64,000 nucleotides of DNA, from positions 461,495,827 through 461,559,826 of the forward strand of contig CM041777.1 of assembly GCA_023374045.1 (NCBI GenBank). Reading direction: 5' to 3'. Every line of letters starts with the position of its first letter. Position 1 is the stretch's first letter. The translations under genes and the position numbers were made by a program. The notes under the pieces are model-generated. The model had not been told where the DNA came from and did not search any database. It saw only the letters and a program-made list of their open reading frames with translations. Positions 1-64,000 of the stretch are shown here, piece by piece. This stretch comes from Limonium bicolor (Eukaryota > Streptophyta > Magnoliopsida > Caryophyllales > Plumbaginaceae).

Positions 1-1989
1 GTATACGGGAACGATTCCCGAAGAAAACGGATGCAAGAAATGTATTAAAACGCTAAAAGAGCTTTAGCGCACGTTTTTCGAGGAAACCCGAAAACGTGGT
101 TTTAAGTGGTCAAACAAACCCGTAAAAATTATAATCATTAAATAATAATTATTAAGCCTTATGGAAGCTTAATAACCAATAAAAATAAAGAAACGAGAAA
201 ATTTTGGAAAACGGACCCGGTTAGTGAATGGTATCAAAACCGGGTAAATTAACGAGCGTTTTCTGTAAAAGACGAAAAACTGCTCCAGCTTAACAGTATA
301 GTGGGGCCGGTTTTTATAGGGTACTAATACCCTCTCACACACTCAATTAAATATTACTCCCCCACACACTAGAAGACAAGAGAACTAAAGCAAAAAGTAA
401 CAAATACTTACCTTTTCCCTCTCTCTCCTCCCATTCCTCTCTTTTCTTGCGTGAGAACCCCCTCCCTCCTGATTCCTCTCTTCTCTTTCCTCTGGTTGGG
501 GACGATTTTGAAGAGCTCAAAATGGCTCCCATGGCTTCTCCACTTATACTCCATGTTCTAGCTTCATTAAAGCCCCAAATCGAAAATAAATTGCATATTC
601 TTCTTCCCCTCATCAAGCTCTACATTTCTATCTTTTCAAAATTCCAAATGGAGGAGTTTGACCTCCATGGGTTTTGGGCATTTGAAGAGTAAACCACATA
701 TTTTTGAAGCTTGGAGTCTCCTCTTCCACTTAAGGTAAAAAGATTCAAGAGAAAAACTCATTTTCTCCATTTCCATGCCTTGGCCGATTTTGGCTTCTTT
801 TAATGCCTTGTTATCTTCTTTGTTTGAGCTTGGTTCAACTCTCCAATGGTGGAGGAACCCTTCTTTGTATTCAAGGCTTAAAAACCTCTCTTGAAGCTCC
901 AAGGTAAAACCCTAACTAATGGCATTAAAGCCTTTCATTGAATTAAAGTTATCCAATGGGTTAAGGAGTTTAATTGTATTTATTTGTGTGTTTTGAATGT
1001 TGGCTTGGGGTTGGGTAACCCCATTGACCAACTTGACCGAGAATGAAGAAGGGGACAGGAGGAGGACTCAAAGGAAGAAGTGTGATCTTAAGGTAAGAAA
1101 AACCTATCTCAATGCTTAATCTAATGCATTAGTGTAGTGGGAATGGGTAAACAAATAAAAGAACTTAAACCATTGTATTAGTATTGTAATTGTGGATGTT
1201 TGAGTACTAGTGAGTAAGTGTGTGAATTTGTAGGCCTTAGAGCCAAACGAATGGTATGTGTATATTAGTAATGCTATTTGAGGAGTAATGATGTATTGGT
1301 ATTGTAATTGAGGAAGCATTGGTGTATTAGAATTTTGTATGTGTGCTGGTAGGACCCTTGTTGGGTGTGGCTAGCTTTAGGTTTAATTTGATGAGAGGAT
1401 GTGTATTTGAGGATGTGAGAAAAGAAGGTGGGCTATGGCCAAATTTTGGTAGGAATTGTGCATTAAAGAATGACTTGGTGAATGGGAGAACCAAGGGGTG
1501 CATTGGACTTAGTAAAGATGTTTAATGACCATGGGATGGTAATTGTGGTATGAGGGTATTAGGATGTAAAATCTGTGGCAAAAGAGGTACCAAAATGCAT
1601 GGTGGGACTAGGAAGAAATTGGTGTGCAAGATTTAGTAAATTGATGTTGAACTTGGGCATTGATAGTGTAGATGCTTTGAAATGAACTGGCATGGTAAGG
1701 TAAGGTAATTAGGATGCTAGGAATGGCAATGATTGAGAAAGTATTGGATGGGAGAATTGAATTGTAAAATCTGTAGCATAGGTGTGACAAAAACTGTTAC
1801 ATGTGTTGTAGAAGAAGTGAGGAAATTGTGTAAGTTGTTTGATGGGTTTAGTAAAGGATTTGGGGGATGAACCAAGGCAATTTTGAGGGCCTAAGTAGTG
1901 TTAAAATATGTGGGATTAAGTGTAGGAACAATGGGGAAGTAATGGGTAAAGGAGAGGACTGAAAACAGAAATGAAAACTGAAGTACTGG

Positions 1990-2392
1990 GCCGGACCGAC
2001 CTTGGGACCGAACTTGCAAGGTCGGTCGAGCCCAGATTTGCAAAGGACGGAAACCTTCTGGAACGGACCGACCTTGGGACCGGACATGCAAGGTCGGTCG
2101 GCCAGAGGAATTTCCCGTCATGCAACCTACTGGAATGGACCGACCTTGCGACCGGACTTGCAAGGTCGGTCGACTCAAAAATTTTCCGTCTTGTAAGCTA
2201 CTGGAATGGACCGACCTTGCGACCGGACTTGCAAGGTCGGTCGGGCAAAATTTTCCGTCAAGTAACTCACTGGAATGGACCGACCTTGGGACCGGACTTG
2301 CAAGGTCGGTCGGCCCTGTAATTTTCCAGCGTGATTCCTTACTGACTTCGACCGACCTTGGGACCGACCCTGGGTAAGGTCGGTCGAGTCAA
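1990..2392 (+). repeat. Tandem array of six hairpin units in element A 5' LTR
   Basis: Six units of about 72 bp begin near 1995, 2067, 2139, 2210, 2279 and 2351. Each has ACCGACCTTG, a short spacer ending in GGACTTG or similar, then CAAGGTCGGT, so each can fold into a hairpin with a stem of about 10 bp. Units are joined by a less conserved linker containing CTGGAATGG. The same array is in the other A LTR and, as a diverged version, in element B. Confidence 0.9.
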
Positions 2393-2398
2393 AACAAA

Positions 2399-2418
2399 AT
2401 ATATATATATATATATAT
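2399..2418. repeat. (AT)n microsatellite
   Basis: Ten AT units directly after the hairpin array. The equivalent tract in the other A LTR (about 26847-26861) is shorter, as expected for a length-variable microsatellite. Confidence 0.9.
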
Positions 2419-3964
2419 GATTAGAGTTATCATATGTATATAAGTATATGCCTATACACATAGGTATATGTAAATGTAGTAATACACCATTAATGGAAAG
2501 AAAGGATGAGGAAATGCACATGTGAGTAAGGAAACAAGTTAAGGAAGTTGTAAGTATAAGAACATTAAGTGTACCGGGATAACGGGGTAAGTAAGGGAGT
2601 AGTAATTACTTGTATATCGTATGAGCATAGTATTAATAACAATGTTGGAAACATTATCAGTGGAACAAGTGTGAACCAAGGAACAAGGGAACACATGGTA
2701 AAGCTAACTCCGGTGCAAGGTATGATTTTCTCATGCCCCGTATGCTAACCGAGTTACGTTGATTTGTGTGCTGTATGCCGGCTAATCAAGACTAAAGCAT
2801 GAAAACGGTTTATTGCCTTTCATTGTATGTCTTGCTGTATGTTGTATGAGCTAACCTTTCTTGAATTGAATGTGTGGCTTCACTTAGTGCGTAGATCGAC
2901 TCCTAGATGGGTCTTGTTGTGTAGCGACTCGTAGTAAGAGTCATAATGTGAGCTAATGGAACCATAGCAACGCACTAAATTACGAATCAACGAACGATAG
3001 CACAAACCAACAAACTCACTAGAATGTGAGGGAGCGTACGGGAGTAATAACCTCCCGATAATGGTAGGAGGACCGAAATGAATAATCCACAAACAATAAG
3101 TAGTGGAAGTATATAAGTAACCTCTATTAGAGGAATTAATCTTGGTGCAAGACATGAACCATGAGAGTAGTAGAGAACGATGAGGGATCTCCAAACCCCT
3201 TAGCAACTAGTCGACCCATTATGAGAGGACTCGACTATGTAAGTATGTCCCGAACATGTGAGTATTCGATACGTTGGGGAAACCCTTAAATCTGAGGATA
3301 CTAGTCGGTTGTAATTCCCTAAGCTAGTGGAGGTTATCAAGAGAGATACTTCTAGGCTAATCCCTGAGATTGTATTATACTCTGAGAGAAGAGTGCTGGG
3401 AATTTGAGTAGTCCGGTATAAACGGACATTGAGTATTTGAGGAGCTAAGCGTATAGCCCTCGTATTGTAGGTCCGGTGGCAGACTTGTGTATGACCCCGC
3501 CCGGTGGCCAAAGTAATGAGTACTGAGTATTGCGTATGTTGAGTAAAGTAAGGAGTAAGGAGTAAGAAGCGAGTATGAGTATGTAATGAGTACCGAGTAT
3601 TGAGTATGTATGAGTAAGCATTGAGTAATGAGTACGTATGAGTAAGTATGGAGCATTGAGTAGTGAGTATGTATAAGCGTAGTAACAAGTATGGAGTAAA
3701 GAGTGTGTACGAGTAAGGGTATAAGCATGGAGTGATGAGTATGTAAGAGTAAAGCAATGAGTAGCAAGTAAGGAGTAGGTATGAGCAGAGTAATGAACAA
3801 CGGGCAACCCCGAAGTAGCAACGAGAATGTATCTAATATGAGCAGTCGACTATCGAATTGTCTTCCGCAGTAGATAGTGAACCTTGTGTGTGTATGTACG
3901 CATTGAGAATGTATTGTGTAGAAATTGTATGTACGTTTGCATGTAAAATGAACTCCATGTATAT

Positions 3965-4065
3965 CCGACCCAAAGTAGTCGGCGTACCGCGGTTAGCACG
4001 CGGTATATGCGAATTTCATATGCAGCGTAAGCTGACCCCCTAGGGGGACCGTTTTTAGTGTGCAG
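3965..4065 (+). promoter_or_regulatory. Conserved LTR hairpin cassette ending in acceptor-like CAG (A 5' LTR)
   Basis: Consecutive short inverted repeats: CCGAC...GTCGG, TACCGCG...CGCGGTA, CAGC-GTAA-GCTG and the palindrome CCCCCTAGGGGG. They are followed by GTTTTTAGTGTGCAG. The same order recurs in the LTRs of B, C and E with paired changes in the second stem, which suggests an RNA structure. The pyrimidine-rich run ending in CAG|GTAC resembles a 3' splice site. Its function is not known to me. Confidence 0.7.
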
Positions 4066-4459
4066 GTACTCGAAGCTGACCACCGTTCGAGAGAGTAGGA
4101 CCGGGACTGCTATGTAAGCATGGGTAGTAGTATGGAAGGGATGGAACTTGTAATGTATTGGGAAATTTGGAAGTCCAAACTGTATCGGTAAAATTAAGGA
4201 TTGTAGTATACTCGGTATAGTATTGTATTGGAGTTGTATTTGAATTATGTTTTAGTATGCAAGGGGAAGTATTGTATTGTGTAGAGCACTCGGTATGTTC
4301 ATATTCATCAGACCGATAGTATGTAGTATTGTAACTTGCCTTGTTAGTCACGTGGGTGACTAACGGCATTGTACACCCGCCGTTGAGTAAGTAATGTCCG
4401 CTGCGAAGGTAAGTATGGTACGGTAATGACGGTATTAGCGGTAGGGGTGTTACAAAAAG

Positions 4460-4485
4460 TGGTATCAGAGCGATATCGCTCTGAT
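4460..4485 (+). promoter_or_regulatory. Primer binding site of element A within a palindrome
   Basis: TGGTATCAGAGC at 4460-4471 is the standard plant PBS for initiator tRNA-Met, five bases after the LTR end. Its 3' part lies in a perfect palindrome at 4464-4485 made of the arms ATCAGAGCGAT and ATCGCTCTGAT, so the PBS can pair with the sequence just downstream. Confidence 0.93.
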
Positions 4486-5352
4486 GGATGAAATACCGAG
4501 TTTAGGTAAATACCGAGTTAGGAAGTAGAGACGTAGGGCTAAGGGTTGAGTGTTAGCGTGTGAGGTACGCTAGTTAGGAACTTCCGTGTGAATCGGAAAC
4601 CTACAACAACCATACCCCGCCCTCCGCAACCCACGGTATTAAGTTGGGAGAATAACGCCAGAGAGATGGAAAGACCTCTCACACTCGGGTAAAACCCGAT
4701 CTGGCAGTTGCAAAGACAAACCTTATTAGAAAAGAACCGGTCATACGGTAGAGTCCAAGAACTGGAAGTCCCGAAGACGGTTCCCGTTGAATGACAAGAA
4801 CCGCACTTAACGGCGGAGGAATGAAGATCCTAAACACAAGGATAATGGAATTTATGGCACCATGGGGCGACATGCTTCGCAGTCGCGAGAACCATGTGTA
4901 GCCAGCAAGAAGAGAAGCACAATCGTGCAATGGAACAAGGAAGATAGAGTAGCAAGCCCGAGACAAGAGAGTCTACGGACTGTAATATTCGATAATACCA
5001 ACAACGGTATGCAAACCGACTAAGGAATTAGTCGAGGTTGGATTAACACCAAACCTATACGCCAAGAGGCGGCAATAACCGAACGACATAGTTCAGGTGA
5101 CAATGGAAGTAATCATAAAGCATATACCCATAGGACTACAACGTGGTTCCTAAGCATAAGTCAAGTCTCATTAACCACAGTGAAGGTGTGAGGCACCCGG
5201 ATTGACGACAACCAGGTCAAGTACACTGAGAAACGACTCAGGAGATTGATCACCAAGATTGAAAGATCAAAGGAAGATCTAATAAGACCACCAAATATGG
5301 ATGGAAACGATACCGTAACCGGTATGCGTTAACCGAAAAACAACCTACCCGC

Positions 5353-5374
5353 GCACTTGCCCAGGGCAAGTGCA
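5353..5374 (+). other. Conserved internal hairpin in element A
   Basis: CACTTGCC and GGCAAGTG flank a two-base loop. Element C has the counterpart CACTTGCCATGGCAAGTG at 38098-38118, where the loop has changed but the stem has not. This is a candidate packaging or leader structure; the role is inferred only from conservation. Confidence 0.55.
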
Positions 5375-8245
5375 GCAACTACAAGACGGTTGGAAGACTT
5401 TTAACAACCTGCAAATACCTGCTAAGGTACCGCTATGACGAATGGAACAAATATAGGATCACCAATCCTAAGTGCTTAAATAACGAAACCTTGGAAAGGC
5501 CTAACGGCCTGACCATTGTATTAAGAGTATACCGGTCAGCGAGAGGCTGAACTTGGTCAAGACCTCAGACATGGCAACGCCATGAAGAATTCTTTTCACA
5601 CCGAACTGTTATTCCAAAACCCAAAAAAAAAAATTTGCTTTCAAAACCACAAACTCTTCTTGTAAAACTTTGGATTTTTAAAACCAACCAACGGAATTAC
5701 GGTGAGTATCATAGAGTGATACAGAGGAGTCGACCATAGAATACTTCCCTAGGCGTGTGACGAACACTACGAGTGTACCCAAATACGGGATGTGGGACGA
5801 CCGCACTCCGAAGGAGCTTGCGGGCCTGACAGATAGTTAGGTAAGTGGTAACGTGCCAAGACGGTACCCCACGTATGTATACATGTAGTGTACGAAACAC
5901 GGGAAGTAGTCAACTCTGTTCTACGGACCATAAGCAAATTCAAAACAGGACAGTTGGATACCTCAAACGAGCAAAGGGAACTCAGATAAGCTTACAAGCT
6001 AAGGAGTCAAGAACCTACTACAGGAAGATGATTAAGAGTTAAAGGTGCGAGAAGCACCAACAACTGAATAAAGACATTGGACATGTCTGAATATATTAAA
6101 GTAAAACATGATGACTGGAAGGAATACCCAGTCTAAAAACAGTAAGGCAAATGCCTAACATTAACACATCAGTGTTCAATGAACGGGATGAGATCCCCAG
6201 AACAACTACCACAAACACACAGGGTGATGTGGCAAGGTACCGGAAATACCATTCATCACTGAAAGGAATACCAAACCCGTTATAACATAAGGAAAAACAC
6301 CAATGGTCTACCCTAAGAACGGGAGACGTTATAACCCTCAACGGATGACTTAGATCCAGAACCGCAAGGTAGGATAACAAACTGGACATCCTTATAAATG
6401 TCCGCCAGACGCAATAGCATAAACAATAATACCCAGGAGCAATCCATAAAGGGTATCAAGTCAACACAGTTGAATGAAATATCGTGGTGAGAACACCACA
6501 ATTGGAACGAACATACGGTTAGAACACCAAAGGGATCCCACTTGACAGGGGATACCCCAAAGCAATAAATGGTATCGATCTATACCAGGATACAAAAGGG
6601 CCTCCAATGAACGGAAGCATGATGCGACGATCTTATTAGGGAGCCCAGTATCACCTCCAAGCCCAGCGATGGCTTACAGAGAAGTAACCACTCGAGAACG
6701 ACCTATGATGAGCAGAGCTCTAGGCAATATGGCTAGTAGGCCATGAAACTATTACCACACACAACCCAACGGTTGCAAAACCCACTGTGAACTATATGGG
6801 AAGCTGTCAAGGATGACACCGATGAAAGAGTAACAATCAGTGAATGAGGACGCCCCTCATAAATGTGAAACCGCAAGAGCGGTGAACACATGGATCCCAA
6901 GAAGGGGATACCATTAGTAACTGTCGAGAAATATATCCCTTTCAGAACTACTAATGTAGTCAAGCTTGAGCATACAATTATTGCCAAGCAATGTGAAATA
7001 AGCTCCAACAGCAATTGATGACAACCAAGGAGTAACCGGTTATAAAACCAATGATGCTCGGGGAGCTCAGAAAAATAAAGGAATACCATATTCTGTATTT
7101 GCCAAACACATGGGGAACCATTGTATAGGTGATAGAAATGCATGAGCTGAAGATAGCAACAGCGGAGGCCATGTAAACCAATATTGTAAATCAGTAAGAA
7201 CATGGTGCGCATCAGGCAACCAATGTATGTGAATAATCACCCAATGCTATGGGTTGTTTATACAAGATGGTAGACAGACCGGGCAACAAGCCAGGAGTCT
7301 ACACCAAATGATGAAGCACCACCTGAAAGAGTAACGATCAGTCCGATTGCAATCTCATAAGAGAGTTACTGCCAAGGGTTCACACCTCTGCACTCTGTAG
7401 GACTGAGTGTTTTGGTATTGCACTTGTGTAGTCAATGATCTAGTGGGATAGCTAGGAATATGAGGAAATGTAAATTGTGGTAAATCCTTCCTTTCACCAG
7501 TAAACATGGCGCAAGCCAGTTAAACAAAAGCTTAGAAACAAACCGTGCGGCCTAAGGCCAAAGAAACACGGAGAGTGTGAAACACACCAACAATCACAAG
7601 ATGTGAATTCCACAGGAATAAAGGTGAAAGGAGACTTAAGAAAGTCACAAGGACCGACGCATTGAAAATGCAAGGTCATACAAGTAAAGAACACTCGTAC
7701 TGAACCAGAGAAACTGGTATAATTCAGAAGCTACTAACAATAGAGGAAGCACTACAACTAGGTAGTGGCTCAACCTCAACCGACAATAAGTCGGAGGAAC
7801 CAAGTGAAAGATCACTACAAACACAACAGTATGTATATAGATGGCCAGGGACCTGGTTATGAAGCTAAAACTCACTGAGTTTGTGCACGGAAAAAGAACA
7901 CCACACTTGGTCAATAAACCTTATTCCCACAATAAGAGGGATAAAAAGGTGATGCGTAGCACGTTAAGGATAACAAGAAGGGCGAATAACCCAAGTTATC
8001 AGGGTCGCGCAGCAGAAGCTAGTGGGCCCAGAATTCCAAGAGAAATACACCCAGAACCAAACCCGGTTAAGAGTTAAATAAACTCCGATGAAAATTCTTG
8101 ATGCAGGGACTAACCGACAGTACGGTTAAGACCCGTTGATCAAGGAACATTGTATAATAGACCGCATGGAAACTGAACCACTCCATGACGGCTGAATGCC
8201 TTCGACCAATGTCCAATGTTGACACATGATAGATTACGTGGGCGT

Positions 8246-8268
8246 AATCCCTTTTAAGGGGGGTAGAG
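8246..8268 (+). promoter_or_regulatory. Second, internal polypurine tract of element A
   Basis: TCCCTTTTAAGGGGGGTAGAGC matches the tract bordering the 3' LTR (AAGGGAGGTAGAT at 24219-24230) but lies about 1.4 kb before it in the unspliced element. Equivalent internal copies are found in B, C and D. Confidence 0.65.
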
Positions 8269-9584
8269 CGAAAACCGCGAAATGTATGTTTTACATGATA
8301 GGTGCGTAAACTACAATGCGCATAGCGCAAGGGAATTCATTTTGATGGTTGATACTTATGTTACATAAACATATGTATTCACTCATCGTGTAATTGTAGT
8401 TATTTGAGAAACAAGAATAGGAAAGGAGTGGAGAAACTCCAGGGGAATGTGTACCCCGATTGGTAATAGTATGAGGAATGAGTATGTATGGGAGACTGGA
8501 GGAGTATAAATCGGTATGGAGCCGGTGTATGTAATGAGTATAAATTGGATACAACCGATGTACTTTATGAGTATAAACTTGGTATAGCAATTAATGGGAT
8601 ATTGTACCCACGAATTTCCTAAGTATAGTTGTTGGAGAAAATGTAGTAATGATTGACGAAATGATTAGTAAGTAAGTAAGTGAGTCATATGAATTGGAAA
8701 TGTATGTGTATGATTATGAGTAGCGAGATTAAAAAGATAGAAAACGAAATAATGTTTGACGAGCTGTCTGTTTGTACTGAAGTGGGAAGTGGAACTTGAT
8801 TTGCTAGCGATCAAGGGAAGCCGAACACAAATTGGGGTGGAAGGATAATTCAACACCAATGCTGATCACATTGGGGTTGAAGGACTCTGGAAGCTCCCTT
8901 AAGTGGTCACAGTAATAACACTAGTATTAGGTATAATCATCATAAATGGAATTTGGGAGATGTATGCAAAGTTTTCAAAATGAATTTCCAAAACTAATTT
9001 GGTACAATGTTTTCTTCAAACTTGAGAATGAGGATCGGTTTTAAAACCGCTCCCACGGGCGCTAGTGGATCTTCCATGCCTAGGCACGGGTATCCGGTCG
9101 AAACCATAGGAAGTGAAGCTAGTTTTGAGTCTGTGGAAGTGTAGAGTAGTTTGAAACCACTACACCGGTTGTACGGTGACAGTGTGTGTTTTGTATTTTT
9201 CCAAGGGCACTGGGGCAGCGTAGTCTCGAGTAAGTATGAGTAAGTATGAGTAAAGTATGAGTAAGTAAGTATGAGTAAGTGCCTGAGGATCTCTATATGT
9301 GCAAATGAATTTGATCAGAACTAAAGGACCGTAGAGCCAGAAAGCGTAAGTGCTCAAGTCATGACGGCCGTGAACCAGAAAGCGTAAGTGTTCAAACGTG
9401 ACCGGTACCTGAGGGATCACTCGCCATTGGGGGAGGATTGTACCTAATTATCTGCGGATGGACCCCCTTGGAGAGAAGTAAAACGGATATTTTTGATTGC
9501 TATGCATGCAGTGACATGTTGTTTGGGTGCGTAGTATGCATCATGTCAGACATTTGGAGTTTGACAAGTTATGTGTAGAGGTCA

Positions 9585-9589
9585 TAACC
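9585..9589. repeat. Target site duplication of element B (left copy)
   Basis: TAACC directly before the TG of the left LTR of B. The same TAACC follows the CA of its right LTR at 24149-24153, proving one insertion event into element A. Confidence 0.93.
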
Positions 9590-10047
9590 TGTAACACCCC
9601 AACCGCTAATCCTTCCATTATCCTCTAATCATTCCCATAACTACCTTACTCGCAGCGGAATACTTACCTACTCCCGGCGGGTGATACAACGCCGCTAGCC
9701 ATCCAAGGCTAACAAGGCTACTACTACTTACCGTGTCGGTCTGATGATTAGAATAAACTGCATACACACTACTTACTTTACAATGTCAATTACTTACATA
9801 CATTTGATTACCGAGTATACTGAGTATATGAATTACATTCCATGACTACTTCCCAAAAATGAAGAGTTTATACATCCTCTCCTTACTATCCAATCAAGGT
9901 TTCAATATCCAAAAAGGTGTACCACATGGTACACCGGCTACTCAAAAAGGCCTTAGCCGTGTACAACTCAGTACACCGTTTCAATCCTACAATCTACCCA
10001 AAAGGATCACATTCCGTCCTTACCCTTCCGTCACGCCTCGCGGGTAC

Positions 10048-10140
10048 CTGTGGAGTAAAAACATTCCCCCTAGGGGGTCAGCTTACGCTGCATATGATAA
10101 CCGCATACCCCGCGTGCTAGCGAGGGTACGCCAACTATTT
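10048..10140 (-). promoter_or_regulatory. Conserved LTR hairpin cassette (B 3' LTR)
   Basis: Reverse-strand counterpart of the cassette in element A. It keeps CAGCGTAAGCTG, CCCCCTAGGGGG, a TACCC...GGGTA stem and a terminal CCACAG|GTACC acceptor-like site. A second copy in the 5' LTR ends at about 20663. Confidence 0.65.
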
Positions 10141-11281
10141 GGTCGAGTACATGCGGTTCGTTTCATTCATACATACATGTTTTATACAATACAATTCAAT
10201 ACATTCCATACACAAGGCATACACACATACAATACATACAAGGAAGACAATTCAAGTCAACCATTCATACTTACCGAATACTCACCGCATTACGGAGATA
10301 CAATTCTCCAATACATACAAAGGTCTTGTTAGCCTCATTACACACCCGGGTTAATCGGGTGTTCAATACTTTTACTCCGGGTCAATGACTTACAATAGTC
10401 AAGACCAATACACATACAATACTTACTTCTTACATACTTTACTTCCAGTTAAGTCGGTATGACCTCTGGGCAGGGATTACTACATCCCACCACCGGGCTT
10501 TAGGGTGGCCCACTAATCCAGGATGCTACCCATTCAAGGGGATTGGTCCATGGAAAAGATTATAGCCAGGATTCGGATCCAACCTCTTGTGTTTCCTTAT
10601 CCTCACGCGTGGCCGAAACTATATCTGGCTTCTACTCATTCCATTATACTCATTACTCATGTTAGGAGTTAGGCTGTTAGGAATTAGTAGAAGTCCATAC
10701 CTTCCTTCCGTACATACATACAATACACAAGTACTCATACTTACACATACACTTCATTTCCATTCATACATTTCATGAATTATACAAACTAAATGTTCAA
10801 GAAGATTCAACAAGAACAAGATAGTTCAAACACAGTTAAGTGCAATAAAAGTCCGATTCATGCATTTATCTTATTGGTGATCACATAAGCACACAAATCG
10901 GGGTGACCAAGTTAGGATACAGGGCATGAAGAAATCATACCGTTCACCGACGTTTTCGTACTACCGGGTTCCTTCAACGTGCAACTATTCGATTCCTATA
11001 CATACATGAAGTAGTATGATCAATGATCCATTATTGATCTACTTACTCCTTCATTGATACTTTCTATTTATACTTACTACTTCATTACTTTCTTACTTGG
11101 TTATAGACCATTCTTTTCTTTACTACTTCTTACATTTGTCGCCTTACTCATTTACTTACCTTCCTACCATTATTGCTTCATTAATGGTGTATTACTACAT
11201 ACGTATGCTTATATTTGTATAGGCATATATGTATACATATGATAACTATAATCATATCATACAACATTTTTTTTTTGACTC

Positions 11282-11680
11282 GACCGAACTTGCAAGTCTG
11301 GTCGCAAGTTCGGTCCAAGTCAGTAGGTTACATCGCGTGAAAATTCCAGGGCCGACCGACCTTGCAAGTCCGGTCCCAAGGTCGGTCCATTCCAGTAAGT
11401 TTCATATGTGAAAATTTTAGCCCGACCGACCTTGCAAGTCCGGTCGCAAGGTCGGTCCATTCCAGTAGCTTGCATTACGGGCATTTTTCTGGCCGACCGA
11501 ACTTGCAAGTCCGGTCGCAAGTTCGGCCATTCCAGAAGGTTTCTGACGGGAGATATTTCTGGTCCGACCGAACTTGCAAGTCCGGTCGCAAGGTCGGTCG
11601 ACTCCAGAAGGCTTCCCGTCTTATAAATCTGGGCTCGACCGACCTTGCAAGTTCGGTCCTAAGGTTGGTCCGGCCCAGTA
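11282..11680 (-). repeat. Tandem array of six hairpin units in B 3' LTR
   Basis: Units begin near 11283, 11356, 11425, 11496, 11576 and 11638. Each combines ACCGAMCTTGCAAG and CGCAAGKTCGGT-type arms separated by TCCGGT. Related to the array of element A but in opposite orientation, as expected for an element on the minus strand. Confidence 0.9.
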
Positions 11681-13600
11681 CTTCAGTTTTAAAATCTGTT
11701 TTTGGGTGTTTTCTTTACCCATTGTTTCCCCAATCTGTACCAATACTTCCCTACATGTTTACCACTCATTTAGATGTTCTAAATCACCTTAATTCATCCA
11801 CCAAACTTGCTACTCAATTCCTACACAACTTACACCAATCTTCATCATCTCATTTCAACACTTACATTATTTTTCTTCACACTAATGCTACAGATTTTGG
11901 TTTTCCACATCATGTTACAGATTTTTACCTTAACTCTTATTCTCCAATACTCCCTCAACTAATGTCACTCTTGGCATCTTAAGTACACTAGTTCACATCC
12001 TAACTCCATCCCACTTACCAACTCATTTTCAAATCTGTTTCAAAACACTAAACTACTCCCATTATACTCTCCAAATACTTCCTCTTCTTAAACACTTAAG
12101 TCCTCTCATTCCTACACAAAATTTGACATAGTCTCCCCTATATTTTTAACATTCTCCACACATTATTTCAGCTCACACATTCATATTCTCACCACCTGTT
12201 TACACAACACTTCTTATACACATTCCAACACTACTTCAACAACATAAATTCCTGCACACATACACATACTACCCATGGTTTTCCCAAGCTTTTAAAACTC
12301 GTTTAAAACTTCAAAACTGTTACAACATCATTCCTCCTCATACTACAATATACTTACTACTCATTACTCAATTTATTACTCATTTTACTACTCCCAAAAG
12401 CTGTTACAATACTACATACAAAACTAGCTCAAGGTATAGGTGATTACCTTGTGTTTCTAGTTTTTCTTTTCTTTCTTGCCTTCTTCTTCCTTCTTTCCTT
12501 CTTCTTTGTTCTTCCTCACACAATGCACAATACTACAACCACCATACCAATACACACTACCATTTAACATTCATTTTTGCACTAACCCTAGAATTTAAAT
12601 GATTTAGGGTTTAGAGATGAGTATTACCTTCCAATGAATGGATGAAGTTCTTGACTAGCAAGAGAACAATATTCCTAGCCCAAGGAGGAGCCAAAATCGG
12701 CTGGAACAAAGAGGCACCAAACAAGGTTTTAGTTGAATCTCGTTTTGCCCACAAGGCCTAGAAAATGATAGGTTTTCAAGGATGTTTTTACCTCAAAATG
12801 ACAAGGAGGTGAAGGTGCTTCTAATGGTGGACTTGAATCTTCAAATGGAGAATACCCATAAAAACGAAAGTTGAGCTTTTGGATTTTTGAAAGGAGGGAA
12901 ATGTTCTCCTTTGCAAGGGGATTCCAATGGTACTAATTTTGTAATTTTTGGAGTAAGATTAATGGGTTAACAAGAGGAGAGAAGGTGGAAGTTGAGTGAG
13001 CTCCTTCCTTTCTCCATGGTTGTTGCAGGAGCAAGAGAAAAACAGAGAGAATAGAGAAGGAAGGGGGGGTGCCAACGTGAGAGGAAGAGGGGAGTGAGGA
13101 GAGAGAGTTTCTTTTTCTTTCTTTATTCCTTTTGTCTTCTTGTGAGTTACAAACAATAAAGAGAGTGAGTGAGAGGAGGGGAAATCGGTTCCCCCTACAC
13201 ACACATACACATTTTTACTTTTTATTTACAAAGTGGACACACTAAGTTTGTTTATTTGCATTCTCACCCCACAACTTCCCGGTTGTTACAGTTTTTACTA
13301 ACCGGTAACCGTTTTCCGGAATTTTCTCGTTTAGTTAATTTTATTGGTTCTAAAGCTCCACTAACATTTATTAGTGACAATTTAGTTGACCAAAATTGTT
13401 ACGAGTCTGTTTGACCCGCTTAAAGTCACGTTTTCCCAGTTTCCTCGAAAAACGCGCTTTAAGGTTCGTTTATGCTTTTAACCCATTTTAAAGGTCCGTT
13501 TTCTTCGGGATTTGTTCCCTCATATTTATTTAAGTGTAATTAAGCCTTTAAAATTATAATTAGCCTAATTAATCACTGTTTTTAATTACGGGGTATTTCA

Positions 13601-13634
13601 ATCTACCCCCCTTAAGGAACTTTGCCCTCAAAGT
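13601..13634 (-). promoter_or_regulatory. Polypurine tract and adjoining hairpin of element B
   Basis: Minus strand reads AACTTTGAGGGCAAAGTT (hairpin, 7-bp stem), then CCTTAAGGGGGGTAGAT, then the 3' LTR. The tract is the plus-strand primer for reverse transcription. The hairpin directly upstream recurs in A, C and D. Confidence 0.9.
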
Positions 13635-14119
13635 TGCTCAAGGTTACGGTTTACCATTTCTATTCATTTGGCAAGCCAATTGCCACAATACATTCTACTA
13701 CCACCTTACAAGGTGTTCACAATTCTTACACTACCAGCATACACAAATCAGGTACCATACATCATACTCAGTTCAATTGCCATACACAATACTCAATCCA
13801 TACACAATACTCCATTCAATTCGCACATTCCACAATACATTCACAATACACTTCACAATGTCATTCGTGTCATATACCGTACAATACAAATGCGTTACTC
13901 ATTACACACATACCATACTCATTGTACTACATACTGAATACTACTAGCACTACTTTGTGCCAATACAATACAATTAGCACTACATGTGCCAACCAAAATA
14001 CAATTACAATACATACATACTACGCAATGCTAACCCGAAGCAATGCAAAAGCAAAAAGGCTCTACCCCCCTTAAAAGGGGTACGCCCCGTACCCTCCGTG
14101 CTATACGGATACTAGACAT
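13635..14119 (-). other. Element B 3' untranslated stretch
   Basis: About 480 bases between the pol stop and the PPT hairpin. It is rich in ATACA/ACAATAC-type low-complexity repeats on the plus strand (13740-14030). No coding signal beyond short simple-sequence frames. Confidence 0.7.
14061..14080 (-). promoter_or_regulatory. Second, internal polypurine tract of element B
   Basis: Minus strand CCCCTTTTAAGGGGGGTAGA, about 48 bases after the pol stop and about 460 bases before the true PPT. The purine core is identical to that at the LTR border, and CCCCTT-TT-AAGGGG can form a small hairpin. Confidence 0.65.
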
Positions 14120-14290
14120 CTAGTCTACAAACAGATTCGGGTACTTCGCCTTCATGGCGTCCTCTAATTCCCAAGTCGCTTCCTCGACATTGTGGTTAGA
14201 CCACAAGACCTTCACCATTCGTACTGATTTATGGCGAGTGTCTCTTGTCTTTGTATCAAGGATTCACAGTGGAGTCTCGACATATCTCAT
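14120..14290 (-). CDS. Chromodomain-like C-terminus of element B integrase
   Basis: Minus strand encodes ILDTKTR...[16 protein letters not shown]...YPNLF, then a stop. The VKVLW...EEATWE...YP.LF pattern is the chromodomain-type tail of plant chromoviruses, which is thought to guide integration to particular chromatin. It follows the integrase core, separated by one frame change near 14270. Confidence 0.8.
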
Positions 14291-15548
14291 CGTTGGCTCT
14301 AGGGATAAGTGTTCGGGTTCTAATACATGAGAGGGATCTGCTATGTATTTCTTGAGTTGTGACACATGAAAGACATCATGGACACGCCCCAATTCTTCAG
14401 GCAATGCTAGCCTATAAGCTACGGCTCCAATCCTCTCGGTAATGGCATACGGGCCTACAAATTTTGGGCCCAGCTTGCCCTTTTGGCCAAATCGAAAGAC
14501 GCCCTTCATAGGTGAGACACGCAAGAACACTTGGTCGCCCACGGCGAACTCAAGGTCGCGTCGTCGCACATCCGCATAGGATTTCTGTCTATCTTGGGCT
14601 GCTTTCATATTTGCTCGGATTTGTTGTACCTCAGCTTGTACTTGTTCCAAATACTCCGGTCCTATGATGACCGCTTCGCTTGACTCATCCCAACACAACG
14701 GGGTACGACAAGGTCTACCATACAAAGCTTGGAACGGCGACATCTTAATCGAAGCATGGTAGCTATTGTTATATGAAAACTCGATAAGATGAAGCTTATC
14801 AATCCAGCTCCCCTGGAAGTCTAAGGCACATGCCCTAAGCATATCCTTTAGTGTCTGGATGGTCCTTTCTGTCTGACCGTCGGTCTGTGGATGGAAGCGG
14901 TGCTAAGCTTCAACTCAGTACCAACGCTTCCCGTGTTGCTCTCCAGTATCTCGAAAGAAATCTGGTGTCGCGGTCAGATACAATGGTTTTCGGGACTCCG
15001 TGGTGTCGATGATCTCCTTGTCGAATAGCTCCGCGAGCTTCGCCACCTTCCAGGTGTCCTTCATCGGTATGAATCGGGCAACCTTGGTGGCGATCGACTA
15101 CTACCCAGATCATGTTGAGTCCTCCCCTAGCAGGTGGGAGTCCAACAACAAAATCCATAGAGATATCGTGGAATTTCCACTCCGGAATGGGCATGGATTG
15201 CACCATTCCTCCCGGTCTTCGGTGCTCGAACTTCACCTTCTGGCATGTGAGACACCTCAGAACATACTCAGTCACGTCTGATTTCATTCCTGACCACCAG
15301 AAGTACCTCTTCATGTCTTTGTACATTTTAGAGGCTCCCGGATGGACATGCAATGTCGAACAATGTGACTCTCGCAGAATGCGATCCCTTAGCTCAGCAT
15401 TGCTTCGGGGGACGCATAATCTGCCATTCAAACGGATCAGACCATCTTCATGCAATTTGAAGTCGTACTTTCGGCTCTCGAAGGTACCATCTGTGATTTT
15501 CTGTCTGATCTCTGTGAAGTAAGGGTCGCTCAACTGAGCGTCTCGCAC
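14264..15548 (-). CDS. Integrase of element B (frameshifted)
   Basis: The N-terminal zinc-binding part has paired histidines ([10 protein letters not shown]) and CLTC. The core shows the first catalytic Asp in SMDFVVGLP, the second in IVSDRDTRF and the Glu in [10 protein letters not shown]. It continues through [19 protein letters not shown] and the C-terminal [19 protein letters not shown]...[13 protein letters not shown]. Frames change in the core around 15060-15110 and again between about 14850 and 14935, so the DDE set is present but split over frames. Family function: strand transfer of cDNA ends into host DNA. Confidence 0.88.
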
Positions 15549-15599
15549 CTCGTACCAAGCTAGAAGAAGCGAGTAGCGAGTAGCGAATGGAGCGAGTGT

Positions 15600-15997
15600 G
15601 CTCGACGACTCAGGGCGTCGGCTACAACGTTTGCCTTCCCTTCTTTATACTGGAGGTTGATGTCGTAATCGAGAGGAACTCCATCCACCTCCTCTGTCTT
15701 AGATTCATTCTTCTGGTGAATACATACTGCAAACTTTTGTGGTCGGAGTAGATGGTGATGCTTACCCCATAGAGATAGTGTCGCCATATCTTCAAGGCGA
15801 AGACAATGGCTCCTAACTCTAGATCATGTGTCGGGTAATTCTCCTCATGCTTTTTCAGCTGGCGAGAGCATAGGCTACTACCTTGCCATGCTGCATGAGT
15901 ACGCATCCCATGCCCTTGCCCGATGCATCACAATACACCTCAAATCCCTCTGTGCCCTCTGGAAGTGTGAGAATTGGCGCTGAGGTCAATGAGTCTT
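15600..15997 (-). CDS. RNase H of element B (frameshifted)
   Basis: Recognisable by [18 protein letters not shown] (catalytic Glu region), [24 protein letters not shown] (catalytic Asp) and [11 protein letters not shown] at the C-terminus. The frame changes near 15725 and again upstream near 15900. It degrades template RNA during reverse transcription. It sits between RT and integrase with no gap, as usual for Ty3/gypsy. Confidence 0.85.
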
Positions 15998-16870
15998 TTA
16001 GTTCTGGAAGGATACCTCGCACTCGCTTGTCCATACAAACGGTGCATCTTTCTTCATCAATGACGTCATGGGCTTAGCGACTTTTGAGAAGTCCTTTACA
16101 AACCTCCGGTAATAACCGGCTAAACCAAGAAAGCTCCGGATATCGGTAACAGTCTTAGGTCTAGGCCATGATCGCACTGCTTCGATTTTGGATGGATCTA
16201 CTGAAATGCCCACGCTCGAGATGACATGACCGAGGAATGATACCTGATCTAGCCAAAACTCGCATTTGGAGAACTTCGCATACAGCTGGTTCTCGCGCAG
16301 TGTCTCAAGTACTCTTCTCAATGGTTTTCATGCTCTTCTAGTGACTTCGAATACACAAGGATGTCGATGAATACTACTACTGAAGTGTCCAGCTGATCAC
16401 TGAATAACCGATTCATTAGGTCCATGAATTTGGCTGGTGCGTTAGACAAACCGAATGGCATCACCGTGAATTCGTAGTGGCCATATCTTGTTCGGAATGC
16501 TGTTTTCTCAATATCTTGCTCTTTGATAGCAATTTGGTGTATCCGGATCGGAGATCAATCTTAGAAAGAGACGATGCCCTTCAACTGATCGAACAGGTCG
16601 TCGATGCGTGGCAATGGATTTGTTCTTTACTGTGACCGCATTCAATTCGCGGTAGTCGATGCAGAGGCGGAGACTACCGTCCTTCTTCTTCACGAAGAGG
16701 ACCGGTGCTCCCCAGGGTGATACGCTCGGGCGTATAAACCCTTTGTCGAGTAGATCATGTAGTTGCTCTTTGAGTTCTGCCATTTCTGCTGGTGCCACGG
16801 TATGGTGCCCTAGCAATGGGACCAGTACCCGGTAAGGTCGATTTCAAACTCTACCGCTCTCTGTGGTGGC
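15998..16870 (-). pseudogene. Reverse transcriptase of element B, missing one catalytic Asp
   Basis: Motifs in order: [53 protein letters not shown], the MPFGL...[11 protein letters not shown] block, the active-site strand, then SFLGHVIS and the thumb/connection region [11 protein letters not shown]. The active site normally reads FIDDILVYS. Here (about 16356-16369) it reads FIDILVYS, lacking one Asp codon through a 3-base loss. Frames also shift near 16560-16600 and 16320. As written the enzyme would be inactive. Confidence 0.88.
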
Positions 16871-16899
16871 ATACCAGGTAGCTCTTTCGGAAATACATC

Positions 16900-17478
16900 A
16901 GGGAATTCTGAGACTACTGCTACATCATCACTGAACTCTGGATCTCCTCCAGGTCTTGCACATGGCATAAATACACTTCATGTCCTTTCTGAGCTCCCGA
17001 TACATTGCCATAGCGGAGATGACTGTAGTTGAAGGCTCTCTCGGTCTCTGGCGGTATGAAACAGTGACCCCAGATGGACTCTTGAGCAGCAATCGGTGCT
17101 CGGCGCATAGGATCCGTCCTTGTGCCGCTCCAACCAGTTCATTCCAATTATCAAGTCGAATCCCAATCCGTTGAATTCAATGAAGGAAATGGGAAACGCT
17201 TCACCTTTGATTTGAATGGTGGCGGTGTGGTAATACTTAGTACACTTTACCCGCTCCTTCGACGGGAGAGTAACCAAGAAATTTGGTAGCTCATCTGCGT
17301 CTAGCCCCAACCTTGTAGCGAATGATGGCGATACAAAGGTGTGAGAGGCGCCGGAGTCGAATAATACTGAGGCTTCGATGCCGTTTACTGGGAATGTTCC
17401 CGTTAGAATGGTGCCGCTCTTGCCGGCTTGTTCTTCGGTGAGGATGCTCAGGTTACCTTCGGTACCGAGTCCACAAAC
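16900..17478 (-). CDS. Aspartic protease of element B and link to RT
   Basis: Open from the candidate acceptor at 17478. GTFPVNGIEASVLFDSGASH carries the retropepsin DSG (codons near 17360), followed by FATRLGLDADELPNF, KYYHTATIQIKGEAFPISF and GFDLIIGMNWLERH, where LIIGMNWL is the usual flap-distal strand. A frameshift follows near 17130; beyond it the peptide continues as the normal linker toward EFPDVFPKELPGMP before RT. It cleaves the Gag-Pol precursor. Confidence 0.88.
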
Positions 17479-17631
17479 CTATGATTCATTGCATTCAGTG
17501 ATAGATTATAAGTAAAGATGGTGGAACGCAAGTGGAATTTAATAACCAACACTGCTTTTATTGAATAACCAACCATCATACATACTGTGTCTCTAATACA
17601 CGTTACTACTGGATTACATGCTACTACAAGA
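17479..17631 (-). other. Spacer between AlkB stop and protease acceptor, with AATAAA
   Basis: About 150 non-coding bases in element B. On the minus strand an AATAAA (17557-17562) lies about 70 bases after the AlkB stop, and a splice-acceptor-like CATAG ends the spacer at 17479. It could serve as 3' UTR for an AlkB transcript and as intron for a pol transcript. Both roles are inferred. Confidence 0.55.
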
Positions 17632-18367
17632 TTAATACTTTCTAAAGGTAAGGTTCAGGCGTCCTGGTTTCATGTGTGTGGCATTGATTATTGCCGGTGG
17701 TGCCGTATTCAACTTGATCTTCTGGATCCCGTGATACAGCAACCTTGATTTTCCACCCATGATTAGAACATCTCCTGATCTCAATACCAATTTCTCTGCG
17801 AGGTCCACACGCTTCTCCTCGCTATACAAAAATACGGCGTCATCACCAATGGACCAAGACACTACGGGCACTCCTAGTTCAAGAGATTCCGCTGTCTCGT
17901 CCTTGTCTTGGTGTAGCCAAGTCGTCCTTCTTTCTCATAGAAGTTGACAATACATAGAGGTCTGCTTCAAGTGCAGGGACTGGTTCATCTTCACATTGTT
18001 GTGTGATTTCTACAGCTTGAGTGACAAGCATTTGGAATTTAGGGGGTATTGCTGGAGGTGTTGCTCCATCTCCTGCTCGCGTCGTTTGGTATGTCTTGGT
18101 ATAAGGGTTATCCTTTCCCAAGCACATCATTTTCAGCTTCATTGTAGCTCCACCGGGGAATTCGGGTGTATAAAATCCTCCTGGACCCATTCCTAACTCG
18201 TTGCATCGTCGGATGATTGAAACTTGTGCTTCGGGTGTCAGGTATCCTTTTAATAAATCATACCTGGGCGGATGACCTGACACTGATTGTTGTCGAAGTG
18301 GTGAGTGGCGATGTCGGTCTCTTCATGAGGTGAGTTGAAGGTATTGGGTAACAGATAAGGAATTTCC
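17632..18367 (-). CDS. AlkB-type Fe(II)/2-oxoglutarate dioxygenase (ALKBH1-like) inside element B, frameshifted
   Basis: Lies between the gag zinc knuckles and protease, where Ty3/gypsy elements normally have nothing. The N-terminal half reads HPPRYDLLKGYLTPEAQ, GMGPGGFYTPEFPGGA, KLKMMCLGKD and DGATPPAIPPKF. Then come CIVNFYEKEGRLG, the iron-binding HxD as HQD (17905-17913), PVVSWSIGDDAVFLYS, SGDVLIMGGKSRLLYHGI with the distal His (17731-17733), and a C-terminal PGRLNLTFRKY with the 2-oxoglutarate Arg (17641-17643), ending at a stop like host ALKBH1 proteins. Two frame changes (about 17955-17962 and 17914-17918) and one in-frame TGA (18323-18325) break it. The family removes methyl groups from nucleic acid bases; plant and animal ALKBH1 members have been linked to N6-methyladenine in DNA and m1A in RNA. 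The substrate here is unknown. The start is set at the splice-acceptor-like CTTAG|GG. Confidence 0.85.
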
Positions 18368-18554
18368 CTAAGGTGGTAAATTACATCTAGTGTGAGTTCT
18401 AGGCTTACTAATTCATTTCATGCTCAATACATACTTCCATGTTACTTACTCATGCTCAATTTCATACTTCAAGTACTTACGCATTCATGCTTTCATTCAT
18501 ACAATTATTAATACTTAGTCATGCTCTTCAAGGATTAAAGGTTACGGTAGTTAC
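18368..18554 (-). other. Candidate intron 3 of element B (gag to AlkB)
   Basis: 187 bases with donor CAG|GTAACT (18554) and acceptor ACCTTAG|GG (18368) on the minus strand. AT-rich, with stops in the frames on either side. Both joined exons are in phase 0. Splicing is inferred from sites and frame only. Confidence 0.6.
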
Positions 18555-18895
18555 CTGGGCCGGACTTAGTCCCGGTCCCGTCACGGTCAATGATGTGTAA
18601 GGCCGGCTGCCTCTGCGGTGCGCCCTTCTGCGGACCTCGGGATCCCTGTCCCTGTGAGGTGTGCTGGGCATGAGCATCGCCAGATGCAACCTCCTTGCCT
18701 CACGCTGCTTGTAGCCCTGATAGTTGCCCTTGGGCTTCGAGTTCTCTAGGCATGCATTAGCACGGTGCCCTGGCTTCTGGCAAGTGTAGCAGCGGATCTC
18801 CCTTCCTTGGCAATCTGTGCCGGGATGATCCTTGTTGCAGTTACGGCATATGTAGCTGCGGCCATCAGATTGGTTTTCCTGGCCAAATCCAGAAC
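18555..18895 (-). CDS. gag: Element B gag exon 3: zinc knuckles
   Basis: Contains CRNCNKDHPGTDC (C-X2-C-X3-H-X4-C, slightly short) followed by a canonical knuckle CYTCQKPGHRANAC (C-X2-C-X4-H-X4-C), then a basic Arg-rich tail ending GPGLSPAQ at a CAG|GTAACT donor. This is the nucleocapsid part of Gag, which binds genomic RNA. It begins at a convincing acceptor, with TTGCTAAC branch-like sequence upstream. The donor is in phase with both the AlkB exon and the protease exon. Confidence 0.85.
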
Positions 18896-18986
18896 CTATA
18901 GCTTCCAAGTTAGCAAGGTTCGGTATACTTACAATACTCCACATACATACTAATTCACAAGTGTACTAATTCGGTTTGGTTCTTAC
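18896..18986 (-). other. Candidate intron 2 of element B (within gag)
   Basis: 91 bases, donor AGGG|GTAAGAACC, acceptor GCTATAG|GTTC with CTTGCTAAC about 20 bases upstream as a branch-like site. Removing it joins SQPYR to GSGFGQ in frame. The size is typical of plant introns. Confidence 0.7.
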
Positions 18987-19247
18987 CCCTGTAGGGCTGA
19001 GACCTCAGTGGCTTCGCTGCCACTGGTGCGGTGTAGGCAATCTGTAATCAGCTGTGCCTTCTCAGCATGGGCACCGCCGTCTCCGGAAGTGTTCTTTGAT
19101 GGGAATGCTTCCCCTTCCTTTTCTTCCAAGGTTTGGATTGGTTTTGGTCATCGGAGGGTTTTTGTTGCTTGCCTTGCGCTTGAGCGCTTGATCTTCATCC
19201 CTCAGCTGGCATGTGATCTCCACTCGGGAGGCAGCATGGTAACACTC
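18987..19247 (-). pseudogene. gag: Element B gag exon 2: linker after capsid
   Basis: Begins ECYHAASRVEITCQLRDED, the helix that normally ends the gag core, then a Lys-rich linker and APVAAKPLRSQPYR leading to the knuckles. A frame change near 19150-19170 and a TGA at 19048-19050 interrupt it. The homology is to the Gag region between the retrotrans_gag core and the zinc knuckles. Confidence 0.7.
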
Positions 19248-19333
19248 CTGAATTACTTAGGCGTTAGGTTACACTTACATACGGGAATACTAATTCACAT
19301 TACTCATGGCTTTTAAGGGTTCAACTTGTTTAC
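19248..19333 (-). other. Candidate intron 1 of element B (within gag core)
   Basis: 86 bases, donor CTTCAG|GTAAACA, acceptor AATTCAG|GAG on the minus strand, with a CCTAACG branch-like site. Reading through gives VNKLNP and a stop. Removal joins RFTSLQ to ECYHAAS in phase 0, restoring the usual gag core order. Confidence 0.7.
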
Positions 19334-19991
19334 CTGAAGGGAGGTAAACCGTGTGAAGCCCATGCCATACCGGAGTCGATGGCTCAATCCGCCGTAGAAG
19401 CGGTCGACCAAGACTTGGCCGGTATACCCAAGGTCGGGTAGAAGTCTGAGAAGAGAGGTGAAGGTGCGGTAATATTCATCAACCGTCATCTTCTCGGTCA
19501 TTTTCAGTGCATCGAGCTCAAGCCTTTTCTTGGTCTTGACATGCTCGGGGTAATACTTAGATCGGAGGAGAGAGGTGAATGCTTCCCATCCGAATGCAGG
19601 ATCAGCTACGTGCTCGGCCTTAATGAGCTTCCACCAGTCCATAGCCGCGTCTTTGAGGTAGTACGCAGCTATCCTCACTCGAACTCCAGCGGGAGTCTCA
19701 AGTGTCTCGAAGGCCGTCTCCATTTCAGAGAGATAAGCCTCGAGCTTGGGGGGTCGCTCTCGCCTCTAAAGCATGGAGGTCGAAGGTTGGCGACTGCTTT
19801 TACCCAATTGGTCTCACGGGGATGAGGTGGGTCGGGCTGCTGCTGCTGTGCTGCTGCTGAGTTTGTTGTACAGCAGTGATTACATCCGGTAGCATCTGTG
19901 CTACCGTGGCGGCGACGATTTTAGCTATCGTCTGCGCGCTTGGTCCGTCACTAGTCCCTCCTCTGGGACGACCTGGACCTCGTCCTGACAT
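19334..19991 (-). pseudogene. gag: Element B gag exon 1: N-terminus and capsid core, frameshifted
   Basis: ATG at 19989-19991 opens MSGRGPGRPRGG, a basic start. A Gln/Ser repeat (19839-19862) follows, then RETNWVKAVANLRPPCFRGESD and the retrotrans_gag core: YLKDAAMDWWKL, WEAFTSLLRSKYYPEHVKTKK and MTVDEYYRTFTSLLRLLPDL. Frames change in the Gln repeat and at a six-base G run (19748-19753 on the plus strand). It forms the virus-like particle shell. The start is chosen because it is the first ATG after the PBS leader with Gag-like composition. Confidence 0.85.
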
Positions 19992-20200
19992 CTAAACAAG
20001 TGTGGATTACATTAGATGTCATGATACTATGACCTCATGGTCTTGATTCAAACAATGGTATCGTCTTTGCAGACGTTAAGGGTATCCGTTGTTAACAACG
20101 GTAGTTCCTAGTTAGGTTTCTAAGTATCCGTCTTAAGACAGTTGAAATCCTAACTCGGTAATCACTACACTTAGGATTCTAATCATCAGAGCGAGACTTC
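19992..20200 (-). other. Element B leader between PBS and gag
   Basis: About 210 bases of untranslated leader. It includes short imperfect repeats of ATCCTAACTCGGTA/GGAACTACCGT type and the 3' arm of the PBS stem-loop (20185-20194). Confidence 0.6.
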
Positions 20201-20212
20201 ACTCTGATACCA
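20201..20212 (-). promoter_or_regulatory. Primer binding site of element B
   Basis: Minus strand TGGTATCAGAGT, matching the tRNA-iMet PBS except for the last base. It is five bases from the 5' LTR end. ATCAGAGTGA can pair with TCGCTCTGAT just downstream (G-T allowed), so it sits in a stem-loop like those of A and C. Confidence 0.9.
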
Positions 20213-20217
20213 CTTTT

Positions 20218-23200
20218 TGTAACACCCCAACCGCTAATCCTTCCATTATCCTCTAATCATTCCCATAACTACCTTACTCGCAGCGGAATACTTACTACTC
20301 CCGGCGGGTGATACAACGCCGTTCCATCCAAGGTTAACAAGGCTACTACTACTTACCGTTCGGTCTGATGATTAGAATAAACCATACACACTACTTACTT
20401 TACAATACCAAATACTTACTTACATTTGATTACCGAGTATACTGAATATACGAATTACATTCCATGACTACTTCCAAAAATGAAGAGTTTATACATCCTC
20501 TCCTTACTATCCAATCAAGTTCAATATCCAAAAAGGTGTACCACATGGTACACCGGCTACTCAAAAGGCCTTAGCCGTGTACAACTCGGTACACGTTTCA
20601 ATCCTACTACTACCAAAAAGAATCACATCCGTCCTTACCCTTCCGTCACGCCTCGCGGGTACCTGTGGAGTAAAAACATTCCCCCTAGGGGGTCAGCTTA
20701 CGCTGCATATGATAACCGCATACCCCGCGTGCTAGCGAGGGTACGCCAACTTTGGTCGAGTACATGCGGTTCGTTTCATTCATACATACATACATGCTTT
20801 ATACATACAATTCAATACACATACACAGGCATACATACACATACAATACATACAAGGAAGACAATTCAAGTCAACCATTCATACTTACCATACTCACCGC
20901 ATTACGGAGATACAATTCTCCAATACATACAAAGGTCTTGTTAGCCTCATTACACACCGGGTTAATCGGGTGTTCAATACTTTTACTCCGGGTCAATGAC
21001 TTACAATAGTCAAGACCAATACAATACAATACTTACTTCTTACATACTTTACTTCCAGTTAAGTCGGTATGACCTCCGGGCAGGGATTACTACATCCCAC
21101 CACGGGCTTTAGGGTGGCCCACTAATCCAGGATGCTACCCATTCAAGGGGATTGGTCCATGGAAAAGATTATAGCCAGGATTCGGATCCAACCTCTTGTG
21201 TTTCCTTATCCTCACGCGTGGCCGAAACTATATCGGGCTTCTACTCATTCCATTTTACTCATTACTCATGTTAGGAGTTAGATGTTAGGAATTAGTAGAA
21301 GTCCATATTCTTCCATACATACATACAATACACAAGTACTCATACTTACACATACACTTCATTTCCATTCATACATTTCATGAATTATACAAACTAATGT
21401 TCAAGAAGATAACAAGAACAAATAGTTCAAACACAGTTAAGTGCAAAAAGTCCGATTCATGCATTTATCTTATTGGTGATCACATAAGCACACAAATCGG
21501 GGTAACCAAGTTAGGATACAGGGCATGAAGAAATCATACCGTTCACCGTTTCGTACTACCGGGTTCCTTCAACGTGCAACTATTGATTCCTATACATACA
21601 TGAAGTAGTATGATCAATGATCCTATTGATCTACTTACTCCTTCATTGATACTTTCTATTATACTTACTACTTCATTACTTTCTTACTTGGTTATAAACC
21701 ATTCTTTTCTTTACTACTTCTTACATTTGTTGCCTTACTCATTTACTTACTTCTACCATTATTCTTCATTAATGGTGTTACTACATATTATGCTTATATT
21801 TGTATAGGCATATATGTATACATATGATAACTATAATCAATAATAAAACATTTTTTTTGTTTGACTCGACCGAACTTGCAAGTCCGGTCGCAAGTTCGGT
21901 CCAAGTCAGTAGGTTACATCGTGAAAATTCCAGGGCCGACCGACCTTGCAAGTCCGGTCCCAAGGTCGGTCCATTCCAGTAAGTTTCATGTGAAAATTTT
22001 AGCCCGACCGACCTTGCAAGTCCGGTCGCAAGGTCGGTCCATTCCAGTAGCTTGCATTACGGGAATTTTTCTGGCCGACCGAACTTGCAAGTCCGGTCGC
22101 AAGTTCGGTCCATTCCAGAAGGTTTCTGACGGGAGAATTTCTGGTCCGACCGAACTTGCAAGTCCGGTCGCAAGGTCGGTCGATTCCAGAAGGTTTCCCG
22201 TCTTGTAAATCTGGGCTCGACCGACCTTGCAAGTTCGGTCCTAAGGTCGGTCCGGCCCAGTACTTCAGTTTTAAAATCTGTTTTTGGGTGTTTTCTTTAC
22301 CCATTGTTTCCCCAATCTTACCAATACTTTCCTACATGTTTACCACTCATTTAGATGTTCTAAATCACCTTAATTCATCCACCAAACTTGCTACTCAATT
22401 CCTACACAACTTACACCAATCTTCATCATCTCATTTCAACACTTACATTATTTTTCTTCACACTAATGCTACAATTTTGGTTTTCCACATCATGTTACAG
22501 ATTTTTACCTTAACTCTTATTCTCCAATACTCCCTCAACTAATGTCACTCTTGGCATCTAAGTACACTAGTTCACATCCTAACTCCATCCCACTTACAAC
22601 TCATTTTCAAATCTGTTTCAAAACACTAAACTACTCCCATTATACTTCCAATACTTCCTCTTCTTAAACACTAAGTCCTCTCATTCCTACACAAAATTTG
22701 ACATAGTCTCCCCTATATTTTAACATTCTCCACACATTATTTCAGCTCACACATTTATTTCACCACCTGTTTACACACACTTCTTAACATTCCAACACTA
22801 CTCAACAACATAAATTCCTGCACACATACACATACTACCATGGTTTTCCCAAGCTTTTAAAACTCGTTTAAAACTTCAAAACTGTTACAACATCATTCCT
22901 CCATATACAATATACTTACTACTCATTACTCAATTTATTACTCATTTTACTACTCCCAAAAGCTGTTACAATACTACATACAAAACTAGCTCAAGGTATA
23001 GGTGATTACCTTGTGTTTCTAGTTTTCTTTTCTTCTTGCCTTCTTCTTCCTTCTTTCCTTCTTCTTTGTCTTCCTCACACAATGCACAATACTACAACCA
23101 CCATACCAATACACACTACCATTTAACATTCATTTTGCACTAACCCTAGAATTTAAATGTTTTAGGGTTTAGAGATGAGTATTACCTTCCAATGAATGGA

Positions 23201-24148
23201 TGAAGTTCTTGACTAGCAAGAGAACAATATTCCTAGCCCAAGGAGGAGCCAAAATCGGCTGGAACAAAGAGGCACCAAACAAGGTTTAGTTGAATCTCGT
23301 TTTGCCCACAAGGCCTAGAAAATGATAGGTTTTCAAGGATTTTTACCTCAAAATGACAAGGAGGTGAAGGTGCTTCTAATGGTGGACTTGAATCTTCAAA
23401 TGGAGAATACCCATTAAAATGAAAGTTGAGCTTTTGGATTTTTGAAAGGAGGGAAATGTTCTCCTTTGCAAGGGGATTCCAATGGTACTAATTTTGTAAT
23501 TTTTGGAGTAAGATTAATGGGTTAACAAGAGGAGAGAAGGTGGAAGTTGAGTGAGCTCCTCCTTTCTCCATGGTTGTCGCAGGAGCAAGAGAAAAACAGA
23601 GAGAATAGAGAAGGAAGGGGGGGTGCCAACGTGAGAGGAAGAGGGGAGTGAGGAGAGAGAGTTTCTTTTTCTTTCATTATTCCTTTTGTCTTCTTGTGAG
23701 TTACAAACAATAAAGAGAGTGAGTGAGAGGAGGGGAAATCGGTTCCCCCTACATACACATACACATTTTTACTTTTTATTTACAAAGTGGACACACTAAG
23801 TTTGTTTATTTGCATTCTCACCCCAACTTCCCGATTGTTACAGTTTTTCCTAACCGGTAACCGTTTTCCGGAATTTTCTCGTTTAATTAATTTTATTGGT
23901 TCTAAGCTCCACTAACATATTAGTGATAATTTAGTTGACCAAAATTGTACGAGTCTGTTTGACCCGCTTAAAGTCACGTTTTCCCGGTTTCCTCGAAAAA
24001 CGCGCTTTAAGGTTCGTTTATGCTTTTAACCCATTTTAAAGGTCCGTTTTCTTCGGGATTTGTTCCCTCATATTTATTTAAGTGTAATTAAGCCTTTAAA
24101 ATTATAATTAGCCTAATTAATCACTGTTTTTAATTACGGGGTATTTCA
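20218..24148 (-). mobile_element. Element B, 5' LTR
   Basis: Pairs with 9590-13600 in the same orientation. It ends next to the PBS, which identifies it as the 5' copy. It holds the promoter of the element on the minus strand; no TATA box is called confidently. Hairpin array at about 21864-22258 and hairpin cassette from about 20663. Confidence 0.95.
21864..22258 (-). repeat. Tandem array of six hairpin units in B 5' LTR
   Basis: Same six-unit array as 11282-11680, with small length differences in the linkers. Confidence 0.88.
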
Positions 24149-24153
24149 TAACC
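24149..24153. repeat. Target site duplication of element B (right copy)
   Basis: TAACC directly after the right end of B, identical to 9585-9589. Confidence 0.93.
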
Positions 24154-24230
24154 ATAGCATAGAGTATATGTACGAGTAACAGTATTAGATTCACCAACTT
24201 TGAGGGCAAAGTTCTTTAAGGGAGGTAGAT
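24154..24230 (+). mobile_element. Element A internal domain, last part, with PPT
   Basis: Continues A after the B insertion. It contains the hairpin AACTTTGAGGGCAAAGTT and the polypurine tract AAGGGAGGTAGAT ending at 24230, immediately before the TG of the 3' LTR. Confidence 0.9.
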
Positions 24231-26437
24231 TGAAATACCCCGAACTTAAATATGGTGATTAGAATATTCTAATATAGTATTTAAGGGCCTAATAGTGCCT
24301 AAGTAATTTTGGTAAGGAAAATAAATCCAAAAGAAATGAGAAAAACGCTTAGAAAGCGGAAAACGCTAAAACAAGCGTTAAATAACCATAGGAGGTACGA
24401 GACCTCGGTTATAGTATCGTAAGGATTCCTAAGGCTTATTCATGCCTAATTAGTATACGGGAACGATTCCCGAAGAAAACGGATGCAAGAAATGTATTAA
24501 AACGCTAAAAGAGCTTTAGCGCACGTTTTTCGAGGAAACCCGAAAACGTGGTTTTAAGTGGTCAAACAAACCCGTAAAAATTATAAATCATTACATAATA
24601 ATTATTAAGCCTTATGGAAGCTTAATAACCAATAAAAATAAAGAAACGAGAAAATTTTGGAAAACGGACCCGGTTAGTGAATGGTATCAAAACTGGGTAA
24701 ATTAACGAGCGTTTTCTGTAAAAGACGAAAAACTGCTCCAGCTTAACAGTATAGTGGGGCCGGTTTTTATAGGGTACTAATACCCTCTCACACACTCAAT
24801 TAAATATTACTCCCCCACACACACTAGGAGACAAGAGAACTAAAGCAAAAAGTAACAAATACTTGCCTTTTCCCTCTCTCTCCTCCCTCTCCTCTTCTTT
24901 TCTTGCGTGAGAACCCCCTCCATCCTGATTCCTCTCTTCTCTTTCCTCTGGTTGGGGACGATTTTGAAGAGCTCAAAATGGCTCCCATGGCTTCTCCACT
25001 TATACTCCATGTTCTAGCTTCATTAAAGCCCCAAATCGAAAATAAATTGCATATTCTTCCCTCATCAAGCTCTACATTTCTATCTTTTCAAAATTCCAAA
25101 TGGAGGAGTTTGACCTCCATGGGTTTTGGGCATTTGAAGAGTAAACCACATATTTTTGAAGCTTGGAGTCTCCTCTTCCACTTAAGGTAAAAAGATTCAA
25201 GAGAAAAACTCATTTTCTCCATTTCCATGCCTTGGCCAATTTTGGCTTCTTTTAATGCCTTATTCTCTTCTTTGTTTGAGCTTGGTTCAACTCTCCAATG
25301 GTGGAGGAACCCTCCTTTGTATTCAAGACTTAAAAACCTCTCTTGAAGCTCCAAGGTAAAACCCTAACTAATGGCATTAAAGTCTTTCATTGAATTAAAG
25401 TTATCCAATGGGTTAAGGAGTTTAATTGTATTTATTTGTGTGTTTTGAATGTTGGCTTGGGGTTGGGTAACCCCATTGACCAACTTGACCGAGAATGAAG
25501 AAGGGGAGAGGAGGAGGACTCAAAGGAAGAAGTGTGATCTTAAGGTAAGAAAAACCTATCTCAATGCTTAATCTAATGCATTAGTGTAGTGGGAATGGGT
25601 AAACAAATAAAAGAACTTAAACCATTGTATTAGTATTGTAATTGTGGATGTTTGAGTACTAGTGAGCAAGTGTGTGAATTTGTAGGCCTTAGAGCCAAAC
25701 GAGGTATGTGTATATTAGTAATGCTATTTGAGGAGTAATGATGTATTGGTATTGTATTGAGGAAGCATTTGTGTATTAGAATTTTGTATGTGTGCTGGTA
25801 GGACCCTTGTTGGGTGTGGCTAGCTTTAGGTTGAATTTGATGAGAGGATGTGTATTTGAGGATGTGAGAAAAGAAGGTGGGCTATGGCCAAAGTTTGGTA
25901 GGAATTGTGCATTAAAGAATGACTTGGTGATGGGAGAACCAAGGGTGTATTGGACTTAGTAAAGATGTTAATGACCATGGATGGTAATTGTGGTATGAGG
26001 GTATTAGGATGTAAAATCTGTGGTAAAAGAGGTACCAAAATGCATGGTGGGACTAGGAAGAAATTGGTGTGCAAGATTTAGTAAATTGATGTTGAACTTG
26101 GGCATTGATAGTGTAGATGCTTTGAAATGAACTGGCATGGTAAAGGTAAGGTAATTAGGATGCTAGGAATGGCAATGATTGAGAAAGTATTGGATGGGAG
26201 AATTGAATTGTAAAATCTGTAGCATAGGTGTGACAAAAACTGTTACATGTGTTGTAGAGAAGAAGTGAGGAAATTGTGTAAGTTGTTTGATGGGTTTAGT
26301 AAAGGATTTGGGGGATGAACCAAGGCAATTTTGAGGGCCTAAGTAGTGTTAAAATATGTGGGATTAAGTGTAGGAACAATGGGGAAGTAATGGGTAAAGG
26401 AGAGGACTGAAAACAGAAATGAAAACTGAAGTACTGG

Positions 26438-26838
26438 GTCGGACCGACCTTGGGACCGAAATTGCAAGGTCGGTCGAGCCCAGATTTGCAAAGGACGGAA
26501 ACCTTCTGGAACGGACCGACCTTGGGACCGGACATGCAAGGTCGGTCGGCCAGAGGAATTTCCCGTCATGCAACCTACTGGAATGGACCGACCTTGTGAC
26601 CGGACTTGCAAGGTCGGTCGACTCAAAAATTTTCCGTCTTGTAAGCTACTGGAATGGACCGACCTTGTGACCGGACTTGCAAGGTCGGTCGGGCAAAATT
26701 TTCCGTCAAGTAACTCACTGGAATGGACCGACCTTGGGACCGGACTTGCAAGGTCGGTCGGCCCTGTAATTTTCCAGCGTGATTCCTTACTGACTTCGAC
26801 CGACCTTGGGACCGACCCTGGGTAAGGTCGGTCGAGTC
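26438..26838 (+). repeat. Tandem hairpin array in element A 3' LTR
   Basis: Six units matching 1990-2392. A few single-base changes, such as TTGTGACC for TTGCGACC, are shared between two units. Confidence 0.88.
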
Positions 26839-28409
26839 AAAACAAAAAATATATATATATATGATTAGAGTTATCATATGTATATAAGTATATGCCTATA
26901 CACATAGGTATGTGTAAATGTAGTAATACACCATTAATGGAAAGAAAGGATGAGGAAATGCACATGTGAGTAAGGAAACAAGTTAAGGAAGTTGTAAGTA
27001 TAAGAACATTAAGTGTACCGGGATAACGGGGTAAGTAAGGGAGTAGTAATTACTTGTATATCGTATGAGCATAGTATTAATAACAATGTTGGAAACATTA
27101 TCAGTGGAACAAGTGTGAACCAAGGAACAAGGGAACACATGGTAAAGCTAACTCCGGTGCAAGGTATGATTTTCTCATGCCCCGTATGCTAACCGAGTTA
27201 CTTGATTGATTTGTGTGCTGTATGCCGGCTAATCAAGACTAAAGCATGAAAACGGTTTATTGCCTTTCATTGTATGCCTGCTGTATGTTGTATGAGCTAA
27301 CCTTTCTTGAATTGAATGTGTGGCTTCACTTAGTGCGTAGATCGACTCCTAGATGGGTCTTGTTGTGTAGCGACTCGTAGTAAGAGTCATAATGTGAGCT
27401 AATGGAACCATAGCAACGGACTAAATTACGAATCAACGAACGATAGCACAAACCAACAAACTCACTAGAATGTGAGGGAGCGTACGGGAGTAATAACCTC
27501 CCGATAATGGTAGAAGGACCGAAATGAATAATCCACAAACAATAAGTAGTGGAAGTATATAAGTAACCTCTATTAGAGGAATTAATCTTGGTGCAAGACA
27601 TGAACCATGAGAGTAGTAGAGAACGATGAGGGATCTCCAAACCCCTTAGCAACTAGTCGACCCATTATGAGAGGACTCGACTGATGTAAGTATGTCCCGA
27701 ACATGTGAGTATTCGATACGTTGGGCAAACCCTTAAATCTGAGGATACTAGTCGGTTGTAATTCCCTAAGCTAGTGGAGGTTATCAAGAGAGATACTTCT
27801 AGGCTAATCCCTGAGATTGTATATACTCTGAGAGAAGAGTGCTGGGAATTTGAGTAGTCCGGTATAAACGGACATTGAGTATTTTAGGAGCTAAGCGTAT
27901 AGCCCTCGTATTGTAGGTCCGGTGGCAAGACTTGTGTATGACCCCGCCCGGTGGCCAAAGTAATGAGTACTGAGTATTGCGTATGTATGAGTAAAGTAAG
28001 GAGTAAGGAGTAAGAAGCGAGTATGAGTATGAGTACCGAGTATTGAGTATGTATGAGTAAGCATTGAGTAATGAGTACGTATGAGTAAGTATGGAGCATT
28101 GAGTAGTGAGTATGTATAAGCGTAGTAACAAGTATGGAGTAAAGAGTGTGTACGAGTAAGGGTATAAGCATGGAGTGATGAGTATGTAAGAGTAAGGCAA
28201 TGAGTAGCAAGTAAGGAGTAGGTATGAGCAGAGTAATGAACAACGGGCAACCCCGAAGTAGCAACGAGAATGTATCTAATATGAACAGTCGACTATCGAA
28301 TTGTCTTCCGCAGTAGATAGTGAACCTTGTGTGTGTGTATGTACGCATTGAGAATGTATTGTGTAGAAATTGTATGTACGTTTGCTTGTAAAATGAACTC
28401 CATGTATAT

Positions 28410-28510
28410 CCGACCCAAAGTAGTCGGCGTACCGCGGTTAGCACGCGGTATATGCGAATTTCATATGCAGCGTAAGCTGACCCCCTAGGGGGACCGTTTT
28501 TAGTGTGCAG
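28410..28510 (+). promoter_or_regulatory. Conserved LTR hairpin cassette (A 3' LTR)
   Basis: Second copy of the cassette at 3965-4065, with the same stems and the same terminal CAG. Confidence 0.65.
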
Positions 28511-28898
28511 GTACTCGAAGCTGACCACCGTTCGAGAGAGTAGGACCGGGACTGCTATGTAAGCATGGGTAGTAGTATGGAAGGGATGGAACTTGTAATG
28601 TATGGGAAATTTGGAAGTCCAAACTGTATCGGTAAAATTAAGGATTGTAGTATACTCGGTATAGTATTGTATTGGAGTTGTATTTGAATTATGTTTTAGT
28701 ATGCAAGGGGAAGTATTGTATTGTGTAGAGCACTCGGTATGCTCATATTCATCAGACCGATAGTATGTAGTATTGTAACTTGCCTTGTTAGTCACGTGGG
28801 TGACTAACGGCATTGTACACCCGCCGTTGAGTAAGTAATGTCCGCTGCGAAGGTAAGTATGGTACGGTAATAACGGTATTAGCGGTAGGGGTGTTACA

Positions 28899-31769
28899 CA
28901 TAGTTTCCTTTATTTACAAAATCATCCCATTAATTATACCATGTATATATACCACATTTAATATAACATTTCTAACTTAAAAAAGTATAACCTATGGTTA
29001 TTTTATTTAATAACCGAACAGACCTCACTATATATTTTATATTCCATTAGGCTCAATTTATAACATATAGTTTAATAATTCATTAAAACTATATATTATA
29101 CACATATCTTATTAAATACCCTTATATAATTCTAAAAATCACCAAATTTCACCAAAGGGTTATAAATATCCTTATTAACCCATAAACTTTCGGTATTTAA
29201 TATACCACCTCATATTTCCCAAAGTGTCATAATGACATAATAACTATATATTATACATATATAATTTATCTTAATTCCGAAATCAACCCAATAAATTCCT
29301 AAAAATTCCTAATAGCCCATGGGTGTTTATAATACCATTATACACCCTTAATTTTTGGTAATAACATATTCACCACATATGTTATAAAATTGTTACAATT
29401 AAATACTTATCTTATTATAAAACCTTAAATAAGTTATTTAACTTATCTAATTTAACCCCAAAACTTTTATAATCTTATAATTTTTATATAAACTCATTAA
29501 ACCTCCAATTTTCGGCTATATCCTTTTATAGCCCCCAAATTTAATTTAATTACACCTCAACCCCTTATTCATTTCGGTAATATATAAATATCACCTAAAA
29601 CCTAATTTAAACTAAATATAAATAAATAAAATGGCCTAAAGTACATGGCCTTATTACAAACATTTGCTCACAAAAAAATTACACATAAATGTCCCAAAAA
29701 TACTTATAAATCTCGGCCTCACCACATATTTTTCATTAATTACCAAAACTTCCACATAAAGTCTTAATTTTGACATTTATGTTACTTAATCACTTAGATA
29801 AATTTATTAAGTCATTTCCTTAATCATTTTAAGGTCAAACATGACCATATTACCATATTCTCTCACGACAATTTAATGTTCACAAGTTTAAACTTGTGTA
29901 TAATGTATCAAGTTAAGGTTTAAATGATTTATACCTTGATTTAGCAAGGTAAGACCTTGTTTGGTCTCGCCACCTTAAGGAGAATTTCTCCACAGCTTGA
30001 TCTACTTGTCTTCATGTAGAAAAACAAGACATGATTAAATTCCAAACATGAGCTAACCATGAGAAGTAATTTAAGTCATGAAAATATTTTACCTTAGATC
30101 TTCAAGTTTGTTGGAGTTCTACTCGGCCCTTTTTTTCAGTAGAGAAAGAGTATCAAAACACTGTTAAAAACAAGGTACAAAACCGTGGGTAACTAGCTTG
30201 GAAGATGGCTAAGATTTACCTTGTTTAAGATGCCAAAAATGTGTGTTTTGGCATGGATCTAGCTACTCCTTGTAGATCTTGGTATACCAACTGAACACAT
30301 GAAAAGAGAGAAAAAATAAGGCTTGGAGACCAAGTTTTACAACCGAAATTTACAAGGAAGAAGAGATATGTGCTTAAAGCACATTTTTACCTTAAATGGT
30401 CAAGACTTGAACTTTACTCATTATATCTTGTTACAACCGAAATAATCCTTCCTTTAACCTCCAAAACACTCTACATAATGTATAGAAATGGTGGAGTCTA
30501 GATCAATGGAAAAAGGAAAGAAAGATGAAGAAAATGGACATTTTTATGCCTTAGAAGCTTACTAGAGCAAGAGCTCTCACCAACTGAACGTTGCTGCTTA
30601 CCTACGGTCATGGAGGAGCCAAATGAGAGGGTTTGGCAAGTGAACTCTCGGCTGGAATGGAGTAATGAAGAAGGTAGGCTAATTTTGTCCTTAAAGTCAT
30701 TTTTTTGCTTATTTTATGTTCTTAATGATTTGATGACTCATTGCTGATTGATTGTAGTTGTTTAATCAATGGGGACAAAGACTATAGGCAGCCGGCCATG
30801 AATGGAGTGGTGGGTGGATGATTGGTACTTAATTGATCCAATAATGGAGTAATAATGTCATTTAATCAATTTATAATGGTGATCATCACCCATTGCTTGG
30901 AATCGGCCATGAATTAAGGAGAGCAGCCCTTAATCAATCGGTGCAGGTCACATGAAGTGGGTAGACAGGTTTGTTTAATTAAAAGTGGTTGATTAAATAC
31001 TAAAAAGGTGTAATAAGCTTTACTTTTGATAATGTAAAGTTGTTTAATCAATCTTTGCAAGTGGGACGGCTACCAGCTGGTTAGGAGCCTTAATTAACCG
31101 ATTTTATGAGGTCCAATTCGTGGTCAATGGTCAACATTGGCCAATTTAGTCAATGTTGACTCAAACGGGCCCCCTTTTAGGGTTTTATTAATATTTTAAT
31201 ATTAATTTGTAAAATTTGTAAATTTCTAGAATTAAATTCCTAATATGATATAATATGATATTGTATCATATTTAAAGGTATTATGACCTTTAAGCCCATT
31301 AAAAAACAATTTAGAAGGCAATTACACAAAACGTGCTTTAAGGAGTTTTAGCGTACATTTTGTGTCGCAAGGTGTTTCTGAGCTTGGTTTTCTTTGAGAA
31401 CGGTTTTTTTGTGTTCCTTACATGATATTTGATCATGGTATCCAATTTATATCATTTAGAGGTCATTAGACCTTTAAGGTATTCTTAGAGCACATTTTTG
31501 CCCTACTGACCTTAAGCAGTAAATTTTGTTCTTTGTGTTGGAGTGTTGTCCAACAATTGTAATATGTTTAGTAATGTGTTAATAAGCTTAGGACAAAGTT
31601 TTAGGTCCTAATAAGTTCATTTGGGTATTTATTACCCTACACAGTCAAAGGTGCAACATCTTGTTTTGTGTTGATCACTGTTGTTCTCAGTTGACTTTTA
31701 AGGCATGTTTAGGCCTTAATCAATGTGATTAGATATTTAATCCATATTTTATTAGTTTGGGGTATTTCA
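28899..31769 (-). mobile_element. Element D, 3' LTR (part)
   Basis: On the minus strand it starts TGAAATACCCC at 31769, next to a PPT. The part 29715-31769 is repeated at 47106-49176. The left end is the end of element A, with no LTR-terminal TGTAACA, so A probably inserted into this LTR and the rest lies left of the window. AT-rich, no coding. Confidence 0.75.
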
Positions 31770-32879
31770 GTCTACCCCCCTTAAAAAGACTTCGTCCCGA
31801 AGTCGCTTATCAAATAGGTAAGTATATAAATGTATAACTACCCACTATTCCCATAATGAATATCTATGTGATATATCTTTACACACATCGTATTGTGCCT
31901 ATACAGCACATAGCCATCACTTTGTGGCGTTAGTTCAATCATATATGGATATAGGTGATCCATCAGCACCATCATTTCCTATCAGTTCTACAAACCCTGA
32001 CAACTCCCGAGGCGTCCATAACATACCATCGTTCCACATTCCATATCTAATGATTCATTTTGTATGTAGACGATACCATATGTAATCATTCTATAAAGCA
32101 ATATGAATACATATATCACAAGTAGCATAAGATAAGTACTACACACTGGTGTAAATACAACATTCAAACAAGTATCTCATAAGATACATACATACAAGTG
32201 TACATCACACATAAACATACCAAACAACGTACGCCCCGCGTACCAAACATAACCAACAAAACCAATTCACTGTATGCCATGCATACTAAACAAACAAACC
32301 CTCGTATGCCCCGAACCACCAATCTTTGTAGCAATGCGTACGAAACAACCAAACTTAGTGCACACATGTGCACAGCCAAGAGCTCTACCCCCCTTAAAAA
32401 GGGGTTACGCCCCCGTACCCCACAGTATACCACAGCCACTCACCAAGGAGCGCTGGATACTTGGCTCTCAAAGAGTTCTCCAACTCGTGGATTATCCTCA
32501 TATCAGAGAGACGGGTATGACTCTAGCCCTTCTGGGCTCCACAATATAAAAGGTGAGGCACTGATCTATTTGTGCTCTCTCCCGAATTCGTTCTAATGGG
32601 CCCACTCACTCCACATGAGGTGCAGACCCATGACACATAGGCTCAGTTTGCCTCTTTTCATTGTTGGGTATCCCCTCATTGGGATCACTATAGCATACAT
32701 GCGTGTCTCTCTCACTGATATTCAGCTTGAGGTGTAATATGACATTGGCTACTATTAGTACTTAGTGCTCTTTGCACTTGTCTTTGTAATATTAAGACGT
32801 ACCAGCCTATATGTCCACAAAGATGATGTTTTGTCATCTATGTCCCTGGTGGTTCTGTTCCAGAGTAACACACTGTTTT
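31770..32879 (-). mobile_element. Element D internal domain, 3' part, with PPT
   Basis: Minus strand has GACTTCGGGACGAAGTC (hairpin), TTTTTAAGGGGGGTAGAC (PPT) and then the LTR. The rest aligns loosely with the 3' internal domains of A and C on the opposite strand. No recognised protein; short frames around 32164-32596 share no motif. Confidence 0.75.
32383..32405 (-). promoter_or_regulatory. Second, internal polypurine tract of element D
   Basis: Minus strand AACCCCTTTTTAAGGGGGGT followed by AGAGC, about 600 bases before the true PPT. Same core as in A, B and C. Confidence 0.6.
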
Positions 32880-34913
32880 TTTAATACCCCGGATCTAAAA
32901 ATGGTGATTAAATTACTCTAATATGATTATTAAAGGCCTAATGGTGCCTAAAGAGTATTGGTAAAGAAAATAAAACCAAAGTAAAGAGAAAACGCTTGAA
33001 AGCGAAAAAACGCTAAAATGCGCATTAAAATTTAAATAAGAATATATGATCTCGTAAGGGTCCGAGATGGATTCCTAAGGCTTAGTTAGCCGGGCCTAAT
33101 TAGTATACGGGAATGATTTCCGAAGAAAACGGATCCAAATAATGGATTAAAACGCTAACGGAGTTTTAAAGCACGTTTTTCGAGAAACCCGAAAACGTGA
33201 CTTTAAGTGGTCAAACGGACCCGTAAAAATTATAGTTGATTAAATAACTGTAATTAAGTATTAATGGAAGCTTAATAACCATTAAAATTAATTAAACGGC
33301 AAAATTCCGGAAAATGGACCCGGTAAATGAATAGTGTCGAAACTGGGAGACGTAACGCGTTTAATTCGAAAAGACGAAAACGACCCGGGCTATTAATTAA
33401 TGTGGACCGGTTTTAATTAATTAGTGTACACCCATTAATAGCTTGCTAGCTATTAAGTAATAACAAGACAAATAATAAATAAAGCAATAGTATAAAGTAA
33501 AAAGTAAAAAAAAAGTAAGTACCCACCCTCTCACCTTCTCCTTTCTTCATTCACGATTTGCTCCAGAATTTGCAAACTCCTTCTTCTCCTCTGTAACTCG
33601 CGAGACCGAACAGCACAACCCTCACCTTGTCTCACCTCTACCTTGCTCATTTCTCCACCAAATCACACGAAATTGGTACCGTTAGACTCCTCTCGGGAGA
33701 GCTTCGGTTTCCACCTAATTAAGACCCGATTCCTCCATCTTCATCTCCATCGACGTTGGAGCTTTTAAAGTTTGAAGAGTTGATTTCAACCCTTCTTCCC
33801 CACCTTGATGCCTTAAGGTATATAAGCAAGAGTTTCACTCATTTCTAACTAGTTCTTCCAATTTTGGAAAAATTCCTCCACGTTGAATATTTTCTCCATT
33901 TCAGTCGGTTTCTTCATGTCCTTGTGGAGTGGTGGAACTTCATCATTTCGATTGCCAAGCTCTCCTTTAGGATACCCTAAGGTAATATCTAAGCTAGAGC
34001 CTAAAAAAACTAGTGCTTGAAATACTAGTTTTGTGTGAAAGGTTTGAATTAATTAGGTTGTTATATGTGTATGGGGATATGGTTGTAGATGGAAATCTAG
34101 ACCCCCTTGTGTGTTGTGAAAACAAGTAAAGAATAATGGAGCAAAAGAAAGAGGAAGGAGAGGAAGAAAACCGAAAAAACTAACAAGTAATGAGCTCACC
34201 TTGAACTAGTTTTGTTGATTGCAAAACAGATTTGTGGGTGTTAAATTAATGGTCTTGTTTTTGTGTGGTTAAGATACTATAATCTGAAAGAGTAATGAGG
34301 ATGTTTAATGTTGTTTGAGTGTGAGGAATAAGCTTGGGAACTAAGCTAGTTTGTATGTGTGAATAAGGGGAATTTGAGGTGGTTTTAATGTCTAAACCAA
34401 ACAGAGGAGAAGAAGTGTTTGTGAGCATGTTTAGTGTGGTGAAAATGCTTAGTAAAGCAAGCAAGTGCTGTCAAATTTTACTTGGAAACCAAGGGTGATT
34501 AAGAGTGTGAAACCTAGGAAAAACTAGGTATGTTTAGAATATGGAAGTGAGTGGTAAATCACTTGGAATTTGGAAGAGGAAGAGAAAGGTGCTTGGAGTA
34601 GAACTGGAGAGGAAAATAATGTCATTTGGGTGTTAGGAATGACATTAGTGAGTGAGGTTTGAATGGTAAGAGAGGGTACCAAAATCTGTTACAATCTGAT
34701 AAAAAACAAGAGAAAAATTAGTTTGTAAGTGTAAAAGAATCTAAGTGAAATTAACTAGAATGGTGAGTGTACTTGGAGCTTAGTTTAAGTTGTTTAGAAG
34801 AGTGATTAAGTGCTCAAACATGTAGATCATAAGTGTGAAAGATTGGAAAATCAATGGTGAAAGATAGAGTTGTAACAGATTTAGAAACTCCAAATCTGTA
34901 AAATCTGTAGCAG

Positions 34914-35168
34914 GGTCCGGACCTAGTCCATGGACAAAGTCCCGGACCACCCCCCTTTATTCACCCGAGAATTTCCTACCATGTTTGGTCCGGGACTGAG
35001 TCTGGTACAAGGTCCCGGACCACCTGCTAAAATCACCCGAGAATTTACCCTGCACTTGGTCCGGGACTTGGGGTATGGACAAGGTCCCGGACCACCCCAT
35101 GAAAAGTAGCCGAGAGTTTGGCCATGTATAGGTCCGGGACTTAGGGTGGGAACCAAGTCCCGGACCAC
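34914..35168 (+). repeat. Tandem hairpin array in C 5' LTR, unrelated sequence to A/B
   Basis: Four units with a ~72-bp period. Each has GGTCCGGGACTT, a spacer and AAGTCCCGGACC (or AAGGTCCCGGACC), giving a ~12-bp stem. It occupies the same place in the LTR as the ACCGACCTTG array of A and B but is a different sequence. Confidence 0.85.
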
Positions 35169-36732
35169 CCCCAGAAACCTACAGAGAGCATTTTAAAGGT
35201 TGTAATTGATGGGGGTTTAAGTGTTAATGATGTTATAGAGATGTTAAGGCCTTGTTTGGTGACATGTAAAGGCCCTAGGAAGTGTAAGAAAGTGTTAGAA
35301 GTGATTGAGAAGTGAGAACTCAAATTAACAAAAGTAAAACCGGGTTAACGGGATAACGGGGAAAATACGGGAATAGCATTTAATTATGTACCGTATGATC
35401 TTAGTATTAATAATAATCTTTGAAACATTATCAAGAGTCGTGCATGACCCGAGCATGGTGAGATGCCACGGTAAAGTAAAAACCCCCGGTGAAAGGTATG
35501 ATTTTCTATACTCCGCGTGCTAACTGAGTTACGTTGATTTGTGTGTTTTGTGTGCCGGCTAATCAAGATTAAAGCATGAAAATAATCCATTGTTTGATTA
35601 TGTATGCCTTGTTGTATGTTGAATGAGCTAACATACTTGTATGCCGGTGTGGTCTAACATAGTGAATGGACCGACTCGTAGTGAGTAACGTTTGGCTAGA
35701 GACCCATAGATCGGGTCGACGCTTATGATAACGAAAACGTGCAAACACACAAACTATCCGTTAAAGTATAACGATAACGCAAACGTATGAAGTCTCTAGA
35801 ATGCGAGGAGATGTACGGGTTGAGCGAATACCCGATAACGGTTAGGAAACCGCATTGAAACAATCCACGAAACAAATGAGAGTGGAAAGATAAGTGAACC
35901 TCCTTCAAGAGGATTTAAGATAGTTCGAAGATGTGAACTAGTGATGAAGGTAAAAGAGACCTGAGGGATTAGTAGCTCCTTGAGACATGGTCGACCTCTT
36001 ATATGAGGATTTTACCTGAAATATGCAAATAACCGAAAGTATGGTAAAGTAATGTATGGGTAACTCTTAAAACCTAAGATTAACCAAATTTAAGTAATGT
36101 TCCCAAGGTCATTAGAAACATCGAGAGTGATGCTTCTGGACTAATATACATAATATTATTATAACTCCGAGAGAGGAGAGTATGGAAATGTAAGTAGTCC
36201 GAGAGCAGTCGGACCTAAGTAAATGAGATAGGAACTAAGAGAGAGTTCCGTGAGCTAGTTGAACCTTTCCACCATGCTAGACCCAGAGTAGGGTCGAAAC
36301 CGGGGAAGTAAGACTATGCTAGAGAGCCATGAGTTTTTGGCCTAAGTTTGTATTAAGAGTAACAAGCGTGACGTAGGAGACCTGTAGCGTCCCGAGAATC
36401 TACAAGAGCTTGAGTATAATTAACCCCAAGAGTGTGGGTGAGATAATAAGTATAAGAACCCGAGAGAATGGGTGAGTATAGTACGAGTAGCCCAGGAGAA
36501 TGGGTGTGTATATGAACAAGTAACCCGAGAGAGAGGGTGAGATAATGAATAAGTAAACAAGGCAAGGTGAGGTATAACCTCTCAAGGCCTAAGAGTAAGC
36601 AGATACAACTAACAACCTTGTTATGTTAGTTAGGAATTGTGTTCCGTGATTGGATGTAGATTCGTTGAGTAATACACATATATATTGTATTGCTATGATG
36701 CATGTTGTTTGACTAATGAACTCCATGTATAT

Positions 36733-36832
36733 CCGACAAAAGTAGTCGGCGTACCCCGGTTAGCGCTCGGGTATGCGAATTTCATATGCAGCGTTAAGCT
36801 GAGCCCCTAGGGGCGATGTTTTTATTTTACAG
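36733..36832 (+). promoter_or_regulatory. Conserved LTR hairpin cassette (C 5' LTR)
   Basis: CCGAC...GTCGG, TACCCCG...CGGGTA, CAGCGTTAAGCTG, CCCCTAGGGG, then GTTTTTATTTTACAG|GTAC. The acceptor-like site is the strongest of the set. The 3' LTR copy is at 46043-46143, where the second stem is fully paired. Confidence 0.65.
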
Positions 36833-37164
36833 GTACACCGAAGATGTTACCGTTCGAGAGTGGACGGGGTCGGTGGGTTGCATGGGTAGTTAGTTTTAAT
36901 TACTTATGTATTGAAGGAAGTGTAAGACCGAATATGTTGTCGGCATCCATTCATTGTAGACTCGGTATAGTAAAGAAAGATTTGAGTATTGTATTTGTAA
37001 TGTGTACTCGGTTGTTCCAGTTCATCAGACCGTTACGGTATGTAAGTTTAGCCTGGTTAGCCACATGGGTGGCTAACGACGTTGTTTCACCCTCGTTGTA
37101 ATTAGAGTTCCGCTGCGTGATTAAGAGGTAATGATGAGATTAACGGTTGGGGTGTTACAAAAAA

Positions 37165-37178
37165 TGGTATCACAGAGC
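37165..37178 (+). promoter_or_regulatory. Primer binding site of element C, with CA insertion
   Basis: TGGTATCACAGAGC, the tRNA-iMet PBS with an extra CA in the middle. AGAGCGA can still pair with TCGCTCT downstream. Confidence 0.8.
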
Positions 37179-38097
37179 GAAGTATCGCTCTGATGACTGG
37201 AAATACCGAGCTTAGGAGATACCGAGTTAGGAATTAGAGACTTAGGGCTAAGGGTTGAGTGGTAGCGTGAGAGATGCGCTAGTTAGGAACTTCCATAAGT
37301 ACTGGATACCTACAATACCAACCCGCCCTCCACAATCCCCGTATTAAAAGCTCGGGGAAGAACGCCAGAGAGACGGGGAAACCCGATCTGGCAGTTATAA
37401 AATATTTTAATATGAACCAGAACCTGTCATGCGGTAGATCCTGAGAACCGGAAACCCCGGCGATGGATCCCGCTGGAGTGACAATAACCGCACTCAATGG
37501 CGTGAGGTCGAGAAATCCTATTCCAGGGAGACCAAAATCTGTTGGCCTCGGGGCGACATGCTAGCAGTCGCGAGAACCCACGGTCGAGCAGCAGCAAGAA
37601 GGATGCACCAACCATGCAACAGGCGGATTCTTGAGAACTAACAAGAACCTGGGACACATGTCTACGGACCGCCATAATTAAATAATACCGACCAATGGTA
37701 TACCATTGACTAAGCATCTAGTCAAAGGTAGATGCACCCACCCTGCCACACCCAAGAGGTTGCAATACTTAACTGATATAGCTTGGACAGCTACAAGCAT
37801 AATTACGGGATATACCCGAATAGGACTACTGAAGTAGAGCCTAAATGACTTAAACCTCGGTAACCATTGTGAAGACGTGGGAACGAGCAACGAGGTAGAT
37901 CATGGAACTAAATAATTAAGGAACTCCTAGAGTGGAGAAGCACCTAAATGAATGACAGCCATGTCAAGATGAATATGAAGCAGCTCTAAGGAGTAGTTAT
38001 CCAACTAAAGGATCAAGGAAGAGCCGACAAGGCTACCAAATACAATGTGAACAATACCGTGACCGGTATGAGTTAACCTAAAAACCACCTGTACCGC

Positions 38098-38118
38098 GCA
38101 CTTGCCATGGCAAGTGCA
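38098..38118 (+). other. Conserved internal hairpin in element C
   Basis: CACTTGCCATGGCAAGTG, a perfect palindrome. Counterpart of 5353-5374 in element A. Confidence 0.55.
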
Positions 38119-40760
38119 GTATTAATGCGATTATTAAGAGGCGCTTTGACAAGTGACTAGTACTTAGCAAGTACCAAGACGGCAAGAGAAGCCAATATGG
38201 CAAGACAAACCTTAAGAATTCTGAAATGAAACCCTGGGAAGGCTGAATGGCCTGACCATTGTATTGAGAATATACCGTCAGCAAGAGGCTAGACCTGGTA
38301 AGAAGTAACCGGCATTGAAATGCCGTAAAGAATTTATTTTCAAACTCAATTTTTCTTTCAAACGCAAAATTTTCCAAAAACCCCCAAATTTTTAAAACTA
38401 ACCAGAGAATCACGGTAAGTTATCATAGGACGATATAAGAGGAGTTGGCAACAGAATACTTCACTTAGGCGTGTGACCGACACTACGGTGTACTAAACGA
38501 GACATGGAACGACCGCACTCCGAAGGAGCTTGCGGGCCTGACAGACCAATTATGAGTTAGTCGGGTAAGTGGTAACGTATCAATAAGATACTCCATGTAT
38601 GTATACAAGTAGAGTACGGAACACGGGAAGTAGCCCACTCCATACTACGGACGAAAGAGCCAATCCAAACCAGGACAGTTGGACACCTCGAATGATCGAA
38701 GAACACAAAGAAGTTTATGAAGCTAAGGAGTCTAGAAACCAGAAAGGTAACAAACCTAAGGACATGCGTGGAGAAGTGCGAGAAGCACAGAGTATTAGGT
38801 ATAGACATTGGATATGTCTTAGGAAATACTTAATGACTGGAATGAATACCAGTGTAAGCAATACGGCGAATGCCTAAATGAACTTATTGATGTTACGATA
38901 AACGGGATAGAATTCCCACATTATACCTCACTGAAGAGAGTAACGACCTGACCAAGAAAGTAAAGGAAGAGCACCAATGATCTACCCAATAACGGGAGAT
39001 GTTACAACCCTAAACGGGATAGTCAAGTATATAACCGCAAGGCAGAGTAAGAACTGAATATACCCATGAATTCAGGCCAGATGAGATGGCAAAACTCAGT
39101 AACACCCAGGAGCAATCCGAGAAGGGTGTCGGAGTCAACAGTAGTTGAACGAACATCGTGTTGAGAATACAAGTGTTAAAGCAAACACTCGGGTAGAACC
39201 CGAAGGGATCCCTCGTAATAAGGGATACCCTAAATTGCCAGAGGGCATGAATTAATAGCAAAGTACAAAAGGGCCTTTCGGGTACGGAAGTGTGGTGAGA
39301 CAACCATATCAAGAGCCCAGTAATATCTTCCAAACCATTTAATGGCATACAGAGAAGGAGAAACCTGTTTGAGCAGCCCGCATAGAGCGTGGCGAGGCAA
39401 TATGGCTTGTAAGCCGGTAAAACCAACTACAATACGTAGATTCAAACGTTGCAAAACATATGCATAAAGGCATAAGAGTTAATGTGGAGCACGAACCACT
39501 ACCTTAGAGTGGGGACACCACTTGATATTGTGGAGCCTATGGAGCGGTAATTGCGTGAATCGTCCAGAGAAAGGCTACCACCCATGAATGTAATGTGAAA
39601 CCGCTAGAGCGGTGTAGTCAACTTGAGCATGTGTTTATTGCCAAGGAATAATTTGAACAGAGATAGTATGTAGAAAGGTTTGATAGCAGTGGAAAGAAAC
39701 CGAGAGAGTAATCGGATTAGTAGTAAACACTGTATGTGTGCAGTATGAATTGCAGAGTAAACGATGCGCAGTAAGTGTAAAGATTTTGGAGTAATATATT
39801 TTTTGTTGAGCCAAGTTAATGGCAAGCCATAGTATAAATGGCGGGAGTACATGAGCGGAAGCTAAAATAGTAGCGGATGCCATATAAGCGAATGTTGTAA
39901 TGAGTAGAGCATGATACACAGTAACAGATAATGATACGGAGCTGATGAGAGAACGTGGTAAAGGAGACATAATCATTCCTATCTCATGAGAGATTTACTG
40001 TCAAGGGTTTACGCTTCTGCACTCTGTATGACTGAGTGTTTTGGTATTGCTCTTGTGCGGTAATGATCGAGTGGGAGAGCCAGGAATTGAGAATGTCAAC
40101 GAAGCCTGTTGAGTGAGAATCTAGAGAGATAACCGTGCGGCCATTGGCCAAAGATGCACAAAGAACGTGGGCAGTAACCCACAGGGCCCAGGATCGATGT
40201 GTGGAAAAGGAAGTAGTATGAATGAGGAATTCTTGTACAGAAACAAGTAAACAAACGTAATTCAAATTCAGAAGCAACTGTTAATCGAGGAAGCACTACA
40301 TATTAAGTAGTAGCTTGACCTCAACCGACAACAAGTCGGGGAAAGTAAGTGAATAATCACGAAGGTATACAGTGTTATACGAAATAGATTTCCAGAGAAT
40401 TGGAGAGAAAATCTATAACTCATCGAATTGCATACGGTAAGAGATACCTAGCGACGATTGAAAACCTTCATTCCCAAGACACAAAGGGATAAAAGGGAGT
40501 GGATTAAATACATTGAGAACACCAACGGGCGAATTAAGCTCTAGTTATCAGGTCACACAGTAGAAGCTCGTGGACCGTAATTCAAAGGTAAGCATACCTA
40601 GCAAATGTGAGTAGATGGCTCATCATAATGCCTTGAAGCCTTAGAGGCTAGAACCGAGCCCGGTTATGAGTTAATTAACCACATTGAAGTTAAAACACTT
40701 CATGATACTCGAATTAGTGAACCAATGTTCAGTGATAACATGTGGTTAGTTACGCGGGTG

Positions 40761-40785
40761 TAACCCCTTTTAAGGGGGGTAGGGC
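40761..40785 (+). promoter_or_regulatory. Second, internal polypurine tract of element C
   Basis: AACCCCTTTTAAGGGGGGT followed by AGGGC, about 1.4 kb before the true PPT at 42196. Same core as in A, B and D. Confidence 0.65.
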
Positions 40786-42208
40786 GAGAAACCGCTTAGA
40801 GTATGTTTTACGTTTAGTGCGTAAACTACTATGTGCATAGCACAAAAGAATTGTTTTGATGATTGGAACTTATGTTACATAACATATGTACCCATTCATT
40901 GTGTAATAATGATTAATGTGCATGAGTGATGCAAGTAACGAGTATGTAATATTTATGAAAGAGGAGTAGAGAGACTCTTAGGGAATGAGAATCCCTATAG
41001 TATATGTCTAGTGAGATTAGACATGAGACATAATGAGTACGAATTGGTATGAAACCGATGTGGAACCTTGTAGGGAGTGGGTTCCCTAGGTGATTTTATT
41101 TGAGAATGATTGATGGAGTGAGTTCCATCCTTTGGAGTTGTATGTTATATGTTTTAAATTAAGTAACAATTTGAGTAAAAGAGGCCATAAGTATGGAATA
41201 CCTAGGTAAGTAGTGAAGCAATGAGAATGACAAATGACCTAAGTACTAGGAACTAGAGATGAATTGAAACGAATTGTTTCGTGAATATGACTAGAAAGAG
41301 TAAAGATAGAAAACGAAAATGTTTGACTATCTGCTTGTTTGAAACTGACGTGGGAGGTGGAACTTGATCTGCTAGCGATCAAGGGATACCGAACACAAAT
41401 TGGAGTGGAAGGATAGTTCAACACTGATGCTGATCACATCAGGGTTGGATGATTCTCGAAGCTCCCTATAAGTGGTCACAAGCAATCACGCTAAGAAAAG
41501 ATGCAGCTACCATAAATTTGATTTGGAGTTGTGTGATGTTTTAAAAACAATTTCCAAACAGAATTTGAAAAGGAATTTCTTCAAGTATGAAGATGGAAAT
41601 GAAAACTGGTTTTTTAACTGCTATCACCCACCGGTTTTGTGGCCTTAAGTCTTGATGACCGGTAGAGCGGTGGGCGTGTACTAGTTTTGAAACCATTGCA
41701 CCGTACGTGCGGCGGTCCTAAGTGACCGGTTGGGGCGGTGACAGTGTGTGATTTTTCCAAAGGCAGCGGGACGGGGAGAGTACCCTGAGACGATCCTGTG
41801 TTGAGTGAGTCAACCAGAGTGCCTGAGGATATGTATATATGTGTAATTTTGATCAGAACCGAAGGGACCGTGGGCCAGAGAGAGTAAGTGCCCATTTGTC
41901 ATGAAACGGCCGTGGACCAGAGAGCGTAAGTGTCCAACGTGACCGGTACCTGAGGGATCAGTAGTATACTCCATATGGATTCGAGGACTGCTGTGCCTTC
42001 TTGTCTTCGGACCGATTCCATGAGAGAGTAAAAGGGTATTTTTGATTGCTATACATGCTGTGATTTGTGTGGGTATGTGTAGTATGAAATGTGACTGACT
42101 TGTGGAGTCTGTAAGGTTATACGTGTATTATAACTTGGCATAGTACGCCCTGAGAGTAACCATCTAGATTCACCAACTTTGAGGACAAAGTTCCTAAGGG
42201 GGGTAGAT

Positions 42209-45200
42209 TTTAATACCCCGGATCTAAAAATGGTGATTAAATTACTCTAATATGATTATTAAAGGCCTAATGGTGCCTAAAGAGTATTGGTAAAGAAAAT
42301 AAAACCAAAAGTAAAGAGAAACGCTTGAAAAGCGAAAAACGCTAAAATGCGCATTAAAATTTAAATAAGAGATATATGATCTCGTAAGGGTCCGAGATGG
42401 ATTCCTAAGGCTTAGTTAGGCCTAATTAGTATACGGGAATGATTCCCGAAGAAAACGGATCCAAATAATGGATTAAAACGCTAACGGAGTTTTAAAGCAC
42501 GTTTTTCGAGAAACCCGAAAACGTGACTTTAAGTGGTCAAACGGACCCGTAAAAATTATAGTTGATTAAATAACTGTAATTAAGTATTAATGGAAGCTTA
42601 ATAACCATTAAAATTAATTAAACGAAAATTCCGGAAACGGACCCGTAAATGAATAGTGTCGAAACCGGGAGACGTAACGCGTTTAATTCGAAAAGATGAA
42701 AAACGACCCGGGCTATTAATTAATGTGGACCGTTTTAATTAATAAGTGTACACCCATTAATAGCTTGCTAGCTATTAAGTAATAACAAGACAAATAAATA
42801 AATAACAATAGTATAAAGTAAAAAGTAAAAAAAAGTAAAGTACCCACCCTCTCACCTTCTCCTTTCTTCATTCACGATTTGCTCCAGAATTTGCAAACTC
42901 CTTCTTCTCCCTGTAACTCTGTACTCGCGAGACCAAACAGCACACCTCACCTTGTCTCACCTCTACCTTGCTCATTTCTCCCAAATCACACACGAAATTG
43001 GTACCGTTAGACTCCTCTCGGTGAGAGCTTCGGTTTCCACCTAATTAAGACCCGATTCCTCCATCTTCATCTCCATCGACGTTGGAGCTTTAAAGTTTGA
43101 AGAGTTGATTTCACCCTTCTTCCCCACCTTGATGCCTTAAGGTAATAATAAGCAAGAGTTTCACTCATTTCTAACTAGTTTTCTCAATTTTGGAAAAATT
43201 CCTCCACGTTGAATATTTTCTCCATTTCAGTCGGTTTCTTCATGTCCTTGTGGAGTGGTGGAACTTCATCATTTCGATTGCCAAGCTCTCCTTTAGGATA
43301 CCCTAAGGTAATATCTAAGCTAGAGCCTAAAAAAACTAGTGCTTGAAATACTAGTTTTTGTGTGGGGTTAAATTAATTAGGTTGTTATATGTGTATGGGG
43401 ATATGGTTGTAGATGGCAATCTAGACCCCCTTGTGTGTTGTGAAAACAAGTAAAGATAATGGAGCAAAAGAAAGAGGAAGGAGAGGAAGAAAACCGAAAA
43501 AACTAACAAGGTAATGAGCTCACCTTGAACTAGTTTTGTTGATTGCAAAACAGATTTGTGGGTGTTAAATTAATGGTCTTGTTTTTGTGTGTTAAGATAC
43601 TATAATCTGAAAGAGTAATGAGGATGTTTAATGTTGTTTGAGTGTGAGGAATAAGCTTGGGAACTAAGCTAGTTTGTATGTGTGAATAAGGGGAATTTGA
43701 GGTGGTTTTAATGTCTAAACCAAACAGAGGAGAAGAAGTGTTTGTGAGCATGTTTAGTGTGGTGAAAATGCTTAGTAAAGCAAGCAAGTGTTGTCAATTT
43801 TACTTGGAAACCAAGGGTGATTAAGAGTGTGAAACCTAGGAAAAACTAGGTATGTTTAGAATATGGAAGTGAGTGGTAATTACTTGGAATTTGGAAGAAG
43901 AGAAAGGTGCTTGGAGTAGCTGGAGAGGAAAATAATGTCATTTGGGTGTTAGGAATGACATTAGTGAGTGAGGTTTGAATGGTAAGAAGAGGGTACCAAA
44001 ATCTGTTACAATCTGATAGAAAACAAGAGAAAAATTAGTTGTAAGTGTAAAAGAATCTAAGTGAATTAACTAGAATGGTGAGTGTACTTGGAGCTTAGTT
44101 TAAGTTGGTTTAGAAGAGTGATTAAGTGCTCAAACATGTAGATCATAAGTGTGAAAGATTGGAAATCAATGGTGAAAGAATAGAGTTGTAACAGATTTAG
44201 AAACTCCAAATCTGTAAAATCTGTAGCAGGGTCCGGGACCTAGTCCATGGACAAAGTCCCGGACCACCCCCTTTATTCACCCGAGAATTTCCTACCATGT
44301 TTGGTCCGGGACTTGAGTCTGGTACATCCCGGTCCCGGACCACCTGCTAAAATCACCCGAGAATTTACCCTGCTTGGTCCGGGACTTGGGGTATGGACAA
44401 GGTCCCGGACCACCCCATGAAAAGTAGCCGAGAGTTTGGCCATGTATAGGTCCGGGACTTAGGGTGGGAACCAAGTCCCGGACTACCCCCAAAACCTACA
44501 GAGAGCATTTTAAAGGTTGTAATTGATGGGGGTTTAAGTGTTAATGATGTTATAAGATGTTAGGCCTTGTTTGGTGACATGTAAAGGCCTAGGAAGTGTA
44601 AGAAAGTGTTAGAAGTGATTGAGAAGTGAGAACTCAAATTAACAAAAGTAAAACCGGGTTAACGGGATAACGGGGAAAATACGGGAATAGCATTTAATTA
44701 TGTACCGTATGATCTTAGTATTAATAATAATGTTTGAAACATTATCAGAGAGTCGTGCATGACCCGAGCATGGTGAGATGCCACGGTAAAGTAAAAACCC
44801 CGGTGAAAGGTATGATTTTCTCATACTCTCCGCGTGCTAACCGAGTTACGTTGATTTGTGTGTCTGTGTGCCGGCTTAATCAAGATTAAAGCATGAAAAT
44901 AATCCATGTTTAATTATGTATGCCTTGTTGTATGTTGAATGAGCTAACATACTTGTATGCCGGTGTGGTCTAACATAGTGAATGGACCGACTCGTAGTGA
45001 GTAACGTTTGGCTAGAGACCCATAGATCGGGTCGACACTTATGATAACGAAAACGTGCAAACACATAAACTATCCGTTAAAGTATAACGATAACGCAAAC
45101 GTATGAACTCTCTATAATGCGAGGAGATGTACGGGTTAAGCGAATACCCGATAACGGTTAGGAAACCGCATTGAAACAATCCATGAAACAATGAGAGTGG

Positions 45201-46471
45201 AAAGATAAGTGAACCTCCTTCAAGAGGATTTAAGATAGTTCGAAGATGTGAACTAGTGATGAAGGTAAAAGAGACCTGAGGGATTAGTAGCTCCTTTGAG
45301 ACATGGTCGACCTCCTATATGAGGATTTTACCTGAAATATGCAAATAACCGAAAGTATGAGTAAAGTAAATGTATGGGTAACTCTTAAAACCTAAGATTA
45401 ACCAAATTTAAGTAATGTTCCCAAGGTCATTAGAAACAGAGTGATGCTTCTGGACTAATATACATAATATTATTATAACTCCGAGAGAGGAGAGTATGGG
45501 AATGTAAGTAGTCCGAGAGCAGTCGGACCTAAGTAAATGAGATAGGAACTAAGAGAGAGTTCCGTGAGCTAGTTGAACCTTTCCACCATGCTAGACCCAG
45601 AGTAGGGTTGAAACCGGGGAAGTAAGACTATGCTAGAGAGCCATGAGTTTTGGCCTAAGTATGTATTAAGAGTAACAAGCGTGACGTAGGAGACCTGTAG
45701 TGTCTCGAGAATCTACAAGAGCTTGAGTATAATTAACCCAAGAGTGTGGGTGAGATAATAAGTATAAGAACCCGAGAGAATGGGTGAGTATAGTACGAGT
45801 AGCCCAGGAGAATGGGTGTGTGTATGAACAAGTAACCCGAGAGAGAGGGTGAGATAATGAATAAGTAAACAAGGCAAGGTGAGGTATAACCCTCAAGGCC
45901 TAAGAGTAAGCAGATACAACTAACAACCTTGTTATGTTAGTTAGGAATTGTGTTCCGTGATTGGATGTAGATTCGTTGAGTAATACCATATATATTGTAT
46001 TGCTATGATGCATTTTGTTTGACTAATGAACTCCATGTATATCCGACAAAAGTAGTCGGCATACCCCGGTTAGCGCTCGGGGTATGCGAATTTCATATGC
46101 AGCGTTAAGCTGAGCCCCTAGGGGCGATGTTTTTATTTTACAGGTACACCGAAGATGTTACCGTTCGAGAGTGGGACGGGGTCGGTGGGTTGCATGGGTA
46201 GTTAATTTTAATTACTTATGTATTGAAGGAAGTGTAAGACCGAATATGTTGTCGGCATCCATTCATTGTAGACTCGGTATAGTAAAGAAAGATTTGAGTA
46301 TTGTATTTGTAATGTGTACTCGGTTGTTCCAGTTCATCAGACCGTTACGGTATGTAAGTTTAGCCTAGTTAGCCACAGGGTGGCTAACGGCGTTGTTTCA
46401 CACCCTCGTTGTAATTAGAGTTCCGCTGCGTGATTAAGAGGTAATGATGAGATTAACGGTTGGGGTGTTCA
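42209..46471 (+). mobile_element. Element C, 3' LTR
   Basis: Starts after the PPT and ends GGGGTGTTCA, one base short of the GGGGTGTTACA of the 5' copy. Hairpin array at about 44230-44490. No clear target duplication is visible with the flank of the 5' LTR. Confidence 0.88.
44230..44490 (+). repeat. Tandem hairpin array in C 3' LTR
   Basis: Four GGTCCGGGACTT/AAGTCCCGGACC units matching 34914-35168, with small length differences. Confidence 0.82.
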
Positions 46472-47105
46472 AGTTGTAGTTCTTTTTTTATTTTACACAC
46501 TCGTGTTGATATCCATTATCTTCCCGTATTCCCACTAGATTAATAACTGCACAAGTGCAATACCAAAACACTCAGTCATACAGAGTGCAGAGGCGAAACT
46601 CTCAGCAGCTAATATCTAATGAGTCAAACAGATAAGATGAGCGAATCATCATGTGAGTGGTATATTCCAAGTCCACTGTTCCTTCTCAAGGTATCCGCTA
46701 TTATATTAGCTGTTCTCTCATCATTGCGTAGTCACGCGTTTCAGTCCACATCATTTGGTAGATTTCCTCTGGATTGCAAAATTTTGCTCGGTCCTTATGA
46801 GGGTTCTACATATTATTCGTCCATAATGGGTTTTCATGTTTCTTTCCTTCGGTTTCACGTCCTTGAACGGTTTCCCTGTCTTCACTGTATACTGTCTACT
46901 GTTCTCTGTTGAAGGTTCTTGATTTCTCTAGCCCGTTGGTTAAACTGCGGCTCTTCTCGTCCATCGTCGAGGTAATCTGTCTTACTGTCCGTAGTACGGA
47001 GTTGACTACTTCTCGTGTTCCTAACACTACTTGTCTACTTGCATGGGGTACCGTACTGATACATTACTACTTACCCGACTAACTCATAAATAAGTCTGTC
47101 AGGCC
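46472..47105 (-). mobile_element. Element D internal domain, 5' part (truncated)
   Basis: On the minus strand it aligns with C from about 38535 to about 40070, including the CTCTGCACTCTG...ACTGAG and GGCCTGACAGA segments. About 1.4 kb of leader plus the PBS are missing before it. Confidence 0.7.
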
Positions 47106-49176
47106 CACCACATATTTTTCATTTAATTACCAAACTTCCACATAAAGTCTTAATTTTGACATTTATGTTACTTAATCACTTAGATAAATTTATTAAGTCA
47201 TTTCCTTAATCATTTTAAGGTCAAACATGACCATATTACCATGTTCTCTCACGGCAATTTAATGTTCACAAGTTTAAACTGGTATTAATGTATCAAGTTA
47301 AGGTTTAAATGATTTATACCTTGATTTAGCAAGGTTAAACCTTGTTTGGTCTCGCCACCTTAAGGAGAATTTCTCCACAGCTTGATCTACTTGTCTTCAT
47401 GTAGAAAACAAGACATGATTAAACTCCATACATGAGCTAACCATGAGAAGTAATTTAAGTCATGAAAATCATGAATGTTTACCTTAGATCTTCAAGTTTG
47501 TTGGAGTTCTACCTCGGCCCTTTTTTTCCAGTAGAGAAAGAGTATCAAAACACTCTTAAAAACAAGGTACAAAACCGTGGGTAACTAGCTTGGAAGATGG
47601 CTAAGATTTACCTTGTTTAAGATGCCAAAAATGGTGTTTTTGGCATGGATCTAGCTACTCCTTGTAGATCTTGGTATACCAACTGAATCCACATGAAAAG
47701 GAGAAGAAAATAAGGCTTGGAGACCAAGTTTTACAACCGAAATTTACAAGGAAGAAGAGATATGTGCTTAAAGCACATTTTTACCTTAAATGATCAAGAC
47801 TTGAACTTTACTCCTTATATCTTGTTACAGCCTAAAATAATCCTTCCTTTAACCTCCAAAACACTCTACATAAATGTGTAGAAATGGTTGGAGTCTAGAT
47901 CAATGGAAAAAGGAAAGAAAGATGAGGAAAATGGACATTTTTATGCCTTAGAAGCTTACCTAGAGCAAGAGCTCTCACCAACTGAACTTGCTGCTTACCT
48001 ACGGTCATGGAGGAGCCAAATGAGAGGGTTTGGCAAGTGAACTCTCGGCTGGAATGGAGTAATGAAGAAGGTAGGCTAATTTTATCCTTAAAGTCATTTT
48101 TTTGCTTATTTTATGTTCTTAATGATTTGATGACTCATTGCTGATTGATTGTAGTTGTTTAATCAATGGGGACAAAGACTATAGGCAGCCGGCCATGAAT
48201 GGAGTGGTGGGTGGATGATTGGTACTTAATTGATCCAATAATGGAGTAATAATGTCATTTTAATCAATTTAATAGGTGAATCATCACCCATTGCTTGGAA
48301 TCGGCCATGAATTAAGGAGAGCAGCCCTTAATCAATCGGTGCAGGTCACATGAAGTGGGTAGACAGGTTTGTTTAATTAAAAGTGGTTGATTAAAATACT
48401 AAAATGTGTAATAAGCTTTACTTTTGATAATGTAAAGTTGTTTAATCATTCTTTGCAAGTGGGAATGGCTACCAGCTGGTTAGGATCCTTAATTAACCGA
48501 TTTTATGAGGTCCAGTTCGTGGTCAATGGTCAACATTGGCCAATTTTTGTCAATGTTGACTCAAACGGGCCCCCTTTTAGGGTTTTATTAATATTTTAAT
48601 ATTAAATTTGTAAAAATTTGTAAATTTCTAGAATTAAATTCCTAATATGATATAATATGATATTTTATCATATTTAAAGGTAATTATGACATTTAAGCCC
48701 ATTAAAAACCAATTTAGAAGGCAATTACACAAAAACGTGCTTTCAGGAGTTTTAGCGTACATTTTGTCGCAAGGTGTTTCTGAGCTTGGTTTTCTTTGAG
48801 AACGGTTTTGTTGTGTTCCTTACATGATATTTGATCATGGTATCCAATTTTATATCATTTAGAGGTCATTAGACCTTTAAGGTATTCTTAGAGCACATTT
48901 TTGCCCTACTTGACCTTGAAGCATGTAAATGTTTGTTCTTTGTGTTGGAGTGTTGTCCAACAATTGTAATATGTTTAGTAATGTGTTAATAAGCTTAGGA
49001 CAAAGTTTTAGATCCTAAGAAGTTCATTTTGGTATTTATTTACCCTACACAGTCAAAAGGTGCAACATCTTGTTTTGTGTTGACCACTGTTGTTCTCAGT
49101 TGACTTTTAAGGCATGTTTAGGCCTTAATCAATGTGATTAGATATTTAATCCATATTTTATTAGTTGGGGTATTTA
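47106..49176 (-). mobile_element. Element D, 5' LTR (truncated)
   Basis: Matches 29715-31769. The 3' ~815 bases or more of the LTR are missing; the break joins LTR to internal domain at GGCC/CACCACAT, where both sides share a few bases. The outer end reads GGGGTATTTA, one base short of the other copy. Confidence 0.8.
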
Positions 49177-51053
49177 AGTATGAGCTTGGTATTAATAGCC
49201 ATGTTTGAAACATTATCAGTGGAACAAGTGTGAACCGAGGAACGTGAGGTGAACCGGTAAAGTTAACCCAAGGTGAAAGGTATGATTTTCTCATGCCCCG
49301 TATGCTACCTTGGTTACTCTGATTTGTGTGCTTGTTTGATTGTGTGATCACCTTAACAAGATAAATGCACGAATCGGACTGTTTGCACCTTGCCTGTGCT
49401 TGTATTGTAATGTCGATTGTTGGATTGTCTATTAAATTGAACTTTGTATAATTTATTAAATGTGTGGTTGTGGATGAGCTTGAATGTTGAGTGTATTGTA
49501 GTTTGGCTCATAGTCGAGTCTTGTTTGATTAGCGACTCGTAGAAAAGTCATGTTGCGAATTAACGAAAACGTGGAACACACGATAATTATCGAACTAAGA
49601 AACAAAAATGCAAACTGATAAACTCACTAGAACGTGAGAGATAGTTGTACGGGATTAGTAAACTCCCGATAACGGTTAGAGAACCGAATTGATTTAATCC
49701 ACAAACAATTAATAGTGGAAGTATGTAAAAATCTCTACTTAGAGGATTTAATGAATGCTCAAGATATGAACCTTGAGAGAAGTAAAGAATGGTAAGGGAT
49801 CACCAAACCCCTTAGAAAGATAGTCGAACCCCAATGAGAGGATCTGACTAGTATAAACAATGTCCCGAACATAAGAGTATTCGATAAGTTGGGTAAAACC
49901 TTAAATCTGAGAATACTAGACATTGAGTAATTCCCTAAGCTAATAGATGTTATCGAGAGATATACCTCTAGGCTAATCCATGAGATTGTGAAATGACTTC
50001 AAGAGAGGAGTTTTGGGAATTTGAGTAGTTCGGTAGAGAACTGGACATTTGAGAATTTGAGGAGCTAATTGTATAGCTCAATTTGTATTTGTAAGCCCGG
50101 TGGTGAGTCTTGTGTATGACTCTGCCCGGAGGTCATGGGCAAAGACTTAAAAGATGCCTTTGAGTATTGAGAATTGATTTGAGAACTTGAGTATTGGAGT
50201 ATTTGATTTGAGAATTTGAGTATTGAGATTGAGTTGAGACTTGAGAGACTTGAGAAATTGAGTTGAGTGGAGAATTGAGTTGAGTATCGTATAACTTGTT
50301 TGAGGTTGAGAGTAAGAGAATTTGAGTTAGAGTACCCAAGAGAGTGGGTAAGACAATGAGTAATTGAGTAAGGCATAGTGAGGTCGAACCCTCAACGCCT
50401 AAGTATAGGATATAATAAACTAACCTCTTGATGTGTGTGTTAGGGTTTATATTCGGTGTTGAACCGTGATTGTGCTAATATACATAAATAATGTATCGTT
50501 GCCTTGCATGCTGTTTGAATTAAAATGAACCGCATGTTCTCGACCAAAGTAGTCGGTGTACCCCTGTTAGCACGCGGGGTATGCGAATTTCATATGCAGC
50601 AATTTGCTGAGCCCCTAGGGGCACCGTTTTTATTTTACAGGAACATTGGAACCGAATACTGTTCGAGAGTAGGACGGGGTTGGAAGTTTAACATGGGTAG
50701 TTGATTAGGAATATTTGTATGTTGTAAAGATGGTACTGTAAGACCGGAATGATACCGGCAAGCTTGTGAATTGTAGAAACTCGGTATAGAATTGAATGAG
50801 GTTTGTATTTGTATTGTATTTGAATTGGTTAAGGAATGGAATGGTATTTGTAATTGTAGAGTACTCGGTATATTCGACATCAGACCGATATTGTAATTTG
50901 ATTGTTGTATTTAAGTTTGGATTGGCCTTGTTAGTCACATGGGTGACTAACGGCGTTGTATCACCCCCGGTTGTATTGGAATTCCGCTGCTTGTGTAATG
51001 GTAATAGAGACGGGTTAGAAGATAATTGTGTGATTACCGGTAGGGGTGTTACA
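49177..51053 (+). mobile_element. Element E, 3' part of an LTR
   Basis: Similar to 2610-4454 of the A LTR: the ACATTATCAGTGGAACAAGTG segment, TACCCC...GGGGTA stem, CAGCAATTTGCTG, CCCCTAGGGG and TTTTATTTTACAG. It ends GGGGTGTTACA at 51053. No PBS follows, so it is a 3' or solo LTR. Its 5' part would lie beyond element D. Confidence 0.75.
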
Positions 51054-51669
51054 ATGTATGTCTGTCTACATGTTTTAAGAATTCTGGGGTGTTTGTATTC
51101 AGGTCCTACTTGTATAAATTTGCATGATCAGGTTTCGGGTTGTTAAAATCTGCTCGAATGCGAAGGCCGAATTTGTTTAACGTGCTGGTACCTAGTTTGA
51201 ACTGGCTAACCTCATTTGCTCTTCTTGTTAGTTTGGATAAAACATGTATATTTTCCATTGAAAGTTTGTCTCATGCGCAGCTCACTGACTTGTTTTGGTG
51301 ATCGATGGTCATTGTTCGATTGCAAATATTATCCATTCATTATTCTTGCTTATACCGATTCTTTTTAGAACATCCTTTATACTGCTAATCTGAAGCGTTT
51401 ATGAAAACACTACTAGCTCAAATGAATATAGTCTTTCGTGAGAGCTTGGTTGATTTTGTTCCAAATTCCACTTTTGCTGAAAAAAAAAGAAAAGGACAAG
51501 GTCGGGTTTAATTAGGATTTGGTTATTGATCGGATTTTTGATTTCATTTGTTTGTCATGTGAATTACTTGCTCTCTGATTATATATATATATATACATGT
51601 ACATGCTTAATGTATTACAGCTTTGTTGCAATCTTTTAATTCATTGCTCTTTATTTATATCTATTGTTG
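51054..51669. other. Unassigned spacer
   Basis: About 600 bases after the nested elements with no recognisable gene, RNA or transposon end. It contains an (AT)n tract at 51579-51593. Confidence 0.5.
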
Positions 51670-54519
51670 AAACCCTAGACAGCCTTCTAGGTCACCCATT
51701 TATGATAAGTCTTGGGGGTACCCCACAGCTAGCTCATTTCTATTTGCTTTGTGGGGACTAATACCCTCCAAACTTTGAAGTTCTTTTTAAAGCCTTTGAA
51801 GGTACCCCACAGCTAGCTCATTTCTATTTGCTTTGTGAGGAACAATACCTTCCACACTTGTAAAGCCTATCCCAAACCACCCCCTAATTTCACTTAAAAA
51901 ACTTAAACCTAGAAAAAAAGAATAAATTCAAATCCAATTTGAGTCCAAATTCAATTTCACCTTCAGTATGAAACAAGGCCCAAATGTGGTCCAACTTCCA
52001 ATGTCCATATTCAACCCCCAAGGCCTAATCAGGCCCAGATTCTAAATAAGTCTCAAAATTTTAATCAGGCCTAAAAAATCAAGTCAAGCCCAACATCCCA
52101 AACCAAATCGAGGCCTAAACCCAAATCGAGGCCCAAACCCAAATCGAGGCCCAAACCCAAATCGAGGCCCAAACCAAAATCAAGCCCCAAACCAAACCCA
52201 AGCCCACAAAATCTGTGGCCTAAGCCCACAAAACCCGTAGCCCAAGGCCACAAAGCCCGAGGCCCAAACCCATAAAATCCAAGGCCCAAAATAGGTCCAA
52301 GTCCACAAATCAGCCCAAATCAAAAGACCACTCCCAGGCCCAATTCAAATCACACTTCAGTCAAAATCAAAAGGCCAAAAACAAGCTCAGCTCAAACAGG
52401 GCCTAATCCGGCCCAAAAGCTCAAGCAAGGCCCAATTTGGCCCAAGTCCAAACGTAGCCCAATTTGGCCCAAAAGCCCAAACAAGGCCCAATTAGGCCCA
52501 AAAGCCCACACAAGGCCTAATTCGGCCCAAAACCCAACCTTTGACAGTGACCTAACTTTGACTCGGTCCAACTTTGACCAATCCGAACTTTGACCTTGAC
52601 CCAACTTTAACCTGGTCCAACTTTGACCTGGTCCAACTTTGACCAACCCAAGTTTGACCTTGACCCAACTTTGACTCGATCTAACTTTGACCCGGCCCAT
52701 TTTCCAACCCCAATCTAAATTCAATTCAAACCAATTTAATTCAAACCCAATTCATTCAGCCCTATTCAATTCAAATCCAGATTCAATTGATCCAATTTAA
52801 ACTCGACTTGTAAATCCCATTCAAATCCAAACTCCAAAAATCTCTCTTCTCAAATTTCAAACAATCACTTTATTCGAATTTCATCAAGTTTTCAAAGGAA
52901 ACCATTTTGTGGAATTTTAAAAGAAAAATTTTTCTCACATCACAAAATACTCTTCTCAAACGCAGAAAGTTCTTCCCACATATACATAAAGTTTTCTCCT
53001 AAAACATATCTCAAAATCATGTTTCTTCACCAAGAATTCCGAACAACTTCAAAAAATTCAAACTTAGTTTTCAACTCAAAATTAAACCGTTTTCGAGGAA
53101 CAAGAAATGTCTAACTCCTTCAAAACATTTCCTTCTTGGTTAGACATCACTTGTCTTCCTTCCAAATAAAATCCCAGGCGGGGCACTGGGGTCGTAACCT
53201 CCCTTGTGGCAGTCTGGATCTCTTTAGGCGGGGCATTAGGGTGAAAAAACTCCTCTAATTGCAGCCTAGATTTTTACAAGGCGGGGTGCTAGGGAAGTAA
53301 CAACCTTCCAAGCTGCAGCCGGGATTTTAGAATCGTCTAACTTCATTCTACTCAATTTTAAAGTTTTCGATTTCTAATGTTTTAAAACCCAGGAGTTAGA
53401 GACCTTATTAGGGTTTGATCAAGGGACCTCATTCATGGTGTTTCTCTCTAAACCCTAGTTTTCGACATAAATACATTGCCCCATCTTTCGAGCCTCGACA
53501 CTTACCATTAATTAAGTGTTGTACTCGAGGGGGTACATAGGGTGTTCCCTCGGGATCACCCGCCCTTTCACAACAAAAATCATTTTCCTCAACCGTTGTC
53601 AAGCCTTGAACCTAAAAGCCCGGGATCTTTCCCAATTTCCAATTGCCTCACATACTCAAATCATCATTCAAACTCCAAATCACCTAACTCGAATCATCTC
53701 CCTAATCCCGACTTCTTCCAAACTTTTATAGTCTCATAGGCCCGTGTGTCTCACAGACGCGAACATCTCAATCTCTCCACCATTTTAAGATTCAAACGTC
53801 TCACAGACCCGAGCGTCGCATAGACCTTGATATCCCATTACTCCCATTACATGAACATCTTAAAAGTCTTATAGACCCGGGCGTCTTACAGACTCACCTC
53901 TCAAATCCAAAATTTTCTAAAACCTCAAAAACCTTCAAAACCCCAAAATCTCCAAAACCCGAAACTCGTGAACTACGTAAGGTCTGATCTCAACAGGGAG
54001 TTGAGTACGTAGGCAGCCCATCTAGGGTGCGACCCCATTCCAATAAAAAACCCCTTTTCCACTCTAAGGTGTTCTTCATAACTCTCAAAACACTCAAAAC
54101 TTCTTAGGTTCCCACAAACTTCTAACCATCAGACTTTATGTCTTGTCTATTCACTCAACCTTCATTCTACACTCATCCGAATTCACCGATTCTTCTTCTT
54201 GGCGTTAGCTTGGCAGAAAAGCTCACCTCATTCACTTTTCTCTCTTTTCATCCTAATCCTATCCTTGGCTTATAATTGAATCTCTCTAAAAAGGTTTTAA
54301 GAGAAGGTAATCCCGACAATTGGAGACCGAGGTTTCCTCAGGCACCAATCCAAAGTCGTGGTCGTTGCCACTTCTAAGGGTGTAACCCAGTGCGAACCCA
54401 CAATAGAATCTCTGCAAATGACCAGATAAGTCCTATCCATAGACAACAATTTCAGAGTCAACCATTGGTTCTTGGAACCCTCCTTCCCTTTCCTTCCTTG
54501 TTCCTTAGGTCAAACTAGG
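51670..54519 (+). mobile_element. Left Tat/Ogre-like LTR sequence
   Basis: About 2.85 kb whose reverse complement recurs at 55252-57900. Shared landmarks are the GGCGGGGC.TTAGGGT motifs (53175-53330 and 56575-56715), TTCTCCTAAAAC and the CCCGACAATTGGAGACCGAG segment. The stretch CTGATCTCAACAGGGAGTTG...CGTAGGCAGCC near 53985-54020 is of a type seen in plant Tat/Ogre LTR regions. GGTGGCGACTCTAGTC follows at 54519. No protein coding; GGCCCAA-rich low complexity at 52030-52530. Confidence 0.6.
51718..51838 (+). repeat. Direct repeat pair inside the left Tat-like LTR
   Basis: GGTACCCCACAGCTAGCTCA plus the following TTTCTATTTGCTTTGTG occurs at 51717-51753 and again at 51801-51837, about 84 bp apart. 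It looks like a local duplication. Confidence 0.75.
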
Positions 54520-54778
54520 TGGCGACTCTAGTCATTTCCGTCCTTAAGGCATAAGTCCGCGTGGAGCCCATTGAGAGCGGGCGTAGTGTTCACTAACACT
54601 CCCCATATGCTTTCTGGGAAAGACGGACGATAAAGTAGGTATTTGAGGGATGCCAAGAATAACGGGTTTTCACCCTCCACAGAATGGCAAATTCTAGGAT
54701 CTAGGCTTTTCAGTCATAACCATTTAGACAGACCCCCCTCATACCAAAAATCACCCTTCACACCACACACACAAAAAA
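54520..54778 (+). other. PBS-like site and leader after the left Tat-like LTR
   Basis: TGGCGACTCTAGTC directly after the LTR resembles tRNA primer sites used by Tat/Ogre elements. The following 240 bases recur inverted at 55016-55251. Confidence 0.5.
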
Positions 54779-55015
54779 ACCCACCCTAGGAAAGCTAAAA
54801 AACGTCAAACTTTTTTAGTGTTTGTAATGGCGGGTTTAAGGTCGAATGACCCTAAACCCGCTAACACAACCATAAAAACCTGTCAAGTTAGTTGCTACAA
54901 TGTAAAGTATAGAACGTCTTCCAAATAGATTATCCTACCTTCTAAAAAACCCCAAAACCCACCTTAGCAAAGCTAAAAGGCGTCAAAGGCATTTTTAGGG
55001 TCTGTGGAGGGTGAT
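54779..55015. repeat. Central repeat between head-to-head LTRs, with hairpin
   Basis: Holds two direct copies of CCCACC.TAG.AAAGCTAAAA (54779 and about 54958) and a 14-bp stem with a 4-base loop (GCGGGTTTAAGGTC / GACCCTAAACCCGC, 54830-54861). The part 54848-54985 recurs at about 61325-61465. Confidence 0.65.
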
Positions 55016-55251
55016 TTTTCAGTATGAGGGGGGGTCTATCTAAATGTGTTCTAGCTGAGAAGTCTAGATCCTAAAATGCCATTCTGTGGAGGGTGAAAAC
55101 CCGTTACTTTGGCATCCCTCAAATACCTACTAAATCGTCCGTCTTTCCCAGAAAGCATAAGGGGAATGCTAGTGAGCACTACACCCGCTCTCAATGGGCT
55201 CCACGCGGACTTATGCCCTAAGGGCAGAAATTGACTAGAGTCGCCACCTAG

Positions 55252-57900
55252 TTTGACCTAAGAACTAGGAAAGGAAGAGAAGGGTGGGTTCTAAGAAACC
55301 GTTGGTTGACTCTGAGATGTTCCCTATGGATAGGACTTGTCTGGTCGCGTCAGAGATTCTATTGTGGGTTCGTACTGGGTTACACCCCTTAGAAGTGGCA
55401 ACGACCACGACTTCGGATTGGTGCCCGAGGAAACCTCGGTCTCCAATTGTCGGGATTGCCCTCTTTCAAAACCTTAGAGAGATTCGTTTAAAAGCCAAAG
55501 GATAGGATTGAGTGTGGATTGAGGAGTAGATGATTTCAAAGAGTTCGAAGAAAAGGCTGGTCTTGTGATATTGGTCGGTGAAGTTAGTTTGAATGTTGAG
55601 AAATTTTGATTATTTCTGAGAGGTTTGAGGTTGTTTTGACTTTCACGAGTTTAAAAGGGTGTTGGAAGTTTTGAGGAGCCAAAAGACATTTTGGTTATTA
55701 TAGGGCTGAGGGGTATTTTGGTCATTTCGTAGAGCTGAGGGGTATTGTAGAGCTGAGGGGTATTTTGGTCATTTTTGTAGGGCCGAGGGGTATTTTGGTC
55801 ATTTTGTAGAACTTAGGGGTATTTTGGTCATTTTGTAGAGTTTAGGGGTATTTTGGTCATTTTGTGAAGCTGAGGGGTATTTTGGTCATTTTGTGAAGCT
55901 GAGGGGTTTTTTGGTCATTTTGTGAAGCTGAAGGGTATTTTGGTCATTTTGTGAAGCTGAGAGGTGTCCGGACTCTTTGGTGGAATTTGAGGAGTATCTC
56001 GTGTTTTATAAAGTTTGGATTTTTGCATGGTCAAATTTTTGGGTTGTTTCAAGAAGTCGAAAGGGTTGACGGAGTGTGAAAGAAGATATTTAGTCTACAG
56101 GTGTTTGGGTTTTTAAAGATGTTTCAGGTTTAAGACGACTAAGGTTGTTCGGGAGCATTTAAGAGTAAAGGGTCCTATGTTAGCGAGACTTGTGACTCCG
56201 AGTTTGCTTAGAATAGGATTGGGGAATGTCCATGGGTTAAAGCTCTAATGAAAGGATTTGATTAATTTATTCAGAATTGTCTCTCTTTAATTTTTAAACT
56301 GAAAATCATTTTTGTTGCAAAAGGGTGGATAATCCCGAGGGACTACCCTATGTACCCCCTCGAACATGACGCTTAACTAATAATAAGTGTCGAGGCTCGA
56401 AAGATGGGGCAATGAATTTATGTCGAAATATAGGATTTAAAGAGAAGTATCATGAATGGGATACTCTCAGTCAAACCCTAATAACGTCTCTAACTCCCGG
56501 GTTTAAAACATTAAAAGCCGAAAATACTGAAATCGAGTGGAAGGGAGTTAGACGATTCTAAAATCCCAGCTGCAACTAGGAAGGCCGTTACTTCCCTAGC
56601 GCCCCGCCTTGTAGAAATCTAGGCTGCAATTAGGGGAGGTTTGTCACCCTAATGCCCCGCCTAAAGAGATCCAGACTGCGACAAGGGAGGTTATAACCCC
56701 AGTGCCCCGCCTCGGATTTTTATTTTGGGAAGGGAGACAAGCGATGATCTAACCATGGATGAAATGTTTTAAAGGGGTTAGACATTTCTTGCTCCCTGAA
56801 AACGGTTTATTTTTTAGTTAAAAAGAACTAAGTTTGAAAACTTTTGAAGTTGTTCAGAATTCTCTGTAAAGAAACACTGATTTTGAGAAATGTTTTAGGA
56901 GAAAACTTTCTGTATATGTGAGAAGAACTTTCTGCGTTTGAGAAGAGTTTTCTGTGATGTGAGAAGAGTTTTTCCTTTAAAATTCCACAAAATGGTTTCT
57001 TTTGAAAACAATAAAATGATTGTTTGAAAGTTTGAGAAAAGAGATTTTCAGGATTTTTGAATTAAAGCTGAATAATGAGGAATGTTTTTGGATTTTTGAT
57101 GTTTGGATGGAATCTACAATTTGGGTTCGAATGGGATTGAGTTTGAATTGGATTGAATTGAATTGGGCATGGAAAACGGACCAGGTCAAAGTTGGGTCAA
57201 AGTCAACACTTGGGTCAAATTCAACGTTTGGGTCATGGTCAAAGTTTGAGTCTTGGTCAACGTTTGGGTCCTGGTCAACGTTTGATTGGTCAAAGTTGGA
57301 TCGGATGGGCCTGATGGGCCAGGTTTGGACCGGATTAGGCCGATTGGGCTTGTGGGCCAGATTGGGCCTTGGATGGGTATTGGGCTTGATTAGGTGTTGG
57401 GCTTGACAGGGTCGTGGGCTTGGGCTGGTCAAGGGCCGTGGACTTGGGCGTTGGGTCGTGGACTTGGGCTTTGGGCCGTGGTTTGGACTTTGGGCCGTAG
57501 ACTTAGGCTTTGGGCCGTGGTCTTGGGCTTTGGGTCGTGAACTTGGGCTTTGGGCCATGGTTTGGAATTTGGGCCAGATCTGGTTTGGGCCGACTTTGGA
57601 TATTTGGGCCAGCTTTAGAAGTGGGCTGATCTAAGAAGTGGTCTTGATGGAATTGGGCCCTGATTTGGAGATTGGGCTTTGAAGATGGATTTCTAAAAAT
57701 GTTCTGATAAAAAATTTGAATTTACAATTGGATTATTATTGATTGTACATTTTATTCTGAAATTAAGGGATGATTTGGAAAATTTTATGGGATATGGGTA
57801 TTCCTCACATGGACCGTGTCTAGGACCCGTATGCATTGAGGATACCCCTAACCTAAGGCTTTTCTAAAAAGGGGTGACCTATGGGCTAGCTAGGGCTTAG
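55252..57900 (-). mobile_element. Right Tat/Ogre-like LTR sequence, inverted
   Basis: Reverse complement of the left LTR, roughly 80-90% similar by eye over shared blocks. The PBS-like site and leader are at 55016-55251 on the minus strand. It carries its own minisatellite (55690-55970) and a GGGCC/TTGGGC-rich low-complexity stretch (57300-57660). The right end near 57900 matches the left LTR start (TAGGTCACCC). Confidence 0.6.
55690..55970 (-). repeat. ~30-bp minisatellite
   Basis: About nine copies of a unit containing GCTGAGGGGTATTTTGGTCA followed by TTTTGTGAA. Absent from the corresponding part of the left LTR (about 53990-54300), so it expanded after the two copies separated. Confidence 0.85.
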
Positions 57901-59700
57901 TAGTGTAATCAGAAAAAAGAACAAGGAGATCAAGTAAAATCTGAAATTGAATCAAATGTATATACACGTGAACAAAACCATGTGAAAGAATAATAAATCA
58001 TAATGGGTAATAATCGCCAACTATACTCGAAGAAACACACTTACTCATTGTTGCTATAAAACCGATGGAGATTCTAAATTAAAAAGAGAAATTAAGGTAT
58101 AAAGTCCCCGGTATAGTCAACTTATAATATCCAATGTCGAGCCCAGTTAGCAAGCATGGCAAAAGTCCAACAATACTTCAGCCAGAACATTAAACCGAGA
58201 GATAGAGTCAAGATAGCACAAGGAATAAATCCAACTTCATGTCTAATTGCGCACGAATACATAACCAGAGGAGAAAATGGCCCAGGTGTGGGCCCCATTC
58301 ACTAAAAGCTGAGGTGAAGCCCGTGAAACATATTATCAGAAACAAGATGATTTTCCCAGCAAAATAACACGCATAGATCAATAGGATAAGCGCTAGAGTT
58401 GAGGAATGTGCAAACCGACAGAAACCCCACAAAGGGTGATGCAATGTCCGAATATCCCCAATGTTCAAAGAAGGGCCAATCTCATAATCCGCAAACTCTT
58501 GACAATTCTTATCCAGGCTAGGGTCGTCTCCAGATAGCATATACGAGTCAAAACTCGCCCCAAACCAGATTACATATGTACCTCAGTCAAACAAGAAATA
58601 AGGGCAGTGAGCAGAAGCAAATATAAGTGAGCAAGTGCTGAGTCAATCTAATGAGAACAATATTGAGGCTTGAGCAGCAGAACAAAGAGCAAACCCAAAC
58701 TTGGTTCAATCCAGCGGTAACCTCAATGAAGTTAGTGTCATCAACAGGTATCGATCAAACCCCATGCCCATATCGCCCTAATCTCTCTCTTTTTTTTAGC
58801 AAGCCAAACAGTCTTTAATACAAACAGAAACCAAAGGAACATTTATTTTGAAGGCATTCATGAGACGAAGACACGAAGAGTAATATGCGGGCTGTAACAT
58901 GCACTTAAATCAAAGAAAGAGAACGGTTGCTTAGGTTGGAATGAATACCCGTTATTGCAGACAGATATGCCCTGTAAATGATCCAGAAAGCACAAGTAGA
59001 ATGAACCAGATTAAACAAAGAAATAAAAAACCATAATCGAATGGACAGGTTAGTGTAGTATGAGGATAAGATGACCCGAAGCTAATCCGAAAAAGACGTG
59101 GAAGCCATGGTTTGTTAACAAATTGAATCTCAGAGACAGTCACGAACTATAAATCTAACCAAGCACAACACACAGTTAACTTCTTCTACTCTGTCAAAAT
59201 AAGCAACCGTCGTAGGTAATGAAATTAAACAGATATGCACAATGATGGATAGAGTGTTAGTAAACAAACATAATACACAAGACAAAACAAAGGAATGAGA
59301 GGAGGAGACTTAATGACATTTTAATGCCGACAACGAGCATTTTCCTGAACTCGACAGTAAACCCAAGCTAGCAATATAACCATAATAGCATTCAAAGTGG
59401 ACCTCGCCTGAGACACAGACGACTCACATACAGAGCACAAATAAACTGAAATTGACTATGAATCCATGACTCTCGATGAACTTGGCTCCCAAGTCTGTAA
59501 TGTTTGAGCAGTATCGAGAGACTCAAACCTCGATCCATGAGCTTAACTCACTTTCTCAGAATCCCAGTGCAAAATACATCAGCCAAAATATGGATGCAAC
59601 AGGCAAGGACAACTCCAGGGCAAATGTATATATGGAACGAAAGAGGGAAGAAAAAGGAGAACGAAATGTACCGGCCACTTTTAACCTACCGATCGGCATT
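57901..59700. other. Unassigned region
   Basis: No recognisable gene or transposon end. A 110-codon minus-strand frame (58208-58540) has hydrophobic stretches but no family I can name and no support from flanking exons. Confidence 0.45.
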
Positions 59701-60736
59701 TAACCAAACTCGGACTCAAGTGCGACAGACGCGTCTGCCTTGTTCACAGGTCGGGTGTGCAAAATTACTGATAGTGCAGGGGATGTAGGGCGGTGATGTA
59801 TGTTTGATGTTCAATGGCAGATGCAAGTTCTCCGTAATTGAAGAGAATGAAGGACAGAGCATGGGTGTCTCTTGTTCGCTGGTTTGGAATGCAAATCGCC
59901 GTGAGTGAAGAGATGGAAGAAGGCATAGAGCACATGTGCTGCTCGTTCGCCAGTTGGGTTGAAGTGTTGCTGATGGTGAAGAGAAATCGAGGAGGAGGGA
60001 GCAGTTCATTCGCCAGTTTTTTTTTTTTTTGAAGGAGATGATTGACATGGAGAAGAATGTGGTGGTGGCTGTCGGCAACCATTGGTTACCAGAATCGAGA
60101 GAATCAGTCGCAGAGATGGGGTGAGGAGTTCGACGGCCACGAGTAGAGCCATGGAGTTGTCGATGACGAAATCGCAAGGCCGGAGACGACCGTCATCGAC
60201 TCACATTGGCGGCGTCATTTTCTCTCAGAAGAAGACATGGTCTGCACGGTCGCACCTAGTCAGGGTTCTTGAAGAAGGAAGACCGGATATAGCAGTTTGA
60301 TCGAAGAAGACAAAGTGGAATGAGCGATTGAGAGAGAAAGAGTTCGATCGGGAGTAACAGAGAGCATGAGGCCCAGGGTGATGTCGGAATGAGAGATTTT
60401 GATATCCGAAAGAGGAGGACGAAATTGAAAGTGGCTTTCTCCTTAGGGTATCATCGACTGGGTTTTAGCAGAGAAGAAGATGGAGGAGTGTCTCGGAGAA
60501 GATGAAGAAATTCGCAGCGGCCCTCCCCGAAGGATGAAGGCAAGAGGGGATTTTGAAGGGGGATAATCGGTTCTCTCAAGAGCAAGCCCATGCTGTGCTC
60601 TTTCCAAAAAGCATGCCCGTGTGGGCTAATCGAGACTGTAGTGGAGCAGTGGACCGACAAACGACAACAAAAAAGAAGAGAAATAAAAAATGATTTCTGC
60701 CCATACACAGGTAAATAAAAACTAGTTCTGCCTATA
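59701..60736. other. GC-richer unassigned region
   Basis: Purine-rich on the plus strand with GAAGAGATGG- and ACGACCGTCATCG-type low complexity. Overlapping frames exist on both strands (for example 60082-60300 plus), none with a known domain. It could be retrotransposon leader or a decayed gene 5' region. Confidence 0.4.
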
Positions 60737-60737
60737 T

Positions 60738-60800
60738 ATGGATTCGAACTCAAGACCTCCACGCGTTCCCTCCTACGTCTTACCCAGCTGAGTTGTGACA
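60738..60800 (-). other. tRNA-like module 1 (SINE- or tRNA-derived)
   Basis: Minus strand has an A-box-like CTCAGCTGGGTAAGACG and a B-box-like GAGTTCGAATCC at tRNA spacing. The rest does not form a complete tRNA, so it is a relic rather than a gene. Confidence 0.5.
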
Positions 60801-60879
60801 GTACTTAGTACATAATGGCAACGACCAAAACAAAAGCTATGTTGTGAGCTAAATAATAAAAAAACGCTCCACCCCCCTC

Positions 60880-60945
60880 ACCAGGGATCGAACCCGCGAC
60901 CAATTGATTGCATGGCGAGTATCTTGACCAACTACGCTGGGTAGA
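60880..60945 (-). other. tRNA-like module 2 (SINE- or tRNA-derived)
   Basis: Minus strand CCCAGCGTAGTTGGTCAAGA (A box) and CGCGGGTTCGATCCC (B box), about 140 bp from module 1 and in the same orientation. Both boxes match RNA polymerase III consensus well; no full cloverleaf is evident. Confidence 0.55.
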
Positions 60946-61324
60946 ATTTCAATGTGTTTATGCGAGAAATAATACAAGAGCCCTAATTTCAACTGGATAA
61001 CTCCTCTAAAAATGCTACGAGTTTAAAAGAAAGTATACAAGGAAAAAAGAGAAGACTAATGTAATGGCATGAAATTATGGAATGTAAATAATAAGATAAG
61101 TAAATAAAACAAGATGAATGGGTTTAAAACCGGATTATTGTTTAAAAATTCATTTTTTGGAAGATCGTGTTTTTTATGAAATGCTTTGAAAAAGGTTATA
61201 AAATGACGGTTCCGTTATGGCACGCACGCTAATATGTTTTAAAAAAGAAAGGCGACGACCCCTCTTATTACTTTCGAAATTTGCTTTATGGGGTGAGAAT
61301 TTTTGGTGTCTACAGGGTCTAACG
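60946..61324. other. Unassigned AT-rich stretch, possible LTR end
   Basis: Ends TTTTTGGTGTCTACA at about 61317, a sequence of the kind found at LTR ends of Tat/Ogre elements, directly before the repeat at 61325. No other support. Confidence 0.3.
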
Positions 61325-61470
61325 ACCCTAAACCCGCAACCACAAACCCTAAAACAACTTGTCGAGTTAGTTGCTACAATATAAAGTACATAACAAATTC
61401 CAAATAGATTACCCTACCCCCCACAAAACACCCAAAAACCCACCCTAGGAAAGTTAAAAGCGTCGAATTC
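61325..61470 (+). repeat. Copy of the central repeat found between the Tat-like LTRs
   Basis: GACCCTAAACCCGC, GAGTTAGTTGCTACAAT, TTCCAAATAGATTA and CCCACCCTAGGAAAG occur in the same order and spacing as in 54848-54985. Confidence 0.7.
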
Positions 61471-61860
61471 ATCACTTATTACTTAATGAATTGTTATATC
61501 AATTTTAATTAATCATAATACAAAATTAATGAGTCATAATATCATTTTAGTGTATCAAAAAATAATTATTTTTTAAAGTTGTCAAAACATATCCATGTTT
61601 GGTCTTGTTTTGAAGAGCTTGAATTTAGGTGAACAATGATATAATTTTGTTTCAGTTTACACTTATATATTAAAAGTTACAACAATGTAAAGTTTTTGTG
61701 ATAAAGAAAGAAAAAGAAAAAAAATTTACACAAAAAAAAAAGAAAAAAATGCAACAAAAAAGCAAATCGATGTCATGCTCCCTCCCGTATCTCCCTCCCA
61801 TATGTAGCCATGATGTAGCCTTCACTGGCTAAAGTTGGATGTAGCCAACAAAATCGTTTA
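61471..61860. other. AT-rich spacer
   Basis: Low-complexity AT-rich sequence with A-runs (61700-61760) leading into the satellite. No gene seen. Confidence 0.5.
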
Positions 61861-64000
61861 TTGAATTATGGTGACATATATGTTTCTTTTGGCAATTTGT
61901 GCCCGATTTTGAGCAAGTTGTGGCATTTCAAAAAAGTTGAAATTTTGGGAGATTGTACTATGCATGTGCGGGTGTGTGCATACCAAATTCAAGCTCAATG
62001 AGATGCAATTACCCATTTGGATTATAACTTCAAAGTTGGAACATTATTTATTGAATTATAGTGATATTCATTATTTTTTTTCACACTTTGTGCCCTATTT
62101 TGAGCCAGTTGTGGCATTCTAAATAAGTTGAAATGTTGGTACATTGTACTATGAATGTGTGGGTGTGTGCATACCAATTTTCAACTCAATTTGATGCAAT
62201 TAGCCATTTGGAACATAACTCTAAAGTCGGAACAATATTTATTGAATTATAGTGATATTCATTAATTTTTTGGCACTATGTGCCCGCTTTTGAGCAAGTT
62301 GTGGCATTACAAATAAGTTGAAATTTTGGGACATTGTACTATGCATATGGAGGTGTGTGGATACCAAATTTCAACTAAATTGGATGCAATTATACATTTG
62401 GAACATAAACCCAAAGTCCGAACAATATTTATTGAATTATAGTGATATTCATTATTTTTTCACACTTTGTGCCCGATTTTGAGCAAGTTGTGACATTCCA
62501 AATAAGTTGAAATTTTGGGACATTGTACTATGCATGTGGGGGTGTGTTCATACCAAATCTCAACTTAATTGGATGTAATTATCCATTTGGAACATAACCC
62601 AAAAGTCGGAATAATATTGATTGAATTATAGTGATATTCATTATTTATTGGCACATTGTGCCCGATTTTGATCAAGTTGTGTCACTCCAATTAAGTTGAA
62701 ATTTAAGGACATTGTACTATGCATGTGGGGCTGTGTGCATGCCAAATTTCAACTCAATTAGATGCAATTATCAGTTTGGAACATAACTTCAAAGTCGGAA
62801 CAATGTTTATTGAATTATAGTGATATTCAATAATTTTTTGGCACTTTGTGCCCGATTTTGAGGAAGTTGTGGCATTCCAAATTTCAACTTAATTAGATGC
62901 AATTATCCATTTGGAACATAACTCTAACGTCAGAACAATATTTAATGATTTATAGTGATATTCATTATTTTTTGGCACTTTGTGCCCGATTTTGAGCAAG
63001 TTGGGGCACTCCAAATAAGATAAAATTTTGGGACATTACGGCCCCGTTTGTTTGTAGCTGATAAAAATGAAACTGCCTTAATCTTCCATACAATGACCCA
63101 GCTGAACGTTACCTAGGATTTTAATTCGTTTACGGCTGAGGGTTTTAATTGTAGGGGTCAAGCTGCGTTCACCCTCGTTTCTGTTTCTTTCCTTTTTATT
63201 TTCCTCGGTAAGTCACCAAACAAAACCCATACTTCTCCTTCTTCACAGCTTCTCTTCTCTTCTTCTGGTGTGACAACATTCAAAAGCAAATCTCACTATT
63301 TTAACAATGGACATTTTTTTCTCAAGTTTGATTCCTCTCCCTCGCTGCTCAATCTTGGCGCACACTACATAACAATGGCATAAAAAATTACGAAGATAGA
63401 GAAATAGAATATTCGGGAAGAAATCATAAACTTAAGGAAGGGCAGTTGTGGGTGCAAAACTCACATGGGGAGGCGCCGATTTGTGGGCGTCCGAGGTTAT
63501 TGGATTTGGGAGGAAATTGAATGCAGTTGTTGTGCTTAATCAATGCAGTCAAACCAAAATATGAAGGGGAAATGTAGTAGTGAGGCGGAGAGGGCAATCT
63601 AGGCAATGCGGGACTGATTCATCTCCAACCAGATGAAACAATTCAGAAACGCAGCAAATCCATCGTTTGTGTATCAGTGAGGGGTATGAGATTTACCCCA
63701 CATTAATCTCCAACCAAAGATGAAAAAAAGTGAAGATTCATCTCTTCAGGGGCATTAATCTCGGTAACGAACGGGGCCTATATGCATGTTGGGGGTGTGT
63801 GCATACCCAAATTTCAACTCAATTACATGCAATTAGCCAGTTGGAACATAACTTCAAATTCGGAACAATATTTATTGAATTATAATGATATTCATTATTT
63901 TTTTCTTTTGCAATTTGTTCCCGATTTTGAGAAAGTTGTGGCATTCCAAGTAAGTTGAAATTTTGGGACATTGTACAATGCATGTGGGAGTGCGTGCATA
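61861..64000. repeat. ~190-bp tandem satellite array, continuing past the window
   Basis: The anchor TTGAATTAT recurs at 61861, 62051, 62242, 62432, 62621, 62810 and 63873, giving a period of 189-191 bp. A monomer starting near 62945 is about 55 bp short. Each monomer carries GTGATATTCATTA, TTTGTGCCCGATTTTGAG, AAGTTGAAATTTTGGGACAT and GTGTGTGCATACC. Monomers differ by point changes, so the array is moderately old. It is non-coding and of nucleosome-scale length. Confidence 0.9.
63040..63778. mobile_element. ~740-bp TIR element inserted in the satellite
   Basis: Starts GGCCCCGTTTGTT and ends AACGAACGGGGCC, inverted repeats matching at 12 of 13 positions. It interrupts a satellite monomer between GGGACATTA and TATATGCATG. 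TA on both sides may be the target duplication. No transposase is recognised; a 60-codon frame at 63424-63606 (minus) has no known domain. It is a non-autonomous DNA transposon; the superfamily is not determined. Confidence 0.7.

What the first reader, a model, noticed from the sequence alone, without database searches (positions are those of the whole stretch)
17632..18367. ALKBH1-type nucleic acid demethylase carried between gag and pol of a chromovirus
A plant Ty3/gypsy element with ordinary gag and pol carries a clear AlkB-family dioxygenase in a place that is normally empty. The sequence shows GPGGFY, MMCLGK, the HQD iron motif, SGDVLIMGGKSR, the distal His in YHGI and the LNLTFR arginine. 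Established knowledge: AlkB enzymes remove base methylation, ALKBH1 members are linked to N6-methyladenine in DNA and m1A in RNA, and some plant RNA viruses carry AlkB domains. Inference: a captured host ALKBH1 lets the element erase methyl marks on its own RNA or cDNA and so escape host control. I do not know of a description of this for this element type, but could not search.
Basis: partly seen in the sequence, partly recalled or inferred. Interest (0 to 1): 0.95.

Follow-up and report, generated by a model that had tools for sequence, protein, structure and literature searches.

The report
Jumping gene with spliced-in RNA-cleaning enzyme
A large family of jumping genes in what appears to be a sea-lavender carries, between its two core genes, a captured plant enzyme of the kind that strips methyl marks from DNA or RNA, and it seems to include or skip that enzyme by splicing its RNA.

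Summary
An AlkB dioxygenase block lies at exactly 17632-18367 (minus strand) in a complete Ty3/gypsy element (9590-24148, 5-bp target-site duplication), between the gag zinc knuckle and protease. It is no chance insert: the same genome, inferred to be Limonium bicolor, holds at least 150 + 124 scored copies in several subfamilies; those measured show purifying selection. Its nearest solved structure is rice OsALKBH1. The element-borne AlkBs sampled, with five unnamed database proteins, form one clade beside plant host ALKBH1 proteins.

The last has two acceptors, at the AlkB block and at pol, both in frame with gag. The predicted junction that skips AlkB occurs at 14 genomic places (reversed-pattern control 0). 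Of four inspected, two lack all three introns and two lack only the third plus AlkB. So splicing that skips AlkB is supported by cDNA footprints; the inclusion route (a Gag-AlkB protein) is inferred, its junction untested.

AlkB in gypsy elements is not new: orchid Tat/Ogre-type elements carry an ALKBH5-like m6A demethylase (PMC9289625). This looks like a separate capture: different enzyme subfamily, element type, position and expression mode. Substrate and function remain untested.

The parts
9590..24148 (-). complete chromovirus-type LTR element carrying the AlkB block
   Evidence: LTR pair by BLAST; TSD TAACC at 9585-9589 and 24149-24153
20218..24148 (-). 5' LTR
   Evidence: 58 mismatches in 3923 aligned columns by MAFFT, 44 by BLAST
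9590..13600 (-). 3' LTR
20202..20212 (-). primer-binding site TGGTATCAGAG (initiator tRNA-Met type; assignment recalled)
19334..19991 (-). gag exon 1 (capsid); more than one frame in this copy
   Evidence: PF03732 61.4 bits on 19313-19723; boundary
19248..19333 (-). intron 1 (86 nt, GT..AG)
   Evidence: homologous gap removed in L058 and L061, absent in type C locus L052
18987..19247 (-). gag exon 2
18896..18986 (-). intron 2 (91 nt, GT..AG)
   Evidence: homologous gap removed in L058 and L061
18555..18895 (-). gag exon 3 with CCHC zinc knuckle
   Evidence: PF00098 22.4 bits
18368..18554 (-). intron 3, short form, up to the AlkB acceptor (187 nt)
   Evidence: donor CCAG/GTAA, acceptor TTAG/GG
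17632..18367 (-). AlkB (ALKBH1-type) exon, acceptor to stop; three frames in this copy
17479..17631 (-). T-rich stretch after the AlkB stop with an AATAAA, up to the pol acceptor
13997..17478 (-). pol exon, broken into several frames
   Evidence: protease and integrase Pfam matches; tblastn with L032 pol pieces reaching 13997

Best explanation
An old, still recently active lineage of chromoviruses in Limonium carries a captured plant ALKBH1-type dioxygenase as an alternative exon. A pre-mRNA with introns in gag is spliced from the donor after the zinc knuckle either to the pol exon (AlkB skipped, Gag-Pol made; supported by genomic cDNA footprints) or to the AlkB exon (inferred), which ends the frame and gives a Gag-AlkB protein. 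Inferred from there: the Gag part carries the demethylase to the element's own RNA and particles, where it removes N6-methyl (or N1-methyl) adenine that would mark, sequester or stall that RNA or its cDNA.
Against: No RNA or protein evidence. The gag/AlkB junction could not be searched: nine attempts met a busy or failing machine. AATAAA after the AlkB stop was found in 21 of 30 loci of types A and B (20 of 26 A, where 5 of the 6 misses had no correctly placed stop to look behind; 1 of 4 B) but in 0 of 6 of types C-E, so a private poly(A) site is not a general feature. The type A AlkB acceptor (AAAG) looks weak by eye. From acceptor to stop the AlkB frame is open in 25 of 30 loci, less than the 149 of 150, which counts the matched domain only. 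Type A loci and L052 have internal Met codons that could start a free enzyme. Intron 3 differs no more than exon 3 between L036 and seven type A copies (11.5% against 13.3%), and within type A introns and exons differ about equally. No substrate is known.
Confidence: 0.62

Rival explanations
1. The AlkB is made as a free protein from its own start codon on an unspliced or otherwise spliced RNA, not as a Gag fusion; as in the orchid element it would act in the cytoplasm on any RNA.
For: Type A has a Met just before the core (MEQCQVIQPG) and L052 (type C) has several; the orchid ORF2 is described as a separate ORF (PMC9289625).
Against: L012 (type B) has no Met before the core; acceptor and phase match gag exon 3 in the types examined; the FDIC region upstream of those Met codons is shared with many host proteins.
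Confidence: 0.2
2. The junction loci without AlkB are not spliced cDNAs but relics of an ancestor that had neither AlkB nor introns, and the introns and AlkB were gained later.
For: Ordinary chromoviruses are thought to have one uninterrupted gag-pol frame (recalled); L052 (type C) lacks intron 1, so intron gain is conceivable.
Against: L061 is 94-98% identical to the gag exons of type A copy L032, while AlkB is shared by far older types (A versus B synonymous differences 0.72 per site); the gaps sit at predicted splice sites; both full and partial removal occur. No pol tree was made.
Confidence: 0.08
3. AlkB is a repair enzyme for the element: it removes alkylation damage from genomic RNA or cDNA in the particle, or acts on host RNAs in trans, rather than erasing regulatory m6A.
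For: E. coli AlkB is the next structural neighbour; a repair role has been postulated for virus AlkBs (PMC9289625 discussion).
Against: The nearest relatives are plant ALKBH1 proteins; a plant ALKBH1-like protein is reported as an m6A demethylase (PMC12736721, abstract).
Confidence: 0.25
4. Non-functional passenger sequence amplified with the element.
For: The window copy is frameshifted.
Against: Low dN/dS within and between types A, B and the window copy (C-E not measured); 149 of 150 scored copies without stops in the domain (selected); one AlkB clade over five types, 94/93.
Confidence: 0.04

Closest known systems
Gypsy_Pa_2799, AlkB-carrying Ty3/gypsy elements of Phalaenopsis orchids (PMC9289625)
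   Same: plant Ty3/gypsy LTR element with a captured, conserved AlkB-family gene; high copy number
   Different: orchid element: sister to Ogre within Tat, tRNA-Arg primer site, dual RNase H, single gag-pol ORF, ALKBH5-like domain in a separate ORF2. Here: chromodomain, TGGTATCAGAG primer site, ALKBH1-type domain as an exon between gag and pol, introns in gag
Plant ALKBH1 (OsALKBH1, PDB 5xoi/5xeg)
   Same: fold and 48-52% identity over the catalytic domain; FDIC motif upstream shared with many plant ALKBH1-like proteins
   Different: element-borne proteins form their own clade outside the sampled host proteins and lack the long N-terminal part that many host proteins have
Ogre elements
   Same: plant gypsy element with a spliced intron
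   Different: Ogre intron lies between gag-pro and RT (PMC6317226 passages); here three introns in gag and at the gag/pol border, with a coding alternative exon
EVADE (Ty1/copia) short-GAG splicing
   Same: alternative splicing sets Gag against Gag-Pol (PMC12786077 passages)
   Different: copia element; a captured enzyme is not mentioned in the passages seen
AlkB domains of plant RNA viruses
   Same: mobile element carrying AlkB (mentioned in PMC9289625)
   Different: RNA viruses; domain inside the replicase (recalled)

Membership tests
AlkB / 2OG-FeII_Oxy_2 | Pfam PF13532 over curated cut-off | tested here: met
   L016 and L012 168 bits against 31.2; the window piece alone 23.2, below cut-off
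AlkB / 2OG-FeII_Oxy_2 | HxD..H iron ligands and the two 2OG-binding arginines | tested here: met
   H153, D155, H213 invariant, R237 and R243 nearly invariant over 26 proteins; which residues do what is recalled
Plant ALKBH1 subfamily | closest in sequence and fold to OsALKBH1 | tested here: met
Plant ALKBH1 subfamily | nested among plant ALKBH1 proteins in a tree | tested here: not met
   sister to all 26 sampled host proteins, which group at 98/87, and to all 31; long stem, so this may be an artefact; ALKBH5-type proteins were not in the trees
Plant ALKBH1 subfamily | demethylase activity | not testable with these tools
   needs an enzyme assay
Chromovirus | PR-RT-RH-INT order plus chromodomain | tested here: met
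   Chromo 25.6 bits in L031 (cut-off 25.1), 20.6 in L032 (below); window copy not tested for it
Chromovirus clade Tekay | RT within the Tekay clade | not tested
   no reference RT set was used; Tekay is a guess
Orchid AlkB gypsy (Tat/Ogre-like) | ALKBH5-like AlkB in a separate ORF2 of a Tat-type element | tested here: not met
   ALKBH1-type fold ranking, chromodomain, position between gag and pol; RT tree not made
Alternatively spliced retroelement | spliced junction observed | tested here: met
   genomic cDNA footprints for gag-pol at 14 places, 4 examined; not RNA
Alternatively spliced retroelement | junction including the AlkB exon | not tested
   no answer in 9 attempts

The most novel reading that the evidence does not exclude
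A retroelement uses splicing to choose between Gag-Pol and a Gag-demethylase fusion, so that an RNA/DNA demethylase is built into its particles and clears methyl-adenine from the packaged genome before or during reverse transcription, a counter to host epitranscriptomic control kept over a deep radiation of subfamilies.
Probability: 0.4. Interest if true: 0.93.

Novelty: new variant of a known kind. Interest (0 to 1): 0.82.

Why it matters
What looks like a second, separate capture of an AlkB demethylase by a plant gypsy lineage, from a different subfamily (ALKBH1 rather than ALKBH5), would be convergence pointing to methyl-adenine as a real battleground between plants and retrotransposons. 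It makes the question testable: does the enzyme act on the element's own RNA, and on which mark? The intron structure is unusual by itself: a review states that plant LTR elements generally lack introns, naming Ogre and EVADE as exceptions (PMC12786077, passage). Precise spliced copies in the genome give a natural record of how such an element balances splicing with keeping an intact genomic RNA.

Tried and rejected
Single chance insertion of a host fragment: rejected. Several independent captures into different subfamilies: not favoured, one clade (98/97; 94/93, just under the tool's mark). Dead passenger: not favoured. Window frameshifts as proof of decay: not accepted, because small gaps are 58 against 4 between its LTRs. 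Private poly(A) site for AlkB as a general feature: weakened. My first intron 2 acceptor for type A was 3 nt off, as the intron-less copy L061 shows by my reading. The first feature count took an AlkB-internal CCAGGTA as donor; recounted, where L030 has none and L019 has unrelated sequence upstream. A first dN/dS script used too strict a length filter and gave no values; repeated. Codon-position counts: third positions lead in AlkB (525 of 861) and exon 3 (252 of 478), but in pol they do not (about 100 of 474 with L032 as reference, which has indels there; 161 of 387 with L034 as reference and L032 left out). Exon 1 differs by 23% within type A; this comes from L040 (56%, not homologous there) and from L041 and L042 (16%). 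L037 and L038 were in the alignment but in none of the averages. Host ALKBH1 gene of this genome: not found; the 124 scored places fill the list, and the loci looked at are element copies. Viral contigs: no relative by one scan. Prokaryotic-style promoter scan: uninformative. Total copy number and the gag/AlkB and exon1/exon2 junction searches: not obtained. LTR dating of L031: no LTR match in the stretch fetched.

Full report
What is there. On the minus strand of the window lies a complete LTR element at 9590-24148, with LTRs at 9590-13600 and 20218-24148, a 5-bp target-site duplication TAACC and a primer-binding site TGGTATCAGAG just inside the 5' LTR. It holds gag, CCHC, protease and integrase matches. 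Two other copies show RT, RNase H and integrase, and a Chromo domain at 25.6 bits in L031 (cut-off 25.1) and 20.6 bits, below cut-off, in L032. In this copy it is split over three frames. The 5' LTR has 58 small gaps against 4 in the 3' LTR, so some of the frame breaks may be assembly errors. Mismatches between the LTRs are 58 in 3923 columns by MAFFT and 44 by BLAST.

It is a family. PF13532 searched through the same genome scored 150 of 38,325 first-look candidates, all over the cut-off, 149 without a stop in the matched domain (best-scoring ones only, the window copy not among them). A search with a Saponaria ALKBH1-like protein listed 124 more at other places. I looked at six of those (L052-L057). 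The open frames around L052 and L054 show gag, AlkB and protease in order; the flanks of all six look alike up to the start of pol. I call the groups types A (L016/L032-like), B (L012/L031-like), C (L052, L053, L055, L057), D (L054), E (L056) and the window copy. Partial LTRs of four type A copies differ by 0.87-2.33%; a fifth trial, type B, gave no match. With an assumed, recalled rate of 1.3e-8 per site per year these are insertions of under one million years, the window copy about 0.6.

Host. A maturase K frame from an unplaced contig is 95% identical to a Limonium carolinianum entry over 90% of the query. The genome is 2.92 Gb, the size given for Limonium bicolor in PMC12310839 (passage). 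Its fourth contig of 340,376,713 bases equals the 340.4 Mb value listed for L. bicolor in PMC10763278 (passage; I take that column to be the N50). The identification is an inference.

Selection. Among 29 of the 30 best-scoring loci (L007 dropped, early stop), type A pairs (300) give mean dS 0.122 and dN 0.018; type B pairs (6) give a ratio of 0.11. One type A and one type B copy differ at 0.72 of synonymous and 0.18 of nonsynonymous sites. The window copy, not chosen by AlkB score, gives ratios of 0.23 (N part) and 0.13 (C part) against type A. Types C-E were not measured. Between the divergent copy L036 and seven other type A copies, AlkB differs by 6.2% and the start of pol by 7.0%, exons 2 and 3 by 14.9% and 13.3%, introns 1 and 2 by 26% and 33%, but intron 3 by only 11.5%. 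Within those seven copies exons 2-3 and introns 2-3 differ about equally, 2-3%, and intron 1 by 7%. Third codon positions hold 525 of 861 AlkB differences in these comparisons; in pol the excess is weak or absent, blurred by indels.

Introns. Aligning types A, B and the window copy shows three gaps in gag with GT and AG at the same places, though their interiors hardly align. T content is 28-37% in the gaps and 12-15% in exons 2 and 3. Exon 3 ends with one spare nucleotide. The AlkB block and the pol block both begin after an AG with two nucleotides that complete a glycine codon (the window copy is out of frame at pol). In the 30 best loci the donor pattern is found in 29 (L019 with unrelated sequence before it), the AlkB acceptor pattern in 28 and the pol acceptor pattern in 27, and the frame from acceptor to stop is open in 25. 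The patterns were written from sequences already seen. Types C, D and E show the AlkB acceptor at the same place in 6 of 6 loci, with donor and pol acceptor read by eye.

Test of the intron model. The model predicts a 31-nt junction of exon 3 with pol. It occurs at 14 genomic places with up to 3 mismatches, 5 of them exact; the pattern read backwards occurs nowhere. I looked at 4 of the 14, all exact. L061 and L058 lack all three introns, with breaks at the predicted sites; L061 reads as one open frame across gag exons and pol for the 450 codons examined. L059 and L060 keep introns 1 and 2 and lack only intron 3 with AlkB. L061 is 94-98% identical to L032 in its three gag exons, so its lack of AlkB is most simply derived rather than ancestral. 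This is what reverse transcription of spliced RNAs leaves behind; some of the 14 may be descendants of one event. In L052 (type C), intron 1 alone is absent.

How it most likely works. Supported at the DNA level: splicing from gag to pol that skips AlkB. Inferred: splicing from gag to AlkB, giving Gag-AlkB. Support: phase, acceptor conservation, selection, and the lack of any Met before the catalytic core in L012. Not shown: RNA, protein, substrate. The choice of mark is open. The rice relative is labelled OsALKBH1 (that it acts on 6mA in DNA is recalled). A tobacco ALKBH1-like protein is reported as an m6A demethylase (PMC12736721, abstract). Removal of m6A from ONSEN RNA is described as critical for releasing it from stress granules and for its mobilisation (PMC12786077, passage).

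Known or new. PMC9289625 (parts 1-5 of 7 read) describes a Tat/Ogre-like orchid family with an ALKBH5-like ORF2 that demethylates m6A RNA in vitro. It screened 121 angiosperm genomes and found the domain only in two Phalaenopsis. A review of additional ORFs in plant LTR elements (PMC7264820, part 1 of 3 read) places most of them between pol and the 3' LTR. I found no report of an ALKBH1-type or chromovirus case, or of several gag introns in a chromovirus, in five searches of the open-licence library (listings, with passages of two papers); the Limonium genome paper did not turn up there and was not read. Hence: new variant of a known kind, with an expression strategy that may be new.

Noticed in passing
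1-4460 and 24453-28904: The AlkB element sits inside another LTR element on the plus strand (LTRs 98.3% identical by BLAST) with the same primer site at 4460. tblastn with gag, pol and AlkB pieces found nothing in it, and its LTR shares an 800-nt stretch (about 79%) with the AlkB element's LTR: perhaps a non-autonomous partner.
   Followed up: partly
32879-46469 and 29715-49179: Two further nested LTR pairs (mismatch 2.0% and 3.6%), likewise without a gag or pol match.
   Followed up: partly
11281-11671, 21867-22253, 26441-26775, 1993-2327: LTRs contain arrays of a roughly 71-nt unit holding a near-palindrome (GACCGACCTTGCAAG...GGTCGGTC), shared between different elements.
   Followed up: no
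20218-24148: 58 small gaps relative to the sister LTR against 4 the other way: probably assembly indels in this stretch.
   Followed up: no
61857-62882: Tandem array with a 189-bp unit, 5.4 copies: possible satellite.
   Followed up: no
L052 (type C): Intron 1 of gag is absent (exon 1 runs straight into exon 2) while gaps 2 and 3 remain: a natural presence/absence case.
   Followed up: partly
G000:C1:497439466-497470353: Four AlkB copies spaced about 10.1 kb apart, which looks like a tandem array of elements sharing LTRs.
   Followed up: no
P0241: An Artemisia annua protein of 478 aa outscores the other named plant proteins against the element-AlkB profile with only 47% identity to the first row; perhaps two AlkB domains in tandem.
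   Followed up: no
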